Source: Bacillota bacterium (lineage in GTDB: Bacteria > Bacillota > Clostridia > Saccharofermentanales > Fastidiosipilaceae). Taken from it: a stretch of DNA of 49,361 nucleotides. The notes beneath the pieces are model-generated. The model was not told where the DNA came from. It was given only the letters and a program-made list of their open reading frames with translations, and made no database searches. Location: the NCBI GenBank assembly GCA_030055235.1, contig JASGUW010000150.1, forward strand, positions 1 to 49,361. Direction: 5' to 3'. This document shows, piece after piece, positions 1 through 49,361 of the stretch. A program made the translations under genes and the position numbers. Within the stretch, counting starts at the first letter, position 1, and each line of letters begins with the position of its first letter.

Positions 1-255
1 CCGAAACCGGGGCAGGAACGAAAAAATTGACCAGGTGTGGCCAAAAAAGACCGTTTGTGCCCGCGAACAGGGGCACAAACCCCGATTTCTGGCCAGGGGT
101 GGACAAAAAATGCGCTGGTGCCCCGAAATCGGGGCAGGAGCGAAAAAATTGTCCAAGGGTGGACAAAAAAGGCGTTTGTGCCCGCAAATCTGGCACAAAC
201 CCCGATTTCTGGCCACAGCTGGCCCCCAATTGCTGTCTGTGCGCGCAGAATTGGG
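1..255 (-). repeat. Hairpin repeat array, family A (cut by window edge)
   Basis: About two units of a roughly 120-bp repeat, each with two hairpins. GTTTGTGCCC (53-62) pairs perfectly with GGGCACAAAC (71-80). TGCCCCGA (119-126) pairs perfectly with TCGGGGCA (129-136). A third stem, 174-183 with 191-200, has one mismatch, and a decayed stem follows near 210-255. Each hairpin is preceded by TGGACAAAAAA or TGGCCAAAAAA, so the minus strand, which nrdG transcription would enter, reads stem then T-run. The same family lies in the opposite orientation at 42981-43436 and as a single half unit at 11484-11573. It may act as transcription terminators for nrdG or be a dispersed palindromic element. Confidence 0.9.
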
Positions 256-397
256 CACAAGTCCACTTTTCGCGCACTCAATACTTGAACCAGCATCATG
301 ACTCCGAATCTGCCTGCGTCCAGCAGACTCAGACGATTCCAAGTCACTGTCGGACAGAAGTCAGTACGTCTCTCAAATCAAAAGCCGGAAAGAGCCG

Positions 398-910
398 CTA
401 CAAACCGTCCTCAATTTGGTTCAGGAGCTCCCGGCCGACAGGAGTCAGCGGAATCAGCCGCTGGTTGGAGCTGCCGCGGCAGGGGAGTTCCAGACTTCGC
501 AGAGATTCGACATAGGGACCGTCAATCAGGAGGTCGGTGGCGGCGAGGAGACGTGCGGTATCGGGGCAGGACTTTGCCTTCTCCAAAAGTGCCTCATACA
601 CATGGCCGCTGTAGCTGATCACGGAGCCGCCAGCCTCATGGATGGCAGCAGCCAGTGTGGCAAGCGGTCCGGGCTGCAGGAAGGGCTCGCCGCCGGAAAA
701 GGTGATGCCGTCCAGGCTGCCGTGGGCCCGGTAGCGCCCGGCGAGCTCGGCGACCGTGTGGACGCGGCCGCCGACACTGAGGTGGGTTTCGGGGTTGTGG
801 CAGCCGCGGCAGCGGTGGGGGCAGCCCTGGGTGAACAGGACCATGCGCATGCCGGGGCCGTCGACGATGGACTCATCGACGACTCCGGCCAGACGCAGCC
901 AATCAGCCAT
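398..910 (-). CDS. nrdG: Anaerobic ribonucleoside-triphosphate reductase activating protein (radical SAM)
   Basis: The 170-residue product is the activase that uses S-adenosylmethionine and a [4Fe-4S] cluster to place the glycyl radical on NrdD, allowing deoxynucleotide synthesis without oxygen. The cluster motif C-x3-C-x2-C is present as Cys30, Cys34 and Cys37 in TQGCPHRCRGCHNPE. It follows the N-terminal segment VDGPGMR and precedes the SAM-binding GGEP motif (SGGEPFLQP), all typical of NrdG. I chose the ATG at 910 because the protein then begins MADWLRLAG, as family members do; the open frame upstream is only the shadow of nrdD. The start lies 8 bases inside the end of nrdD, which suggests translational coupling and one transcript. 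Length and motifs fit the family well. Confidence 0.95.
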   Translation of the reverse strand: MADWLRLAGVVDESIVDGPGMRMVLFTQGCPHRCRGCHNPETHLSVGGRVHTVAELAGRYRAHGSLDGITFSGGEPFLQPGPLATLAAAIHEAGGSVISYSGHVYEALLEKAKSCPDTARLLAATDLLIDGPYVESLRSLELPCRGSSNQRLIPLTPVGRELLNQIEDGL

Positions 911-3197
911 GTTTGACGCGGGCGGCCTCTTCGGCGCGCTTGGCGTCGTTGAAACGGTCGAGGGTGCCGACCAGGTAGCCGGTGATGCGGCGGATGCGCT
1001 GGAAGGGCTGTTCCGGGGTCTCCTGGCGGCCGCAGCGCGGGCAGCGGTCGCCGATAACGCCGTTGTAGCCGCAGACCGGGTCGCGGTCGAGCGGGTGGTT
1101 GATCGAGCCGTAGCCGACACCGGCGTCGCGCATCTGCAGGATCAGGCGCTCGAAGGCGGCCAGGTTCTGGGAGGGATCGCCGTCGAGCTCGACATAGGTG
1201 ATGTGGCCGGCGTTGGTCAGGGCGTGGTAGGGCGCCTCCAGGCTGATTTTGCGCGTGGCGCTGATGGTGTAGTAGACCGGGATGTGGAAGGAATTGGTGT
1301 AGAAGTCGCGGTCGGTGATGCCGGGGAGGAGGCCGTAGCGCTTGCGGTCGATGCGGACGAAGCGGCCCGACAGGCCTTCGGCAGGGGTGGCCAGCAGGGT
1401 GTAGTTGAGCTGCTCGGCCTGGCTGCGGCGATCGCAGCGCTCGCGCATGTGGCCGATGATCTCGAGTCCGAGCCGCTGGCTGTCGGGGCTTGAGCCGTGG
1501 TGCTCGCCGGTCAGGGCGACCAGTGTCTCCGCCAGGCCGATGAAGCCGACGCTGAGGGTGCCGTGGCGGAAGACGCGTCCGAGCTCCTCATCGGCCGACA
1601 GGGTATCGGAGTCGAGCCAGATGCCCTGGCCCATGAGGAAGGGAAAATTGCGGCGGGTTTTGCGCTTCTGGATCTCAAAGCGGTGGCGCAGCTGCCGGAA
1701 GACCAGGTCCATGGCTTCGTCGAGCAGGCGGTAGAAGGCGTCCAGGTCGCCGCGGGCCTCGATGCCCAGACGCGGCAGGTTGATCGAGGTGAAGCTGAGG
1801 TTGCCGCGGCCCATCGTCACTTCCTGCCGGGGATCATAGACGTTGCCGATGACGCGGGTGCGGCAGCCCATGTAAGCGACTTCGCTGTTGGGGTCGCCCG
1901 CGCGGTAGTACTGGGCGTTGAAGGGGGCGTCGAGGAAGCTGAAGTTGGGGAAGAGACGCTTCGCCGATACCCGGATCGCCAGGCGGAAGAGGTCGTTGTT
2001 GGGGTCTTCAGGCTCACTGTTGACGCCGCGTTTGACCTTGAAAATCTGGACCGGGAAAATGGCGGTTTCGCCTTCGCCCAGGCCGTCTTCGGTGGCCAGC
2101 AGCAGCTGTTCGATGACCAGGCGGCCGGCTGCGGAGGTGTCGGTGCCGTAGTTGACCGAGCTGAAGGGGACCTGGGCGCCGGCGCGGGAGTTCATCGTGT
2201 TGAGGTTGTGGACCAGGGCCTGCATCGCCTGATAGGTGTCACGGACGGTGCGGCTGTGGGCGAGGTCGAGGACGGTCCGGAGGCCGGCGGGGAGCTCGGG
2301 AGAGGTGTTTAGAACTTTGCAAAGCTCATCATAGTCCATCGTCTCCAGACGACCGCTGAGCTCTGCCGGCCAGCTGTCGCGGTCGCGGTAGAGGGCCGCC
2401 TCCTCCAGAAGGTCGGCGAGGTGTTTCTGACAGCTGCGGTTGACGCCGGGCGCCAGGGCGAAGTCGAAATTGGGGATGGACTGGCCGCCGTGCATCTCGT
2501 TCTGGTTTGCCTGAATCGCGATGCAGGCGAGCGCGGCATAGCTCGCGATGCTCTGGGGCTGGCGCAGGAAACCGTGGCCGGTGGAGAAGCCGCCTGAGAA
2601 GAGCCGGGTCAGGTCGATCTGGCAGCAGGTGGCCGTCAGCAGATAGAAGTCCTTGTCATGGATGTGAATCAGGCCGCTGCTGTGGGCCTCTGCCATGTCT
2701 TCCGGCAGGATGTAGGCGTCCAGGAAGGTCTTCGCCCCTTCCGAGCCGTATTTCAGCATGGTGCCCATGGCGGTGTCGCCGTCGATGTTGGCGTTTTCGC
2801 GCTTGAGGTCGCTGTCGCTGGCGGCGGTGGTTGAGAGCTGCTTATAGATGTCCATCAGCTGGGCTGCGTGCTCACGCCGCCTGCCGTGCTCGGCGCGGTA
2901 GACGATATAGGCCTTCGCCGTGCGCAGGACGCCGTGTTCCATCAGGGTCAGCTCGACGAGGTCCTGGATCTCCTCCACATGGGGGCAGGAGGCGGGGTCG
3001 AGCCTGGCGATGACTTCAGCGGTGATTTCGTCGAGCTGGCGGGAACTCAGGGTCTCAGAAGGGATGGTACGGTTTGCCTTGACAATGGCCTGACGGATCT
3101 TGAAGAGGTCAAAATGCATCAGACTGCCGTCGCGTTTGGTGATGGAACGGGGCATGCGGGTGATCTGGGCGAGTGTGTTTGGACTGACAGGCGACAT
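903..3197 (-). CDS. nrdD: Anaerobic (class III) ribonucleoside-triphosphate reductase
   Basis: The 764-residue catalytic subunit reduces ribonucleoside triphosphates to deoxy forms under anaerobic conditions. An N-terminal ATP-cone (about residues 14-105, starting ITKRDGS) provides allosteric control. The core has HGGQSIPNFDFALAPG and the YMGCRTRV cysteine segment. The C-terminal glycyl radical motif is RRITGYL, with the radical glycine at about residue 740. The zinc ribbon before it shows CPRC (719-722) but DPVC (706-709) where most relatives have two cysteines as CPxC, so one of four expected ligands is Asp. The start at 3197 has AAGGAG eight bases upstream. It is the first gene of an nrdD-nrdG operon with two candidate NrdR boxes in front. 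The family assignment is secure; the effect of the ligand change is unknown. Confidence 0.97.
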   Translation of the reverse strand: MSPVSPNTLAQITRMPRSITKRDGSLMHFDLFKIRQAIVKANRTIPSETLSSRQLDEITAEVIARLDPASCPHVEEIQDLVELTLMEHGVLRTAKAYIVYRAEHGRRREHAAQLMDIYKQLSTTAASDSDLKRENANIDGDTAMGTMLKYGSEGAKTFLDAYILPEDMAEAHSSGLIHIHDKDFYLLTATCCQIDLTRLFSGGFSTGHGFLRQPQSIASYAALACIAIQANQNEMHGGQSIPNFDFALAPGVNRSCQKHLADLLEEAALYRDRDSWPAELSGRLETMDYDELCKVLNTSPELPAGLRTVLDLAHSRTVRDTYQAMQALVHNLNTMNSRAGAQVPFSSVNYGTDTSAAGRLVIEQLLLATEDGLGEGETAIFPVQIFKVKRGVNSEPEDPNNDLFRLAIRVSAKRLFPNFSFLDAPFNAQYYRAGDPNSEVAYMGCRTRVIGNVYDPRQEVTMGRGNLSFTSINLPRLGIEARGDLDAFYRLLDEAMDLVFRQLRHRFEIQKRKTRRNFPFLMGQGIWLDSDTLSADEELGRVFRHGTLSVGFIGLAETLVALTGEHHGSSPDSQRLGLEIIGHMRERCDRRSQAEQLNYTLLATPAEGLSGRFVRIDRKRYGLLPGITDRDFYTNSFHIPVYYTISATRKISLEAPYHALTNAGHITYVELDGDPSQNLAAFERLILQMRDAGVGYGSINHPLDRDPVCGYNGVIGDRCPRCGRQETPEQPFQRIRRITGYLVGTLDRFNDAKRAEEAARVKHG

Positions 3198-3220
3198 AAA
3201 GCGGGCTCCTTGTTATATAC

Positions 3221-3250
3221 ATATTAGCTTTGGGTTACGCAGAAACACAA
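3221..3250 (-). promoter_or_regulatory. Probable nrdDG promoter
   Basis: On the minus strand TAATAT (3226-3221) is a good -10 and TTGTGT (3250-3245) a fair -35, 18 bp apart. The -35 lies inside the proximal NrdR-type box, so a bound repressor would block polymerase. The leader to the nrdD start would be short, about 20 bases. Confidence 0.55.
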
Positions 3251-3292
3251 TATGTTGTGGTTGGCGATTTGAGGTTAACGCATATGTTGTGG
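3245..3292 (-). promoter_or_regulatory. Tandem NrdR-type boxes upstream of nrdD
   Basis: Two related 16-bp imperfect palindromes occur: ACACAATATGTTGTGG at 3245-3260 and AACGCATATGTTGTGG at 3277-3292. The shared core TATGTTGTGG is offset by exactly 32 bp, three helical turns. NrdR, the repressor of ribonucleotide reductase genes, is known to bind pairs of boxes resembling ACACWATATATWGTGT about 31-32 bp apart. The match in sequence, pairing and spacing, in front of a ribonucleotide reductase operon, makes this a confident inference. No nrdR gene is in the window. Confidence 0.8.
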
Positions 3293-3328
3293 TTGGTCAA
3301 TGAAATCAGATTACAGTTTAATGACATC

Positions 3329-3356
3329 TTGGCAGCATTTTGGAAACAGATACAAT
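3329..3356 (+). promoter_or_regulatory. Probable promoter of the Gfo/Idh/MocA oxidoreductase gene
   Basis: TTGGCA (3329-3334) and TACAAT (3351-3356) are separated by 16 bp, which predicts transcription starting near 3363 and a leader of about 65 bases. GGAGG just before the ATG at 3429 serves as ribosome binding site. Confidence 0.5.
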
Positions 3357-3428
3357 AGCGGGTAGTTAGAAAGTCCGACGCACGGACACAGAAGGCGGCC
3401 CCCAGGAGAGGGTCAGTGGAGGTAGAAA

Positions 3429-4502
3429 ATGTCGCAGCGGAAGTATCGCCTGGCTTTTATTGGCTATGGCAGCATGGCCGGCTGGCACCATAAGAATGTG
3501 GTGGAGCGTGCCCCGGAATTTGAGGTTTACGGATCCTACGATATTGATCCAAAACGCCAGGAGGCGGCAGAAGAGAAAGGCCTGAAGGTCTATGCTTCAG
3601 CCGACGAGCTGCTGGCTGATCCCAGCATTGACGTGGTCACCGTCGCGACGACCAACAACTTCCATGCGGACTACTCGATCCGCGCGCTGGAGGCCGGGAA
3701 GAACGTCATCTGTGAGAAACCGGTGACCATGAACTCCGCCGAGCTCGTCGCCATCATGGAAGCCCAGCAGCGGACCGGCCGGCATTTTGCGGTACACCAG
3801 AACCGCCGCTGGGATCCGGACTATCTGACGCTGAAGCGTGTTCTGGAGGAGGGTACGCTCGGAAAGTTGTTCCAGATCAAGTCGCGGGTGCTCGGCTCCC
3901 GTGGCGTCCCGGAGGGCTGGCGCACGGCGCCGGAGGCCGGCGGCGGCATGATGCTCGACTGGGGCGTCCATCTGCTGGACCAGATCCTGATGATGATTCC
4001 CGAGCGCCTGACCGAAGTCAACTGCCGCATGCACCACACTCATGTAGAAGCGGTCGACGACGGTTTCCTCTGCCAGCTGATCTTTGAGTCCGGCCTCTAT
4101 GCCATGGTTGAGGTGGATACAACCTGCTTTGTCGGCGAGCCACGCTGGCATGTTCGCGGCGATATCGGTACTCTGACGATTGACGATTGGGATTGTAACG
4201 GGCGCATCGTGCATGCCCGTGACATGGAGACAGTCTGGGAGGAGGAGATTCTCTACACCGCCGCCGGCCCGACCAAGACCATGGCGCCGCGCACCCGTTT
4301 CAGCGAAGAAACTCTGCCGCTGCCGATCGTCCGTGAAGACTGGATCGACTTCTACCACAACTTCGCCGCCGTGCTTGACGGCCGCGAACAGCCGCTCGTC
4401 CTGCCCGCGGAGAACCTCTTCGTGATGCGGGTGATGGAGGCGGCCTTTGAATCCGACCGCAAACGCTCCACGATTCCGATCGACTTCGCGATCGGCGACT
4501 GA
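3429..4502 (+). CDS. Gfo/Idh/MocA family NAD(P)-dependent oxidoreductase
   Basis: This 357-residue protein has an N-terminal Rossmann fold beginning FIGYGSMAGWHH, the family EKPVT motif near residue 97, and a C-terminal alpha/beta substrate domain with GGGMMLDWGVHLLDQ, which carries the usual Asp and His of the active site. Members oxidise or reduce a hydroxyl of a sugar, inositol or sugar derivative; the substrate cannot be read from the sequence. GGAGG lies about seven bases before the start. The next gene begins about 100 bp downstream on the same strand and also looks concerned with carbohydrate, so the two may share a transcript. A short tandem repeat copying the end of the coding region follows the stop codon directly. 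Confidence 0.9.
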   Translation: MSQRKYRLAFIGYGSMAGWHHKNVVERAPEFEVYGSYDIDPKRQEAAEEKGLKVYASADELLADPSIDVVTVATTNNFHADYSIRALEAGKNVICEKPVTMNSAELVAIMEAQQRTGRHFAVHQNRRWDPDYLTLKRVLEEGTLGKLFQIKSRVLGSRGVPEGWRTAPEAGGGMMLDWGVHLLDQILMMIPERLTEVNCRMHHTHVEAVDDGFLCQLIFESGLYAMVEVDTTCFVGEPRWHVRGDIGTLTIDDWDCNGRIVHARDMETVWEEEILYTAAGPTKTMAPRTRFSEETLPLPIVREDWIDFYHNFAAVLDGREQPLVLPAENLFVMRVMEAAFESDRKRSTIPIDFAIGD

Positions 4503-4556
4503 TCGGCGATTGATCGGCGACTGGCCAGTGAACGACCAGCGACTGATCGGCAATTG
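4491..4556 (+). repeat. Short tandem repeat running out of a gene 3' end
   Basis: The last bases of the oxidoreductase gene, GATCGGCGACT plus the stop, recur as GATCGGCGATT, GATCGGCGACT and, after a short insert, GATCGGCAATT. The repeat period is 11-12 bp and begins inside the coding sequence, so the extra copies appear to be duplications of the gene end. Confidence 0.8.
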
Positions 4557-4606
4557 TTGGAGCGCACCGGGCGCGCCACGCGGCCCGTATGAGAAGGGAG
4601 CTTGAT

Positions 4607-6739
4607 ATGGCACAGGACGTTCAGAAGACAAGGACTTGGAACATGGATCTGGACCGGGAGATTACAGAGCGCGGTCTGGCGGAGCTGAAGGTTCCCGCCG
4701 CTGCCGATCCGGCCGCGGCCGACTGGCGCAGAGCGCAGAAGGCCCTCTTCCAGCAGCATGTCTACGGTGTTCTGCCGCCCCTGGAGGATATAAGCTTCCG
4801 GGAGACGGGAGAGGCTGAGGAGGTCTTTGGAGGCAAAGCCCGGCTCATGACCGTCTCCCTGGGCCTCAAGACCACCGGCGGTGAGCGTGAGGCCCAGCTG
4901 ACGGTGCTGCGCCCGCTGCGCCTGGATGAACCGGTCCCTGTCATTGTCTACTTGAGTTTTACGCCCTGGCCAACGGCGGGTCAGGCTCCGCTGGAAGAGA
5001 TTCTTGACAGCGGCTACGGCCTGATCGTCGTGCCCTATGAGGCGATCACGAGCGACGACGGCGATTTCACGAACGGGCTGGCCGGCATCATCGACCGCGA
5101 CCCCGCGGCGCCCGACAGCTGGGGAAAGATCGCACTCTGGGCCTGGGCGGCCAGTCGGGCCGCTGACTACCTGGCGTCCCAGACCTGGGTCCAGCAGCGG
5201 CGCATCGTCGTGGCCGGGCATTCACGCCTGGGCAAGACAGCGCTCTGGGCGGCCGCCTCTGACAGCCGCTTCTCCGCGGTCATGGTCAACCAGTCCGGCT
5301 GCAGCGGAGCCGCCGTGACCCGGGGGAAGGACGGCGAACAGATCGCCGACATTACCGGAAACTTCCCCTACTGGTTCTGCCCCCGCTACCTGGACTATGC
5401 CGGCCGTGAGGCGGATCTGCCCTGCGACCAGCACCAGCTGCTGGCAGCGGTGGCGCCGCGCCGCGTCTATGTCGCCAGTGCCGCCCGGGACAGCTGGGCG
5501 GATCCGGCGAGCGAGTATCTGGCCATGCTGCTGGCCCGGCGGGCCTGGCCCCTGGATCCGCAGACGCACTTCAGCGCCGGCGACTTTGTCCTGGGGGAGG
5601 ACGGTCTGCCGCAGCCCTTTGCCGTCGTCAGCCCCGCGCTCGGCTACCACTGCCGCCCGGGCTCGCACTGGTTCAGCCGTGAGGACTGGTTGGGTTTCCT
5701 GCACTTTGAGACGGTCGGAGCGGCTCAGCTGCCGCAGCCCCCGGCCGCCGATGTCGCCGCCGAGCTTGAGAAGCTGCCGCGTATTGAGGTGCCGGAAGAG
5801 AAAAGTGAGCCCTCCGCCAAACCCGTGCTGGTCATCATGGCCGCGGGCATGGGCAGCCGCTACGGTGGGCTCAAGCAGCTCGAGCATGTCTCCGGACACG
5901 AACAGGCCATCATCGATTACTCCATCTATGACGCCTGGGTGGCAGGCTTTGAGACCGTCATTTTCATCATTCGCCGTGAACTGGAAGAGGCCTTCCGCTC
6001 GGCCATCGGCGATCGTATCGGCCGGGTGATGGAAGTCAAGTATGCCTTCCAGGATCTCAATGATCTGCCCCCGGGCTATCATGCTCCTGAGGGCCGGACC
6101 AAACCCTGGGGTACGGGCCATGCCGTCCTGGCCGCCCGCCACCTGATCAAGGGCCCCTTCTGCGTGATCAACGCCGACGATTACTACGGCTCCGAAGCCT
6201 TCAAGCTGATCCATGCGGTCCTGTCACGTCCGGCTGCCGAAAGTGACCTGCTGTCACTTTCCATGGTCGGCTATCAGCTCGCCAATACCGTTACCGAGCA
6301 CGGCTATGTCTCCCGCGGCATCTGTGAGCTCGACGCCAATAACCACCTGCTGTCCATCACCGAGCGCACCCGCATCGTCTCCGATGCGGACGGGCAGACC
6401 GCCTTCAGTGAGGACGGCGGCGAAACCTGGACCCAGGTGTCGCCGCAGTCGGTTGTCTCAATGAATATCTGGGGTTTCCCGCAGGCCTTTATGGCGGAGC
6501 TCGAGCGGCGCTTCCCGGCCTATCTCGACAAGGTGAGAGAGGACAGCCCGAATGCCAGTGAGTTCTTCCTGCCCTCCGTGGTCGGAGAGCTCATCGCCGA
6601 AGGCAGCGCCCGGGTGCGCGTCCTGCGCAGCAACAACAAGTGGTACGGCATCACCTATCCTGAGGATCTGCCGCAGGTACGTGCGGCCATTGCGGAGATG
6701 ACTGCCGCCCGGCTCTATCCCGAGCAGCTCTGGACCTGA
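4607..6739 (+). CDS. Fusion of CE15-like esterase and sugar nucleotidyltransferase
   Basis: The 710-residue product joins two normally separate enzymes. Residues about 1-390 match glucuronoyl-esterase-like alpha/beta hydrolases (CE15): nucleophile motif GHSRLGKTAL with Ser near 206, NQSGCSGAA, LPCDQHQLLAAVAPRRVYVAS, and the catalytic-His segment RPGSHWF near 354. After an acidic, Pro-rich linker, residues about 405-710 form a nucleotidyltransferase with AAGMGSRYGGLKQ and the NADDYYG metal-binding segment, as in sugar-1-phosphate nucleotidyltransferases. There is no signal peptide, so it is probably cytoplasmic, odd for an esterase family usually acting on plant cell wall. I prefer the ATG at 4607 because AAGGGAG sits six bases before it; an ATG at 4589 is possible. 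The end overlaps the convergent adhesin gene by 89 bp. The substrate is unknown. Confidence 0.88.
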   Translation: MAQDVQKTRTWNMDLDREITERGLAELKVPAAADPAAADWRRAQKALFQQHVYGVLPPLEDISFRETGEAEEVFGGKARLMTVSLGLKTTGGEREAQLTVLRPLRLDEPVPVIVYLSFTPWPTAGQAPLEEILDSGYGLIVVPYEAITSDDGDFTNGLAGIIDRDPAAPDSWGKIALWAWAASRAADYLASQTWVQQRRIVVAGHSRLGKTALWAAASDSRFSAVMVNQSGCSGAAVTRGKDGEQIADITGNFPYWFCPRYLDYAGREADLPCDQHQLLAAVAPRRVYVASAARDSWADPASEYLAMLLARRAWPLDPQTHFSAGDFVLGEDGLPQPFAVVSPALGYHCRPGSHWFSREDWLGFLHFETVGAAQLPQPPAADVAAELEKLPRIEVPEEKSEPSAKPVLVIMAAGMGSRYGGLKQLEHVSGHEQAIIDYSIYDAWVAGFETVIFIIRRELEEAFRSAIGDRIGRVMEVKYAFQDLNDLPPGYHAPEGRTKPWGTGHAVLAARHLIKGPFCVINADDYYGSEAFKLIHAVLSRPAAESDLLSLSMVGYQLANTVTEHGYVSRGICELDANNHLLSITERTRIVSDADGQTAFSEDGGETWTQVSPQSVVSMNIWGFPQAFMAELERRFPAYLDKVREDSPNASEFFLPSVVGELIAEGSARVRVLRSNNKWYGITYPEDLPQVRAAIAEMTAARLYPEQLWT

Positions 6740-9700
6740 GTCGGAAGAAGAGAACTGTAGCGAGCAGCAGGAAGGCCAGGCCCAGAAGTCGTTCACTTGG
6801 ACTAGGCATTCCGCTTCCCGTCTTTGTCAGAGCGGCCGGCGGCGGAAGCCGTCTGTTGCTGACCGTGATGGAGAGGCTGCCCTCATCCATTTCGGGATCA
6901 ATGCGAAAGTCGAGCGGCACGCCCGCCACAAAGCCGGCGGGTGTTTTGACCTCCTGCAGCCGGTACTGCCCGCGGGCCAGAGCCAGGACGCGGATGAGGC
7001 CGTCTTTGTCGCTGACGAGTTCGCTTGAAACTTCGATTCCGTGAGCCTGGAGCTCGGCGGCCCGGGAGGCCGCCACGGGCCGCCAGGCTCCGTTTTCGTC
7101 GCGGCGGAAGGAGAGGGTGGTGTCGTTCTCATCCTGGATGGAAAAGCTGACACCGGCCAGCGCTTCGCCATCATCCGTCTCTTTTCGGATCACGAGCTCG
7201 GTCGGCCGGTTGTAGAGGATGACGGACTCACTTTCGACGCGGCCGTCGGGGTGCAGGATAAAGGGCAGGCGGTCGCTTGAGAGCAGGTAGCCCTCCGGCG
7301 CGTACTCTTCGTAGAAGACATAGGAGCCCGGTTCGAGGCAGCGGGCACGGACGGTTCCGTCGGCAGCCGTGATGTCCTCGAAGACGACGGTGCCGTCCTC
7401 TGTGGCAATGCGGATGGTGGCGCCCGGGAGCCCGGCGGCATTGGTGATGTCCTGCTTGCTGAGCTCGACGACAAGTGCTTCGTTGCTGATGCCAAGTTCA
7501 AGCGCTGCGGAGCTGCTGTTTTCCGTGCCGACCGTGAAGGGGAATTCCCGTTCCTCCCGGCGGTATCCCGGAGGCGGCATCTCTTCCAGCAGCTGATAGC
7601 TGCCAAAGGGCAGGCCGTAGATGAGCAGGTCGCCGTCGGAACCCGTTATCAGCTCTTCTGCTGCTTCCGCAGTTTCCGCAGTTTCCGCAGTTTCCGCAGC
7701 CGCCGCAGGACGCCAGATGCCGTCTTCGTTGAGGAACGTGAGTGATTCGCCGTCTTCGTTGAGTATTTTGAAAACGGCGCCGGCCAGTGCCTGGCCGCTG
7801 TCGGCGTCGCACTTTTTGATGTTCACGGCGGTGGGTTCGTTTGTGATCTCAAGGAGGAGGGGGAGAGAGGCGCAGCTGTCTGTATCGACACTGAAAGCAA
7901 ACTCCCGCTTTTCCTGACAGTAGCCTGCAGGGGCGTTTGCCTCCAGCAGCTGATAGCTGCCAAAGGGCAGGCCGTAGATGAGCAGTTCGCCGTCGGTGTC
8001 GGTTACTGGTTCTTGTGTCGCCTCCCGAGCCGCTGAAGGACGCCAGACGCCAGCTTCTTTGAGGAACGTGAGCGCTTCGCCGTCTTCGTTCAGAACCCTG
8101 AAGACCGCGCCGGCCAGCGCCCGGCCGTTGCTGCTGTCAAGCTTTTTGATACGCACGGCGGTGGGTTCGTTTGCAAGCTCAAGGAGGAGAGGGAGAGAGG
8201 CGCAGCTGTCTGCATCGACGCTGAAGGCCATCTCCCGGTATTCCTGACAGTAGCCGGCAGGGGCGTTTGCCTCCAGCAGCCGATAGCTGCCAAAGGGGAG
8301 TTCGTGGATGAGCAGTTCGCCGTCGCTGTCGGTTACCGCTTCTTGTGTGCCTTCCCGACCCGCCGATGGACGCCAGATGCCGCCCTCTTTGAGGAGCGTG
8401 AGCGCTTCACCGTCTTCGTTCAGAATCCTGAAGACCGCTCCGGGCAGTGCCCGACCGCTGCCGCCATCGAGCTTTTTGATCAGTACAGCCGTCGGCTCGT
8501 TTTCAAGTTCAAGTCTGACGGTCTCGGCATCCTGACGGACGGTGACCGTTTTTTGACTCTCAGCGGCGATGAAGCCCGCCGGTACCGCTTCGGTGATCTG
8601 GTAGACGCCGTAGGGCAGCAGCTCACTGGTCGCTTCGCCGTTGGCATCCGTGACCAGGCGCGCCACTTCTTCGCCGGCTTCATTCGTCAGCACAAAGGTC
8701 ACAGCGGGGAGCGGGCGCCCGTCATGGCGGCTGTGTTTGCTGATGGCGATATGCCCCTGAATACGCCGATTGGCGAAAGAGAGTGTCACTGTCTCTCCGT
8801 CACGAACAGTCTCATCGATCTTGAAAGAGAGCCCCTCTTCACTCAGGACGTAGCCGTCAGGAGCGGAGAGTTCCTCAATGCGGTACTGACCGTAGGGCAG
8901 CATTTCAGGGAGAGTGACAGAGCCCGTTTCATCACTTTCCCAGACCTCAATACTCTGCGCTGAGGGATTGTGGACGGTCTGGCGCAGCGGTTCCCCCGTG
9001 GCCAGATCAATGATGCGGAAGCGGATCCCCGCCTGACAGATGGCTTCGCCTGTCTCCTGGTCGACCTTCACCACCCGGACACGCGCCTGATAGCTTTCGT
9101 TTATGATGTCGATCTGCTCCACAGCGCCGTCACGGTCGCCATAAGGGATGTGGACGGTCCGGGGCTCTGACGGTTTGGCCCAGACCGGGGTCTCTTCCTC
9201 CAGCAGATAGTCGTCGTAGGGAAGGTTTTCCCAGACCGCGATGCCGTTCGCGTCGCTCTCCACTTTGTAAGTCTGTTCCGGGTCAGAGATCAGGGTCAGA
9301 TTGAAGGTGATACCGCCAAGCGCTTCCAGGCTGCTGTCGCCGTCGCCTCCGCTTTTCCTCCGGCTCTTGTTGATCTGAACGGAACCGCGCAATACCCTGT
9401 CCCTGACCTGACAGACCGTCTCAACGACAGCCGTCTTCTCATTGCTGTAGCTGAGCTCGACGCTCTGTGGTGTGGGGTCGAGGAGATAGCCCGGAGGTGG
9501 CGATTCCTCAATCACGGTGTAGCGGCCAAGGGGGAGCTCAGGGGACAGCGCGACTCCGTTTTCGTCCGTAGTCAGGCGGGAAACCTCCTGTCCTCCATGA
9601 TCCTCAATGCGATAGACGGCACCGGCGAGTGTGGCATCGCCCTGCGACCGGGCACCTGTCTCCTGATCGCGCTTTTCCAGGCGAATGCGGCCCCGGGCCG

Positions 9701-11204
9701 CCCCGTTGACCAGCGTCAGATTAACGATAGCCTCAGCCGCCTCCATGCCGGCATAGGCGAGTTCAAAGCTCTGCTCCGTGCCATCCGGGAGCCAGGGTGC
9801 GGGCACTGAGAGTTCCCGGACCCGGTAGCGGCCAAGGGGAAGACTGTCGCTTGTGGCGATGCCTTCGCTGTTGCTTTCGATCTCGGCGAGCACGTTGTCG
9901 CCGTCCTCCGGCAGGATGGCGAAGCGGGCCCCGGCAATCGGGATGCCGTCCGGACTTTGCTTGGATACAATCAAACGTCCTGTCTGACGCCGATTCGTGC
10001 GGACGATCCTTTGTTCCTGACCGCTGCTGGCGGCGAGCGTAAAAGCGTAGGGAGTGGAGTCAAGGACATAAGGTGCAGGAACATGGCACTCGACGATCTC
10101 ATAGCTGCCGGGTGCGAACCAGCCGCTCTGGACAGTGCCATCCGCGCCGGTCTCAAGCTGAGCGATCTTTGTGCCATTCTGCCTGAGGTCGAAACTGGCG
10201 CCCTGAATCCGGGATCCGTCATCGCCCTGCTTCTCAATCCGGAAGCGGGCGAGGGGCGGTGCCAGTGTCACGGAACGCGTATCTGTGATGAGCAGCTCCT
10301 GTCCCGGATGGCCGACCAGATCCTGGGTGACGCCGCTGCCGCTGTACCAGCCATAGCGTGCCGGGCTGCGCGAGCTGGTGCCGGCCTTAAAGGTGAAGGT
10401 CTGCTCAGTGGCTGCAGCAGCGATCGGCATGCTCAAGGTCACGCTGGTGCCCGGTCCCCCGCCTGTCGGCGTCGCGGTCGCCGCTGCCGGCAGCTGGATG
10501 CTGAAGCGGTCGAAGCTGCCGTTGACAGTGACGTTTGTCGTTACCCGCTCACCGCTCACGGTCCAGGCCGGAGACTGGGGAGAGAGCTCAAGCTGCCCCG
10601 TGAGCAGAGTCGTGCCGGCTTCGGCGATGCGGTAGAGAGACTTGGCGAATTTGCCGGCGGCGTTGTCCTCATAGCCGTTCATGAGCTCGGCGGCAGTCAT
10701 GGTGTTGGACGTGAAACCGCAGGTGTTCATCCAGGCCCAGATCGCATAACGCGTGGCCTGGATGGAGGCGGACCAGTTGCCGGCTCCGTTGACGTTCGGG
10801 GCACCGGCGTCAAGAAGAGCAACCAGGCCGCGCATGGCTGACGCATTGTTGTTGAGAACATGCTGCCAGCTCTCCCTTGTCGGCCGTGTGTTGGCCCCGT
10901 TCAGGCTCTGGTCGATGCAGTAGAAAATGGTGCCCTTTCCATCCGGCCCTTTTCCGTCTGCGATGCGCAGGTCGGCATTGACCATGGGTGTGGAAGAGCC
11001 TTTAACATAGATTGCGCGATGTACGTCCGCCTCAATGACATGCACCGTCTCCGGCCAGTCTATGGCCAGAGCCAGCTGGGGGAAGAGAAGGCTGAGACCA
11101 AGAAGCAGCGCGCAGACAGCCCTTAGTCTTCTGGTACCGCGTCGTGGGATGGGCGAACGCGGGTCGATCGGGGGAGAATGATCCCTGAGTGTTGGATACG
11201 CCAT
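6651..11204 (-). CDS. Cell-wall adhesin: thioester domain plus eleven Cna-B/SpaA-type repeats
   Basis: A 1517-residue surface protein. A signal peptide with a long basic N-region and the core VCALLLGLSLLFPQLALA ends near residue 48. The head is a thioester domain: Cys96 in FYCID and Gln149 in IQATRYAIW match the Cys-Gln pair that forms a reactive internal thioester for covalent host attachment. From about residue 319 to 1450 I count eleven Cna-B/SpaA-type modules, each with a Lys near its start and a Glu in segments such as YRVRE or YRIEE, as in domains with isopeptide bonds. The C-terminus has LTKTGS (about 1459), a hydrophobic helix and RLRSR, a variant LPxTG sorting signal, then an unusually long 30-residue tail. 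GGAGG precedes the start. No sortase or pilin partner lies in the window. It could also serve as a pilus tip or stalk protein. Confidence 0.9.
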   Translation of the reverse strand: MAYPTLRDHSPPIDPRSPIPRRGTRRLRAVCALLLGLSLLFPQLALAIDWPETVHVIEADVHRAIYVKGSSTPMVNADLRIADGKGPDGKGTIFYCIDQSLNGANTRPTRESWQHVLNNNASAMRGLVALLDAGAPNVNGAGNWSASIQATRYAIWAWMNTCGFTSNTMTAAELMNGYEDNAAGKFAKSLYRIAEAGTTLLTGQLELSPQSPAWTVSGERVTTNVTVNGSFDRFSIQLPAAATATPTGGGPGTSVTLSMPIAAAATEQTFTFKAGTSSRSPARYGWYSGSGVTQDLVGHPGQELLITDTRSVTLAPPLARFRIEKQGDDGSRIQGASFDLRQNGTKIAQLETGADGTVQSGWFAPGSYEIVECHVPAPYVLDSTPYAFTLAASSGQEQRIVRTNRRQTGRLIVSKQSPDGIPIAGARFAILPEDGDNVLAEIESNSEGIATSDSLPLGRYRVRELSVPAPWLPDGTEQSFELAYAGMEAAEAIVNLTLVNGAARGRIRLEKRDQETGARSQGDATLAGAVYRIEDHGGQEVSRLTTDENGVALSPELPLGRYTVIEESPPPGYLLDPTPQSVELSYSNEKTAVVETVCQVRDRVLRGSVQINKSRRKSGGDGDSSLEALGGITFNLTLISDPEQTYKVESDANGIAVWENLPYDDYLLEEETPVWAKPSEPRTVHIPYGDRDGAVEQIDIINESYQARVRVVKVDQETGEAICQAGIRFRIIDLATGEPLRQTVHNPSAQSIEVWESDETGSVTLPEMLPYGQYRIEELSAPDGYVLSEEGLSFKIDETVRDGETVTLSFANRRIQGHIAISKHSRHDGRPLPAVTFVLTNEAGEEVARLVTDANGEATSELLPYGVYQITEAVPAGFIAAESQKTVTVRQDAETVRLELENEPTAVLIKKLDGGSGRALPGAVFRILNEDGEALTLLKEGGIWRPSAGREGTQEAVTDSDGELLIHELPFGSYRLLEANAPAGYCQEYREMAFSVDADSCASLPLLLELANEPTAVRIKKLDSSNGRALAGAVFRVLNEDGEALTFLKEAGVWRPSAAREATQEPVTDTDGELLIYGLPFGSYQLLEANAPAGYCQEKREFAFSVDTDSCASLPLLLEITNEPTAVNIKKCDADSGQALAGAVFKILNEDGESLTFLNEDGIWRPAAAAETAETAETAEAAEELITGSDGDLLIYGLPFGSYQLLEEMPPPGYRREEREFPFTVGTENSSSAALELGISNEALVVELSKQDITNAAGLPGATIRIATEDGTVVFEDITAADGTVRARCLEPGSYVFYEEYAPEGYLLSSDRLPFILHPDGRVESESVILYNRPTELVIRKETDDGEALAGVSFSIQDENDTTLSFRRDENGAWRPVAASRAAELQAHGIEVSSELVSDKDGLIRVLALARGQYRLQEVKTPAGFVAGVPLDFRIDPEMDEGSLSITVSNRRLPPPAALTKTGSGMPSPSERLLGLAFLLLATVLFFRLRSRAARDRAGRQSSPQWPHVPAADPQDR
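7480..8490 (-). repeat. Three near-identical tandem Cna-B modules
   Basis: Modules 7, 8 and 9 of the adhesin are direct repeats of about 320-340 bp. They share long identical stretches, for example around LNEDGEALTFLK, LPFGSYQLLEANAPAGYCQE and DSCASLPLLLE. The other eight modules are clearly diverged. Such identity allows unequal recombination that would lengthen or shorten the stalk. Confidence 0.85.
7662..7700 (-). repeat. In-frame 9-bp microsatellite in the adhesin
   Basis: Four copies of a 9-bp unit (GTTTCCGCA on the plus strand) encode Ala-Glu-Thr repeats inside module 9. Copy-number change would alter length by three residues without a frameshift, so this is length variation, not an on-off switch. 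Confidence 0.8.
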
Positions 11205-11228
11205 GAAAGAACCTCCGCTCTAGTTGAA

Positions 11229-11251
11229 GCGACAGGCAGGCTGCCTGCCGC
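11229..11251 (-). promoter_or_regulatory. Stable hairpin in the adhesin 5' leader
   Basis: GCGACAGGCA (11229-11238) pairs with TGCCTGCCGC (11242-11251) with one G-U wobble and a three-base loop. It lies about 15 bases upstream of the Shine-Dalgarno sequence. It could stabilise the mRNA or modulate translation; there is no T-run, so it is not a terminator. Confidence 0.5.
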
Positions 11252-11483
11252 GGTTGGGGAGTTTCATTTTCCGTGCGTTCGTCACTCCTGGGGTGGGCTA
11301 AAAACCGCCCTCTTCCGCGTCAGGCTGCTGTAATCCGCCCCAGTCAGGGCCCCGGCAGGCGAAAATAGGCGCTTTCTTCAAGGAGCCTGCATCGTTTGTG
11401 AATTCGTATGAAGGGGCGCTGAGTCAAACTGCTAACTGCGCGGCTCAGATAGGTGTCGCAGCTGCAGGAGGTCACAGCTGGCT

Positions 11484-11573
11484 CAGCTTTTTCGTTCCTG
11501 CCCCGGTTTTGGGGCACCAGCGCAATTTTTGTCCAGCCCCTGATCAAATTCCTCGATATTGCCCCGAAGCCAG
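11484..11573 (+). repeat. Solitary family A hairpin repeat
   Basis: The hairpin TGCCCC (11499-11504) with GGGGCA (11511-11516) is flanked by TTTTTCGTTCC and CCAGCGCAATTTTTGTCCA. The right side continues into CGATATTGCCCC, matching the right-hand end of the large array near 43342-43436. The remainder of the 11252-12098 interval, apart from the family C repeats, shows no gene I can support. Confidence 0.85.
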
Positions 11574-11850
11574 CACGAAACTTAAAAAATCAGCCATACA
11601 AGAATAAAGAGGAGATCCCTCAACGCGCAAGGTATTGTGAATGCACATTAGACATGGTTTCGTACTGCATTAATAATCATGGCGCAGCAGGTGTCACCAG
11701 CCCGATTATGAACCGCTTACTCAGATAGAAAGGCGCAGCTGTGAAGAAAAAGCACCTCTTGTAAGCAAAGCACTTGAACGCGCTGGCAGCTTAGGCGCTG
11801 TTCAGAGAAACTAGCTGTGAGGTTCCAGTACCTCTAATCTACTCGATTTG

Positions 11851-11985
11851 CTAACTTTTGGAGTTGTGTCACCTTCTGCTGACACAACTCGCTTTTTTGC
11901 CAAAATCGAGGGTGGATTTGTCAACTTTTGGAGTTGTGTCACCTTCTGCTGACACAACTCGACTTTTTGTCAATTTCGGAGGCTC
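11851..11985 (+). repeat. Hairpin repeat array, family C (two copies)
   Basis: Two copies of a 70-bp unit. In each, GAGTTGTGTCA pairs perfectly over 11 bp with TGACACAACTC (11861-11871 with 11880-11890, and 11931-11941 with 11950-11960). Both are followed by a T-run (GCTTTTTTG and GACTTTTTG). The flanks CTAACTTTTG or TCAACTTTTG and AAAATCGAGGGTGGATTTG are conserved. The T-run faces rightward while both neighbouring genes run leftward, so these copies are not terminators of adjacent genes. Confidence 0.9.
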
Positions 11986-12089
11986 TTCAGATTCAGATCG
12001 CTTCGCCGGGCGCGACAAAACTACCAGAAGTACAAATTGACTTTTTCGTTTAAAGGAATCAAATAGGAGACCTCTCATCGCCCGTCCTG

Positions 12090-12131
12090 TAAAACAATGA
12101 CGTCCAGAAAGTCATAGACTTCCTGGACGTC
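12090..12131 (-). terminator. Intrinsic terminator of the three-gene PFOR operon
   Basis: GACGTCCAGAAAGTC (12099-12113) pairs with GACTTCCTGGACGTC (12117-12131), 15 bp with one mismatch and a three-base loop. On the minus strand it is followed by ATTGTTTT. It lies about 140 bp after the stop of the oxidoreductase gene. Confidence 0.75.
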
Positions 12132-12268
12132 TCATTTGCGCACAAAAGTCGCTTGTGGCTGTCAGTCGACAATTACAACTTGCAATCTGCTTACGAGAAA
12201 ATCACTGCCGGCCCACAAAGCTGCTGCAAAGCTGCTGCAAAAGCGTAGCAGGCTGTCAGCAGCAAACC

Positions 12269-15200
12269 CTACTCATCACAATTCGCCAGCGTCTGCATAT
12301 CCTCCAGCCGCTTGTATTTTCTGTACCTCTCGATGGCAGCGCGTCGACCTTCTTCAAAGAGGACTTCCGCCCTGTCGGGGAAGGTTCTGACCAGAGAGGC
12401 ATAGCGGGTCTCACCTTTCAGGAATTCTTCATAGCTCATGGAAGGCTCTTTGGAGTCGAGGGTCAGGGGAGTCTCGGGATTCGCCGGATTGTAGCGGTAG
12501 AGCAGCCAGTAGCCGGCCTCCACAGCCCGCTTCATCTCTGTCTGGACCTTGTCCATGCCCAGACGAATGCCGTGGGCAATACAGGGAGCATAGGCGATCA
12601 CGACAGAGGGTCCCTTCCAGGCCATGGCTTCCTGCAGAGCTTTCAGAACCTGGCTGTTGTCTGCGCCCATCGCCACCTGAGCCACATAGACATTGCCATA
12701 GGTCATGAGCATGGCACCCAGGTCCTTTTTATGGCTGGCTTTGCCGGAGGAGGCAAACTGCGCCACGGCTCCGATGGGAGTGGCCTTGGAGCTTTGGCCG
12801 CCGGTATTGGAATAGACCTCGGTATCTACAACAAAGACGTTGACATCTGCGCCGCTGGCCACCACATGGTCCAGACCGCCAAAGCCGATATCGTAGGCCC
12901 AACCATCTCCGCCGAACATCCAGAAGGTCTTTTTAGCCAGATGCTCACTGTCCGCCAGAATAGCCTTTGACTGGTCAGAGCCATCCTCTTTCAGGGCTTC
13001 GATCAGTTTCCCGCTGGCAGACTGGGAAGCTTCGAAGTCATCATAGGTATCCAGCCAGTTCCGTGCGGCTTCTTTCAGGGAAGCATTCTCCGTGGCTGAC
13101 ATAAGATTTTGGACCCGGGCCTTGAGACTTTCTCTCTGATGGTTGACGGAAAGGGCCATGCCCAGACTGAACTCCGCATTGTTTTCAAAGAGGCTGTTGG
13201 ACCAGGCCGGGCCATGACCTTTCTCATTGACGGTATAGGGGATACCGGGCATGGGAGATCCCCAGGCCTGGCTGCAGCCGGTGGCATTGGCCCAATAGAC
13301 CCGGTCACCGAATAACTGGGTCATGAGCTTGGCGTAGGGGGTTTCCCCACAGCCGGCACAGGCGGCTGAGAATTCCAGAAGCGGCTTGCGGAACTGGCTG
13401 CCCTTGACGGTCAAGGGACTGAAGAGATCTCCCTTGTCAGACAGAGTTTGAGCGTAAGACCACGGGATCAACATATCTTCATTCAAGTCCGCCGGCACCA
13501 GTTCAATGGCCTTGTTTTTAGCCGGACAGACATGGACACAGCTGCCACAGCCGGTGCAGTCATAGGCAGAGACCTGCAGGCTGTATTCCAGGCCCCTGGC
13601 CGCAGATCCTGTGGCCGGGATGGTCTGAAAGCCTTCAGGAGCCCTTTCCACTTCTTCTTTGTTCAGCAGATAGGGGCGGATACAGGCATGGGGACAGACA
13701 TAGGAACACCTGTTGCACTGGATGCAGTTCTCCGCTATCCACCTGGGAATGCGGGCAGCAATTCCGCGTTTTTCATAGGCGGTCATGCCCATTTCAAAGG
13801 CCCCGTCCTCATAGCCAATGAAGGCACTGGTGGGCATGCTGTCACCTTTTTGCCTGTTGATGGGGATCAGGAAGTCCCTAACCACCTGGGGAAGTCCGGG
13901 ATCCGGGGCTTCCTTCGCATCAGAGCACTCCAGCCAGGTCCTGGGGACATCCACTTTCTTGACGCCTTTGATGCCGGCGTCAATGGCTGCCAGGTTGCGG
14001 TTGACGATGAGGTCGCCTTTTGCGAAGTAGGTAGCCCTTACGGCCGCCTTCAGTTTCTCCGCCGCCTCATCCAGGGGCAGGACCTTGAAGAGGGAGAAGA
14101 AGGCAGCCTGCAGGACCGTATTGGTAAAGCCGCCCAGACCCAGGGCGATGGCAATTTCTGTTGCGTCGATGATATAGACCTGGATGTCCTTCAACGCCAG
14201 CTGGCGCTTGACAGGGTCGGGCAGTTTGCTTTCCAGTTCCTCAGGAGCCCAGCTGCAGTTCAGGAGCAGGGTGCCGCCGGGGACGATTTCATCCACGATG
14301 TCATAGGTTTCGATATAGCGCTGGTTGTGGCAGGCTAAAAAATCAGCCTGCTTAACATAGTAGGAGCCGCGGATAGGCCGGGCACTGAACTTTAAATGGG
14401 ACTTGGTGACGCCAAAGGACTTCTTGGCATCGTATTCAAAATACGCCTGGGCATAGAGGTCGGTGGTCTCGTTGACGATTTGTACGGTGTTCCTGTTGGC
14501 TCCCACCGTCCCGTCTCCGCCCAGTCCCCAGAACTTGCAGGAGACCAGATCCGAATTGCCGATTTTTTCCGTCAGGTCGTACGCCAGCGAAGACTGGTTA
14601 ATATCATCAGTAATTCCGATGGTAAAGCTGTTTTTAGCCTGATCTGTCTTAAGGTTTTCAAAGACGGCCAGGATCTGGGAAGGATCGGTATCCTTGGAGC
14701 CCAGACCATACCTGCCACCCACCACGCTAATCTCCGGTCTGGTCCGGTAGAGAACAGAGCAGACATCCTGATAGAGGGGCTCTCCGGCTGATCCCATTTC
14801 CTTGCAGCGGTCCAGGACTCCGATGCGCCTGCAGGTGTCCGGAAGAGCAGCCAGGAAATGTTCCATGGAAAAGGGCCTGAAGAGGTGGACCTGGATAAAG
14901 CCCACTTTCTGGCCTCTTTCATTCAGGTAGTCTACTGCTTCCTTGATGGTTCCACTGACGGAACCCATGGCCACGATGACCCGGTCCGCTTCTTCATGGC
15001 CGTAATAATTGAAGAGGCGGTAGCTCCGTCCCGTGTAGGCACTGATGGCATCCATGTAGTCCTGGACGATGCCCGGCAGGCGGTCATAGAAGGGCTGGTT
15101 GGCTTCCCGGACCTGAAAGTAGATGTCCGGGTTTTGCACGGTGGCCCTGAGCCTGGGTCGTTCAGGGTTTAAGCTCTGGGCCCGAAAGGCTGCCAGAGCT

Positions 15201-15793
15201 TCCTTGTCTAAAAGACTCTGGAGGAATTCATCTTCAGGCCTTTCGATCTTGGCCAGTTCATGGGACGTCCGGAAACCGTCAAAGAAGTGAAGAAAAGGAA
15301 TGCGGGCCTTGATGGCAGCCAGGTGGGCGATGGGGGCCAGGTCAGCAATCTCCTGGCCGCTTCCCGTGGACAACATGGCGAAGCCGGTCTGCCGGCAGTT
15401 CATGACGTCGGAATGGTCGCCGAAGATGCTGAGCGCATGCGTTCCCACAGCTCGTGCGGCCACATGGAGGACGCCCGGCAGCCTCTCTCCGGAAATCCTG
15501 TGCATAACCGGGATCATCAGGAGCAGGCCCTGGCTGGATGTAAAGGAGCTTGCCAGAGCTCCGGTTTGCAGGGCCCCATGGACGGCGGAAATGGCTCCTG
15601 CCTCAGACTGCATTTCCACCAAAGTCACTTCGCGACCCAGGAAATTCTTCCGTCCCCTGGCCGCCCAGGCGTCCGTATGCTCCGCCATGGGGGAGGAAGG
15701 GGTGATGGGATAGATCGCTGCGATTTCTGTAAAGCCATAGGCCATGTCCGCAGCAATCTCATTGCCGTCCATGGTGACGATGGGTTTAGTCAT
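12269..15793 (-). CDS. nifJ: Pyruvate:ferredoxin (flavodoxin) oxidoreductase
   Basis: The 1174-residue single-chain enzyme oxidatively decarboxylates pyruvate, or a related 2-oxoacid, to the acyl-CoA and reduces ferredoxin. Visible in order are the N-terminal PIVTMDGNEIAADMAYGF domain with YPITPSSPMAE, two ferredoxin-type [4Fe-4S] motifs (CIQCNRCSYVCPHAC near 690 and CTGCGSCVHVCP near 744), the cluster-binding CAGCGETPY segment, and the thiamine-diphosphate segment GDGWAYDIGFGG (about 958) with NTGGQSSKATP. Length is normal for the family. AAGGAG lies seven bases before the ATG, inside the end of the upstream gene, with an 8-bp overlap, so translation is probably coupled. It is the last gene of a three-gene operon whose other members point to a less ordinary role than central pyruvate oxidation. 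Arg codons AGG and AGA are commoner here than in the aro genes. Confidence 0.95.
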   Translation of the reverse strand: MTKPIVTMDGNEIAADMAYGFTEIAAIYPITPSSPMAEHTDAWAARGRKNFLGREVTLVEMQSEAGAISAVHGALQTGALASSFTSSQGLLLMIPVMHRISGERLPGVLHVAARAVGTHALSIFGDHSDVMNCRQTGFAMLSTGSGQEIADLAPIAHLAAIKARIPFLHFFDGFRTSHELAKIERPEDEFLQSLLDKEALAAFRAQSLNPERPRLRATVQNPDIYFQVREANQPFYDRLPGIVQDYMDAISAYTGRSYRLFNYYGHEEADRVIVAMGSVSGTIKEAVDYLNERGQKVGFIQVHLFRPFSMEHFLAALPDTCRRIGVLDRCKEMGSAGEPLYQDVCSVLYRTRPEISVVGGRYGLGSKDTDPSQILAVFENLKTDQAKNSFTIGITDDINQSSLAYDLTEKIGNSDLVSCKFWGLGGDGTVGANRNTVQIVNETTDLYAQAYFEYDAKKSFGVTKSHLKFSARPIRGSYYVKQADFLACHNQRYIETYDIVDEIVPGGTLLLNCSWAPEELESKLPDPVKRQLALKDIQVYIIDATEIAIALGLGGFTNTVLQAAFFSLFKVLPLDEAAEKLKAAVRATYFAKGDLIVNRNLAAIDAGIKGVKKVDVPRTWLECSDAKEAPDPGLPQVVRDFLIPINRQKGDSMPTSAFIGYEDGAFEMGMTAYEKRGIAARIPRWIAENCIQCNRCSYVCPHACIRPYLLNKEEVERAPEGFQTIPATGSAARGLEYSLQVSAYDCTGCGSCVHVCPAKNKAIELVPADLNEDMLIPWSYAQTLSDKGDLFSPLTVKGSQFRKPLLEFSAACAGCGETPYAKLMTQLFGDRVYWANATGCSQAWGSPMPGIPYTVNEKGHGPAWSNSLFENNAEFSLGMALSVNHQRESLKARVQNLMSATENASLKEAARNWLDTYDDFEASQSASGKLIEALKEDGSDQSKAILADSEHLAKKTFWMFGGDGWAYDIGFGGLDHVVASGADVNVFVVDTEVYSNTGGQSSKATPIGAVAQFASSGKASHKKDLGAMLMTYGNVYVAQVAMGADNSQVLKALQEAMAWKGPSVVIAYAPCIAHGIRLGMDKVQTEMKRAVEAGYWLLYRYNPANPETPLTLDSKEPSMSYEEFLKGETRYASLVRTFPDRAEVLFEEGRRAAIERYRKYKRLEDMQTLANCDE

Positions 15794-18290
15794 TGGGTTC
15801 TCCTTTAGCGGCTTTCAAATACGCTTCGGCATTTTCACGCATCTTGTATTTCATGATTTTGCCGGCGGCATTCATGGGGAAGCTGTCGATAAAGACCACG
15901 TGCCTGGGCACCTTGTGGCGCGACAAACTGGAGGCAATATAGTCCTTCATCTCCCTTTCCGTCATGCTTTCCCCATCCTTGAGGATGACGCAGGCCATGA
16001 CTTCTTCCCCATATCTTTGACTGGGTATGCCGATCACCTGAACGTCCCGGACCTTGTCATGGGTGTAGATAAACTCCTCGATTTCCTTGGGATAAATATT
16101 CTCTCCACCCCTGATAATCATGTCCTTGAGCCTGCCGGTAATGACGTAATACCCTTCCGGTGTCCTTTGCGCCAGGTCGCCGGAGTGGAGCCAGCCGTCC
16201 TGGTCGATGGCTTCCTTGGTCTCTCTGGGCATCTTGTAGTAGCCCTTCATGACGTTGTAGCCTCTGGCACAGAATTCCCCGTCGGCACCGGCCCCCAGCT
16301 CTTCTCCGGTCTCCGGGTCTACGATTTTGCATTCAATATGGGGGAAGGGATAGCCCACGGTCTGGGCACGCATATCCAGAGGATCCTGCCAGGCGCTCAT
16401 GGTGTTGCCAGGCGAAGTCTCCGTCTGACCATAGACGCTGACGATGCCCCGCATGGACATGCCTTCCGGGTGGGGCTGGGCTGCCCGACGCATCAGTTCG
16501 GCAGGACAGCCAGATCCGGCCATAATGCCGGTCCGCATATAGGAGAAGTCAGTCCTGGCAAAGTCGGGATGGTTGAACATGGCAATGAACATGGTGGGAA
16601 CGCCGTTCATGGCCGTAATCCGCTCCAGATTGACGCAGGCCAGGGAGGCCTTGGCCGAAAAATAGGGCAGGGGGCACATGGTAGCCCCATGGGTCATGGA
16701 TGCTGTCATGGTCAGGACCATGCCAAAGCAGTGGAACATCGGCACATGGATCAGCATGCGGTCTGCTGTGGACAGGCCCATGCGGTCGCCAATGGCCTTG
16801 CCGTTGTTGACGATGTTGTAGTGGGTCAGCATGACCCCCTTGGGAAAACCGGTGGTTCCGGACGTGTACTGCATGTTGCAGACGTCGTCCACCTTGACAG
16901 CAGCAGCCAGACTGTGAACGTCTTTCAGAGGAACCCTGTCAGCCCGGCCCATGGCCTCGGCAAAGGTCAAACAGCCCTTCATGCGGAAACCGACCGTAAT
17001 GACATTTCTCAGGAAGGGGAGCCTTTTGGCATGGAGGGATTCACCGGCTACCGTATTTTCCAGCTCAGGACAAAGTTCCTGGATCGCCTTCGCATAGTTG
17101 GAATCCAGAGCGGATTCAATGGTTACCAGCGTATGTGTGTCCGACTGCCTGAGCAGATATTCGATCTCATGGATTTTATAGGCGGTGTTGACGGTGACCA
17201 GGACGGCACCGATTTTGACCGTGGCCCAGAAGGTGATAAACCACTCCGGCAGGTTTGTCGCCCAGATGGCCACCTTGCTGCCCGGTTGAACGCCCAGAGA
17301 CAGCAGGGCACGGGCAAAGGTATCCACGTCATCACGGAATTCCGAATAGGTTCGGGTGTAGTCCAGTGTGGTGTACTTAAAGGCGTACTGGTCAGGAAAC
17401 TCTTCCACGACCCGGTCCAGCATCTGAGAGAAGGTCGTATCGATGAGAATATCCGGCTCCCAGATGTACTGGCCAGTGTGGTCAAAGTTATAGTAGAGCT
17501 CTTTCTTCCGGCTTTTGGGGCTTTGAAAGCGCTTCATATAGTTGACAAAGTGGGGCAGGATGATCTCGTGGTCCTGGAGGTCTTCCATCCAGACCGGTTT
17601 CCATTCCAGAGAGATAAAGCCTCCGTAATTAATGGAATAGAGGGCATTGATCATCTCAGCCACCGGCAGAGTTCCCTCACCGATCAGGTTATAGGTATCC
17701 GCATCGTCTGAGTCTCTCAGATGAACATGGCGGACATAGGCCCCCAGATTTTTGATGGTCTCCGCCGGATCTTCGTGAAAACTGCGGTAGGGGTGGTGCA
17801 TATCCCACAGGACGGCGAGCTCATCGCAGGCGAAGGTGTTGAGCAGGTCCCGCAGGCGGGCCGTGTCTCCATAGATCCCGCAGGTTTTGACCAGCAGGAT
17901 AATGCCTTTGTCTGCCGCATAGGGAAGGAGGGCCTCCAAGTTTTTATGAACCTGATCCGGATTTTCTTTCAGGGCCGCCACCGCTACATAAGGGACTTCC
18001 ATGGCCTGGGCTGTATCCATGAGAAAGCGAACCTGCTTCAGGGTTTCGGGATCTTCCTGGGAAAGATCACAGTAACTGTCAAAGCAGGAAATGCTTAATT
18101 TGTTGTCGAAAAGCGAGCGCCTGGTTCCGATCCGGTTAGACTGGTGGAAAGGGCCGGTGAGTTCATATAAAGCAGGATTCTTATGCAGGCTGTAGATTTC
18201 CAGACCCTGAAAGCGCATCTGCAGGGCAGCATCTACCCACTCATCCCAGCCTAAATGGTCCCATCCACGGGTTGAAAAAGACAGTTTCAT
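15786..18290 (-). CDS. Fusion of sugar isomerase-like TIM barrel and AMP-forming acyl-CoA synthetase
   Basis: The 834-residue product has two parts. Residues 1-270 resemble sugar-phosphate isomerase/epimerase (AP-endonuclease-2-like) TIM barrels, and possible metal ligands are visible in GLEIY, LWDMHHPY, RHVHLRDSD and FISLEWKP. Residues about 285-830 are an ANL-superfamily synthetase: P-loop YTSGTTGFPKGV near 474, HSGDLA, GRLKDMIIRGGENIYP, and AAGKIMKYKM with the catalytic Lys. Both halves keep their key residues, so both are probably active. The ATG overlaps the upstream stop codon by one base (TGATG), with AGAGGTG just before it, and the gene overlaps the next by 8 bp. The acyl substrate is unknown. 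The fusion, between a degenerate isopropylmalate-synthase homologue and PFOR, suggests a dedicated pathway ending in or consuming an acyl-CoA. Confidence 0.88.
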   Translation of the reverse strand: MKLSFSTRGWDHLGWDEWVDAALQMRFQGLEIYSLHKNPALYELTGPFHQSNRIGTRRSLFDNKLSISCFDSYCDLSQEDPETLKQVRFLMDTAQAMEVPYVAVAALKENPDQVHKNLEALLPYAADKGIILLVKTCGIYGDTARLRDLLNTFACDELAVLWDMHHPYRSFHEDPAETIKNLGAYVRHVHLRDSDDADTYNLIGEGTLPVAEMINALYSINYGGFISLEWKPVWMEDLQDHEIILPHFVNYMKRFQSPKSRKKELYYNFDHTGQYIWEPDILIDTTFSQMLDRVVEEFPDQYAFKYTTLDYTRTYSEFRDDVDTFARALLSLGVQPGSKVAIWATNLPEWFITFWATVKIGAVLVTVNTAYKIHEIEYLLRQSDTHTLVTIESALDSNYAKAIQELCPELENTVAGESLHAKRLPFLRNVITVGFRMKGCLTFAEAMGRADRVPLKDVHSLAAAVKVDDVCNMQYTSGTTGFPKGVMLTHYNIVNNGKAIGDRMGLSTADRMLIHVPMFHCFGMVLTMTASMTHGATMCPLPYFSAKASLACVNLERITAMNGVPTMFIAMFNHPDFARTDFSYMRTGIMAGSGCPAELMRRAAQPHPEGMSMRGIVSVYGQTETSPGNTMSAWQDPLDMRAQTVGYPFPHIECKIVDPETGEELGAGADGEFCARGYNVMKGYYKMPRETKEAIDQDGWLHSGDLAQRTPEGYYVITGRLKDMIIRGGENIYPKEIEEFIYTHDKVRDVQVIGIPSQRYGEEVMACVILKDGESMTEREMKDYIASSLSRHKVPRHVVFIDSFPMNAAGKIMKYKMRENAEAYLKAAKGEPND

Positions 18291-19708
18291 CAGCTCACCT
18301 CTTCATAGACGATTTTGTTCAGGGCACTGACATAGGCCCGGATGCTGGCACCGATGATGTCCGTTGAGATGCCGTAACCGGAATAGACATTGCCGTTGGA
18401 GCGGAGCTTAACGACCGTTTCCGCCATGGCCTCCCGCCCCTGGGTCACAGCCTGGATCTGGAAGTCGTCCAGTTCATAGTGGTAGCCGGTGATATTCTCA
18501 ATGGCCAGAAAGGCTGCATCCACCGGACCGTCTCCGACGCTGACGCCCTCCAGGTCTTCATCCTCTTTGGTCAGCACAATATGGGCTGTGGCGGTAATGA
18601 CATTGCCGCTGTTAATGACGTAGGATTTGACCTGATAGGTGGGGGGAACCTGCATGGCCACTGAGGCTACAATGGCATCCAGTTCTTTTCGACCCACGCT
18701 TCCCTTCTTACCGGCGATTCTGAGAAAGGCTTCATAGACCTTACCCTCATCATCTTCGGATAAGTCATAGCCCATCTGCCTGGCGACACGGACGACGGTA
18801 GCCCTGTCCTCATGGGCATGAAGGGCCAGAAAGTCTTCTTCCACCTGGGCCACGCCGTAGTCAAAGGGTGAGCCTTTGCTGCGGTGTGTTTTACACAGCC
18901 ATTCAATCCGGTCCATACTCCTGCCCAGCTGGGCCATGCGGATACCGGTCTGCACGTTAAACGTGTAACCCTTTTGCGAGACCAGCTTGGCCAGGTTGGC
19001 CAGGGAAACGGTATTGAGGTCAATGGCCGTGGCCTTTATTTCACGGGCACCGGTCTGGATGGCAGCCAGAGCACAGGCATCCGCCAGTGCCAGTTCGTTG
19101 GCGCAGGACACCCCGATGCGCACCTTGTCAGCCCCGTCTACGTCCTCGATGATGCCTCTGAGAAAGGCCCTGAACTCATAAGGGAACATGGTTCCTGCCG
19201 TGTCACAGATGGTTAAAATGCCAGCCCCGGCATCAATGGCTGTATTCAGTACCTGGCGCAGAAAGTCCGGTTCACTGCGGCTGGCGTCAAGGGCAATGAA
19301 CTCCACCTCATCACAGAGCTCTTTACAGGCCTTGATGGTTTTGGCTATGGCCTGAACCAGATCATCCGGCTTCATATGGGTCAGATATTCCATTTGGACG
19401 GTACTGACCGGAGCCGGGACCTGCAGCCTGGGATGTGCCGCATCCTTAAGGGCCTCCCAGGTTGCTTCAAGCATTTGACCTTCCAGGTCGACAGGGACAG
19501 CCACTACGCTCTGGCCTACAGCAGAGGCAATGGACTTGATCAGGAGACTGTCGGTTTTCAGGTTCTCAATGCCTGCGGTCTCAATAATTGATACACCCAG
19601 GCGATCCAGTTCTTCAGCCAGATCGATCTTTTCCCGAAAGCTTAACGAATAGTCCGGGGCATTACCTATCCTCTTCAGGGTTATATCGGATACATAAACT
19701 CTTTCCAT
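18290..19708 (-). CDS. 2-isopropylmalate synthase-like protein lacking catalytic motifs
   Basis: The product is about 472 residues. It aligns with the DRE-TIM (HMGL-like) barrel of 2-isopropylmalate, citramalate and homocitrate synthases, followed by the LeuA-type C-terminal regulatory domain (about residues 345-472, with GDGPVDAAFLAIENI). The defining motifs are gone. DTTLRDGEQ reads SDITLKRIGN, losing the metal-binding Asp and catalytic Glu. The HxHND metal site reads SCANE, losing both histidines. GERAGN reads DLNTVSLAN. It therefore cannot use classical chemistry and is either a pseudoenzyme or has a new activity. Three consecutive ATGs follow GAGGAGAG; I chose the third (19708) for spacing, and 19714 is equally possible. 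It is the first gene of a coupled operon. Confidence 0.85.
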   Translation of the reverse strand: MERVYVSDITLKRIGNAPDYSLSFREKIDLAEELDRLGVSIIETAGIENLKTDSLLIKSIASAVGQSVVAVPVDLEGQMLEATWEALKDAAHPRLQVPAPVSTVQMEYLTHMKPDDLVQAIAKTIKACKELCDEVEFIALDASRSEPDFLRQVLNTAIDAGAGILTICDTAGTMFPYEFRAFLRGIIEDVDGADKVRIGVSCANELALADACALAAIQTGAREIKATAIDLNTVSLANLAKLVSQKGYTFNVQTGIRMAQLGRSMDRIEWLCKTHRSKGSPFDYGVAQVEEDFLALHAHEDRATVVRVARQMGYDLSEDDEGKVYEAFLRIAGKKGSVGRKELDAIVASVAMQVPPTYQVKSYVINSGNVITATAHIVLTKEDEDLEGVSVGDGPVDAAFLAIENITGYHYELDDFQIQAVTQGREAMAETVVKLRSNGNVYSGYGISTDIIGASIRAYVSALNKIVYEEVS

Positions 19709-19714
19709 CATCAT

Positions 19715-20579
19715 CTCTCCTCTTCAAATTCTGAATATTTACCCAATCCATGCCAGCCATGATATAGTTTTTCCCGTTTCCCGGGTTTAGATAAAGTTCC
19801 TTTTTCTTCTTCCTTGTATTCATTGTGAATGAACAAGGCAGATTCGGTCGTCTTGAGTAAAAAAAGTTCCTGAAAGTCAACTTGTTTCTGGGGCGAATCA
19901 TCACAGTGCCGCTCTTCTTATCCTTGCGAAATGTCTGACTCCGGCAACTCAAGAGGAGTGACCCCGATTTCCTCTGCATGCCTGATCTGGTACAAACAGG
20001 ATGTCAAAATCCCAATAGCGAACATTATGCTGTGAACAAACGCAGGTAAGGTCCTTGGCACCCAGGGGACGGGCGGATGAGGTCCACATTGTGATTATTT
20101 CTGCGAAGCCCGACTCCTCGACCGCCACCAACAGCCGGCCGGCCGTCTTTGAGCCCGAAGTCCGCGCTGTCCGCGCTGGCCCCGCATCCCCGCCGCCGCT
20201 TCTGGCGGTGACGGGTGCAGGCGCTCTGGAGCCTGAACAGCGTTCTCAGGGATATCAGTGGCACAAGTCCCATGCTGGAGCAGCGACCGTACTCAAACGA
20301 AAAAACTGCTGCTGGCGGGAGCAAGGGCCAATTGGCCAGGCTGGGGTGCTGACAGAATCTCGAGGGCCAGAAACCGGCAAACTGCTCTTCTGCCCCTGCC
20401 CGCCGTCCTCCCGGCATCTTCATCTGCTTCCCGGTATCCCTGACATGCGCCCGGCCACAGACGGCGAATACAGCTGGGGAGAACAGGCCTTTTGACAGAA
20501 ATGGGGCTGTTTCGACGATCGCTTCTAGCTGCTTCAGAGGGGATAGCTGTGAGGTTACAGCAACTCTTATCTATATGGT
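19715..20579. other. Long intergenic stretch with no supportable gene
   Basis: This is upstream of the divergent operon and should hold its promoter, but I cannot pick one with confidence. GC-rich open frames between 20025 and 20500 on both strands lack a ribosome binding site and any family resemblance, so I leave them out. It may be decayed coding sequence. Confidence 0.5.
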
Positions 20580-20675
20580 GTGTCAAGTTTTGAGTTGTGT
20601 CAGCTTTCTCTGACACAACTCGTTTTTTTGTCCAATTCGAGAGTGGAATGGTCAACTTTTGGAGTTGTGTCGAAC
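20580..20675 (+). repeat. Hairpin repeat, family C (one full and one truncated copy)
   Basis: GAGTTGTGTCAG (20592-20603) pairs over 12 bp with CTGACACAACTC (20610-20621), followed by T7 and GTCC. A second unit begins GGTCAACTTTTGGAGTTGTGTC but ends after the left arm (about 20671). The following 20680-21410 shows no gene I can support. Confidence 0.88.
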
Positions 20676-21411
20676 CTCTCCTTTTTCGAAGCTCCTCACT
20701 CACTCCCAAGCAAGCACCTGCTGATACCTGTCTTAGAGGATGTGGCATGTCAGGATCTCTTTATGAATGCGGAACATCAATCTGGACACTTTTCCGCAGC
20801 CTCGAGCCGTCCGCCGCTTTTTTCATTTGTATGCAGGTGCACATCGGAAGCAGACAATTACGCGATATGACAAAACCTCAAAACGTACGACAGTAAGAAA
20901 CACTCTAATCGTGATTGCTGGAATCATAGGATAAGTCGCGCCATACAGTGCCTTACAGCAGGCTGCTCATGGATTCGGCAGCTGATACTTAATTGTAATA
21001 TATGCGAATGCTTCAGGCCTTCTGGCTTTGTAGTATCTGAATATTTCCCACTCAGAAGTTGCTTCAAACACGGTATTCCTATTGCAGATGACTGTGACAG
21101 GCGCGGCAAACTGCCAATGCACAAATTGATTTTTCCTTCAGAAGGCTCTGATCCAGACCTCTAACAATTCGGAATTGACACGTGTTAGAGCAAAAAGACG
21201 TTGTATTTGTGTCGCTTTCTGTAAAGATGCTGGCGTTTTCGAGCTTCTCCTGAACGATTGCTGCACAAAAGAATGACACAAATGGAAGTTTTATCAGCAC
21301 CAGCTAAAAACGCAGCAGTCTGTTCCCGTTGCTCCATCCGGAAACAGGGATTCCCACGAGCTGTCAGAGTGCCACCAGCCCGGGAAATATTGGGAAATTC
21401 TCCCGAAACTG

Positions 21412-21441
21412 TTGACAGGCAGGAAACAGGAGTGCTATTCT
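21412..21441 (+). promoter_or_regulatory. Promoter of the ABC transporter pair
   Basis: A perfect -35 TTGACA (21412-21417) and -10 TATTCT (21436-21441) are separated by 18 bp, which predicts transcription starting near 21448 and a leader of about 150 bases. Confidence 0.75.
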
Positions 21442-21451
21442 CGGAATCATA

Positions 21452-21467
21452 GTTAGCCGGCGCTAAC
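21452..21467 (+). promoter_or_regulatory. Operator-like inverted repeat GTTAGC-N4-GCTAAC
   Basis: Perfect 6-bp arms surround a four-base centre and lie just downstream of the -10, over the expected transcription start, where a repressor would block initiation. The TTAG...CTAA layout recalls sites of DtxR/IdeR-type metal-dependent repressors; that assignment is inference. An iron- or metal-controlled transporter would fit the genes behind it. Confidence 0.55.
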
Positions 21468-21547
21468 CAAACCGTGCCAAATCGTGTCCGCCGAACAGAA
21501 TTCGGTTTTTGGGAACCTTCGGTTAGCGCAGGCTGGCTTTTTCTTTG
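21455..21547 (+). promoter_or_regulatory. Structured leader with possible attenuator
   Basis: GCGCTAACC (21460-21468), the right half of the operator, is exactly complementary to GGTTAGCGC (21521-21529). AGCC at 21455 and GGCT at 21531 could extend the pairing, and CTTTTTCTTTG follows. Between them a smaller hairpin, CCGAA-N5-TTCGG (21491-21505), is followed by T5. Both look like terminators inside the leader, so conditional readthrough is possible. Confidence 0.45.
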
Positions 21548-21595
21548 TTGAACTGCAGATCGCGGTATCTGCCATGCAGGAAGGAGAAAAACGGC

Positions 21596-23401
21596 ATGGC
21601 TGCGACAGAGAAATCATCTCCCGCAGGCAGACTGCTTGAATATGCCGGCAGCTACAGGCCGCTGACCTATGTCGGACTCGCCCTGTCCGCAGTCGCCATG
21701 ATCCTCGGCATGCTGCCCTACATCTGCATCTGGCTGGTAGCCCGCGACCTGCTCGCCGTCGCTCCCCACTGGAGCAGTGCTGACAGAATCACTACCTACG
21801 GCTGGCTGGCCTTTGTCTTTGCCGTATTGGGCATCCTTGTCTACTTTGCAGCCCTGATGTGCACCCATCTGGCGGCTTTCCGCACCGCCGCCAACATTCG
21901 CAAACAGGGCATGGCCCGGCTGCTGCGGGCGCCGCTCGGCTTCTTCGACCAGCAGGCGTCGGGGCTGCTGCGCAACCGCCTCGACGGTGCCGCTGCGGAG
22001 ACGGAGACCCTGATGGCGCACAACCTGGCCGACATCATAGGCACCGTTGCCATGTTCGCCTGCATGCTGGTGCTGATGCTCGTCTTCGACTGGCGCATGG
22101 GCGCGGCCTGCCTGATTGCCGCCGTCATCTCCGCTCTTTCCATGATGTCGATGATGGGCGGAAAAAACGCCGGTCTCATCGCTTCCTACCAGGCGGCTCA
22201 GGATCGCATGAGTAAGGCCGGTACTGAATACGTCCGCGGCATCCCGGTAGTCAAGGTCTTCCAGCAGACCGTCCATTCTTTCCGTGCCTTTCGCCACGCG
22301 ATCGAGGACTACAGCGAAAAGGCGGAGCACTATCAGGGCGCGGTCTGCCGCCTGCCGCAGAGCATCAATCTGACCTTTAGCGAAGGCGCCTTTGTCTTCC
22401 TGATCCCGGTCGCCCTTTTTCTGGCGCCGGGAGAACTGGCCGCAGGGAATTTCGCGGCCTTTGTGGCGAACTACGTCTTCTACGCTGCCTTCTCGGCCAT
22501 CATTTCCACATCTTTGGCGAAGGTCATGTTTGCGGCCAGTGGCCTGATGCTCGCCTCCACCGCTCTGGAGCGCATCGACCAGGTCATGAATGCCCCGCAG
22601 CTGACGGTGACAAAGGCGCCGCGGTTGCCGCGGGACAACAGCGTAGAGTTTCGCAACGTCTCCTTTCATTATGAAGGCTCGGAGCTGCCCGCTCTGGATC
22701 GGCTTTCCTTCCTGGTGGAAGCCGGACAGACCGTGGCGCTGGTCGGTCCTTCCGGCGGCGGCAAGACCACCGCTGCCAGCCTCATCCCGCGTTTCTGGGA
22801 TGTCACTGCGGGAACGCTGGCCGTGGGGGGCGTGGATGTGAAGGAGATCGACCCGGATGTGCTGATGGATCAGGTGGCTTTTGTCTTCCAGAACAGCCGC
22901 CTCTTCAAGGCCTCGGTCCTGGAGAACGTCCGTGCCGCCAGACCAGGAGCCACGCGCGCCGAGGTTCAGGCCGCCCTGGACGCTGCCCGCTGCGCTGATA
23001 TCCTCGAAAAACTGCCGCAGGGAATGGACAGCCTGCTGGGTTCTGAGGGCACCTGGCTCTCCGGCGGGGAGCGGCAGCGCATTGCGCTCGCCCGCGCCAT
23101 CCTGAAAGACGCGCCGATTGTCGTGCTGGACGAGGCGACGGCCTTTGCCGATCCCGAAAACGAGGTCCTGATCCAGAAGGCCTTCGCGGCACTGGCCCGG
23201 GGCCGGACCGTCATCATGATCGCGCACCGCCTGTCGACCGTGGTTTCCTGTGATCGGATTTTTGTGCTCGACGCGGGACGCCTCGTCGAGTCGGGCAGCC
23301 ATCAGGATCTTTTGCGGGCGGAGGGCCTCTATGCGCGAATGTGGGCCGACTACCGCCAGGCGCTCGCATGGCGGATTTCGAGCGCGGGAGAGGAGCCTTG
23401 A
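21596..23401 (+). CDS. ABC exporter-type half-transporter, subunit 1
   Basis: The 601-residue protein fuses a six-helix ABC type-1 transmembrane domain (about 1-330) to a nucleotide-binding domain (about 345-600). The latter has Walker A GPSGGGKTT near 383, a Q-loop region (FVFQNSRLF), signature LSGGERQR, Walker B IVVLDEAT with the catalytic Glu, and the H-loop IAHRLST, all intact. It probably forms a heterodimer with the next gene, whose ATG follows the stop codon with no gap. Such pairs export drugs, peptides or lipids, or in the IrtAB/YbtPQ group import siderophores. The metal-repressor-like operator favours the last, but this is inference. I chose the ATG at 21596 because AAGGAG lies nine bases upstream; the frame is open further upstream without a better start. 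Confidence 0.92.
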   Translation: MAATEKSSPAGRLLEYAGSYRPLTYVGLALSAVAMILGMLPYICIWLVARDLLAVAPHWSSADRITTYGWLAFVFAVLGILVYFAALMCTHLAAFRTAANIRKQGMARLLRAPLGFFDQQASGLLRNRLDGAAAETETLMAHNLADIIGTVAMFACMLVLMLVFDWRMGAACLIAAVISALSMMSMMGGKNAGLIASYQAAQDRMSKAGTEYVRGIPVVKVFQQTVHSFRAFRHAIEDYSEKAEHYQGAVCRLPQSINLTFSEGAFVFLIPVALFLAPGELAAGNFAAFVANYVFYAAFSAIISTSLAKVMFAASGLMLASTALERIDQVMNAPQLTVTKAPRLPRDNSVEFRNVSFHYEGSELPALDRLSFLVEAGQTVALVGPSGGGKTTAASLIPRFWDVTAGTLAVGGVDVKEIDPDVLMDQVAFVFQNSRLFKASVLENVRAARPGATRAEVQAALDAARCADILEKLPQGMDSLLGSEGTWLSGGERQRIALARAILKDAPIVVLDEATAFADPENEVLIQKAFAALARGRTVIMIAHRLSTVVSCDRIFVLDAGRLVESGSHQDLLRAEGLYARMWADYRQALAWRISSAGEEP

Positions 23402-25144
23402 ATGTTTGGCGAAGCCTTCAAACGCAGGTTTGCCCTGTCCGATCGGGGTGTGGCCAATGCCAGGCGGGGCATGTTCTGGACGGTCATTGTCAACCTGGTC
23501 GTCATTGCCGGAGTGGGCATCCCCTATCGCCTGCTGCGGGGCTTTGTCAACACTCTGACGCTTGGTGCCCCGCTCCCTGCGGCTCTGCCTTTTGTCGTGT
23601 TGACGGCTGCTTTCGTCCTGCTTTCCTTCATCACACACCTGGAGCAGTACCGCGTCACCTACAGTCTGGTCTACGGGGAGGTGCGGGATGTCCGCATCGC
23701 CCTGGCCGAGCGCCTGCGCCGCCTTCCGCTTGGCTATTTCGGCAGACGCGATCTGGCGGATCTGACAGAGGCCATCATGGGCGACGTCAACCGCATGGAA
23801 CATGTCTGGTCGCATGTGCTGGGCTATCTCTACGGTGCCTTTGTCTCTACGGTGCTGGTCGCGATCGCCCTGGTGGTCATCGACTGGCGCCTGGCGCTGG
23901 CCTGTCTCTGGGGTGTGCCGGTCGCCTTTGCCCTGCTTTTTGGCAGTCGTAAGCTGGCCCGCCGCCATTCCGAACGGGTGAAAGAGGCGGCTGTAGAGGT
24001 TTCCGATGGCATTCAGGAGACACTGGAGACGATCCGTGAAATACGGGCGGCCAGGCTGGGAGCGCGCTGTCTGGATGCCCTGAATGCCAGGATTGACAGT
24101 CATGAGGCCACACTGCGGCAGAGCGAGCTCGTTGTCGGCCTCTTTGTCAACGCCGCCAGTGTCATCATGCGCCTGGGGGTGGCGAGTACGATTCTGGCCG
24201 GGGCCAGGCTTATCCTCCAGAACCGCGTCGACTTCATGACGCTGCTTTTGTTCCTGCTGGTGATCACGCGCATCTACGCTCCCTTCGACCAGAGTCTGGC
24301 CCTGATCGCCGAGGTCTTTGTCTCAGAAGTCTCCGCCCGGCGCCTGATGGAGATCTTCGACACGCCTACGGCCACAGGTGGCGAAGTCTTCGCCCCAAAG
24401 AACTATGACATCACGTTTCGTGATGTGAGCTTCGCCTACGATCGCGAGGACGTGCTGAAGGGCGTGAGTTTCACAGCCGCTGAAGGTGAAGTGACGGCCC
24501 TTGTCGGTCCTTCGGGATCCGGGAAGAGCACCTGCGCCCGCCTCGCCGCCCGGCTCTGGGAGATTGACGCGGGAGTGATTGAGGTCGGCGGCGTGGATAT
24601 CTCCACCGTCGATCCGGAAGTCCTGCTGGGCGCCTATTCCATGGTTTTCCAGGACGTTATGCTTTTTGACGATTCGGTGCTCGAGAACATCCGACTGGGA
24701 CGTCATGGTGCAAGTGATGAGGATGTTTTGGAGGCCGCTGCTGCCGCCAACTGCGATGAGTTTGTGAGCCGGCTGCCGCAGGGATATGACACGCCAATCG
24801 GGGAGAACGGGGCCAGGCTGTCAGGCGGAGAGCGGCAGCGCATCTCGATCGCCCGTGCCCTGCTGAAGAACGCGCCCATCGTCCTCCTTGACGAGGCCAC
24901 CGCCTCGCTTGATGTCGAGAATGAGACGAAGGTGCAGGGAGCACTTTCGCGTCTGCTGGCCGGCAAAACGGTTCTGGTCATCGCTCACCGCATGCGCACG
25001 GTCGCCGCAGCCGACAAGATTGTCGTGCTGGTCGACGGGCAGGTGGCTGAGGCCGGCAGTCCGGCTGAGCTTGGCGCCCGTGAAGACGGCGTCTTCCGGC
25101 GCATGCAGCAGCTGCAGGCGGAGGGGGCGAACTGGAGTCTATAG
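23402..25144 (+). CDS. ABC exporter-type half-transporter, subunit 2
   Basis: The 580-residue partner has a transmembrane domain (about 1-320) and a nucleotide-binding domain with Walker A GPSGSGKST near 369, LSGGERQR, Walker B IVLLDEATASLD and the H-loop IAHRMRT. Both subunits keep complete catalytic motifs, so both ATP sites of the heterodimer should be able to hydrolyse. It is directly adjacent to subunit 1 and surely co-transcribed and co-translated. The substrate is not evident; see subunit 1 for the siderophore hypothesis. Short direct repeats follow the stop codon. Confidence 0.92.
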   Translation: MFGEAFKRRFALSDRGVANARRGMFWTVIVNLVVIAGVGIPYRLLRGFVNTLTLGAPLPAALPFVVLTAAFVLLSFITHLEQYRVTYSLVYGEVRDVRIALAERLRRLPLGYFGRRDLADLTEAIMGDVNRMEHVWSHVLGYLYGAFVSTVLVAIALVVIDWRLALACLWGVPVAFALLFGSRKLARRHSERVKEAAVEVSDGIQETLETIREIRAARLGARCLDALNARIDSHEATLRQSELVVGLFVNAASVIMRLGVASTILAGARLILQNRVDFMTLLLFLLVITRIYAPFDQSLALIAEVFVSEVSARRLMEIFDTPTATGGEVFAPKNYDITFRDVSFAYDREDVLKGVSFTAAEGEVTALVGPSGSGKSTCARLAARLWEIDAGVIEVGGVDISTVDPEVLLGAYSMVFQDVMLFDDSVLENIRLGRHGASDEDVLEAAAAANCDEFVSRLPQGYDTPIGENGARLSGGERQRISIARALLKNAPIVLLDEATASLDVENETKVQGALSRLLAGKTVLVIAHRMRTVAAADKIVVLVDGQVAEAGSPAELGAREDGVFRRMQQLQAEGANWSL

Positions 25145-25154
25145 TCGGCAGCGC

Positions 25155-25255
25155 TGGAAGCACCGGGAGCACCGGGAGCACCTGGTGAAGTGGTAAGCGA
25201 AGCGGTAAACGAAGCTGATTGCAGTGAAATGAAGCGGGTTGAAGCGGATAGAAGA
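25155..25255 (+). repeat. Degenerate short tandem repeats after the ABC stop codon
   Basis: CACCGGGAG is repeated in tandem and then followed by variants of GTGAAGYGGTAA and GCGAAGCGGTAA. The second motif also follows the aroE-aroK stop codon at 36905-36955, so the same repeat type has arisen, or been inserted, behind two unrelated genes. Confidence 0.6.
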
Positions 25256-25577
25256 GGATTGAGAGGAGCTGGCATGTTTTTGCCAGACGCTGCTTTTGGC
25301 CTTCAAGTCGTCGGAGTTGTTAACGGCGTTGTTTTGTGTTGGCTTAGTGCAGGCCTTTGCAACTAAGGGGAGTGAAAACTCGACTTTTGCATGAAAAGCA
25401 GTACGCAAAGCGAGATGCTTACTGTTCAAGGGCAGCTGGAAAAATTCCAACACCTCCACGTAAGCGACAGGCTTTTATAGGGATTCGTGTCAGAAGCGAG
25501 CAGTCAGTGGTTTTTTTGGTGACCCCTCTGAACAGTGGCCTCCTCGATGACCCCTCAGAACAGGGAGAGTAATACAA

Positions 25578-25880
25578 TCGGTTTTTGTATTTCTCTTCGT
25601 TTTGATCCTGCGCGCCGCGCGGCGTGCGCGGCCTCTTATGTGGTCAATATGGGCTGAAAGGGCAATCTAATTTGCCTTTACACGCTGTTTTGACCCAGCG
25701 CGCGGTGCAGTAGCGGCGCGCGCGTCCCTCCTTTGGTCAAGATGAAGAGAAATACAAATTTTGTTTTGTAAAACTCTCGATTTTGACCCTGCACGCCGCA
25801 CAGCGGCGTGTGCGATTCTTTCCATGGACAAGATCGTGAGTAAAAATATTGTTTTTTGTAGTTCTCTTCGTTTTGAGCAC
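25578..25880 (+). repeat. GC-palindrome repeat array, family D
   Basis: Three imperfect units of about 90 bp and a fourth partial one. Each begins near GTTTTTGTATTTCTCTTCG, has TTGACC or TTGATC, then a GC-rich palindrome (for example GCACGCCGC-ACA-GCGGCGTGTGC near 25791-25813), and closes with GGTCAA or GGACAA, giving a long hairpin. Units start near 25581, 25671, 25760 and 25850. This family differs in sequence from A, B and C. Upstream at 25520-25565 a 15-bp motif (GACCCCTC-AGAACAG) occurs twice. The next 370 bp, to the terminator, show no gene. Confidence 0.75.
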
Positions 25881-26250
25881 CAGGTATCTGCCTGCTGCTT
25901 TCTCTTCACTCTTCCGGCCAGCGGCCTTCTGGCATGCTTACCCGCGTCCCGACATTCCTGATGTGCACGACTCTTTTCGAGCCATTGCCCTTGTGTAAGC
26001 AATTGCTTCCGCTGTATATATGCTCCCGTTGCATATATGCAAATAGAAAAATGAAGAGAGCGGCGGGAAGCCGCAGCTGCTCAAGGCTGCGGATGAGTGT
26101 CCAGAGCTAAAGTGCTGCAATCAAAACCGGGATCTTCGGTGCAGCGGGATCTTTTTTATTACCAGGCTGTCAGTACCTATGTAGTTAGTGGCTTGTTTGT
26201 GGCGTCTTTGAAAAGCAACAATTCTGAGCAGAAAACCGCTCTTCGCGCAC

Positions 26251-26291
26251 AAAAAAGCGGCCTATGCACGAGGTCTTCGTACATAAGCCGC
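26251..26291 (-). terminator. Intrinsic terminator after the glucokinase gene
   Basis: GCGGCCTATGCACGA (26257-26271) pairs over 15 bp with TCGTACATAAGCCGC (26277-26291), allowing two G-U wobbles, with a five-base loop. On the minus strand it is followed by six T. It lies about 110 bp after the glucokinase stop codon. Confidence 0.9.
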
Positions 26292-26399
26292 AAACTTGCT
26301 CATCTGCTGCTTATCTGCTTATCAGCTGTTCTGCTGCCTGCTGCTGTCACCGCACAGCAGTCGCGATCACAGCAGCTGTTCGCCAGGCTGCCGGCGAAC

Positions 26400-27380
26400 T
26401 CAGACGACAGTCGTGCTGCTGTGCTCGGTCCAGACCTCGCTCAGAGCGGCGCCGATGATGCCGGCGTCGTTGCCCAGGCTGGCTTGGACGATGCGCGTCT
26501 TCTCGACCGTGCCCGGGATCAGCTCGGCGTAGACAGCTTCGCGCAGAGGATTAAGCAGGAAGTCACCCTGATGGCTGACGCCGCCACCCAGGCAGAGAAT
26601 TTCAGGCTCAATGGAGTTGACGATGTTGCCCAGGCCTACGGCCAGATGGTGGATATAGAGGTTGACGACGGCCTTCCCACCGGGATCGCCCTCGCGTGCC
26701 GCATCAAAGGCCGTACGCCCGCTGACACCGCCCAGACTCTGGCCGCAGAGGGCCCACATGATGGTTTCGGGGTGATTGCGCATATAGTCCTGCGTCGTCA
26801 GGATCAGGCCGGTGGCGGAGGCGTAGGTCTCAAAACAGCCGCGGCGCCCGCAGGTGCAGTGGCGGCCGTCCAGGTCGATGACCATGTGGCCGAGCTCCGC
26901 GCCGCCGTAGGCATAGCCGGTGATGATGTGACCGTTGATGATGATGCCGCCGCCGATACCGGTGCCGAGCGTAATCATGACCAGGGAGGAGGCGCCCCTG
27001 CCGCTGCCTACGATTGATTCGCCATAAGCCGCAGCATTGCCATCGTTGACAAGACGAACGGGTTTCCCGTCGTGGACCTGTGAGACCTCGGCACCGAGCG
27101 GTTCATGGCGGAAGCGCAGATTGCCGGCAAAGATGACCGAATCCGTCTGGGTATCAACAATACCCGGCGATCCGACTCCGATGCTCTCGATATCGTCGAG
27201 CGTCAGTTCCTGACGCTCCAGAAGGCGGTCATTCACCTGGCGCATTGCACGGGCCAGCTCGGCGCCGCTGCCGCCCAGAGGGGTGGCAATCGACTCCGTG
27301 TCGATCAGCTTGCCGCGGTCGGTGACAATACCCGTTTTGATATGGGTACCGCCAAGATCAATGCCAAGATAAAGACTCAT
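26400..27380 (-). CDS. glcK: ROK-family glucokinase
   Basis: The 326-residue kinase probably phosphorylates glucose, or a related hexose, with ATP in the cytoplasm. The N-terminal phosphate-binding loop is LGIDLGGTHIKTG. The catalytic Asp lies in VNDGNAAAYGE, and TLGTGIGGGIIING follows. The ROK zinc motif CTCGRRGCFE is intact, as is the ELGHM substrate segment. There is no DNA-binding domain at the N-terminus, so it is a kinase and not a ROK repressor. AGGAGA lies nine bases before the ATG. It is the last gene of a same-strand group behind rex, ended by a strong terminator. N-acetylmannosamine or fructose as substrate cannot be excluded from sequence alone. Confidence 0.92.
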   Translation of the reverse strand: MSLYLGIDLGGTHIKTGIVTDRGKLIDTESIATPLGGSGAELARAMRQVNDRLLERQELTLDDIESIGVGSPGIVDTQTDSVIFAGNLRFRHEPLGAEVSQVHDGKPVRLVNDGNAAAYGESIVGSGRGASSLVMITLGTGIGGGIIINGHIITGYAYGGAELGHMVIDLDGRHCTCGRRGCFETYASATGLILTTQDYMRNHPETIMWALCGQSLGGVSGRTAFDAAREGDPGGKAVVNLYIHHLAVGLGNIVNSIEPEILCLGGGVSHQGDFLLNPLREAVYAELIPGTVEKTRIVQASLGNDAGIIGAALSEVWTEHSSTTVV

Positions 27381-27419
27381 TTAGACATTCTCCTGTTCAT
27401 TATCCGTATTTGTATTTGT

Positions 27420-27562
27420 CACGCTGGCTCTGGCTGCTGCAGTTCCCAGCAATCCGCTTGCGGCGCTAGAGCACTGGCTCTGGCTGCTGCAGTCCCCAGC
27501 AATCCGCTTGCTGTACTATCCCTGTTTGCAGTCCCCAGCAATCCGCTCGCGGCGCCAGGACA
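27420..27562 (-). repeat. Tandem copies of the rex 3' end behind its stop codon
   Basis: On the minus strand the last coding segment of rex (GATTGCTGAGGGCAGCAGCC, then GGGATAG) is followed by three diverged copies beginning AGCGGATTGCTGGG and running through CTGCAGCAGCCAG or CTGCAAACAGGGATAG. The copies are 40-50 bp long and fill most of the gap to the glucokinase gene. The frame is not preserved after the rex stop. Confidence 0.8.
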
Positions 27563-28264
27563 CTATCCCTGGCTGCTGCCCTCAGCAATCTGATCGCTGC
27601 GCTGGCGCAGCTGCTGGTCCGAGAGACGTTTGGACAGCACCGACAGCGAAGCGGCGATGTTCTCGTTCTGTACGATAATGTCCTCCGGCGTGCTGAGGTG
27701 GGTAGGGGCGAAATTCCAGATGGCCTTGATCCCGGCGGCAAGCAGCAGGTCACAGACGTGCTGGGCGTGGTCGCGGGGAACCGTGATGACACCGATCTGG
27801 ACCTGGTGTTCTCGAACAACGCTGTCGAGCTCATCCAGAGGATAGATCGGGACCTCGCCGACGCGACTGCCAACGAGCTTGGGATCACTGTCAAAGCCCG
27901 CCATCAGGTTGAGGCCGTAGCCTTGAAAACCGCGATAGTTCAGCAAAGCGCTGCCCAGGTGCCCGCAGCCGACGACCACGGCATTTTTGAGATTGTTGTA
28001 GTCCAGCATGCGCGCCAGCTCATCGATCAGCGCCTGAACGTTAAAGCCCGTTCGCGGCTTTCCGCTGACGCGGGTAAGGGCCATATCCTTTCGCACCTGA
28101 ACCGGATGCAGGTTGAGATCCTCGGCGATTCGGGATGAGGAGATGATCTCAACCCCCTGTTCCCGCTGCTGGACGAGATAGCCAAAGTACTGCGGCAGAC
28201 GTCTGAGTGCCGGTTGCGGCATATTCAGTTCTGCGGCGGGGTCGGGTTTCTTCAATCGTGCCAT
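27563..28264 (-). CDS. rex: Redox-sensing transcriptional repressor Rex
   Basis: The 233-residue protein is a dimeric repressor that senses the NADH/NAD+ ratio and controls fermentation genes. An N-terminal winged helix (about residues 12-75; PALRRLPQYFGYL, SSRIAEDLNLHPVQVRKDM) precedes a Rossmann domain with VVGCGHLGSALLNY and a C-terminal domain-swapped helix. I chose the ATG at 28264 (MARLKKPDP) because AGGAGG lies just upstream; an earlier ATG at 28303 has no such site. It sits between a zinc-ribbon membrane protein gene and glucokinase, all on one strand, linking redox sensing with sugar entry. No full Rex operator (TTGTTAA-N4-TTAACAA) was found in the window. Confidence 0.95.
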   Translation of the reverse strand: MARLKKPDPAAELNMPQPALRRLPQYFGYLVQQREQGVEIISSSRIAEDLNLHPVQVRKDMALTRVSGKPRTGFNVQALIDELARMLDYNNLKNAVVVGCGHLGSALLNYRGFQGYGLNLMAGFDSDPKLVGSRVGEVPIYPLDELDSVVREHQVQIGVITVPRDHAQHVCDLLLAAGIKAIWNFAPTHLSTPEDIIVQNENIAASLSVLSKRLSDQQLRQRSDQIAEGSSQG

Positions 28265-28385
28265 CCAGGCCTCCTGAAACATATTGGGCGCGAACATAGT
28301 CATGTACGCCTACACCAAGGCATGATAAATCAATTGTACCTTGAAGGACAAGTTAAGCCAGTGTTAACAAATGCGAAACAAAGCC

Positions 28386-29195
28386 TCAGGCCAGATTCGA
28401 GCTGATCCTGAGATCACTGATGTTGGGCAGCAGAATATTGAGGACGGCGCCAAAGAGGATTGCCAGCAGCAGGATCGTGATCAGCGCCAGACGCAGCAGA
28501 CGGTCGGCGGGCAGAGACAAAAGGCTCTCCAGTGCCAGATGGTCGGCGATCTGGCAGAGGATGATGGCGGCAATCAGCAGGCAGAGCGCCTGAAGGCCGC
28601 CGCTCCTGACAAAAAACTGCCCCAGGGCCATTACCATGGCCAGATATACGGCGCCGGGCGTCAGGGCGGAGGCGAGCGCCGCGGGCCGCAGCTGACGGCG
28701 CAGCATGATGAAGTAGAGCAGCCACTTGATGGCAAAGTAGAGCAGGGGGTAGGGCAGGAAGCGCAGGAAGAGCCTGAGGCGCGTCCCCAGCGTCACATTC
28801 ACGGCAAGCTTGCGGCTGTGGTAGAGCAGCAGATTGCCGAAACTGCTGTCCAGCACAATGGCGACCTGCAGCATGGCGCTCAGGACAACGGCAAAGAAAA
28901 GAGCCGTTGCCCAGGTCACGGGACCTGCATGGGCATGACGCCGGATGGCCTGGGTTGGCTGGGTGAAGAATTCAAGCAGTTGACGCAGCCATGCGAAGAC
29001 AGAAACACTCGCCCGCCGCCAGTTAAAATTCACGGCAGAACGAGTGCGCCGCCACGTCCGTGTCTTTTTAGCCGCGGCTTCAGGCCCGGCTGCCTGCGAC
29101 TGCTCCGTTGTCTGGGCGCGTTGGCTCGCGGTGCGGCAACTGCAGGCTTCACCGGGTTTTAGTTCACGATTGCAGTAAAAACAGTAGCGTGCCAT
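28386..29195 (-). CDS. Zinc-ribbon membrane protein (Yip1-like, function unknown)
   Basis: The product is about 269 residues. It starts MARYCFYCNRELKPGEACSC, a short zinc ribbon (CxxC and CxC), followed by a polar, Ala- and Gln-rich linker with basic segments to about residue 85. Five hydrophobic helices follow (among them TWATALFFAVVLSAMLQVAIVL and LITILLLAILFGAVLNILL). This layout is common among uncharacterised Yip1-domain-like proteins of Firmicutes. I place the start at 29195 so that the zinc ribbon is at the N-terminus; the frame is open to 29309 with no good ribosome site. It lies between the MFS transporter and rex on the same strand. No function can be assigned. Confidence 0.75.
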   Translation of the reverse strand: MARYCFYCNRELKPGEACSCRTASQRAQTTEQSQAAGPEAAAKKTRTWRRTRSAVNFNWRRASVSVFAWLRQLLEFFTQPTQAIRRHAHAGPVTWATALFFAVVLSAMLQVAIVLDSSFGNLLLYHSRKLAVNVTLGTRLRLFLRFLPYPLLYFAIKWLLYFIMLRRQLRPAALASALTPGAVYLAMVMALGQFFVRSGGLQALCLLIAAIILCQIADHLALESLLSLPADRLLRLALITILLLAILFGAVLNILLPNISDLRISSNLA

Positions 29196-29348
29196 GACCA
29201 TCCTGTCCGAAGCGGTGGAGCGGGCGCGCGTGGTGCCCGTGCTCACAGCGGAATTGTAGCATGGCGAAGAAACAAAACTTCTGCCAGGTGATGAACGTGG
29301 GATGAACAAATCAGGTGAGCTCTGGTCAGGCTGCAGATTTGAGGCGAA

Positions 29349-30590
29349 TCAGGACCGCCGACCGCGCTCCGGTGAGCCGGCTCCGACACTGAGCAGGACA
29401 GAGAAAACCAGGCCGATAAGGATGCCTGTGCGAAGGCCAAGCTCGGTGACCGTGAAGCCGAATCGGGCGGCGGTATCAGCGGCTGTGGGTGCCGCCATGA
29501 CTGCCGCTGAGACAAGTCCCGCCAGCCACGGCCCCATGGCGCAGCCCAGATCGCCCGCCACCGCGAGCAGGCCGAAGAGGGCAGTGCCGCCACCGGGGTA
29601 GCGTTCGGCGGCCAGACTGGTGACGCCGGGCCACATGACGCTGACGCCCAGGCCCGCGATGGCACAGCCGGCAAGCGACAGAACCGGCCAGGGCGCGAAG
29701 GCGCTGAGCAGATAGCCCGCGCTGAGGGTGATACCGCCCACGAAGAGGGTGCGTCTGAGCCGCAGTCTGCTGCCTATCAGACCGGTGATGAAGCGTCCCG
29801 TACCCATGAGCAGGGCGAAGAGCGAAGGCCCCATGAGATCGCCTGTCACCTTGGAAACGCCAAGGCCGGCTTCGGCGAAAAAGGAGGACCACTGCGCCAT
29901 GATCTGCTCGCCCGCCCCGGCGGCCAGCATCAAAAGGAGAATGAGCCCAAAACCGCCCTGCCGCAGCAGCCGGCGGACGGGAAGGCCCGCTTCCTGCTCC
30001 TGTGGTTCGATGATCGGGACACGCGAAAAGAGGAAGGCGGCCGCAAGCGGTACCGACATCCAGAAGAGGGGCAAAAGCCACCAGCGATCTTCGCCGATGG
30101 CCAGCAGCATCAGGGTTGTCAGGATGACGACGGCCAGGTGTCCCCAGCAGTAGAAGGAGTGCAGCAGGGCCATACGGGAGGCCTTTGCCTCTCCCGGCAG
30201 AAAGTTGACGATAGGGGAGACCAGCACCTCGATCAGGCCGCCGCCGACGGCATTCAGGGTCAGGGCGATGAAGAGGGCCAGAAAGGCGTTGGGCAAAAGC
30301 TGCGGCAGAATCCCGAGTGAGAAAAGACCCAGGGCCGCCATCAGGGTGCCGAAGACGATGCTCGGGCGGTAGCCGATACGGTCGACGTAGCGGACGGCGA
30401 GCAGGTCGACGATGAGCTGGATGATGAAGTTTGCCAGAACCAGGCTGCCGAGCTGCGGGATCTCCAGGCCCAGGTCACGGCGGAAGATGACGAAGAAAAG
30501 CGGCGGCAGATTGTTGATGATCGCCTGCGTCACATAGCCCAGATAGGCCGTGCGGCGGGTGCTGTCATAGTCAGGCGGCGGCACGGCCAC
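29349..30590 (-). CDS. Major facilitator superfamily transporter, probably sugar
   Basis: The 413-residue membrane protein has about twelve hydrophobic segments and MFS-type loops (RYVDRIGYRPSIVFG between helices 2 and 3, and GSRLRLRRTLFVGG in the second half). The overall pattern recalls sugar or fucose-permease-like MFS carriers. It starts with GTG, preceded by GGGAGG. The alpha-L-fucosidase gene ends 62 bp upstream on the same strand, so uptake of fucose or a fucosylated product is a reasonable inference, though the substrate is not provable here. Confidence 0.85.
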   Translation of the reverse strand: MAVPPPDYDSTRRTAYLGYVTQAIINNLPPLFFVIFRRDLGLEIPQLGSLVLANFIIQLIVDLLAVRYVDRIGYRPSIVFGTLMAALGLFSLGILPQLLPNAFLALFIALTLNAVGGGLIEVLVSPIVNFLPGEAKASRMALLHSFYCWGHLAVVILTTLMLLAIGEDRWWLLPLFWMSVPLAAAFLFSRVPIIEPQEQEAGLPVRRLLRQGGFGLILLLMLAAGAGEQIMAQWSSFFAEAGLGVSKVTGDLMGPSLFALLMGTGRFITGLIGSRLRLRRTLFVGGITLSAGYLLSAFAPWPVLSLAGCAIAGLGVSVMWPGVTSLAAERYPGGGTALFGLLAVAGDLGCAMGPWLAGLVSAAVMAAPTAADTAARFGFTVTELGLRTGILIGLVFSVLLSVGAGSPERGRRS

Positions 30591-30652
30591 AGACCTCCCG
30601 GACGGCGGCCGTCACGAGAGGACGGCTGCGGCCTGGTGGCATGTTCACAGGA

Positions 30653-32008
30653 CTAGCGATAGCGGATACGGAAGACATCGGCGTAGCGCGCGCCGACCAT
30701 GTCGAGTGAGTCGGTCGTGAGCCCGAGCCTCGCATCATTCTGAATAAAGGGCAGAGACTGACCCGTGCGCAGGCAGGTGATGTCGGCGACCTCTCCGTCC
30801 GCATGCAGGAACAGGCGCGGCGGCATGACCGGCCAGCCGCGGTAGAGGACGAAGGCATAGTCGTGGCCGTTGCGGCGGGTATAGAGGGCGTCCCGGGAGC
30901 GGCAGGGAGAGATCCCGGACTCATAGACGGCCTCGCCGTTGTGGCGCAGCCAGTCGCCGAGTTCGCGCAGGACCGCGACGCCGCGGGAGGGCAGTTCGCC
31001 GTTCGGCTGCGGGGTGATGTTGAGAGCCAGGCTGCCGCCCTTGGCAAGGATTTCGACGAAGGTGTGGATGACCTCTTCGGGCGATTTCACCACGTCATCA
31101 TAGTGGAAGCTGAAGGAGCGGCCCAGGCTCATGCAGGTCTCCCAGGGGACGTGGATCGGCTCGGTGGGAACTTCCTGTTCGGGGGTCAGGATGTTTTCGT
31201 AAGCGCCGGGGACGGTGCGGTCGACCACGATGAGGTGGGGCTGGACACTGGCGCGCAGACGCTCGGAAAGCTCGCCGATACGGACATCCTGGTGGTTGGT
31301 GTCGGGGCGCACCCAGCCGCCGTCGAGCCAGAGACAGTCGATCTGGCCGTAGTTCGTCATCAGCTCCGTGATCTGGTTGTGGGTGAACTGGACGAAGCGC
31401 TCCCAGCGCTCGGGGTGCTCCAGGGGATCGTAGTTGGCGTTGCGGGAAGGGGCGGTGCCGTATTCAGGGACCCAGAAGTCCTGAGAGTGCCAGTCAGGCT
31501 TGGAGAAATAGGCGCCGATGGCCAGACCTTCGGCGCGGAAGGCATTGAAGAGGGCAGCCGTGATATCCGCGTGGGGATGGCTGTGGAAGGGGCAGTCGGG
31601 TGCGGTGACCTTGTAGTCGGTGTACTGGCTGTCGTACATGCAGAAGCCGTCATGGTGCTTGGTGGTGAACAGCAGGTACTTGAAGCCGCACTCGCGGGCA
31701 ATTCTGGCCCAGTGGTCGGGGCGGAAGGCGATGGGGTTGAAGGTGCGGTTGAGCTGCCGGTAGCGGGCGCGGAACTCGTCCATGTCGGAGGTCCAGCGGA
31801 TGCCGGACTGGCTCCAGTCGGCGTCGCCGTCCGAAAGCGGCCAGGATTCCGTTACGCCGAGCTGGGTGACGGGTGCCCAGTGCATCATGAAGCCGAGCTT
31901 CAGGCCGCTGTACCAGTCGAGATGCCGGGCGACCGTGGGGCTGCTCGGGGCGATATAGCCCGCCTCCTGGCTGGTTGTATGTCTGCCGTCGATGATCTGA
32001 TCTGCCAT
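30653..32008 (-). CDS. Alpha-L-fucosidase, glycoside hydrolase family 29
   Basis: The product of about 451 residues hydrolyses terminal alpha-L-fucose from glycans. GH29 features include WYSGLKLGFMMHWAP near the start, KYLLFTTKHHDGFCMYDS, GAYFSKPDWH, and IDCLWLDGGW carrying the expected nucleophile Asp, then the ETCMSLGRSFSFHYDD segment. There is no signal peptide, so it is probably intracellular and acts on imported oligosaccharides, which fits the MFS carrier gene behind it. I chose the ATG at 32008 (MADQIIDGR) because GGAGG lies eight bases upstream; the open frame extends to 32095 without one. The short length lacks a C-terminal beta-sandwich of full size. Confidence 0.92.
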   Translation of the reverse strand: MADQIIDGRHTTSQEAGYIAPSSPTVARHLDWYSGLKLGFMMHWAPVTQLGVTESWPLSDGDADWSQSGIRWTSDMDEFRARYRQLNRTFNPIAFRPDHWARIARECGFKYLLFTTKHHDGFCMYDSQYTDYKVTAPDCPFHSHPHADITAALFNAFRAEGLAIGAYFSKPDWHSQDFWVPEYGTAPSRNANYDPLEHPERWERFVQFTHNQITELMTNYGQIDCLWLDGGWVRPDTNHQDVRIGELSERLRASVQPHLIVVDRTVPGAYENILTPEQEVPTEPIHVPWETCMSLGRSFSFHYDDVVKSPEEVIHTFVEILAKGGSLALNITPQPNGELPSRGVAVLRELGDWLRHNGEAVYESGISPCRSRDALYTRRNGHDYAFVLYRGWPVMPPRLFLHADGEVADITCLRTGQSLPFIQNDARLGLTTDSLDMVGARYADVFRIRYR

Positions 32009-32196
32009 GTGCGTTCCTCCACTGCTGCTGCGGGCCTTTGCCTGACCCTGCTGCCTACACTCACGGCCTGCCATTGTTAACCAGAACTCCTGCAAATGCC
32101 AGTGGGTTTGGAGCGATTCGGCGCTTTGGCCTCAAGCGGACGCAATTATGGGGATAGAGGTGGTCAACTTGGCCTGATAGCCGGGTCTTTTCCGGG

Positions 32197-32220
32197 AACA
32201 GATTCAAATATTAATCTGTT
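32197..32220 (-). promoter_or_regulatory. 24-bp inverted repeat upstream of the fucosidase gene
   Basis: AACAGATT (32197-32204) and AATCTGTT (32213-32220) form perfect 8-bp arms around an AT-rich 8-bp centre, about 190 bp before the fucosidase start. The symmetry suits a dimeric repressor. No matching -35 and -10 pair was identified, so the role is inferred. Confidence 0.4.
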
Positions 32221-33237
32221 TGTTAATGGAGAGATAAAAACTGACACACAAGCCGATTTTTTGCTCGTTGCATACCCTACCCATCTATCCCAGACGCCGT
32301 TATCCCGACTCCGCTGGTTTCCAGAAGGCTGCTCCGGAGTCGGGGCACGTCAAGATTGTCAGAACGTGAGTGATCACGTTAAGAGAACGGCTGAGATGGG
32401 AAAAGCCGCGCACGCCTCGAAGCGGCGTGCAGCGACCAGGATAGGAGTGCCTGGGTCGGCTGAATGTGTTTCTCTCTGGCGAGTCAAAGATCCAGTCTTT
32501 TGCCTCTTCGATGCGTTCCAGCTTATGCGGATAAACCTTGCCGATCGCCGCCGTTTTTCATTCCTATCATTTCAATCTACGCTCAGGGTTCTGCGCCCAG
32601 TGCCAACAATTACGATTGCTGTGGAAGAGAACATCAAAAATGCACCCAGGAGTTCAAGCTGCGCTAAACAGCGGTGTTGCAGGTCTTTCGAGGAGAACTC
32701 GGGAAAAGGTTTTACCCGTCCTGACAGATAAGACGCACACCATCCGAAGTCAGAGAAATATCATCAGCGCCCCTTATCAGACAACATAGCGATTCTTACC
32801 ATCAGAAGCCTCATAAAGAACCTGAGTGCCGGCAGGGTATGATTCACGCCCGGGGCGTGATATACGCCCGGGGCAGCACGGGAAAAACCGCCGAAATACG
32901 CTTGCCTCAGTCAAGCCTTTAAGAAGTCTGCGGCCGCCTGTCCCTCCTTTCGCATCTCTTTTCTTAAGCAAACGGAAGCAATCGTTGATACAGCGCTAAG
33001 GCTGTGAAATGCTTTTGTGCGAAAAAGCTACGACTAAGCCAAACCACTCAGCATTTGCTTCTGAGGCACGCCTGAACAAAACTTGAAGCTTCGCAGAGAT
33101 GATTGTGTCTGCTTGAATTCAGCTTGTCTGCCGATTTTGGCGGACATCACACAGCTTGGCGAAATCGTCTGGGTGGCTGTGGTATGTTGACCAATACGGG
33201 TTGCCATCAGGCGACTCAAACAGAAGAGGAGTCAAAC
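32221..33237. other. Intergenic region before the aro cluster, no supportable gene
   Basis: No open frame here has family resemblance or a ribosome site. Visible structures are the palindrome TCACGCC-CGG-GGCGTGA (32844-32860), with its half repeated just after it, and a 7-bp stem GTCTGCC/GGCGGAC (33126-33145) about 90 bp before aroF. The aroF promoter must lie here, but I cannot place it. Confidence 0.4.
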
Positions 33238-34260
33238 ATGATTATCGTTATGCGGCCCGGAGCGCCGGAGGCCGATATCGCCCGCATTCAGAAGCTGCTC
33301 GCCGCGCGCGGCCTGGGTGCCCATACATCTATTGGTGAAAGCCTGACCATCATCGGCGTGGTAGGGGATAAGTCACGCCTGGATACCGAGCAGCTCAGTC
33401 TGCTTCCGGGTGTCGAAAAACTCGTTCCCATCATGGAGCCGTACAAGCTCGCCAGCCTGACCTTCCATCCCGGGCGCACCTCGTTCACGATCAAGGGCGT
33501 GGAGTTCGGCGGCCATGAGCTGGTGCAGATCGCAGGTCCCTGCGCCGTCGAAAGCGAGGAGCAGCTTGAGATCACCGCGGCCGCTGTGGCCCGTGCCGGA
33601 GCGAAGGTCCTGCGCGGCGGTGCCTATAAGCCGCGCACTTCGCCCTATTCGTTTCAGGGCCTGGAGCGCGAGGGGCTGCGCATGCTGCGCCAGGCCGCCG
33701 ACCGCCATGGTTTGCTGGTCATTTCGGAGATCACATCGGAGGTGGATCTGGAGGAAGCCGCCGAGTATGTCGACATTGTCCAGATCGGCGCGCGCAATTC
33801 GCAGAACTTCCGCCTGCTCTCAGCCGTCGGGCGCTCGGGTCTGCCGGTGCTGCTGAAACGCGGATTTGCGGAGAGCATCGACGAGCTGCTCTCCTCGACG
33901 GAGTATATCCTGAGCGAAGGCAACTACCGCCTCATTCTCTGCGAACGTGGCATCCGCACCTTTGAGACCGCCACCCGCTCGACGCTGGATCTCAGCGCCG
34001 TGCCGGTGCTGCGGGAGAAAACGCATCTGCCGGTCTTTGTCGATCCTTCGCATGCTGCAGGCAAAGCCAGCCTGGTCGCCCCGCTCGCCCGCGCCGCGGT
34101 GGCCGCCGGCGCCGACGGCCTGATCATAGAGGTGCATCCGGATCCGCCGCAGGCGCGCTCCGACGCCGCCCAGCAGCTGACGCCCGGGCAGTATGCTGAG
34201 CTCTCTGTTGAGCTCGCCCGCATCGCCGCCGTCATGAGCCGCGGCCCGGACCCCGCATGA
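33238..34260 (+). CDS. aroF: 3-deoxy-7-phosphoheptulonate (DAHP) synthase, type I-beta, copy 1
   Basis: The 340-residue enzyme condenses phosphoenolpyruvate and erythrose 4-phosphate in the first step of the shikimate pathway. It has an N-terminal ferredoxin-like domain (about 1-75; [14 protein letters not shown]), as in Thermotoga-type enzymes, where it mediates feedback inhibition. The barrel follows with [34 protein letters not shown] and FVDPSHAAG, covering metal and substrate residues. I chose the ATG at 33238 since AAGAGGA precedes it. It overlaps tyrA by four bases, so the two are coupled, suggesting this copy serves or responds to tyrosine. A second, diverged copy lies at 37627. Confidence 0.95.
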
Positions 34261-35405
34261 TTCCGGAGGCTTTGGAGTCGGCCCCAATGCGCCTCGCCAT
34301 TCTCGGCCTGGGCCTGGTGGGCGGCTCGGTCGCCCGCGCCCTGTGTGCCGGGAGCGGGAGCGGGGAGGAGGTCCGGATCATCGGCTGTGACCGTGATGGG
34401 GCTTCGCTTGAGGCAGCCATCGCGGACGGCGTCATTGACCAGGCGCTCGTGATCGATGCTGCACACCCGGACTCAAACGACTGGTCCGCCCTGGCCGGCT
34501 CCGACCTCATCCTGATCTGCCTGCCCACGCCCCTGATCCCGCCGGTCGCCCGCAGCCTGGCGGCGGCGCTGCCCGGGGCACTGCTCATGGACGCCGCCAG
34601 CGTCAAGCGCCCGGTGCTCGACGCCGTCTGCGGCCTGCGCTTCATCGGCAGCCATCCCATGGCCGGCTCCGAGCGCCAGGGCTATGCCGTCTCGACGCCG
34701 CGCCTCTTTGAGGACGCCGTCTGGTGCCTGGTCCCCCCGGCCGTGGACGACGCCGCCTATCCCGGCGATGCCGCCGCCGATCTGGCGCTGGCAGCCGGCC
34801 TGGTGACGCGCCTCGGCGCCCGTCCTCTGGTTCTTGACGCAGCCGCCCACGATGCCGCCGTTGCCGCCATCAGCCACCTGCCGCACGTCGTCGCCGCGGC
34901 CCTGGTCAACGCCGCGATCGGTGGCGCCGACGAGCAGACAGCCGGCCTGGCCGCCGGCGGCTTCCGCGACATCACCCGCATCGCCGCCAGCGACGGCGCC
35001 CTCTGGCGCGGCATCTGCCTGGAAAACCGCGGCCCGCTGCTGGAGAGCCTGACGCGCTTTGAGACGGAGATGGCCCGCTTCCGGGCGGCCCTGGAGGCGG
35101 ATGACCCGGCGGCCCTGGAAGCACTGTTCGCTGCGGCGGCCCAGAGCCGCGCCGGCATTCCGGCAAGCGGGCATGGAGCTTTGCCTATAGATGCCTCTCT
35201 CAGCCTGGATATCCTAGACTGCCCCGGCTCCCTGGCCCGCATCACGACCCTGCTCGGCGACGCCGGGATCAGCATCCGCAATCTGGCCATTCTGCATGCC
35301 CGCCAGTACGAGGGCGGCCGCCTCCGCGTCTATCTCGGCGAGCGCGGTCAGCTCGGGCTGGCGCAGGCGATTCTGGAACGGGCCGGCTACCAGGTCGGTC
35401 CCTGA
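34257..35405 (+). CDS. tyrA: Prephenate dehydrogenase with C-terminal ACT domain
   Basis: The 382-residue NAD-dependent enzyme converts prephenate to 4-hydroxyphenylpyruvate for tyrosine synthesis. The Rossmann motif [13 protein letters not shown] lies near residue 17, and the catalytic-His segment [13 protein letters not shown] near 130. A helical dimerisation domain follows, and an ACT domain covers about 310-382 ([24 protein letters not shown]), which probably binds tyrosine. The ATG at 34257 overlaps the aroF stop as ATGA; an alternative ATG at 34287 has GGAG about ten bases upstream and starts right at the Rossmann fold, so the true start may be there. Confidence 0.93.
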
Positions 35406-35486
35406 TGCAGCGGTATTGGAACCCACATGTAATGACGGCCGGGCAGTGCCGCTGTGCCCGCGCCAGGTTCGGAAGGAGTTCTCTAA

Positions 35487-36896
35487 ATGCGTCCTGATGT
35501 AAAGCCCACCCGACGATATGCTCTCATCGGTCATCCCCTTGGCCACAGCCTGTCGCCCGTCATCCACGCTGAGATCGATCACCTGACCGGCGCCTCCAAT
35601 CGTTATGATTTATGCGAAGTCCCACCGGAGGAACTCGCCGCCCGCCTGCCGCGGCTTCTGGAGCAGTATGACGGCCTCAACGTCACCATTCCGCATAAGG
35701 AACGCGTGATTCCCCTGCTCACTTCGCTTGATCCACGCGCCAAGGCTCTTGGCGCCGTCAACACTATCAACTGTCAGCTGGGCCGTGGCCATAACACCGA
35801 TGCCGGTGGGGTGCGTCCGGATCTTGGCGATGTTGAGGGGGCCAGGGTTCTCATCATCGGGGCGGGAGGCGTGGCGCGTACGCTGGCGGCTCTGGTTCTG
35901 GAGATGGGATGCAAAGAACTCCTCATCACCGGCCGCAGCCCTGAGCGTGTGGAGCGTTTCGTTGCCGATATTGCGCGCGGCCTCGAGCGCCGCCGGGTCC
36001 ACAGCGTGACCCCGGACGGGCTCGGCGAGCTGCTGCTGCGCCGCGAGGGAGCCTTCGACCTGATCATCAACGCGACGGCCGCCGGCATGTGGCCCGCCGT
36101 CGGCGAGCTGCCGCTCGAGCGCGGCCTGCTTGAGGCGCTTTTCGATGCCGGGCGGCCGCATGTTTTCGACGCCGTCTACAACCCGCCGGCGACGCGCCTG
36201 CTGCTGCTGGCGCGCTCGGCCGGACTCCGGGCCACGGGCGGCCTGGCCATGCTCTGGCGTCAGGCCGTCCTGGCCCGCCAGATCTGGGAGCCCGACAATG
36301 AAGCCCTGGGCGCTCTGATTACGCCGTCGCCCGAGACACTCGGGCGGCTGGCCCGCGAGCTCTGGCGCCACTTTGGCCAGCGCATTGTGCTGACCGGCTT
36401 CGTCGGTTCCGGGAAGGGCGTCGTCGTCGCCCGCCTGCCGCAGGCATTCGGGCTCGGCGGGCTTGGCGTCAGCGATCTCGACGACGCCTTCGCCGCAGCG
36501 ACGGGGCAGCACAGCCCGGCCTGGCAGCGCGAGCACGGCGAGGCGCGCTTCCGCCAGATGGAGCGCCAGGTCCTCGACGAGCTGCTCGCCACCCCCGGCA
36601 GCCAGGTCATCGCCACCGGGGCCGGCACCCTGATCCAGCCCGGCCTGGCGGAGCACGTGCACGACAGGAACGCCCTGGTCGTCTGGCTCAACGCGCCGCT
36701 GGGCCTGATCCTGGAGCGCTTCCGGCCGGCCTTCGAGCGGGCGGGGGCGGGCGCCGCCGAGCTGCGCGAGCAGACCGAGCGCCTCTACCGCCAGCGCCTG
36801 GCGCTCTACCGCGAGGCCGCCGACCTGATGATAGACGCCGGCGGCACCCCCGACCAGGTGGCGCGGCGCATCGCCCACGCGCTGGAGCTGGCGTAA
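35487..36896 (+). CDS. aroEK: Shikimate dehydrogenase-shikimate kinase fusion
   Basis: The 469-residue protein joins two consecutive pathway enzymes. Residues 1-280 are AroE: GHPLGHSLSP shikimate site, NVTIPHKE with the catalytic Lys, NTDAGG with its Asp, GAGGVART for NADP, and a closing MLWRQAVLARQIW. Residues about 295-469 are AroK: a P-loop GFVGSGKG, DLDDAF, GEARFRQMER, ATGAGTLI, and the lid and base-binding RFRPAFE and YRQRLALYREAADL. The P-loop ends in Gly where kinases have Ser or Thr that binds magnesium, and ATGGG reads ATGAG, so kinase activity may be altered. AAGGAG lies nine bases before the ATG. The bifunctional order dehydrogenase-kinase is unusual in bacteria to my knowledge. 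Confidence 0.9.
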   Translation: MRPDVKPTRRYALIGHPLGHSLSPVIHAEIDHLTGASNRYDLCEVPPEELAARLPRLLEQYDGLNVTIPHKERVIPLLTSLDPRAKALGAVNTINCQLGRGHNTDAGGVRPDLGDVEGARVLIIGAGGVARTLAALVLEMGCKELLITGRSPERVERFVADIARGLERRRVHSVTPDGLGELLLRREGAFDLIINATAAGMWPAVGELPLERGLLEALFDAGRPHVFDAVYNPPATRLLLLARSAGLRATGGLAMLWRQAVLARQIWEPDNEALGALITPSPETLGRLARELWRHFGQRIVLTGFVGSGKGVVVARLPQAFGLGGLGVSDLDDAFAAATGQHSPAWQREHGEARFRQMERQVLDELLATPGSQVIATGAGTLIQPGLAEHVHDRNALVVWLNAPLGLILERFRPAFERAGAGAAELREQTERLYRQRLALYREAADLMIDAGGTPDQVARRIAHALELA

Positions 36897-36904
36897 CGGC
36901 TGCG

Positions 36905-36955
36905 TGAAACGGTGAGTGAAGCGGTTAGCGGTGAGTGAAGCGGTTTGTGAAGTGT
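36905..36955 (+). repeat. Short tandem repeat behind the aroEK stop codon
   Basis: CGGTGAGTGAAGCGGTT occurs twice in tandem within 10 bp of the stop codon, flanked by shorter variants of GTGAAGCGGT. The motif resembles the one behind the ABC pair at 25190-25215. Confidence 0.7.
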
Positions 36956-37039
36956 TGATCTGCACTCCGGACGGCGATTACATCCGGTAGGCAGTCGAAA
37001 GCTGTCACAAGACAGTCGCAAGCTGTCGAGAGCGTAAAA

Positions 37040-37262
37040 TTGCTTGCAGTCGTGGGGCAATATCGACTTTTTTGTACACCGCTTGCGCAAATATTTCGAT
37101 ATTGCCCGGATCGCGGGGCAATACCGGCTTTTTTGTCCACTCTCTGGTCAAAAACTTCGATATTGCCCGATCTGCGGGGCAATACCGGCTTTTTTGTCCA
37201 CTCTCTGGTCAAAAACTTCGATATTGCCCGATTCGCGGGGCAATACCGGCTTTTTTGTCCAC
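37040..37262 (+). repeat. Hairpin repeat array, family B
   Basis: Three 61-bp tandem units and a decayed fourth at the left. In each, TATTGCCC pairs with GGGCAATA (for example 37100-37107 with 37116-37123), followed by CCGGCTTTTTTGTCCA, then CTCTCTGGTCAAAAACT before the next. On the plus strand each looks like an intrinsic terminator and could end transcription from aroEK. The array meets family C head to head at a perfect inverted repeat. Confidence 0.92.
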
Positions 37263-37276
37263 ATACGGTTTTCTAA

Positions 37277-37487
37277 GTGGACAAAAAAGCGAGTTATGTC
37301 AGCGAAGAGTGACACAACTCGAAAAGTTGGCAAATCCATCCTCGATTTGGACAAAAAAGCGAGTTATGTCAGCAAAAGGTGACACAACTCCAAAAGTTGG
37401 CAAATCCACCCTCGATTTTGACAAAAAAGCGAGTTGCGTCATCAAAAGGTGACACAACTCCAAAAGTTGGTAAATCCGTCCAGTGTG
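37277..37487 (-). repeat. Hairpin repeat array, family C (three copies)
   Basis: Three 70-bp units in the orientation opposite to those at 11851. Stems are at 37291-37301/37310-37320, 37361-37371/37380-37390 and 37431-37441/37450-37460. The right arm TGACACAACTC is invariant, while the left arm reads GAGTTATGTCA twice and GAGTTGCGTCA once, each one mismatch from perfect pairing. Each is preceded by GACAAAAAAGC. The 140 bp between this array and the next gene carry only its leader. Confidence 0.92.
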
Positions 37488-37626
37488 CAAATTTTGCTCC
37501 CCCGCAGCCTCCAAAGAAAACGAAAAACGAAAATCACCGTACCCGGTTTCTGCTTTCTGTATCCTGGCAGTCACCCGCAGCGGCTGTTTTTGCGTAGAAT
37601 AGTCCCCAGGAAAAGAGGTTATATAG

Positions 37627-38640
37627 ATGATTCTTGTTCTTAAATCCGGCACGAGCCCCGAAGCGCTTGAGGAACTCTGTGTATGGCTGCGCCACTTCGG
37701 CGTCCAGACCAACCCGATTATCGGCAGTGAGATGAGCGTGGTCGGCCTGGTTGGCGACACTTCGGCGATCGACATTGACCAGGTGCGCCAGCACGAGCTC
37801 GTCGAACGCGTGATGAAGGTGCAGGAGCCCTACAAGCGCGCGAACCGCCGCTTCCACCCCGATGACACGATTGTCGAAGTCGATGGCGTCGCGATCGGCG
37901 GCCCCGACATCGTCCTGATCGCCGGCCCCTGCTCGGTCGAAAGCGAAGAGCAGATCGCCGGCATCGCGCGCCAGGTGCAGTCGAGCGGAGCGAAGCTGCT
38001 GCGCGGCGGCGCCTTCAAGCCGCGCTCGTCCCCCTATGCCTTCCAGGGATTGAAGGCCGAAGGTCTGCTCTATCTCAGCCATGCCCGCGAGCAGACCGGG
38101 CTGCCCCTCGTCTCCGAAATCACGAACGTTTCGCAGATTGAGATGTTTGAGTCGTACGTCGACATCTTCCAGGTCGGCACGCGCAACATGCAGAACTTCG
38201 AGCTGCTCAAACAGCTGGGTCAGACACGCAAGCCCGTGCTCCTGAAGCGCGGCTTCATGAACACACTCGACGAGCTGCTGATGAGCGCCGAGTACATCAT
38301 GAGCGGCGGCAACGACAAAGTCATCCTCTGCGAGCGCGGCATCCGCACCTTTGAGACGGCGACACGCAACACCCTCGACGTCTCGGCCATCCCGGTCCTC
38401 AAGCGCCGCAGCCACCTGCCGGTCATCGTTGACCCCTCGCATGCGGCCGGCGATGCCTGGCTCGTCTCCTCACTGTCGAAGGCCGCGATCGCTGCCGGCG
38501 CCGACGGCCTCATCATCGAGGTCCACAACGACCCCAGCCGCGCCCTCTCCGACGGCCAGCAGTCGCTGACACCGGCCGCCTTCGACGCCCTCGTGCCCGA
38601 ACTGCGCCGCGTCGCCGAAGCGGTCGGCCGCCGCATCTAG
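37627..38640 (+). CDS. aroF: DAHP synthase, type I-beta, copy 2
   Basis: The 337-residue paralogue of the enzyme at 33238 has the same layout: an N-terminal ferredoxin-like regulatory domain and a barrel with [34 protein letters not shown] and IVDPSHAAG. The catalytic core is conserved, but the N-terminal domains differ strongly ([14 protein letters not shown] against [14 protein letters not shown]), as expected for isozymes under different feedback control. AAAGAGG precedes the ATG by eight bases. It heads a tight aroF-aroB-aroA-aroC run, so this copy probably feeds the common pathway or phenylalanine while copy 1 is tied to tyrA. Confidence 0.95.
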
Positions 38641-38644
38641 CGCC

Positions 38645-39733
38645 GTGATCGCCCTGACACTGCCGACGGCCGGCCGCCAGTCGGAGATCCGCATTGCCCG
38701 CGGCCTGCTGCACAGCGAAGCCGCGCCCCTCGTCGCCGCCACCGTCCCCGGCCGCCGCGCCCTGATCGTGAGCGACACCAATGTCGAGCCGATCCACCTG
38801 GCCCCGCTCGCCACGGGCCTGCAGCAGGCCGGCTTCACCACCCTCTCGCTCGCCCTCGAGCCCGGCGAACAGAACAAAACCGCGGCCTCCCTCGAGCGTA
38901 TCTACCGCGCCTGTCACCTGGCCGGCCTGACGCGCCGCGACACGATCATCGCCCTCGGCGGCGGCGTCATCGGCGACCTGGCCGGCTTCGCGGCCGCCAC
39001 CTGGCAGCGCGGCATCTACCTGGTGCAGGTCCCGACCACCCTGATGGCCCAGGTCGACAGCTCGGTCGGGGGGAAGACCGCGATCGACATGCCCTATGCC
39101 AAAAACACTGTCGGCGCCTTCTACCAGCCCCACGCCGTCCTGGTCGACCCCGACACGCTCGCCACGCTGCCCCCGGCCCGCCTCTCCGACGGCCTCGCCG
39201 AGGTCGTCAAGTACGCCGCCATCCGCGACCCCGGCCTCCTCGACCTCCTGGAAAACCGCAGCCTTGCCGACCTCGACTACGCTACTCTCGTCGAGCGCTC
39301 CATCCGGACAAAGGCCGACTATGTCCTGGCCGACGAATTCGACCAGGGCCTGCGCATGCAGCTGAACTTCGGCCACACCCTGGGCCATGCCATCGAGCAG
39401 CTGACCGGCTACGAAGCCTACTTCCACGGCGAAGCCGTCAGCATCGGCATGATGCTCGCCCTGCGCCTCGGCGCCGAACTCGGCATCACGCCGCCGGAAC
39501 TCATCGACCGCCTGGGCCGCCTGCTCAGCGCGCTGGGCCTGCCCACCACGCCGCCGCCCCTGCCGGCTGAGCGCCTGCTCGGAGCCGTCCGCGGTGACAA
39601 AAAACTCCTCGGCGATTCCCTGAACCTCATCCTCATCCGCGAGCTCGGCCAGGCCATCATCCACCCCCTGAGCCTCAATGAACTGGCCATAGTTTATGCG
39701 AAGCTCCCGCCGCCCCCCGGAGCCCCCTCGTGA
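38645..39733 (+). CDS. aroB: 3-dehydroquinate synthase
   Basis: The 362-residue NAD- and metal-dependent enzyme converts DAHP to 3-dehydroquinate. Motifs are EPGEQNKT, GGGVIGDLAGFAAATWQRGI, the Lys-rich site VDSSVGGKTAID, DGLAEVVKYA, NFGHTLGHAIE and HGEAVSIGM, carrying the expected metal ligands. The start is GTG, four bases after the preceding stop codon, with no clear ribosome site, so it probably relies on coupling. The end overlaps aroA by four bases (GTGA). Third codon positions are extremely GC-rich here. Confidence 0.95.
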   Translation: MIALTLPTAGRQSEIRIARGLLHSEAAPLVAATVPGRRALIVSDTNVEPIHLAPLATGLQQAGFTTLSLALEPGEQNKTAASLERIYRACHLAGLTRRDTIIALGGGVIGDLAGFAAATWQRGIYLVQVPTTLMAQVDSSVGGKTAIDMPYAKNTVGAFYQPHAVLVDPDTLATLPPARLSDGLAEVVKYAAIRDPGLLDLLENRSLADLDYATLVERSIRTKADYVLADEFDQGLRMQLNFGHTLGHAIEQLTGYEAYFHGEAVSIGMMLALRLGAELGITPPELIDRLGRLLSALGLPTTPPPLPAERLLGAVRGDKKLLGDSLNLILIRELGQAIIHPLSLNELAIVYAKLPPPPGAPS

Positions 39734-40968
39734 TCCCACTGCGACTCGGGCCCGCGCCGCTCGCCGGTACCGTCCGCGTGCCGCCGTCCAAGTCCATCGC
39801 CCACCGCGTCCTGATCGCCGCCTGGCTTGCCGCCGGCCGTGACATCCAGGAAGCCGGCCGCCGCACTGGCCTCGACCCCGCGCTCTCGGACGACATCGCC
39901 GCCACCTGGCGCTGCCTGGCCGCGCTCCAGGACGACGCGCTCCGGCCCCGGATCCTGGACTGCGGCGAATCCGGCTCGACCCTGCGCTTTCTCATCCCGC
40001 TGGCCGCCGCGCTCGGCACGCCCGCCCGCTTCGTCGGCCGCGGCCGCCTGCCGCAGCGCCCGATTGCGGCGTACGGCACGACCTTCGCAGAACAAAAAAT
40101 CCAAATGACGCCCAGCGGCTCCGACTACCTGCCGCTCGAACTCACAGGCCGCCTCCAGGCCGGCCACTTCCAGATCGTCGGCGACGTCTCCTCCCAGTAC
40201 ATCACGGGCCTGCTGTTTGCCCTGCCGCTGCTGGACGGTGACTCGACGCTCGAGCTCACGACGCCGCTCGCCTCTGCCGCCTATGTTGACCTGACGCTTG
40301 GCACCCTGCGTGACTTTGGCATCACGGTTCTGGAGTCCGGCACGGGCTGGCGGATCCCCGGCAGACAGCGATATGTGTTTTCTGCGAAGCTCGCCGTCGA
40401 GCCCGACTTCAGTCAGGCTGCCTTCTGGCTGGTGGCGCGTTTTCTGGGCCACGATGTGAGCGTGGTTGACCTGCCTGAGTCGAGCTATCAGGGTGACCGG
40501 GCCGTGCGCCCGATCCTCGCCGCCCTTGCCGGTTCGGACAGCGTCTGGCCCGGTCTGGAGCGGGGTCCTGAGGGCTTTTGCCTGGATGCCGATGAAATTC
40601 CCGACCTCATCCCGGTCCTCTCACTGGCGCTGGCCCTGACGCCCGGCAGCCACCGGGTCCACAACGCCGCCCGCCTGCGCATCAAGGAGTGCGACCGCCT
40701 GGGCGCCAGCTGCCGTATGCTCGAGACGCTTGGCGTCCGGGTCCATGAGGCGGAGTCGGAGTTCTGGATCTGGGGCCGCCCGGGGCCGTTCCGCGGCAAG
40801 CAAGCCGTTTCGGCGTCCGGCGACCACCGCATGGCGATGTGCTGGGGCGTGGCGGCCACGCTCTGTGACGGCCCGCTCGAGCTTGACGACGGCAGCGTGG
40901 TTACGAAGAGCTATCCGGATTTCTGGGACGACTACCGCCGCCTGGGCGGCAGCGCCGTCCTGCTTTGA
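39730..40968 (+). CDS. aroA: 3-phosphoshikimate 1-carboxyvinyltransferase (EPSP synthase)
   Basis: The 412-residue enzyme joins shikimate 3-phosphate and phosphoenolpyruvate. Motifs are PPSKSIAHRVLIAA, GESGSTLRF (most relatives have GNSGT), RPI, GDVSSQYITGLLFALPL, EPDFSQAAFW, DEIPDLIPVL, RIKECDRL and SGDHRMAM. The GTG start overlaps the aroB stop, a typical coupling arrangement. The protein is slightly shorter than most relatives, and it is the sixth step of a pathway almost wholly encoded here. Confidence 0.95.
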   Translation: MIPLRLGPAPLAGTVRVPPSKSIAHRVLIAAWLAAGRDIQEAGRRTGLDPALSDDIAATWRCLAALQDDALRPRILDCGESGSTLRFLIPLAAALGTPARFVGRGRLPQRPIAAYGTTFAEQKIQMTPSGSDYLPLELTGRLQAGHFQIVGDVSSQYITGLLFALPLLDGDSTLELTTPLASAAYVDLTLGTLRDFGITVLESGTGWRIPGRQRYVFSAKLAVEPDFSQAAFWLVARFLGHDVSVVDLPESSYQGDRAVRPILAALAGSDSVWPGLERGPEGFCLDADEIPDLIPVLSLALALTPGSHRVHNAARLRIKECDRLGASCRMLETLGVRVHEAESEFWIWGRPGPFRGKQAVSASGDHRMAMCWGVAATLCDGPLELDDGSVVTKSYPDFWDDYRRLGGSAVLL

Positions 40969-40980
40969 GGAGAATGTGTC

Positions 40981-42111
40981 ATGGCATCCTACTGGGGACA
41001 GCAGCTTCATATCAGCATCTTCGGTGAATCGCACAGCCGCAGCGTCGGCGTTGTCATCGACGGACTGCCGCCGGGTGAGTTTTATGACGAGGACCTGATC
41101 CTGGCCCAGATGGTCCGCCGCGCGCCCGGCCGCCAGCAGTGGTCGACTGCCCGCACTGAGGCCGATGTGCCAGAAGTTCAGTCCGGCGTCTTCCGCCAGC
41201 GTACGACCGGCACGCCGCTCGCCGCCCTGATCCGTAACCGTGACACGCGTTCTCAGGATTATGAGGATCTCATCGCCCTGCCGCGGCCCGGCCACGCCGA
41301 CCTCACCGGCCTGATGCGCTATGACGGGGCGAACGACCCCCGCGGCGGCGGCCACTTCTCCGGCCGCCTGACCGCCCCGCTCTGTTATGCCGGCGCCGTC
41401 GCGATCGGCATCCTGAAGCGCCGCGGCGTTTCGGTGCACGCCCATATTTCGAGCATTGCCGCTGTTTCGGATGCGGCGCTCGACCCGGCTGCGCCCGACC
41501 TGGCCGCCCTTGAGGCTGCTGCTCAGGCGCCCTTCCCCGTCCTCGATCCTGCGGCAGGGGAGCGGATGCTCGACGTTATCGCCCAGGCAAAGTCCGACCT
41601 CGATTCCGTCGGTGGCATCGTCGAAGTGGTCGCGACCGGTTTCCCTCCCGGTATCGGCGACCCCATGATGGGTGGACTCGAGCCGCGCATCGCTTCGCTC
41701 ATCTATGCCGTTCCCGCGGTCAAGGGCCTCGAATTCGGCGCCGGCTTTGGCGCCACGCTGCGCCGCGGCTCCGAAAACAACGATCCTCCCGTGCTGCTTG
41801 ACGCCGCGGACGGCAGCCGACGCATCCGCCTGGCCAGCAACCATGGCGGCGGCGCCGACGGCGGCATCTCGAACGGCATGCCCCTCGTCTGCCGTGTGGC
41901 GATCAAGCCGACGCCCTCCATCGCGAAACCGCAGCGCTCTGTCAACCTTGAAAGCCTGAGCGCTGAGGAGCTGGTCGTCCGTGGCCGCCACGATCCCTGT
42001 ATTGTGCCGCGTGCGGTTCCCGTGCTCGAGGGCGCCGTCGCCATCGCCCTGCTCGACAGCTGGCTCGCTTCCGGCCGCTTCGTCCGCGCCGCCGACCTGC
42101 CGTCCGAGTAG
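40981..42111 (+). CDS. aroC: Chorismate synthase
   Basis: The 376-residue enzyme uses reduced flavin to make chorismate from 5-enolpyruvylshikimate 3-phosphate. The N-terminal signature GESHSRSVGVVIDGLPPG has the conserved catalytic His. RPGHADLTGLMRY and the RGGGHFSGR flavin segment follow, and GADGGISNGMPL and RHDPCIVPRAVPV are also present. GAGGAG lies eight bases before the ATG, 12 bases after aroA. It ends the contiguous run aroF-aroB-aroA-aroC; a small 5-bp hairpin (42125-42138) follows, weak as a terminator. Confidence 0.96.
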   Translation: MASYWGQQLHISIFGESHSRSVGVVIDGLPPGEFYDEDLILAQMVRRAPGRQQWSTARTEADVPEVQSGVFRQRTTGTPLAALIRNRDTRSQDYEDLIALPRPGHADLTGLMRYDGANDPRGGGHFSGRLTAPLCYAGAVAIGILKRRGVSVHAHISSIAAVSDAALDPAAPDLAALEAAAQAPFPVLDPAAGERMLDVIAQAKSDLDSVGGIVEVVATGFPPGIGDPMMGGLEPRIASLIYAVPAVKGLEFGAGFGATLRRGSENNDPPVLLDAADGSRRIRLASNHGGGADGGISNGMPLVCRVAIKPTPSIAKPQRSVNLESLSAEELVVRGRHDPCIVPRAVPVLEGAVAIALLDSWLASGRFVRAADLPSE

Positions 42112-42488
42112 TCTTTCCAGCCGGAGCGGCTTTCCGCTTTGTGCGTTGCAGAGCAGGAGTAAATATCAACTTCCCTGCGCCATTGCGTGTCGCCGGCAAA
42201 TATTAAGTGCAGCCTCCCGCTGTTATCCTAAAACAGAGAGGCACGGTATTTTCTGTTTCAGAAAAGTGCGCATGGTGCAAAAATCTAAAATAGAAATCAG
42301 AAACGTCCGATTGGCTATGCGTTAGGATCGTTGACAGCCGTGAGACGGCATGAAGAAAACAGCCTATCTGAAAGCAGTGCTTTGGAGATGCAGCATAGAT
42401 AAAGAGTCATCATCAAGAGCTCAGAGGAGTAGTAGAGAGGGCACAGATAGATCGGATCCGACATTGGCGCAGTGTTCTGGACAGGTAG

Positions 42489-42794
42489 AAAGAAAGCAAA
42501 CTTACCGTACCCTGGTGGTGTGCGGAGAATGGTATGAATCGGAATGTCTTCTATTACTGGCAGCGCATGTTCAATGAACCGGAGTCCTGGAATCAGGCTG
42601 AGGAAGCAGAAGTGCTGCTACTTCATCCATTGACGCCGTTTTTGTGCACCTGGAACGATATGCAACAGATCATGAATCCCTCGACCTCACATACCGTTCA
42701 TCTCTCGAATGGCATCTGCGTAGACGCTCCGTCTTCATCCAAAGAAAACGATCTTCGGCGGCTGCTTTTGCTCCTGAAAGGGGCTGTGTCATGA
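42489..42794 (+). pseudogene. Remnant of IS66-type accessory protein TnpA
   Basis: Reading KLTVPWWCAENGMNRNVFYYWQ and, near the end, an NGICVDAPSSS-type segment with a Leu-rich helix, this frame has the layout of IS66 TnpA proteins (SGLTVxxWCxxNGI, YYYW, then a short C-terminal beta segment). An in-frame TAG lies just upstream (42486-42488), and a plausible N-terminal part (LAQCSGQ) is in another frame, so the gene is frameshifted. The stop overlaps an ATG as ATGA, the usual TnpA-TnpB junction, but the following frame ends after 24 codons and does not resemble TnpB. No transposase gene remains. The identification rests on motif memory. Confidence 0.6.
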
Positions 42795-42980
42795 GAATCA
42801 GGAATCCCAGTTATCTGACCGCCAGCCTCAGCCGTTTTTCACGTTCTCTTTTCAGGACAGCTTAACAAGTGTTGTTCGTACGACTGCTTCCTATCGATTC
42901 GTTTGCCGCCGCTTTGTGATAACGAATAAAAAAGAGAAAGCGGCGGTGCTGCGCCGCCAGTTGGGGTTAATGGCTGTGGC

Positions 42981-43436
42981 CAATTTTTTCGTTCCTGCCC
43001 GGATTTCGGGGCACCAGCGCAGTTTTTCCCCCTTGGCCAGAAATCGGAGTTTGTGCCCGATTCTGGGGCACAAACGGCCTTTTTTGGCCAGCCCTGGCCA
43101 ATTTTTTCGTTCCTGCCCCGTTTTCGGGGCACCAGCGCAATTTTTGTCCACCCTTGGCCAGAAATCGGGGTTTGTGCCCAGGTTTCGGGGCACAAACGGT
43201 CTTTTTTGGCCAGCAGTGGTCAATTTTTTCGTTCCTGCCCCGTTTTCGGGGCACCAGCGCAATTTTTGGCCACTCTTGGCCAGAAATCGGGGTTTGTGCC
43301 CAGGTTTCGGGGCACAAACGGCCTTTTTTGGCCAGCCTGGACAATTTTTTCGTTCCTGCCCCGCTTCCGGGGCACCAGCGCAATTTTTGTCCAGCCCCCA
43401 GTACAAAACTCTTCGATATTGCCCCCGAGACCAGTC
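42981..43436 (+). repeat. Hairpin repeat array, family A (three and a half units)
   Basis: Units of 118-122 bp start at 42981, 43099, 43221 and 43342. Each has hairpin I (TGCCCCG at 43114-43120 with CGGGGCA at 43125-43131 in unit 2) and hairpin II (GTTTGTGCCC at 43170-43179 with GGGCACAAAC at 43188-43197). Conserved linkers are CAATTTTTTCGTTCC, ACCAGCGCAATTTTTG, GGCCAGAAATCGGGG and CGGCCTTTTTTGGCC. The last unit keeps hairpin I, then changes to CGATATTGCCCC, a family B-like end. It lies between convergent genes downstream of aroC. The stretch 42112-42488 holds only scattered short hairpins. Confidence 0.95.
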
Positions 43437-43586
43437 CAAGGGACTTGGAAATGAGCTGTGCTGGAATTATTGTCAGCTGCTCCTGCGCACTTCTCTTTTC
43501 AACAGGCGAACTGACGGACCGTTTCCTATCTTTGTCACTTACAGATGTGATCCGTTCCGCACAGCGTCAAAGGACGAGTTATATCC

Positions 43587-44129
43587 TTATTCTTTATTTG
43601 AGATAATTCCCCTGCAGTTCCACTTAAGGACCGATTGATAGCCAAGTTTTCCATACCATTGTTCCAGTTGCGTATAGTGAATCCATGAGAGGTCGAAGCC
43701 TTCCTCACGAAGTGTGTCAGTCGCCTGTCTGACCATTTCAAGTCCTATTCCCTTTTTGCGGTACTCAGGAATGGTTCCGACACAGCCGGGTCCACCGATA
43801 TGCAAGCCCTGATGGCGACCCCAGTCACTCAGAATACAAAACGCAACAATTCTGTCTTCTGCCAGGGCGCAGAACACCTGTTCCTCCACACTGAAAAACT
43901 GCACCCAGTTTTCGTTTACCCTGGCGACCGCTTCGTGGAGTATATCGATGTTTCCGCAAAACTTGCCGAAGGAAATCGCTTCTGGACAATCAAATACCAC
44001 TTCTGGGGACTTGTTCTTTCGCAAATCCATAACCAATTCTGTGAAAATTCGTTCCTCAGGCATTCCACTGATACTGGTATCCTGGAAAAAACCGGGATAC
44101 ATGCTGTCAAACAATTCCTTATAAGTCAT
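43587..44129 (-). CDS. GNAT-family N-acetyltransferase
   Basis: The product of about 180 residues has an acetyl-CoA-binding segment VGTIPEYRKKGIGLEMVRQA near residue 120 and the closing YGKLGYQSV, typical of GNAT acetyltransferases. The substrate, a small molecule or protein amino group, is not evident. I put the start at the ATG at 44129 (MTYKELFDSMYPGFF), as the sequence before it looks non-coding, although the frame is open to 44210; no strong ribosome site is seen for either. Its codons are markedly more AT-rich than those of the surrounding aro genes, and it lies between a repeat array and a gene-poor stretch, which suggests acquisition by transfer. Confidence 0.8.
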   Translation of the reverse strand: MTYKELFDSMYPGFFQDTSISGMPEERIFTELVMDLRKNKSPEVVFDCPEAISFGKFCGNIDILHEAVARVNENWVQFFSVEEQVFCALAEDRIVAFCILSDWGRHQGLHIGGPGCVGTIPEYRKKGIGLEMVRQATDTLREEGFDLSWIHYTQLEQWYGKLGYQSVLKWNCRGIISNKE

Positions 44130-44752
44130 ATTCCAACTACCCCACCCCAAAGAAGCCTGTCTCTGAAATATCAATTGATTTATGCGCACATAATAGCTGT
44201 TTGGTCTCAACGAAAGAAGGAAGAGCGTTCAAGAAGCTTCCTGAATCGTCTTGGTCAGTTACTTTGAGAACGTAATTGAACTGTTGAAGACAGGGCTTGT
44301 GTCGAGCAGGAGGCAGCTCCTTTGCACCCTGTGCTTTTCAATAGAGTGCGTTGTTCAATGCAACTGCACTCAGGCTGAAAGTGCCGCTTTCTCTATTTCG
44401 CTGTATCCCGGAAGTGCAGGTCAGGCGCTCGGCGATTTATCGCAGCTTCATGCTTTCGCATGCTGTTCTTTCCGAGCTCACAGCATCATTCCATAAGCAG
44501 CTGTGTACAGGGGACGCCAGGCGTCAAAGCATGAAGCACTTGCGAAAGCAGCGAACAACCTCATCAATCGGAGCACTTTGTCTGGTCTTTTCAGATTGCT
44601 TGTATGCGTCGAATCCCTGCCGCGCCGTTGCTGGTGCACGCTCCCGCCTGTTTTGCCATCGGCCGTGCCCTCCTTTGCATTAAAAGCAGAAGTCTAACAC
44701 TGCTGTCACATTTTCCTGTTAACTCAATCCTACTCTCAATGGATACGGGGGC
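44130..44752. other. Intergenic stretch with no supportable gene
   Basis: I see no open frame with family resemblance, RNA gene or repeat here. It separates the GNAT gene from the pheA promoter. Confidence 0.4.
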
Positions 44753-44781
44753 TTGACAGGCAATCCAGAAAAGCATATTGT
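44753..44781 (+). promoter_or_regulatory. Promoter of the pheA leader
   Basis: TTGACA (44753-44758) and TATTGT (44776-44781) are separated by 17 bp, a near-consensus arrangement. Transcription would start near 44788, giving a leader of about 220 bases before pheA that contains a small open frame and several hairpins. Confidence 0.75.
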
Positions 44782-44845
44782 GTCGCTGTATTAAGCACTT
44801 AGAACAGTAGTACAAAGAAAGAGGGGCAAGGAATTGACGGAAGGC

Positions 44846-44995
44846 ATGCAAACAGTCGGCCATTTAGTTGATCTCCTCCCGGACAGCGGAGGATGCCACA
44901 CGGGGTTTCCGTACCATGGCGACTGGCAGCTGTATGGGCTTTGCAGTAGAATGGCGTGCGTGCTCGAGGGAATCGATACACAAATAACGAATTAA
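44846..44995 (+). CDS. Candidate small leader ORF upstream of pheA
   Basis: This is a 49-codon frame from ATG to TAA; an in-frame TTG at 44834 with AAGGA before it is an alternative start. Its middle reads GFPYHGDWQLYG, with four aromatic residues within ten, suggestive beside a phenylalanine biosynthesis gene. The stop overlaps AAGGA, the only ribosome-site-like sequence before pheA 17 bases later, so pheA translation could be coupled to it. The leader can fold hairpins such as TCCTCC/GGAGGA (44872-44892) and ACGG/CCGT. No T-run follows, so classical transcription attenuation is not supported. It resembles no family I know. Confidence 0.4.
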   Translation: MQTVGHLVDLLPDSGGCHTGFPYHGDWQLYGLCSRMACVLEGIDTQITN

Positions 44996-45011
44996 GGATC
45001 GGTTACGATAA

Positions 45012-46208
45012 ATGATTATCAAAACAATAGTAAAGGGTGACAACTCTTCCTCCGACGAAGAGGCCGCCCGTTTGGCTGAGCTGGCCAGACTCCGCGAAGA
45101 AATAGACAGCGTTGATGCGCGCCTGCTCGAGGCCTATCACGAGCGCCAGCGCCTGGTGACGGCAATTGCCGCGACGAAGGGCGACACAAAGCGGCCGGTG
45201 CGCGATCCCGTCCGTGAGGTCGAGAAACTAGCTGCCCATCCCAAAGAAGCTCCGCTGCTTGCTACCCTGATGCGCCTCTCGCGCGCCAGTCAGTACCGGC
45301 TGCGCTATGAAGCCGGCGCCCGCTTCCCCATCGGCGAAGAAATCGCCATGGCTGCGGACGCCCTGCCGCCCGTCCATGTCGTCACCACTCAGGGCGACCT
45401 CAGCTCCTATGGTGCCGCTGCGGCCCGCGAGCTTTTCCCGGAGGCCCAGGTCATGCCGCTGCGCACCTTCGTCTCAGCCTGCCGTCAGGTGGTGGACGAC
45501 AATGCCAAGGTCGCGGTTCTCCCGCTGGAGAATTCCAGCTCCGGCATCGTGCATGAAGTCTACGATCTGCTGACGCGCCACCGCCTTTACATCGTCGGCC
45601 AGGTTGCCATGGAGATCCAGCACCGCCTGCTGGCTCTGCCCGGCACCCGCCTGGGCGATATCCGTCGCGTCATTTCGCACCCGCAGGCCCTGGCGCAGTG
45701 TTCGACCATCATTCAGGGCATGGGCTGGCAGATCGAAGAAAGCCAGAACACCGCCTTCGCTGCCCGCCGCGTCGCCGAACTCGGTGACAAACAGGTGGCG
45801 GCGCTGGCCTCGGCGGATGCCGGCCGCGACTTCGGCCTGGTCGTCCTGTCGGACCAGGTGGCGAACGTCGCTGACAACCAGACGCTCTTTGTCGCGATCG
45901 CCCGCCGCCCGGTAATTGTCCCGGAGGCCAGCCGCGTCAGTCTGCTGCTGTCGCTGCCGCATCAGAGCGGCGCGCTGGCGGAACTGCTGGCGACCTTCGC
46001 AGATCTCAACCTCAATCTCAGCCGTATTCAATCCCTGCCGGTGCCGAAGCGCCCCTGGCAGTATGCGTTTTACATCGATATCGACGTGGCCGCCCGCGAT
46101 GAAGCCATGCTCGAGGCGCTCTACCAGCTCAGTCTGGAACTGCCCTCGCTGCGCTTCCTTGGCTGGTATCCGGTGCGCACCGTGCTCGACTGGCAGCAGC
46201 GCAACTAA
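45012..46208 (+). CDS. pheA: Bifunctional chorismate mutase-prephenate dehydratase (P-protein)
   Basis: The 398-residue enzyme converts chorismate through prephenate to phenylpyruvate. Residues about 22-95 are an AroQ-type mutase (LREEIDSVDARLLEAYHERQ, with DPVREVEKL). Residues about 120-300 are the dehydratase, with TTQGDLSSYGAAAARELF, LPLENSSSGIVHEVYDLL and SQNTAFAARRVAE. Residues about 305-385 are an ACT domain. In the ACT domain the GALA motif is kept, but the ESRP motif that contributes to Phe binding reads QSLP, so feedback inhibition may be weak or changed. A small coupled leader ORF precedes it, and an ABC transporter gene follows after 18 bases, probably on the same transcript. Confidence 0.94.
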   Translation: MIIKTIVKGDNSSSDEEAARLAELARLREEIDSVDARLLEAYHERQRLVTAIAATKGDTKRPVRDPVREVEKLAAHPKEAPLLATLMRLSRASQYRLRYEAGARFPIGEEIAMAADALPPVHVVTTQGDLSSYGAAAARELFPEAQVMPLRTFVSACRQVVDDNAKVAVLPLENSSSGIVHEVYDLLTRHRLYIVGQVAMEIQHRLLALPGTRLGDIRRVISHPQALAQCSTIIQGMGWQIEESQNTAFAARRVAELGDKQVAALASADAGRDFGLVVLSDQVANVADNQTLFVAIARRPVIVPEASRVSLLLSLPHQSGALAELLATFADLNLNLSRIQSLPVPKRPWQYAFYIDIDVAARDEAMLEALYQLSLELPSLRFLGWYPVRTVLDWQQRN

Positions 46209-46226
46209 GGCTGCGAAGGAGACCTC

Positions 46227-46997
46227 ATGATTGACATCCAAGCGGTATCAAAGTCCTATGACGGTGGTCGGAATTACGCCGTCCGTGACCTGACCCTGGC
46301 GACCAGGCCCGGAGAGATCCTGGGCCTGCTGGGACCGAACGGTGCGGGGAAGACCACCACCTTGAAGATGATTACCGGCATTTTAGATCCCGACAGCGGC
46401 CGGATTACGGTCAACGGCCACGACATTGTGCGTGAGCCGATTGCGGCGAAGGAGTCCTTCTTCTATGTGCCGGACGACCCCAATGCCTTCCTGCGCCTGA
46501 AGGGGGTCGAATACCTGAACTACATGGCGTCGCTCTATCGCCTGCCCGGCAAGCAGAGCGAGCGCATCGCCAGTCTGGCGGAGGACTTCGAGATGGACGG
46601 AGTGCTCGGCGATCGCATCCAGTCCTATTCCCATGGTATGAGGCAAAAGATCATCCTGCTGGCCGCCCTGCTCGTGAATCCGCCGGTCTGGATTCTGGAT
46701 GAGCCGATGACGGGGCTGGATCCGCGTGCGGCTTTCAAGCTGCGCGGCCGCATGCGCGCCCATGCCGACGCCGGCAACACGGTGATCTTCTCCACCCATG
46801 TGCTTGAGGTGGCGGAGAAGCTCTGTGACCGCATTGCCATCATTGACCATGGCCGCCTGATTCTGCTGGGAACGATGAGCGAGCTGCGGGCCGCCCACCG
46901 CGAGGACGTTTCGCTCGAATCGATCTTCCTCAGCCTGACCGACGCTGACGACCCGGAGATCAGGCCTCTTCTGGCCTCTCTCGACGCGGAGGGCTGA
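46227..46997 (+). CDS. ABC transporter ATP-binding protein
   Basis: The 256-residue ATPase has Walker A GLLGPNGAGKTTT near residue 38, signature YSHGMRQK, Walker B VWILDEPMTGLDP and an H-loop FSTHVLE. Its type serves ABC-2 exporters of drugs, lipids or peptides. GAAGGAG precedes the ATG, and the next gene, the membrane partner, starts three bases after its stop. It follows pheA by only 18 bases, so transport may be expressed together with phenylalanine synthesis; no functional link is known. Confidence 0.92.
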   Translation: MIDIQAVSKSYDGGRNYAVRDLTLATRPGEILGLLGPNGAGKTTTLKMITGILDPDSGRITVNGHDIVREPIAAKESFFYVPDDPNAFLRLKGVEYLNYMASLYRLPGKQSERIASLAEDFEMDGVLGDRIQSYSHGMRQKIILLAALLVNPPVWILDEPMTGLDPRAAFKLRGRMRAHADAGNTVIFSTHVLEVAEKLCDRIAIIDHGRLILLGTMSELRAAHREDVSLESIFLSLTDADDPEIRPLLASLDAEG

Positions 46998-47000
46998 GTC

Positions 47001-48719
47001 ATGGACCGCCTCATATGCCTGACCGGCCTGCTGCTGAAGGGTTCGCCCCCCGGTGAAGCCCTGACATCCGAACGCAAACGCCGCCGTATCGCCTCCAAGG
47101 TCGGCCGCTTCTTCCTCTACCTCTTCCTGACAGCCTATCTGCTCTTTGCTGTAGTGATGATGTCGCTGGGGACCATCCGTCAGGTACTGGCCATGGGCCA
47201 TCCTGAGATCTTTCCGGCCCTGATCCTGCTGGTAGTGGTGGTTCTGACGGTCTTCGCCGGCTTCTTCTATGTCATCTCGGCCTTCTATCACTCGAACGAC
47301 ATTGAGCGCCTGCTCGTCCTGCCGGTGCGCGCCCGTGACATTGTGGCGGCCAAGTTCATTCAGGTCTACCTCTACGAGCTGGCCATCGGGGCCGTGATCT
47401 GTCTGCCATCTCTGGGCATCTATGGAGTTATGAGCGGGCAAAGCTGGTACTGGTGGCCGCTGCTTTTGCTCGTCGTCATCGCCCTGCCTATCCTGCCCCT
47501 GGCCGTGATCTCGGTCGTGACCATGCTCTTCATGCGCTTCACGCCCTTCGCCCGCGACAAGGATCGCTTCATGATGGTCACGAACATCCTCTCCCTGCTG
47601 TTGATGCTGGCGTTCTTCTATGCTTCCGGTCAGGGCGGAGCTGAGGCCGGCAGCCAGGCAGCCGGTGACGAGATTGGCTTCATGATTTCGGAGACACTGC
47701 TGCGGCGCCTTGCCGGTGTCGGGCGCTTCGTGCCGGGCCTGCCGCTGGGCTACGGCGCCCTGACCGCGGCCTCTGTCAGCCAGGCCCTGCTCAGTGCCCT
47801 GGGCTTTGTCGGTGTGGCCGTTGCTTCGGCCGCCGTTGCCTACTTCGCAGCCGACCTTCTCTATGCCCGTGCCATCGTTGCCGTCCGTCAGCATGGCAGC
47901 CGCCGCAAGCGCCTGAGTTCTGCGGGACTGCAGCGTGCGACGCGCAGCCGCGGCATCTTTACTACGCTGATTGTGCGTGAATGGCAAAGCATCAGCCGTT
48001 CACCGACCTTCCTCATGAACAGTGTTCTCTCGGCCCTGATCATGCCGCTGATGATGGTGATTTCCCTGGTAGCGTCGGGGGACGACGGCATGATGCTTAT
48101 TCGCGAGCTTAGTGGTGTGCTGGCGCAGCTGGGAACCGATCTGGAGTCGGGCTGGGGCTTCATGTTTGCCGGCGCCACTGCGCTCGGCCTGATGGTCGGT
48201 GCGTCCGGCTCCACCTCCGCCACCGCGCTTTCGCGTGAAGGGCAGACATTCTGGATGATGAAGGTAATCCCGGTCTCCTATCACACACAGATCGCCGCGA
48301 AACTGTTGCTTTCCCTCATCATCGCCGCCGGGCCGATCGGGCTGCTCGCCATTGTGGCGGTCATCGTCCTTCGTCTGCCACTGCTCTTTGCCATCCCCAT
48401 GCCTCTGTTCGTTCTGGCCGGTGCGGCTCTGGGCTCGCTTTTCAGCTTCGTCTTCGATCTTTTCAATCCGAAGCTTGACTGGGAGACGGAGACCCAGGCG
48501 GCCAAGAATAACCTCAACGCCCTCTGGGGCACGCTGCTCTCCTTCCTGCTGATGGGTGTGGTGCTGGGAAGTCAGTTCCTGCTGATTCGCTTCATGCCTA
48601 CGGCTTCGATCCTGGTTTCGCTCGGCCTGCAGACGGCTCTCGTCCTGCTGCTGCTTGTCTTTGTCTTGACTCTGCTGTACCGGCAGATTCCGAGGCGCAT
48701 GCGGCGAATCGAGGTCTGA
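47001..48719 (+). CDS. ABC-2-type transporter permease
   Basis: The 572-residue membrane protein has about eleven to twelve hydrophobic segments in two halves separated by a basic cytoplasmic loop (RQHGSRRKRLSSAG near residue 305). This size and split layout fit large two-block ABC-2 permeases of Firmicutes that pair with a separate ATPase. The phrase SNDIERLLVLPVRARDIVAAKF, a conserved cytoplasmic segment in this group, is near residue 97. It probably forms the exporter with the preceding gene. The substrate is unknown. Transcription ends in the tandem hairpins downstream. Confidence 0.88.
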   Translation: MDRLICLTGLLLKGSPPGEALTSERKRRRIASKVGRFFLYLFLTAYLLFAVVMMSLGTIRQVLAMGHPEIFPALILLVVVVLTVFAGFFYVISAFYHSNDIERLLVLPVRARDIVAAKFIQVYLYELAIGAVICLPSLGIYGVMSGQSWYWWPLLLLVVIALPILPLAVISVVTMLFMRFTPFARDKDRFMMVTNILSLLLMLAFFYASGQGGAEAGSQAAGDEIGFMISETLLRRLAGVGRFVPGLPLGYGALTAASVSQALLSALGFVGVAVASAAVAYFAADLLYARAIVAVRQHGSRRKRLSSAGLQRATRSRGIFTTLIVREWQSISRSPTFLMNSVLSALIMPLMMVISLVASGDDGMMLIRELSGVLAQLGTDLESGWGFMFAGATALGLMVGASGSTSATALSREGQTFWMMKVIPVSYHTQIAAKLLLSLIIAAGPIGLLAIVAVIVLRLPLLFAIPMPLFVLAGAALGSLFSFVFDLFNPKLDWETETQAAKNNLNALWGTLLSFLLMGVVLGSQFLLIRFMPTASILVSLGLQTALVLLLLVFVLTLLYRQIPRRMRRIEV

Positions 48720-48763
48720 GGACGGGCATGTGACTGTCAGGACGGCTCCGGGTAACTAAAGAT

Positions 48764-48883
48764 GACTCCGGTTGCCTGCCGGAGTCTGAGCTGAGTGCCT
48801 AACGACGATTCCGGATACCTTCCGGAGTCTGGGGCTGATTGCCTAACGACGACTCCAGGTACCTTCCGGAGTCGTCTTTTTTT
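48764..48883 (+). terminator. Three tandem hairpins ending in an intrinsic terminator
   Basis: Hairpin 1 is GACTCCGG/CCGGAGTC (48764-48771, 48779-48786). Hairpin 2 is a degenerate copy at 48808-48828. Hairpin 3 is GACGACTCC/GGAGTCGTC (48848-48856, 48868-48876), followed by T7. They repeat with a period of about 43 bp and share the linker GCCTAACGACGA. Only the third has the T-run, so it is the functional terminator and the others look like duplicates. Confidence 0.92.
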
Positions 48884-48970
48884 GTTCTGAAACGTTGATG
48901 TCCTGAAATACTGGAATTATTGAATTTAATGGTAGATGCATCCTGTCTGCTGGTCAGTGGCAAGCGTCCA

Positions 48971-49009
48971 AGTTGTGTCACGAATGATTGGTTTTCGAGT
49001 TGTGTCAAC
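48971..49009. repeat. Degenerate family C fragment
   Basis: AGTTGTGTCA (48971-48980) and GAGTTGTGTCAAC (48997-49009) are two left-arm copies in the same orientation, so they do not form the usual hairpin. This is probably a decayed array. Confidence 0.5.
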
Positions 49010-49108
49010 TTTTTACCCCATGCCTCTCGCTTCGTTCAAGGCACAAAACAGCATGAATCGTTGGCACTGCGTGTTAGCGCTGTCTAATCCGTTTATTAAC
49101 CCGTTTCT

Positions 49109-49361
49109 GATTCAGTTTTTCAAGCTTTCGCAGTTTTATGCAGTCGTCCTTGCGAAAGGTTGAAATTTTGCTCGAGATGGCGAGCGGCAGTGTGCAATTT
49201 TTCAATCTTTCGCAGTTTTTGAGCTCTCTTATCGCATAATTATCCTTACCTTTGCATAAATTCATCGTAATACACATAGATACGAATATTAATGCAGTCG
49301 TCCTTGCGAAAGGTTGAAATTTTGCTCGAGATGGCGAGCGGCAGTGTGCAATTTTTCAATC
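49109..49361. repeat. Long direct repeat with internal inverted repeat, cut by window edge
   Basis: The 70 bp at 49138-49207 recur identically at 49292-49361, a period of 154 bp; the second copy runs off the window. Inside each, TGCGAAAGGTTGAAATTTTGC is a near-complement of GCAATTTTTCAATCTTTCGCA (arms of about 21 bp, about 22 bp apart). A further half copy, TTTTTCAAGCTTTCGCAG, precedes them at 49117-49134. The spacing and unit length do not fit a CRISPR array. Confidence 0.88.

Follow-up and report, generated by a model that had tools for sequence, protein, structure and literature searches.

The window analysed here, a stretch of 49,361 nucleotides of contig JASGUW010000150.1 from a clostridial member of the Fastidiosipilaceae, carries on its forward strand a gene that joins a CE15-type esterase to a sugar-1-phosphate nucleotidyltransferase. 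The reading frame runs uninterrupted from 4607 to 6736, encodes one protein of 710 residues and ends in a TGA stop codon at 6737-6739. The features discussed below are the following:

3429-4502, + strand: Gfo/Idh/MocA-type oxidoreductase gene, directly upstream of the fusion gene (Pfam)
4607-6739, + strand: fused CE15 esterase / sugar-1-phosphate nucleotidyltransferase gene (710 residues plus stop)
4742-5716, + strand: CE15 domain, residues ~46-370 (phmmer matches to 6grw, 6syu and 6ehn; Pfam PF22244; fold match to CE15 structures)
5222-5227, + strand: codons of the predicted catalytic Ser206 and oxyanion Arg207 in GHSRLGK (OtCE15A Ser267/Arg268; 81 of 81 homologues)
5291-5293, + strand: codon of Gln229, in the place of the non-canonical acid Glu290 of OtCE15A (Glu in the sister species)
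5489-5491, + strand: codon of Asp295, predicted canonical catalytic acid (OtCE15A Asp356; 81 of 81 homologues)
5666-5668, + strand: codon of His354, predicted catalytic histidine (OtCE15A His408; 79 of 81 homologues, the other two gapped)
5717-5815, + strand: inter-domain linker, residues ~371-403 (high dN/dS relative to both flanking domains)
5816-6736, + strand: nucleotidyltransferase domain, residues ~404-710 (match to 3pnn)

The ATG at 4607 is preferred as the start over the ATG at 4589, which a mechanical reading of the frame would give, because the ribosome-binding-like sequence AAGGGAG lies immediately 5' of it and the homologous protein of a sister species starts at the equivalent methionine. 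The start assumed in an earlier note on this DNA is thereby confirmed, as is its central observation that an esterase and a nucleotidyltransferase share one continuous frame: the frame is open throughout, both halves exceed their Pfam cut-offs (GCE_fung, PF22244, 82.4 bits against 27; NTP_transferase, PF00483, 24.1 bits against 21.2) and the fusion recurs in the sister species. The oxidoreductase gene upstream is likewise present there, at 92% identity. Between 3200 and 6900 the sole promoter-like site on the + strand lies at 3329-3356, ahead of the oxidoreductase gene, and although such matches are weak evidence, co-transcription of the oxidoreductase and fusion genes is plausible. The gap between the two genes contains short imperfect repeats of the 'GATCGGCGACT' type (4490-4560). 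Elsewhere in the window, the - strand encodes at 6654-11204 a large surface protein that carries roughly ten prealbumin-like repeats of the SpaA type, and at 15789-18290 another fusion, of a xylose-isomerase-like TIM barrel with an AMP-binding enzyme of the acyl-CoA-synthetase type; full-length counterparts of the latter are conserved in the sister species (95%) and in the order's family f2 (~55%).

The sister protein comes from a second species of the same genus (G001; apparently record JASGUU010000054.1) and is 84% identical over residues 1-709. Comparison of the two genes gave dN/dS ratios of 0.22 for the CE15 domain, 0.63 for the linker and 0.10 for the nucleotidyltransferase domain, which indicates that both domains are under purifying selection and that the linker is loose, a profile that reads as two constrained enzymes joined by a flexible joint. 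Synonymous divergence between the two carriers amounts to ~0.53 changes per site, a distance over which both halves have stayed conserved. The linker of the sister species has diverged in sequence while keeping its reading frame, and it contains no ATG, GTG or TTG ahead of the nucleotidyltransferase core; in the window the sole such in-frame codon before the core is a GTG at residue 395, which lacks a clear ribosome site. The second half is therefore unlikely to be translated on its own. According to the earlier note, the fusion would be overturned by evidence of a frameshift or of an assembly join around 5790-5820, and the assembly of the window is indeed fragmented (242 contigs). The separate assembly of another species, however, shares the architecture and the upstream gene and has a different linker that remains in frame, so that an artefact within the linker is very unlikely, to the point of being scarcely credible.

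Outside these two genomes, no match spanning both halves was found among the genomes searched, 188 from the order, 391 from the class and 398 from the phylum (overlapping sets), in which each half is common as a free-standing copy. Both enzyme types are common among gut bacteria. The fusion is thus restricted to one genus and represents a new domain combination of two families that were already known; the genome of the window has one member of each family, and both lie inside the fused protein. No CE15 gene lies beside a nucleotidyltransferase gene in any of the 43 nucleotidyltransferase loci examined, which speaks against an ancestral operon having collapsed into the fusion. The viral contigs searched yielded no relative, PHROGs held no matching family, and the plasmids searched contained single-domain relatives only. 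In the open-access literature we found no description of an esterase-nucleotidyltransferase fusion of this kind.

The assignment of the N-terminal half to CE15 is supported by both sequence and predicted structure. It matches OtCE15A (6grw) with E=1e-52 in phmmer, and residues 1-397 as modelled with AlphaFold2 (pLDDT 86.8, pTM 0.88), when used in a fold search of the PDB, retrieved CE15 glucuronoyl esterases as all of its top 42 matches. This model was built from a CE15-only alignment, because the combined two-domain alignment misaligned single-domain rows; the full-length model came from an alignment with depth in the nucleotidyltransferase half only, was of low confidence across the CE15 half and was not the one used for the fold search. 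In common with OtCE15A and other bacterial CE15 enzymes (6grw, 6syr, 6gry, 6ehn, 8q6s), the fused protein has the alpha/beta-hydrolase fold, the GHSRLGK motif with an arginine after the serine, and a Ser-His-Asp triad, which by alignment and residue count is Ser206-His354-Asp295. It also retains the equivalents of Lys271, Glu305 and Trp358 of OtCE15A, the residues named for glucuronate binding in that enzyme, as Lys210 and Glu244, each invariant in 81 of 81 homologues, and Trp297, present in 79.

The claim that the catalytic motifs are intact holds with one refinement: Ser206, Arg207, Asp295 and His354 are kept, but acidic residues at both triad positions, as in OtCE15A, are not found, since Gln229 occupies the non-canonical position of Glu290. 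Across the clade this position holds mostly Asp, Cys or Asn, besides other residues. Bacterial CE15 members can carry the acid at either position (PMC11096219), and in OtCE15A the E290A variant keeps about 60% of its turnover on benzyl glucuronate (kcat 10.3 versus 16.6 per second), because Asp356 can serve in its place, whereas S267A and H408A lose almost all activity (PMC8933493). Gln229 should therefore not abolish activity, and the CE15 domain is predicted to be active. Some members of the family also act on galacturonate esters (PMC11096219), and family knowledge suggests that the likely substrates of this half would be small uronate esters entering the cell. The genes neighbouring free-standing CE15 relatives offer no further guidance, as a tally of these neighbours revealed neither a carbohydrate theme nor a consistent pathway.

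Export is typical of CE15 enzymes, yet it does not define them. The N-terminus of the fused protein is hydrophilic (MAQDVQKTRTWNMDLDREITERG), and the earlier conclusion that it has no signal peptide follows from this sequence; the notion that a leaderless CE15 enzyme is an anomaly, in contrast, finds no support. A rough hydropathy screen for leaders flagged five of the 81 clostridial CE15 relatives, of which L107 alone seems genuinely exported; in the other four, the flagged stretch precedes the probable start. The leaderless state thus appears to be normal in this clostridial clade, whose members mostly lack a leader by this screen. The apparently exported protein of L107 (1054-4287, + strand; 1078 residues) combines a FAD-oxidoreductase-like part, named from its sequence, with a C-terminal CE15 domain. 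Other joined forms were seen among the relatives: on L131 of the family relative G011 (2795-4561, - strand), an N-terminal BioH/PcaD-like alpha/beta hydrolase is fused to a CE15 domain, and on L045 (4693-7071, + strand) an apparent single frame holds a tryptophan-synthase-beta-like part (again named from sequence) and CE15, which could stem from loss of a stop codon or from faulty assembly. Paired nearby CE15 genes within the same genome occur on L063, L072, L073 and L105. Modular CE15 enzymes have been described before, such as CkXyn10C-GE15A, in which a xylanase and carbohydrate-binding modules accompany CE15 (PMC8280721). The fused protein resembles it in that CE15 is one module of a larger protein. 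Unlike in these enzymes and other bacterial CE15 proteins, the partner here is a cytoplasmic sugar-nucleotide enzyme, a nucleotidyltransferase, instead of a secreted module, and unlike OtCE15A-type enzymes the protein combines the missing signal peptide with a glutamine at the second acid position.

The C-terminal half matches 3PNN over its full length (305 residues, E=4e-74), and the two share the motifs GMGSRYG-LKQL and NADD. Among 44 sequences, GxGSR, G421/K423/Q424 and NADD are at least 95% conserved. The PDB entry is titled 'conserved domain protein', its relatives are annotated as sugar phosphate nucleotidyltransferases, and no paper naming 3PNN together with a nucleotidyltransferase was found in the open-access literature. 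None of the NCBIfam equivalog or subfamily cut-offs was reached, the best score being 26.6 bits against 292 (Arch_glmU); GalU (13.1 bits against 326.8) and IspD (13.9 against 181.3) likewise fell far short. Whereas the relatives found are free-standing proteins of ~310 residues that often lie near nahK or galE, this domain makes up the C-terminal part of a fused protein. With adjacency strictly limited to 500 bases, 15 of the 43 loci have a gene for a NahK-type kinase next to the relative and 8 of 43 have galE there, more galE genes sitting one gene further away; in some members of the order, namely family f3, the gene instead lies beside tRNA-synthetase-type and other genes. In a tree, the fused nucleotidyltransferase falls near the nahK/galE-linked members with moderate support (82/83). 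The genome itself encodes NahK (match to 4wh1, E=4e-99) on another contig and GalE (62% identity) elsewhere, both unlinked to the fusion. Because many of its relatives sit beside NahK-type kinases and GalE, the substrate of this half is probably a hexosamine-1-phosphate, which points to salvage rather than uronate activation. The arrangement recalls the N-acetylhexosamine salvage of bifidobacteria (NahK, GalT, GalE), in that NahK and GalE homologues accompany this nucleotidyltransferase family both in Clostridia and in the genome of the window; it differs in that the nucleotidyltransferase would replace GalT and in that the genes of the latter genome are scattered.

With moderate confidence, we favour the reading that this is a genuine, genus-restricted fusion of two ordinary cytoplasmic enzymes which act independently or in loose coupling and form no consecutive two-step path. 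Judged from its sequence, the protein consists of a serine esterase of the leaderless CE15 clade joined through a loose linker of ~33 residues to a 3PNN-type nucleotidyltransferase. The N-terminal half may hydrolyse glucuronate or galacturonate esters on small imported plant-wall fragments, with cleavage proceeding through Ser206-His354-Asp295 and with Arg207 as the oxyanion holder. The C-terminal half, like its free-standing relatives, would convert a sugar-1-phosphate and an NTP to a nucleotide sugar; the sugar-1-phosphate would most likely be GlcNAc-1-P or GalNAc-1-P made by the NahK of the genome, and the product could pass to GalE and downstream use. The two activities would be co-expressed and co-located, possibly together with the upstream oxidoreductase.

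The earlier note had proposed instead that one polypeptide de-esterifies a uronate ester and then activates the freed sugar to an NDP-uronate. The conservation of both active sites would suit such a route, as would the cytoplasmic location of the protein, where NTPs are available. A nucleotidyltransferase, however, requires a sugar-1-phosphate, which a free uronate is not, and the intervening kinase step that would supply the 1-phosphate is absent: the fused protein has no kinase domain, and no kinase gene lies next to its own. The proposal is therefore unsupported, and with the nucleotidyltransferase relatives pairing with N-acetylhexosamine kinases and the genes of the two families standing apart in the loci examined, we regard it as distinctly improbable. 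It is unlikely, if less strongly so, that the esterase half was recruited to work on what the transferase itself consumes or makes, for instance by de-esterifying a sugar-1-phosphate or an NDP-sugar before or after nucleotidylation. This would explain why the two were joined into one chain, and the branch that separates the CE15 half from its free-standing relatives is indeed long, at 1.35 changes per column; the retention of all three glucuronate-site equivalents suggests an ordinary uronate ester substrate, however, and we know of no ester-bearing sugar-1-phosphate in this pathway. Functional coupling of the active sites, with the esterase freeing a group on a sugar phosphate or nucleotide sugar, or passing an intermediate to the other half, has a slender chance in our estimate.

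An accidental and neutral origin, in which a deletion joined two genes whose products remain fully independent and without benefit from the union, has a minor though not negligible chance of being correct. The presence of the fusion in two species only, the separation of the corresponding genes in relatives and the looseness of the linker are all compatible with it, whereas its persistence over the synonymous divergence given above, with both halves conserved, is not readily expected of a neutral event. In practice, such an origin is hard to tell apart from the preferred reading of two loosely coupled or independent enzymes.

These observations amend the view of CE15 enzymes as invariably secreted and directed at the plant wall, and they indicate a likely role of 3PNN-type nucleotidyltransferases in hexosamine salvage. 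Gene neighbourhoods do not reveal the function of the leaderless clostridial CE15 enzymes, so that the main value of the fusion lies in the possible functional clue it offers to this clade. If coupling of the two active sites were true, it would amount to a hitherto undescribed path leading from esterified sugars of the plant wall to nucleotide sugars; and should the two halves prove to be functionally linked, their fusion would serve as a direct 'Rosetta stone' clue to the role of these widespread esterases.

Follow-up and report, generated by a model that had tools for sequence, protein, structure and literature searches.

The BOX elements of Streptococcus (boxA-boxBn-boxC) are interspersed composites located between genes, in which fixed ends enclose a variable number of internal tandem modules; according to the available part of the source, the modules are predicted stem-loops and the terminal inverted repeats are IS-like (PMC3049150). 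In neisserial intergenic mosaic elements (NIME), which comprise RS repeats with dRS3, a short inverted repeat accompanies different longer units, as far as the accessible sections of the description go (PMC3898611). REP/BIME with their RAYT transposases are, in the portion of the account at hand, palindromic units that form mosaic intergenic clusters (PMC3733652). Additionally, MITEs and Correia elements are described in the accessible sections as short, gene-free sequences with terminal inverted repeats and target duplication (PMC3898611). No description of arrays such as those analyzed here was found in full text, which is weak evidence given the limited coverage of the search.

The window, i.e. 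the whole stretch of 49,361 nucleotides that was analyzed, belongs to a genome of an uncultured Bacillota lineage and contains two hairpin families, B and C, that meet in the gap between a shikimate dehydrogenase/kinase fusion gene (35487-36896, plus strand) and a DAHP synthase gene (37627-38640, plus strand), both assigned by Pfam. This gap (36897-37626) holds four B units with the stem ATATTGCCC/GGGGCAATA and three C units with the stem GAGTTGTGTCA/TGACACAACTC (Table 1). An earlier note had described a perfect inverted repeat at the B-C boundary, and it is indeed present, with 14-bp arms that are one base longer than claimed and a 14-bp spacer. The repeat is beyond chance expectation: it is the one exact inverted repeat with arms of at least 13 and a spacer of at most 20 in the whole 49-kb window, and each of 20 simulated windows (first-order Markov) contained none. 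The exact 14-bp repeat was recovered in four of the 194 fetched loci, all of which represent the window region itself, and the spacer sequence ATACGGTTTTC also lies 3' of a B array in locus L132, ahead of another C array. At the right border of the C array, a fragment resembles family F, the family that occupies the syntenic site of the congener. Rfam gave no match above the gathering score in the window, the best one in the gap being far below. Two further tandem repeats of the window are a 44-bp repeat of 2.7 copies at 48756-48873, without a match to the families studied (TRF, unit HMM), and a 330-bp repeat of 2.5 copies at 7698-8513, within a long minus-strand reading frame.

Table 1. Repeat features of the window and array sites compared with the congener.
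Feature	Position	Strand	Content or basis
B array	37049-37262	+	Four matches to the 61-bp palindromic unit; repeat search, TRF, unit HMM
Left arm of inverted repeat, last B adapter	37249-37262	+	GCTTTTTTGTCCAC; sequence reading
Spacer, 14 bp	37263-37276		ATACGGTTTTCTAA; sequence reading
Right arm of inverted repeat, first C adapter	37277-37290	+	GTGGACAAAAAAGC; sequence reading
C array	37278-37480	+	Three 70-bp units; repeat search, TRF, unit HMM
Fragment resembling family F	37472-37504	-	Unit HMM
E array	42977-43393	+	Seven alternating E1/E2 units, common adapter shell; TRF, unit HMM
Module D, usual neighbor of B/E arrays	42851-42961	-	26 of 29 D matches at most 60 bp from a B/E unit
C element	20531-21256	-	R end 20533-20590, two C units 20578-20672, T end 21208-21255
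Second C element	11799-11973	-	R end and two C units; flanking-end search
E2/E1/E2 units	38-215	-	Three units; unit HMM
Site 1, aro gap			B and C here; two F matches in congener
Site 2	42148-44680		Seven E units here; none in congener
Site 3, contigs C235/C12			B here; three E1 in congener; assumes that the two contig ends adjoin as there
Site 4, contig C70			Three C units in each genome, positioned differently with respect to a common 0.9-kb block
Site 5, contig C46 (congener C42)			One B unit here; two E1-like units in congener; shell aligned, stem different
Site 6	19822-24092		Two C units here; 71-bp family, 5.8 copies, in congener
Site 7, contig C135, first			Array here; no tandem array in congener
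Site 8, contig C147, second			Array here; no tandem array in congener
Site 9, contig C135, second			1102 bp with seven C units here; 55 bp in congener
Site 10, contig C26, first			Three C units here; 217 bp in congener

The architecture of the units accounts for the symmetry of the junction. Every B unit is palindromic and both begins and ends with the adapter (TGGnCAAAAA...TTTTTGnCCA), and its consensus, TGGTCAAAAACTTCGATATTGCCC-loop-GGGGCAATACCGTGATTTTTGTCCA, places this adapter at the terminus of the left and the right arm alike. The resulting shell is common to families B, E1 and E2 and partly to C, while the stems differ by family and the unit lengths range from 59 to 70 bp; in the consensus sequences an inner TGCCC/GGGCA pairing is common to B, E1 and E2, and the outer arm CGCTTTTTTGTCCA is present on one side of C. 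Pairing is maintained along the units except at fixed places, notably the n of TGGnCA, where standard pairs are rare (B, 8 of 109 units; C, 8 of 136; E1, 7 of 30). The RNA fold of a single B unit reaches z values of -4.8 and -5.5 against shuffles on the two strands. Since the cassettes are palindromic and have a common shell, each seam between two of them is an inverted repeat by construction, and for this reason orientation does not flip at the B-C junction, contrary to the earlier proposal. The same inverted repeat is found at 66 of 98 B-B seams, and C is attached to the right arm of B in the window and to its left arm in locus L165. Of the other same-family pairs, 28 of the 177 C pairs and 15 of the 17 E1 pairs show the seam, compared with none of the 10 F pairs. 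Caution is called for, since palindromic units can produce a conspicuous head-to-head inverted repeat at an ordinary seam.

DNA searches of the own genome, with 40 candidates scored per search, returned at least 96 B and at least 105 C matches. From these matches, 86 places were listed and grouped into 64 clusters, an array count that is a lower bound and favors the best matches; 60 stretches were fetched from these clusters, together with 13 more. Annotation with the unit HMM, congener loci included, yielded 149 B, 252 C, 60 E1, 20 E2 and 18 F units, and unit sequence makes up 26,142 of 441,261 bases (~6%) in the stretches of this genome, which were picked for arrays. Assembly contigs often terminate inside B or C arrays (e.g. 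C12, C98, C173, C222, C235), hiding the true array lengths. A looser seam pattern, TTTTTGNCCAN{2,9}TGGNCAAAAA, occurs 98 times in this genome, with 0 hits for the reversed control, and is absent from 187 other genomes of the same order. B/C DNA was detected in two of 58 relatives, which belong to the same genus and include the present genome. The array set is restricted to one genus.

In the flanks of the C arrays, two ends recur that are inverted repeats of each other: R, the right end (TGTTCAGAGGGGATAGCTGTGAGATTCCAGCACC..), and T, the left end (TGTTCAGGGGGACAGCTCGAGAAATGCCAGCA..). They share TGTTCAGRGGG..AGCT..GAGA..T.CCAGCA in terminal inverted repeats of ~32 bp. Of the 54 C arrays, 34 are adjoined by R on their right (34 of 51 usable cases), 17 are without it and three lie at contig ends; R was found on the wrong side once. 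T lies to the left of 11 C arrays, and both ends in the expected orientation enclose eight of the 54. The arrays contain two to eight C copies, two to five in the eight complete elements, in which two different fixed ends surround variable tandem modules. Ten end-to-end elements were examined and span 362-1075 bp. One (L133) is bordered by a 9-bp target duplication, CAAAGCATC, and a second (L144) by CC(T/G)CCAAT, an 8-bp duplication with one mismatch that was read by eye. In the remaining eight, no target duplication above 5 bp was seen. The L144 element occupies the loop of a B hairpin, and its joined flanks form a full B unit that scores 40.2 bits, compared with 21.0 and 11.0 for the separate halves; in L123, two B units flank a C element. 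C arrays lie inside MITE-like elements with terminal inverted repeats. The suggestion that the adapter is an insertion end did not hold, as the mobile-like unit of the C arrays carries separate terminal inverted repeats beyond the array. The C array of the aro gap is without the R and T ends. A block of R, half C, P and B array recurs in L100, L128, L132, L135, L136 and L147 (read by eye), and since L132 has the same order of B, spacer and C as the window, ACATACGGTTTTC, the junction seen in the window probably descends from a dispersed composite rather than from a one-time event. A Y1 transposase was considered as the current mobilizer and rejected: the one match in this genome carries four stops (L135:3798-4031, corresponding to C163:17297-17530), and the congener has no match. 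The broken copy is flanked by a C array and a B array.

The placement of the arrays was compared in ten gaps with intact synteny, for which the congener flank matches were mostly 72-92% identical DNA; four of the eight sites from the last four syntenic queries, where synteny is broken, and the window gap 11204-12269, where congener contigs end, were left out, and sites 3-5 were reached via arrays already known in the congener. At nine of the ten gaps, the array is absent from the congener or belongs to another family; a tandem array is present there at five gaps and is of the same family at one. Of the seven gaps chosen blind to the congener, two retain any tandem array, and a site-bound function of the arrays was rejected on this count. 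The earlier note had also asked whether empty sites lack everything between adapters; at the near-empty congener counterpart of the second C135 site, the flanking modules are missing as well. Several further observations concern these sites. The right flanks of the C163 and C26 array sites, located on different contigs, are directly adjacent in the congener (C20:140662-140667), and, in a count that covers array sites only, four of the eight sites of those last queries coincide with synteny breaks. Two congener gaps at array sites (L184 and L183) hold a single copy of another repeated hairpin sequence, and window positions 25734-25968 have ~30 matches across the congener and are apparently related to its 71-bp hairpin family. 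The palindromic seam could also be viewed as an array of binding sites for a DNA-binding protein with an operator, partition or nucleoid function, given that TTTTTGnCCA-n5-TGGnCAAAAA is a long dyad at a regular 61-bp spacing. This is very improbable: the congener arrays have a slightly different shell without any exact match to the seam pattern, and array placement differs between the species.

Whether the adapter marks a real unit boundary, as initially claimed, depends in part on how array ends are mapped. Annotation with the unit HMM gave 302 homotypic and 47 heterotypic neighbor pairs, and the TTGnCCA..TGGnCAA seam was found in 31 of the 47 pairs that differ in family or strand, a count favored by unit models that run from adapter to adapter. 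Owing to this preference, array ends were redone by a model-free alignment to the tandem consensus, which made the outcome for the phase method-dependent, the HMM ends being more adapter-bound. In the model-free alignment, 25 of 49 left ends of C arrays fall into the hairpin loop (positions 26-40) and 18 near the adapter, while 39 of 52 right ends cluster at positions 51-65. B-array ends are spread, and the 28 of 70 that lie within about 10 bp of the adapter represent little enrichment, since this zone covers a third of the unit. The adapter stands as a real seam between units, and as the sole boundary it was rejected on both ways of end mapping, with many ends in loops in the model-free alignment. 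Junctions at unrelated unit positions, which had been named as evidence against the adapter as a boundary, do occur, including the C element inside the B loop in L144.

These data also bear on the idea that the adapter is a recognition and joining site for a recombinase or transposase, with single hairpin cassettes being added or swapped and the unit itself being mobile. Such an activity would fit the combination of one shell with different stems in B, E1, E2 and partly C, the frequent switch of families at the adapter, the conserved mismatch in the TGG-n-CA pairing itself, and site 5, where the shell is retained between species and the stem is different. It nevertheless appears unlikely, as the C arrays lie within elements that have separate terminal repeats, many array ends are located in loops, the congener site at C135 lacks more than the array alone, and in the E2 consensus the mismatch position is occupied by a standard pair. 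A related proposal, rated as rather unlikely, is a modular hairpin-cassette system in which an enzyme would read the mismatch-bearing shell and cassettes would be exchanged at two dyad axes, the adapter and the loop. If this were true, a gap could retain its cassette array while the stem family is replaced between species, and the enzyme might be provided by the host or by the element.

Similarity among units reveals local homogenization of the arrays. For B units, it amounts to 0.904 for adjacent copies, 0.866 within the same array and 0.833 between arrays, and the respective values for C are 0.904, 0.882 and 0.842. Among 97 B units, 23.2 have their nearest neighbor within their own array, and among 125 C units, 51.2 do, compared with ~2.3 expected, i.e. 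ten to twenty times above chance.

The stem-loops might alternatively be retained in intergenic gaps as functional transcription terminators or insulators. The window gap contains eight terminator-like matches, compared with 1.4 expected, and in tandem gaps the strand with the better T-run is the sense strand for eight of nine B arrays. C arrays in tandem gaps are divided into seven sense and seven antisense cases. Their gene context (n=32, genes called by a custom codon-usage script and not by a standard gene finder) comprises 7 divergent, 11 convergent and 14 tandem gaps, without a clear contrast to array-free gaps of at least 250 bp (n=18; 5, 6 and 7, respectively). With the arrays of the window lying between two codirectional aro genes and the congener being without a tandem array at half of the ten syntenic gaps, a retained terminator or insulator role is unlikely; the identity of the arrays as plain terminators was rejected on the gene-context and strand counts, and termination is a possible by-product. 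C arrays also showed a strand bias toward the nearest gene (24 of 32), which was discounted as a probable effect of geometry, given that the long modules are located on the opposite side of C.

The explanation considered probable is that of BOX-like, nested, non-autonomous composite elements, in which the palindromic arrays on the inside expand locally and become fused where adapters are shared. Here, the inverted repeat of the junction would be the place where two tandem arrays of palindromic cassettes adjoin, and the C array would represent the inner portion, variable in copy number, of a MITE-like element with TGTTCAGRGGG.. ends, while B arrays would move together with flanking modules of their own (D or P). 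These composites, possibly mobilized by a transposase acting in trans, may insert into intergenic gaps and into each other, hairpin loops included, after which their arrays would expand and contract locally. Different arrays could then fuse at the common adapter or upon loss of intervening modules, and the exact window junction most likely arose through a recombination step of this kind, by fusion or deletion within a nested composite; the arrays would presumably serve no site-bound function. The observations brought together here comprise the shell and the terminal repeats, a target duplication at two elements, the insertion into one loop, and both local homogenization and turnover between species. 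Counted against the composite elements are the low numbers of C arrays with both ends and of target duplications, the origin of the terminal-repeat evidence in C arrays only, and the reduction of the Y1 transposase family to a single broken copy here, with none in the congener. The arrays offer a natural case for the growth, nesting and recombination of palindromic tandem arrays in bacteria, in which one adapter shell serves stems of different sequence.

Compared with the described systems, the C element resembles MITEs and Correia elements in being short and gene-free with terminal inverted repeats in the expected orientation (eight C arrays), but it holds a tandem palindrome array, and its target duplication, readable in two cases, measures 8-9 bp and is not TA. 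REP/BIME, as covered by the available portion of the source, share the organization of palindromic units in mosaic intergenic clusters (PMC3733652); the units here are 59-70 bp long versus 20-40, the genome has no intact RAYT (Y1) transposase, and REP-type tags at the palindrome foot are rare (GTAG: 8 of 149 units in B, 19 of 252 in C; CGTC: 14 units in B, 48 in C). NIME likewise form intergenic arrays in which one short inverted repeat occurs alongside varied longer units, according to the accessible sections of the source (PMC3898611). In contrast to NIME, the units here are palindromic, the C arrays lie inside terminal-repeat elements and the dRS3 pattern ATTCCC(N8)GGGAAT was found in none of the 194 loci. 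The likeness to BOX, within the available part of its description, lies in the architecture: an intergenic composite with fixed ends, IS-like terminal inverted repeats and variable tandem stem-loop modules (PMC3049150). It differs from BOX in that the modules are themselves near-perfect palindromes with a common adapter, one shell serves several families, and the elements nest in each other's hairpins.
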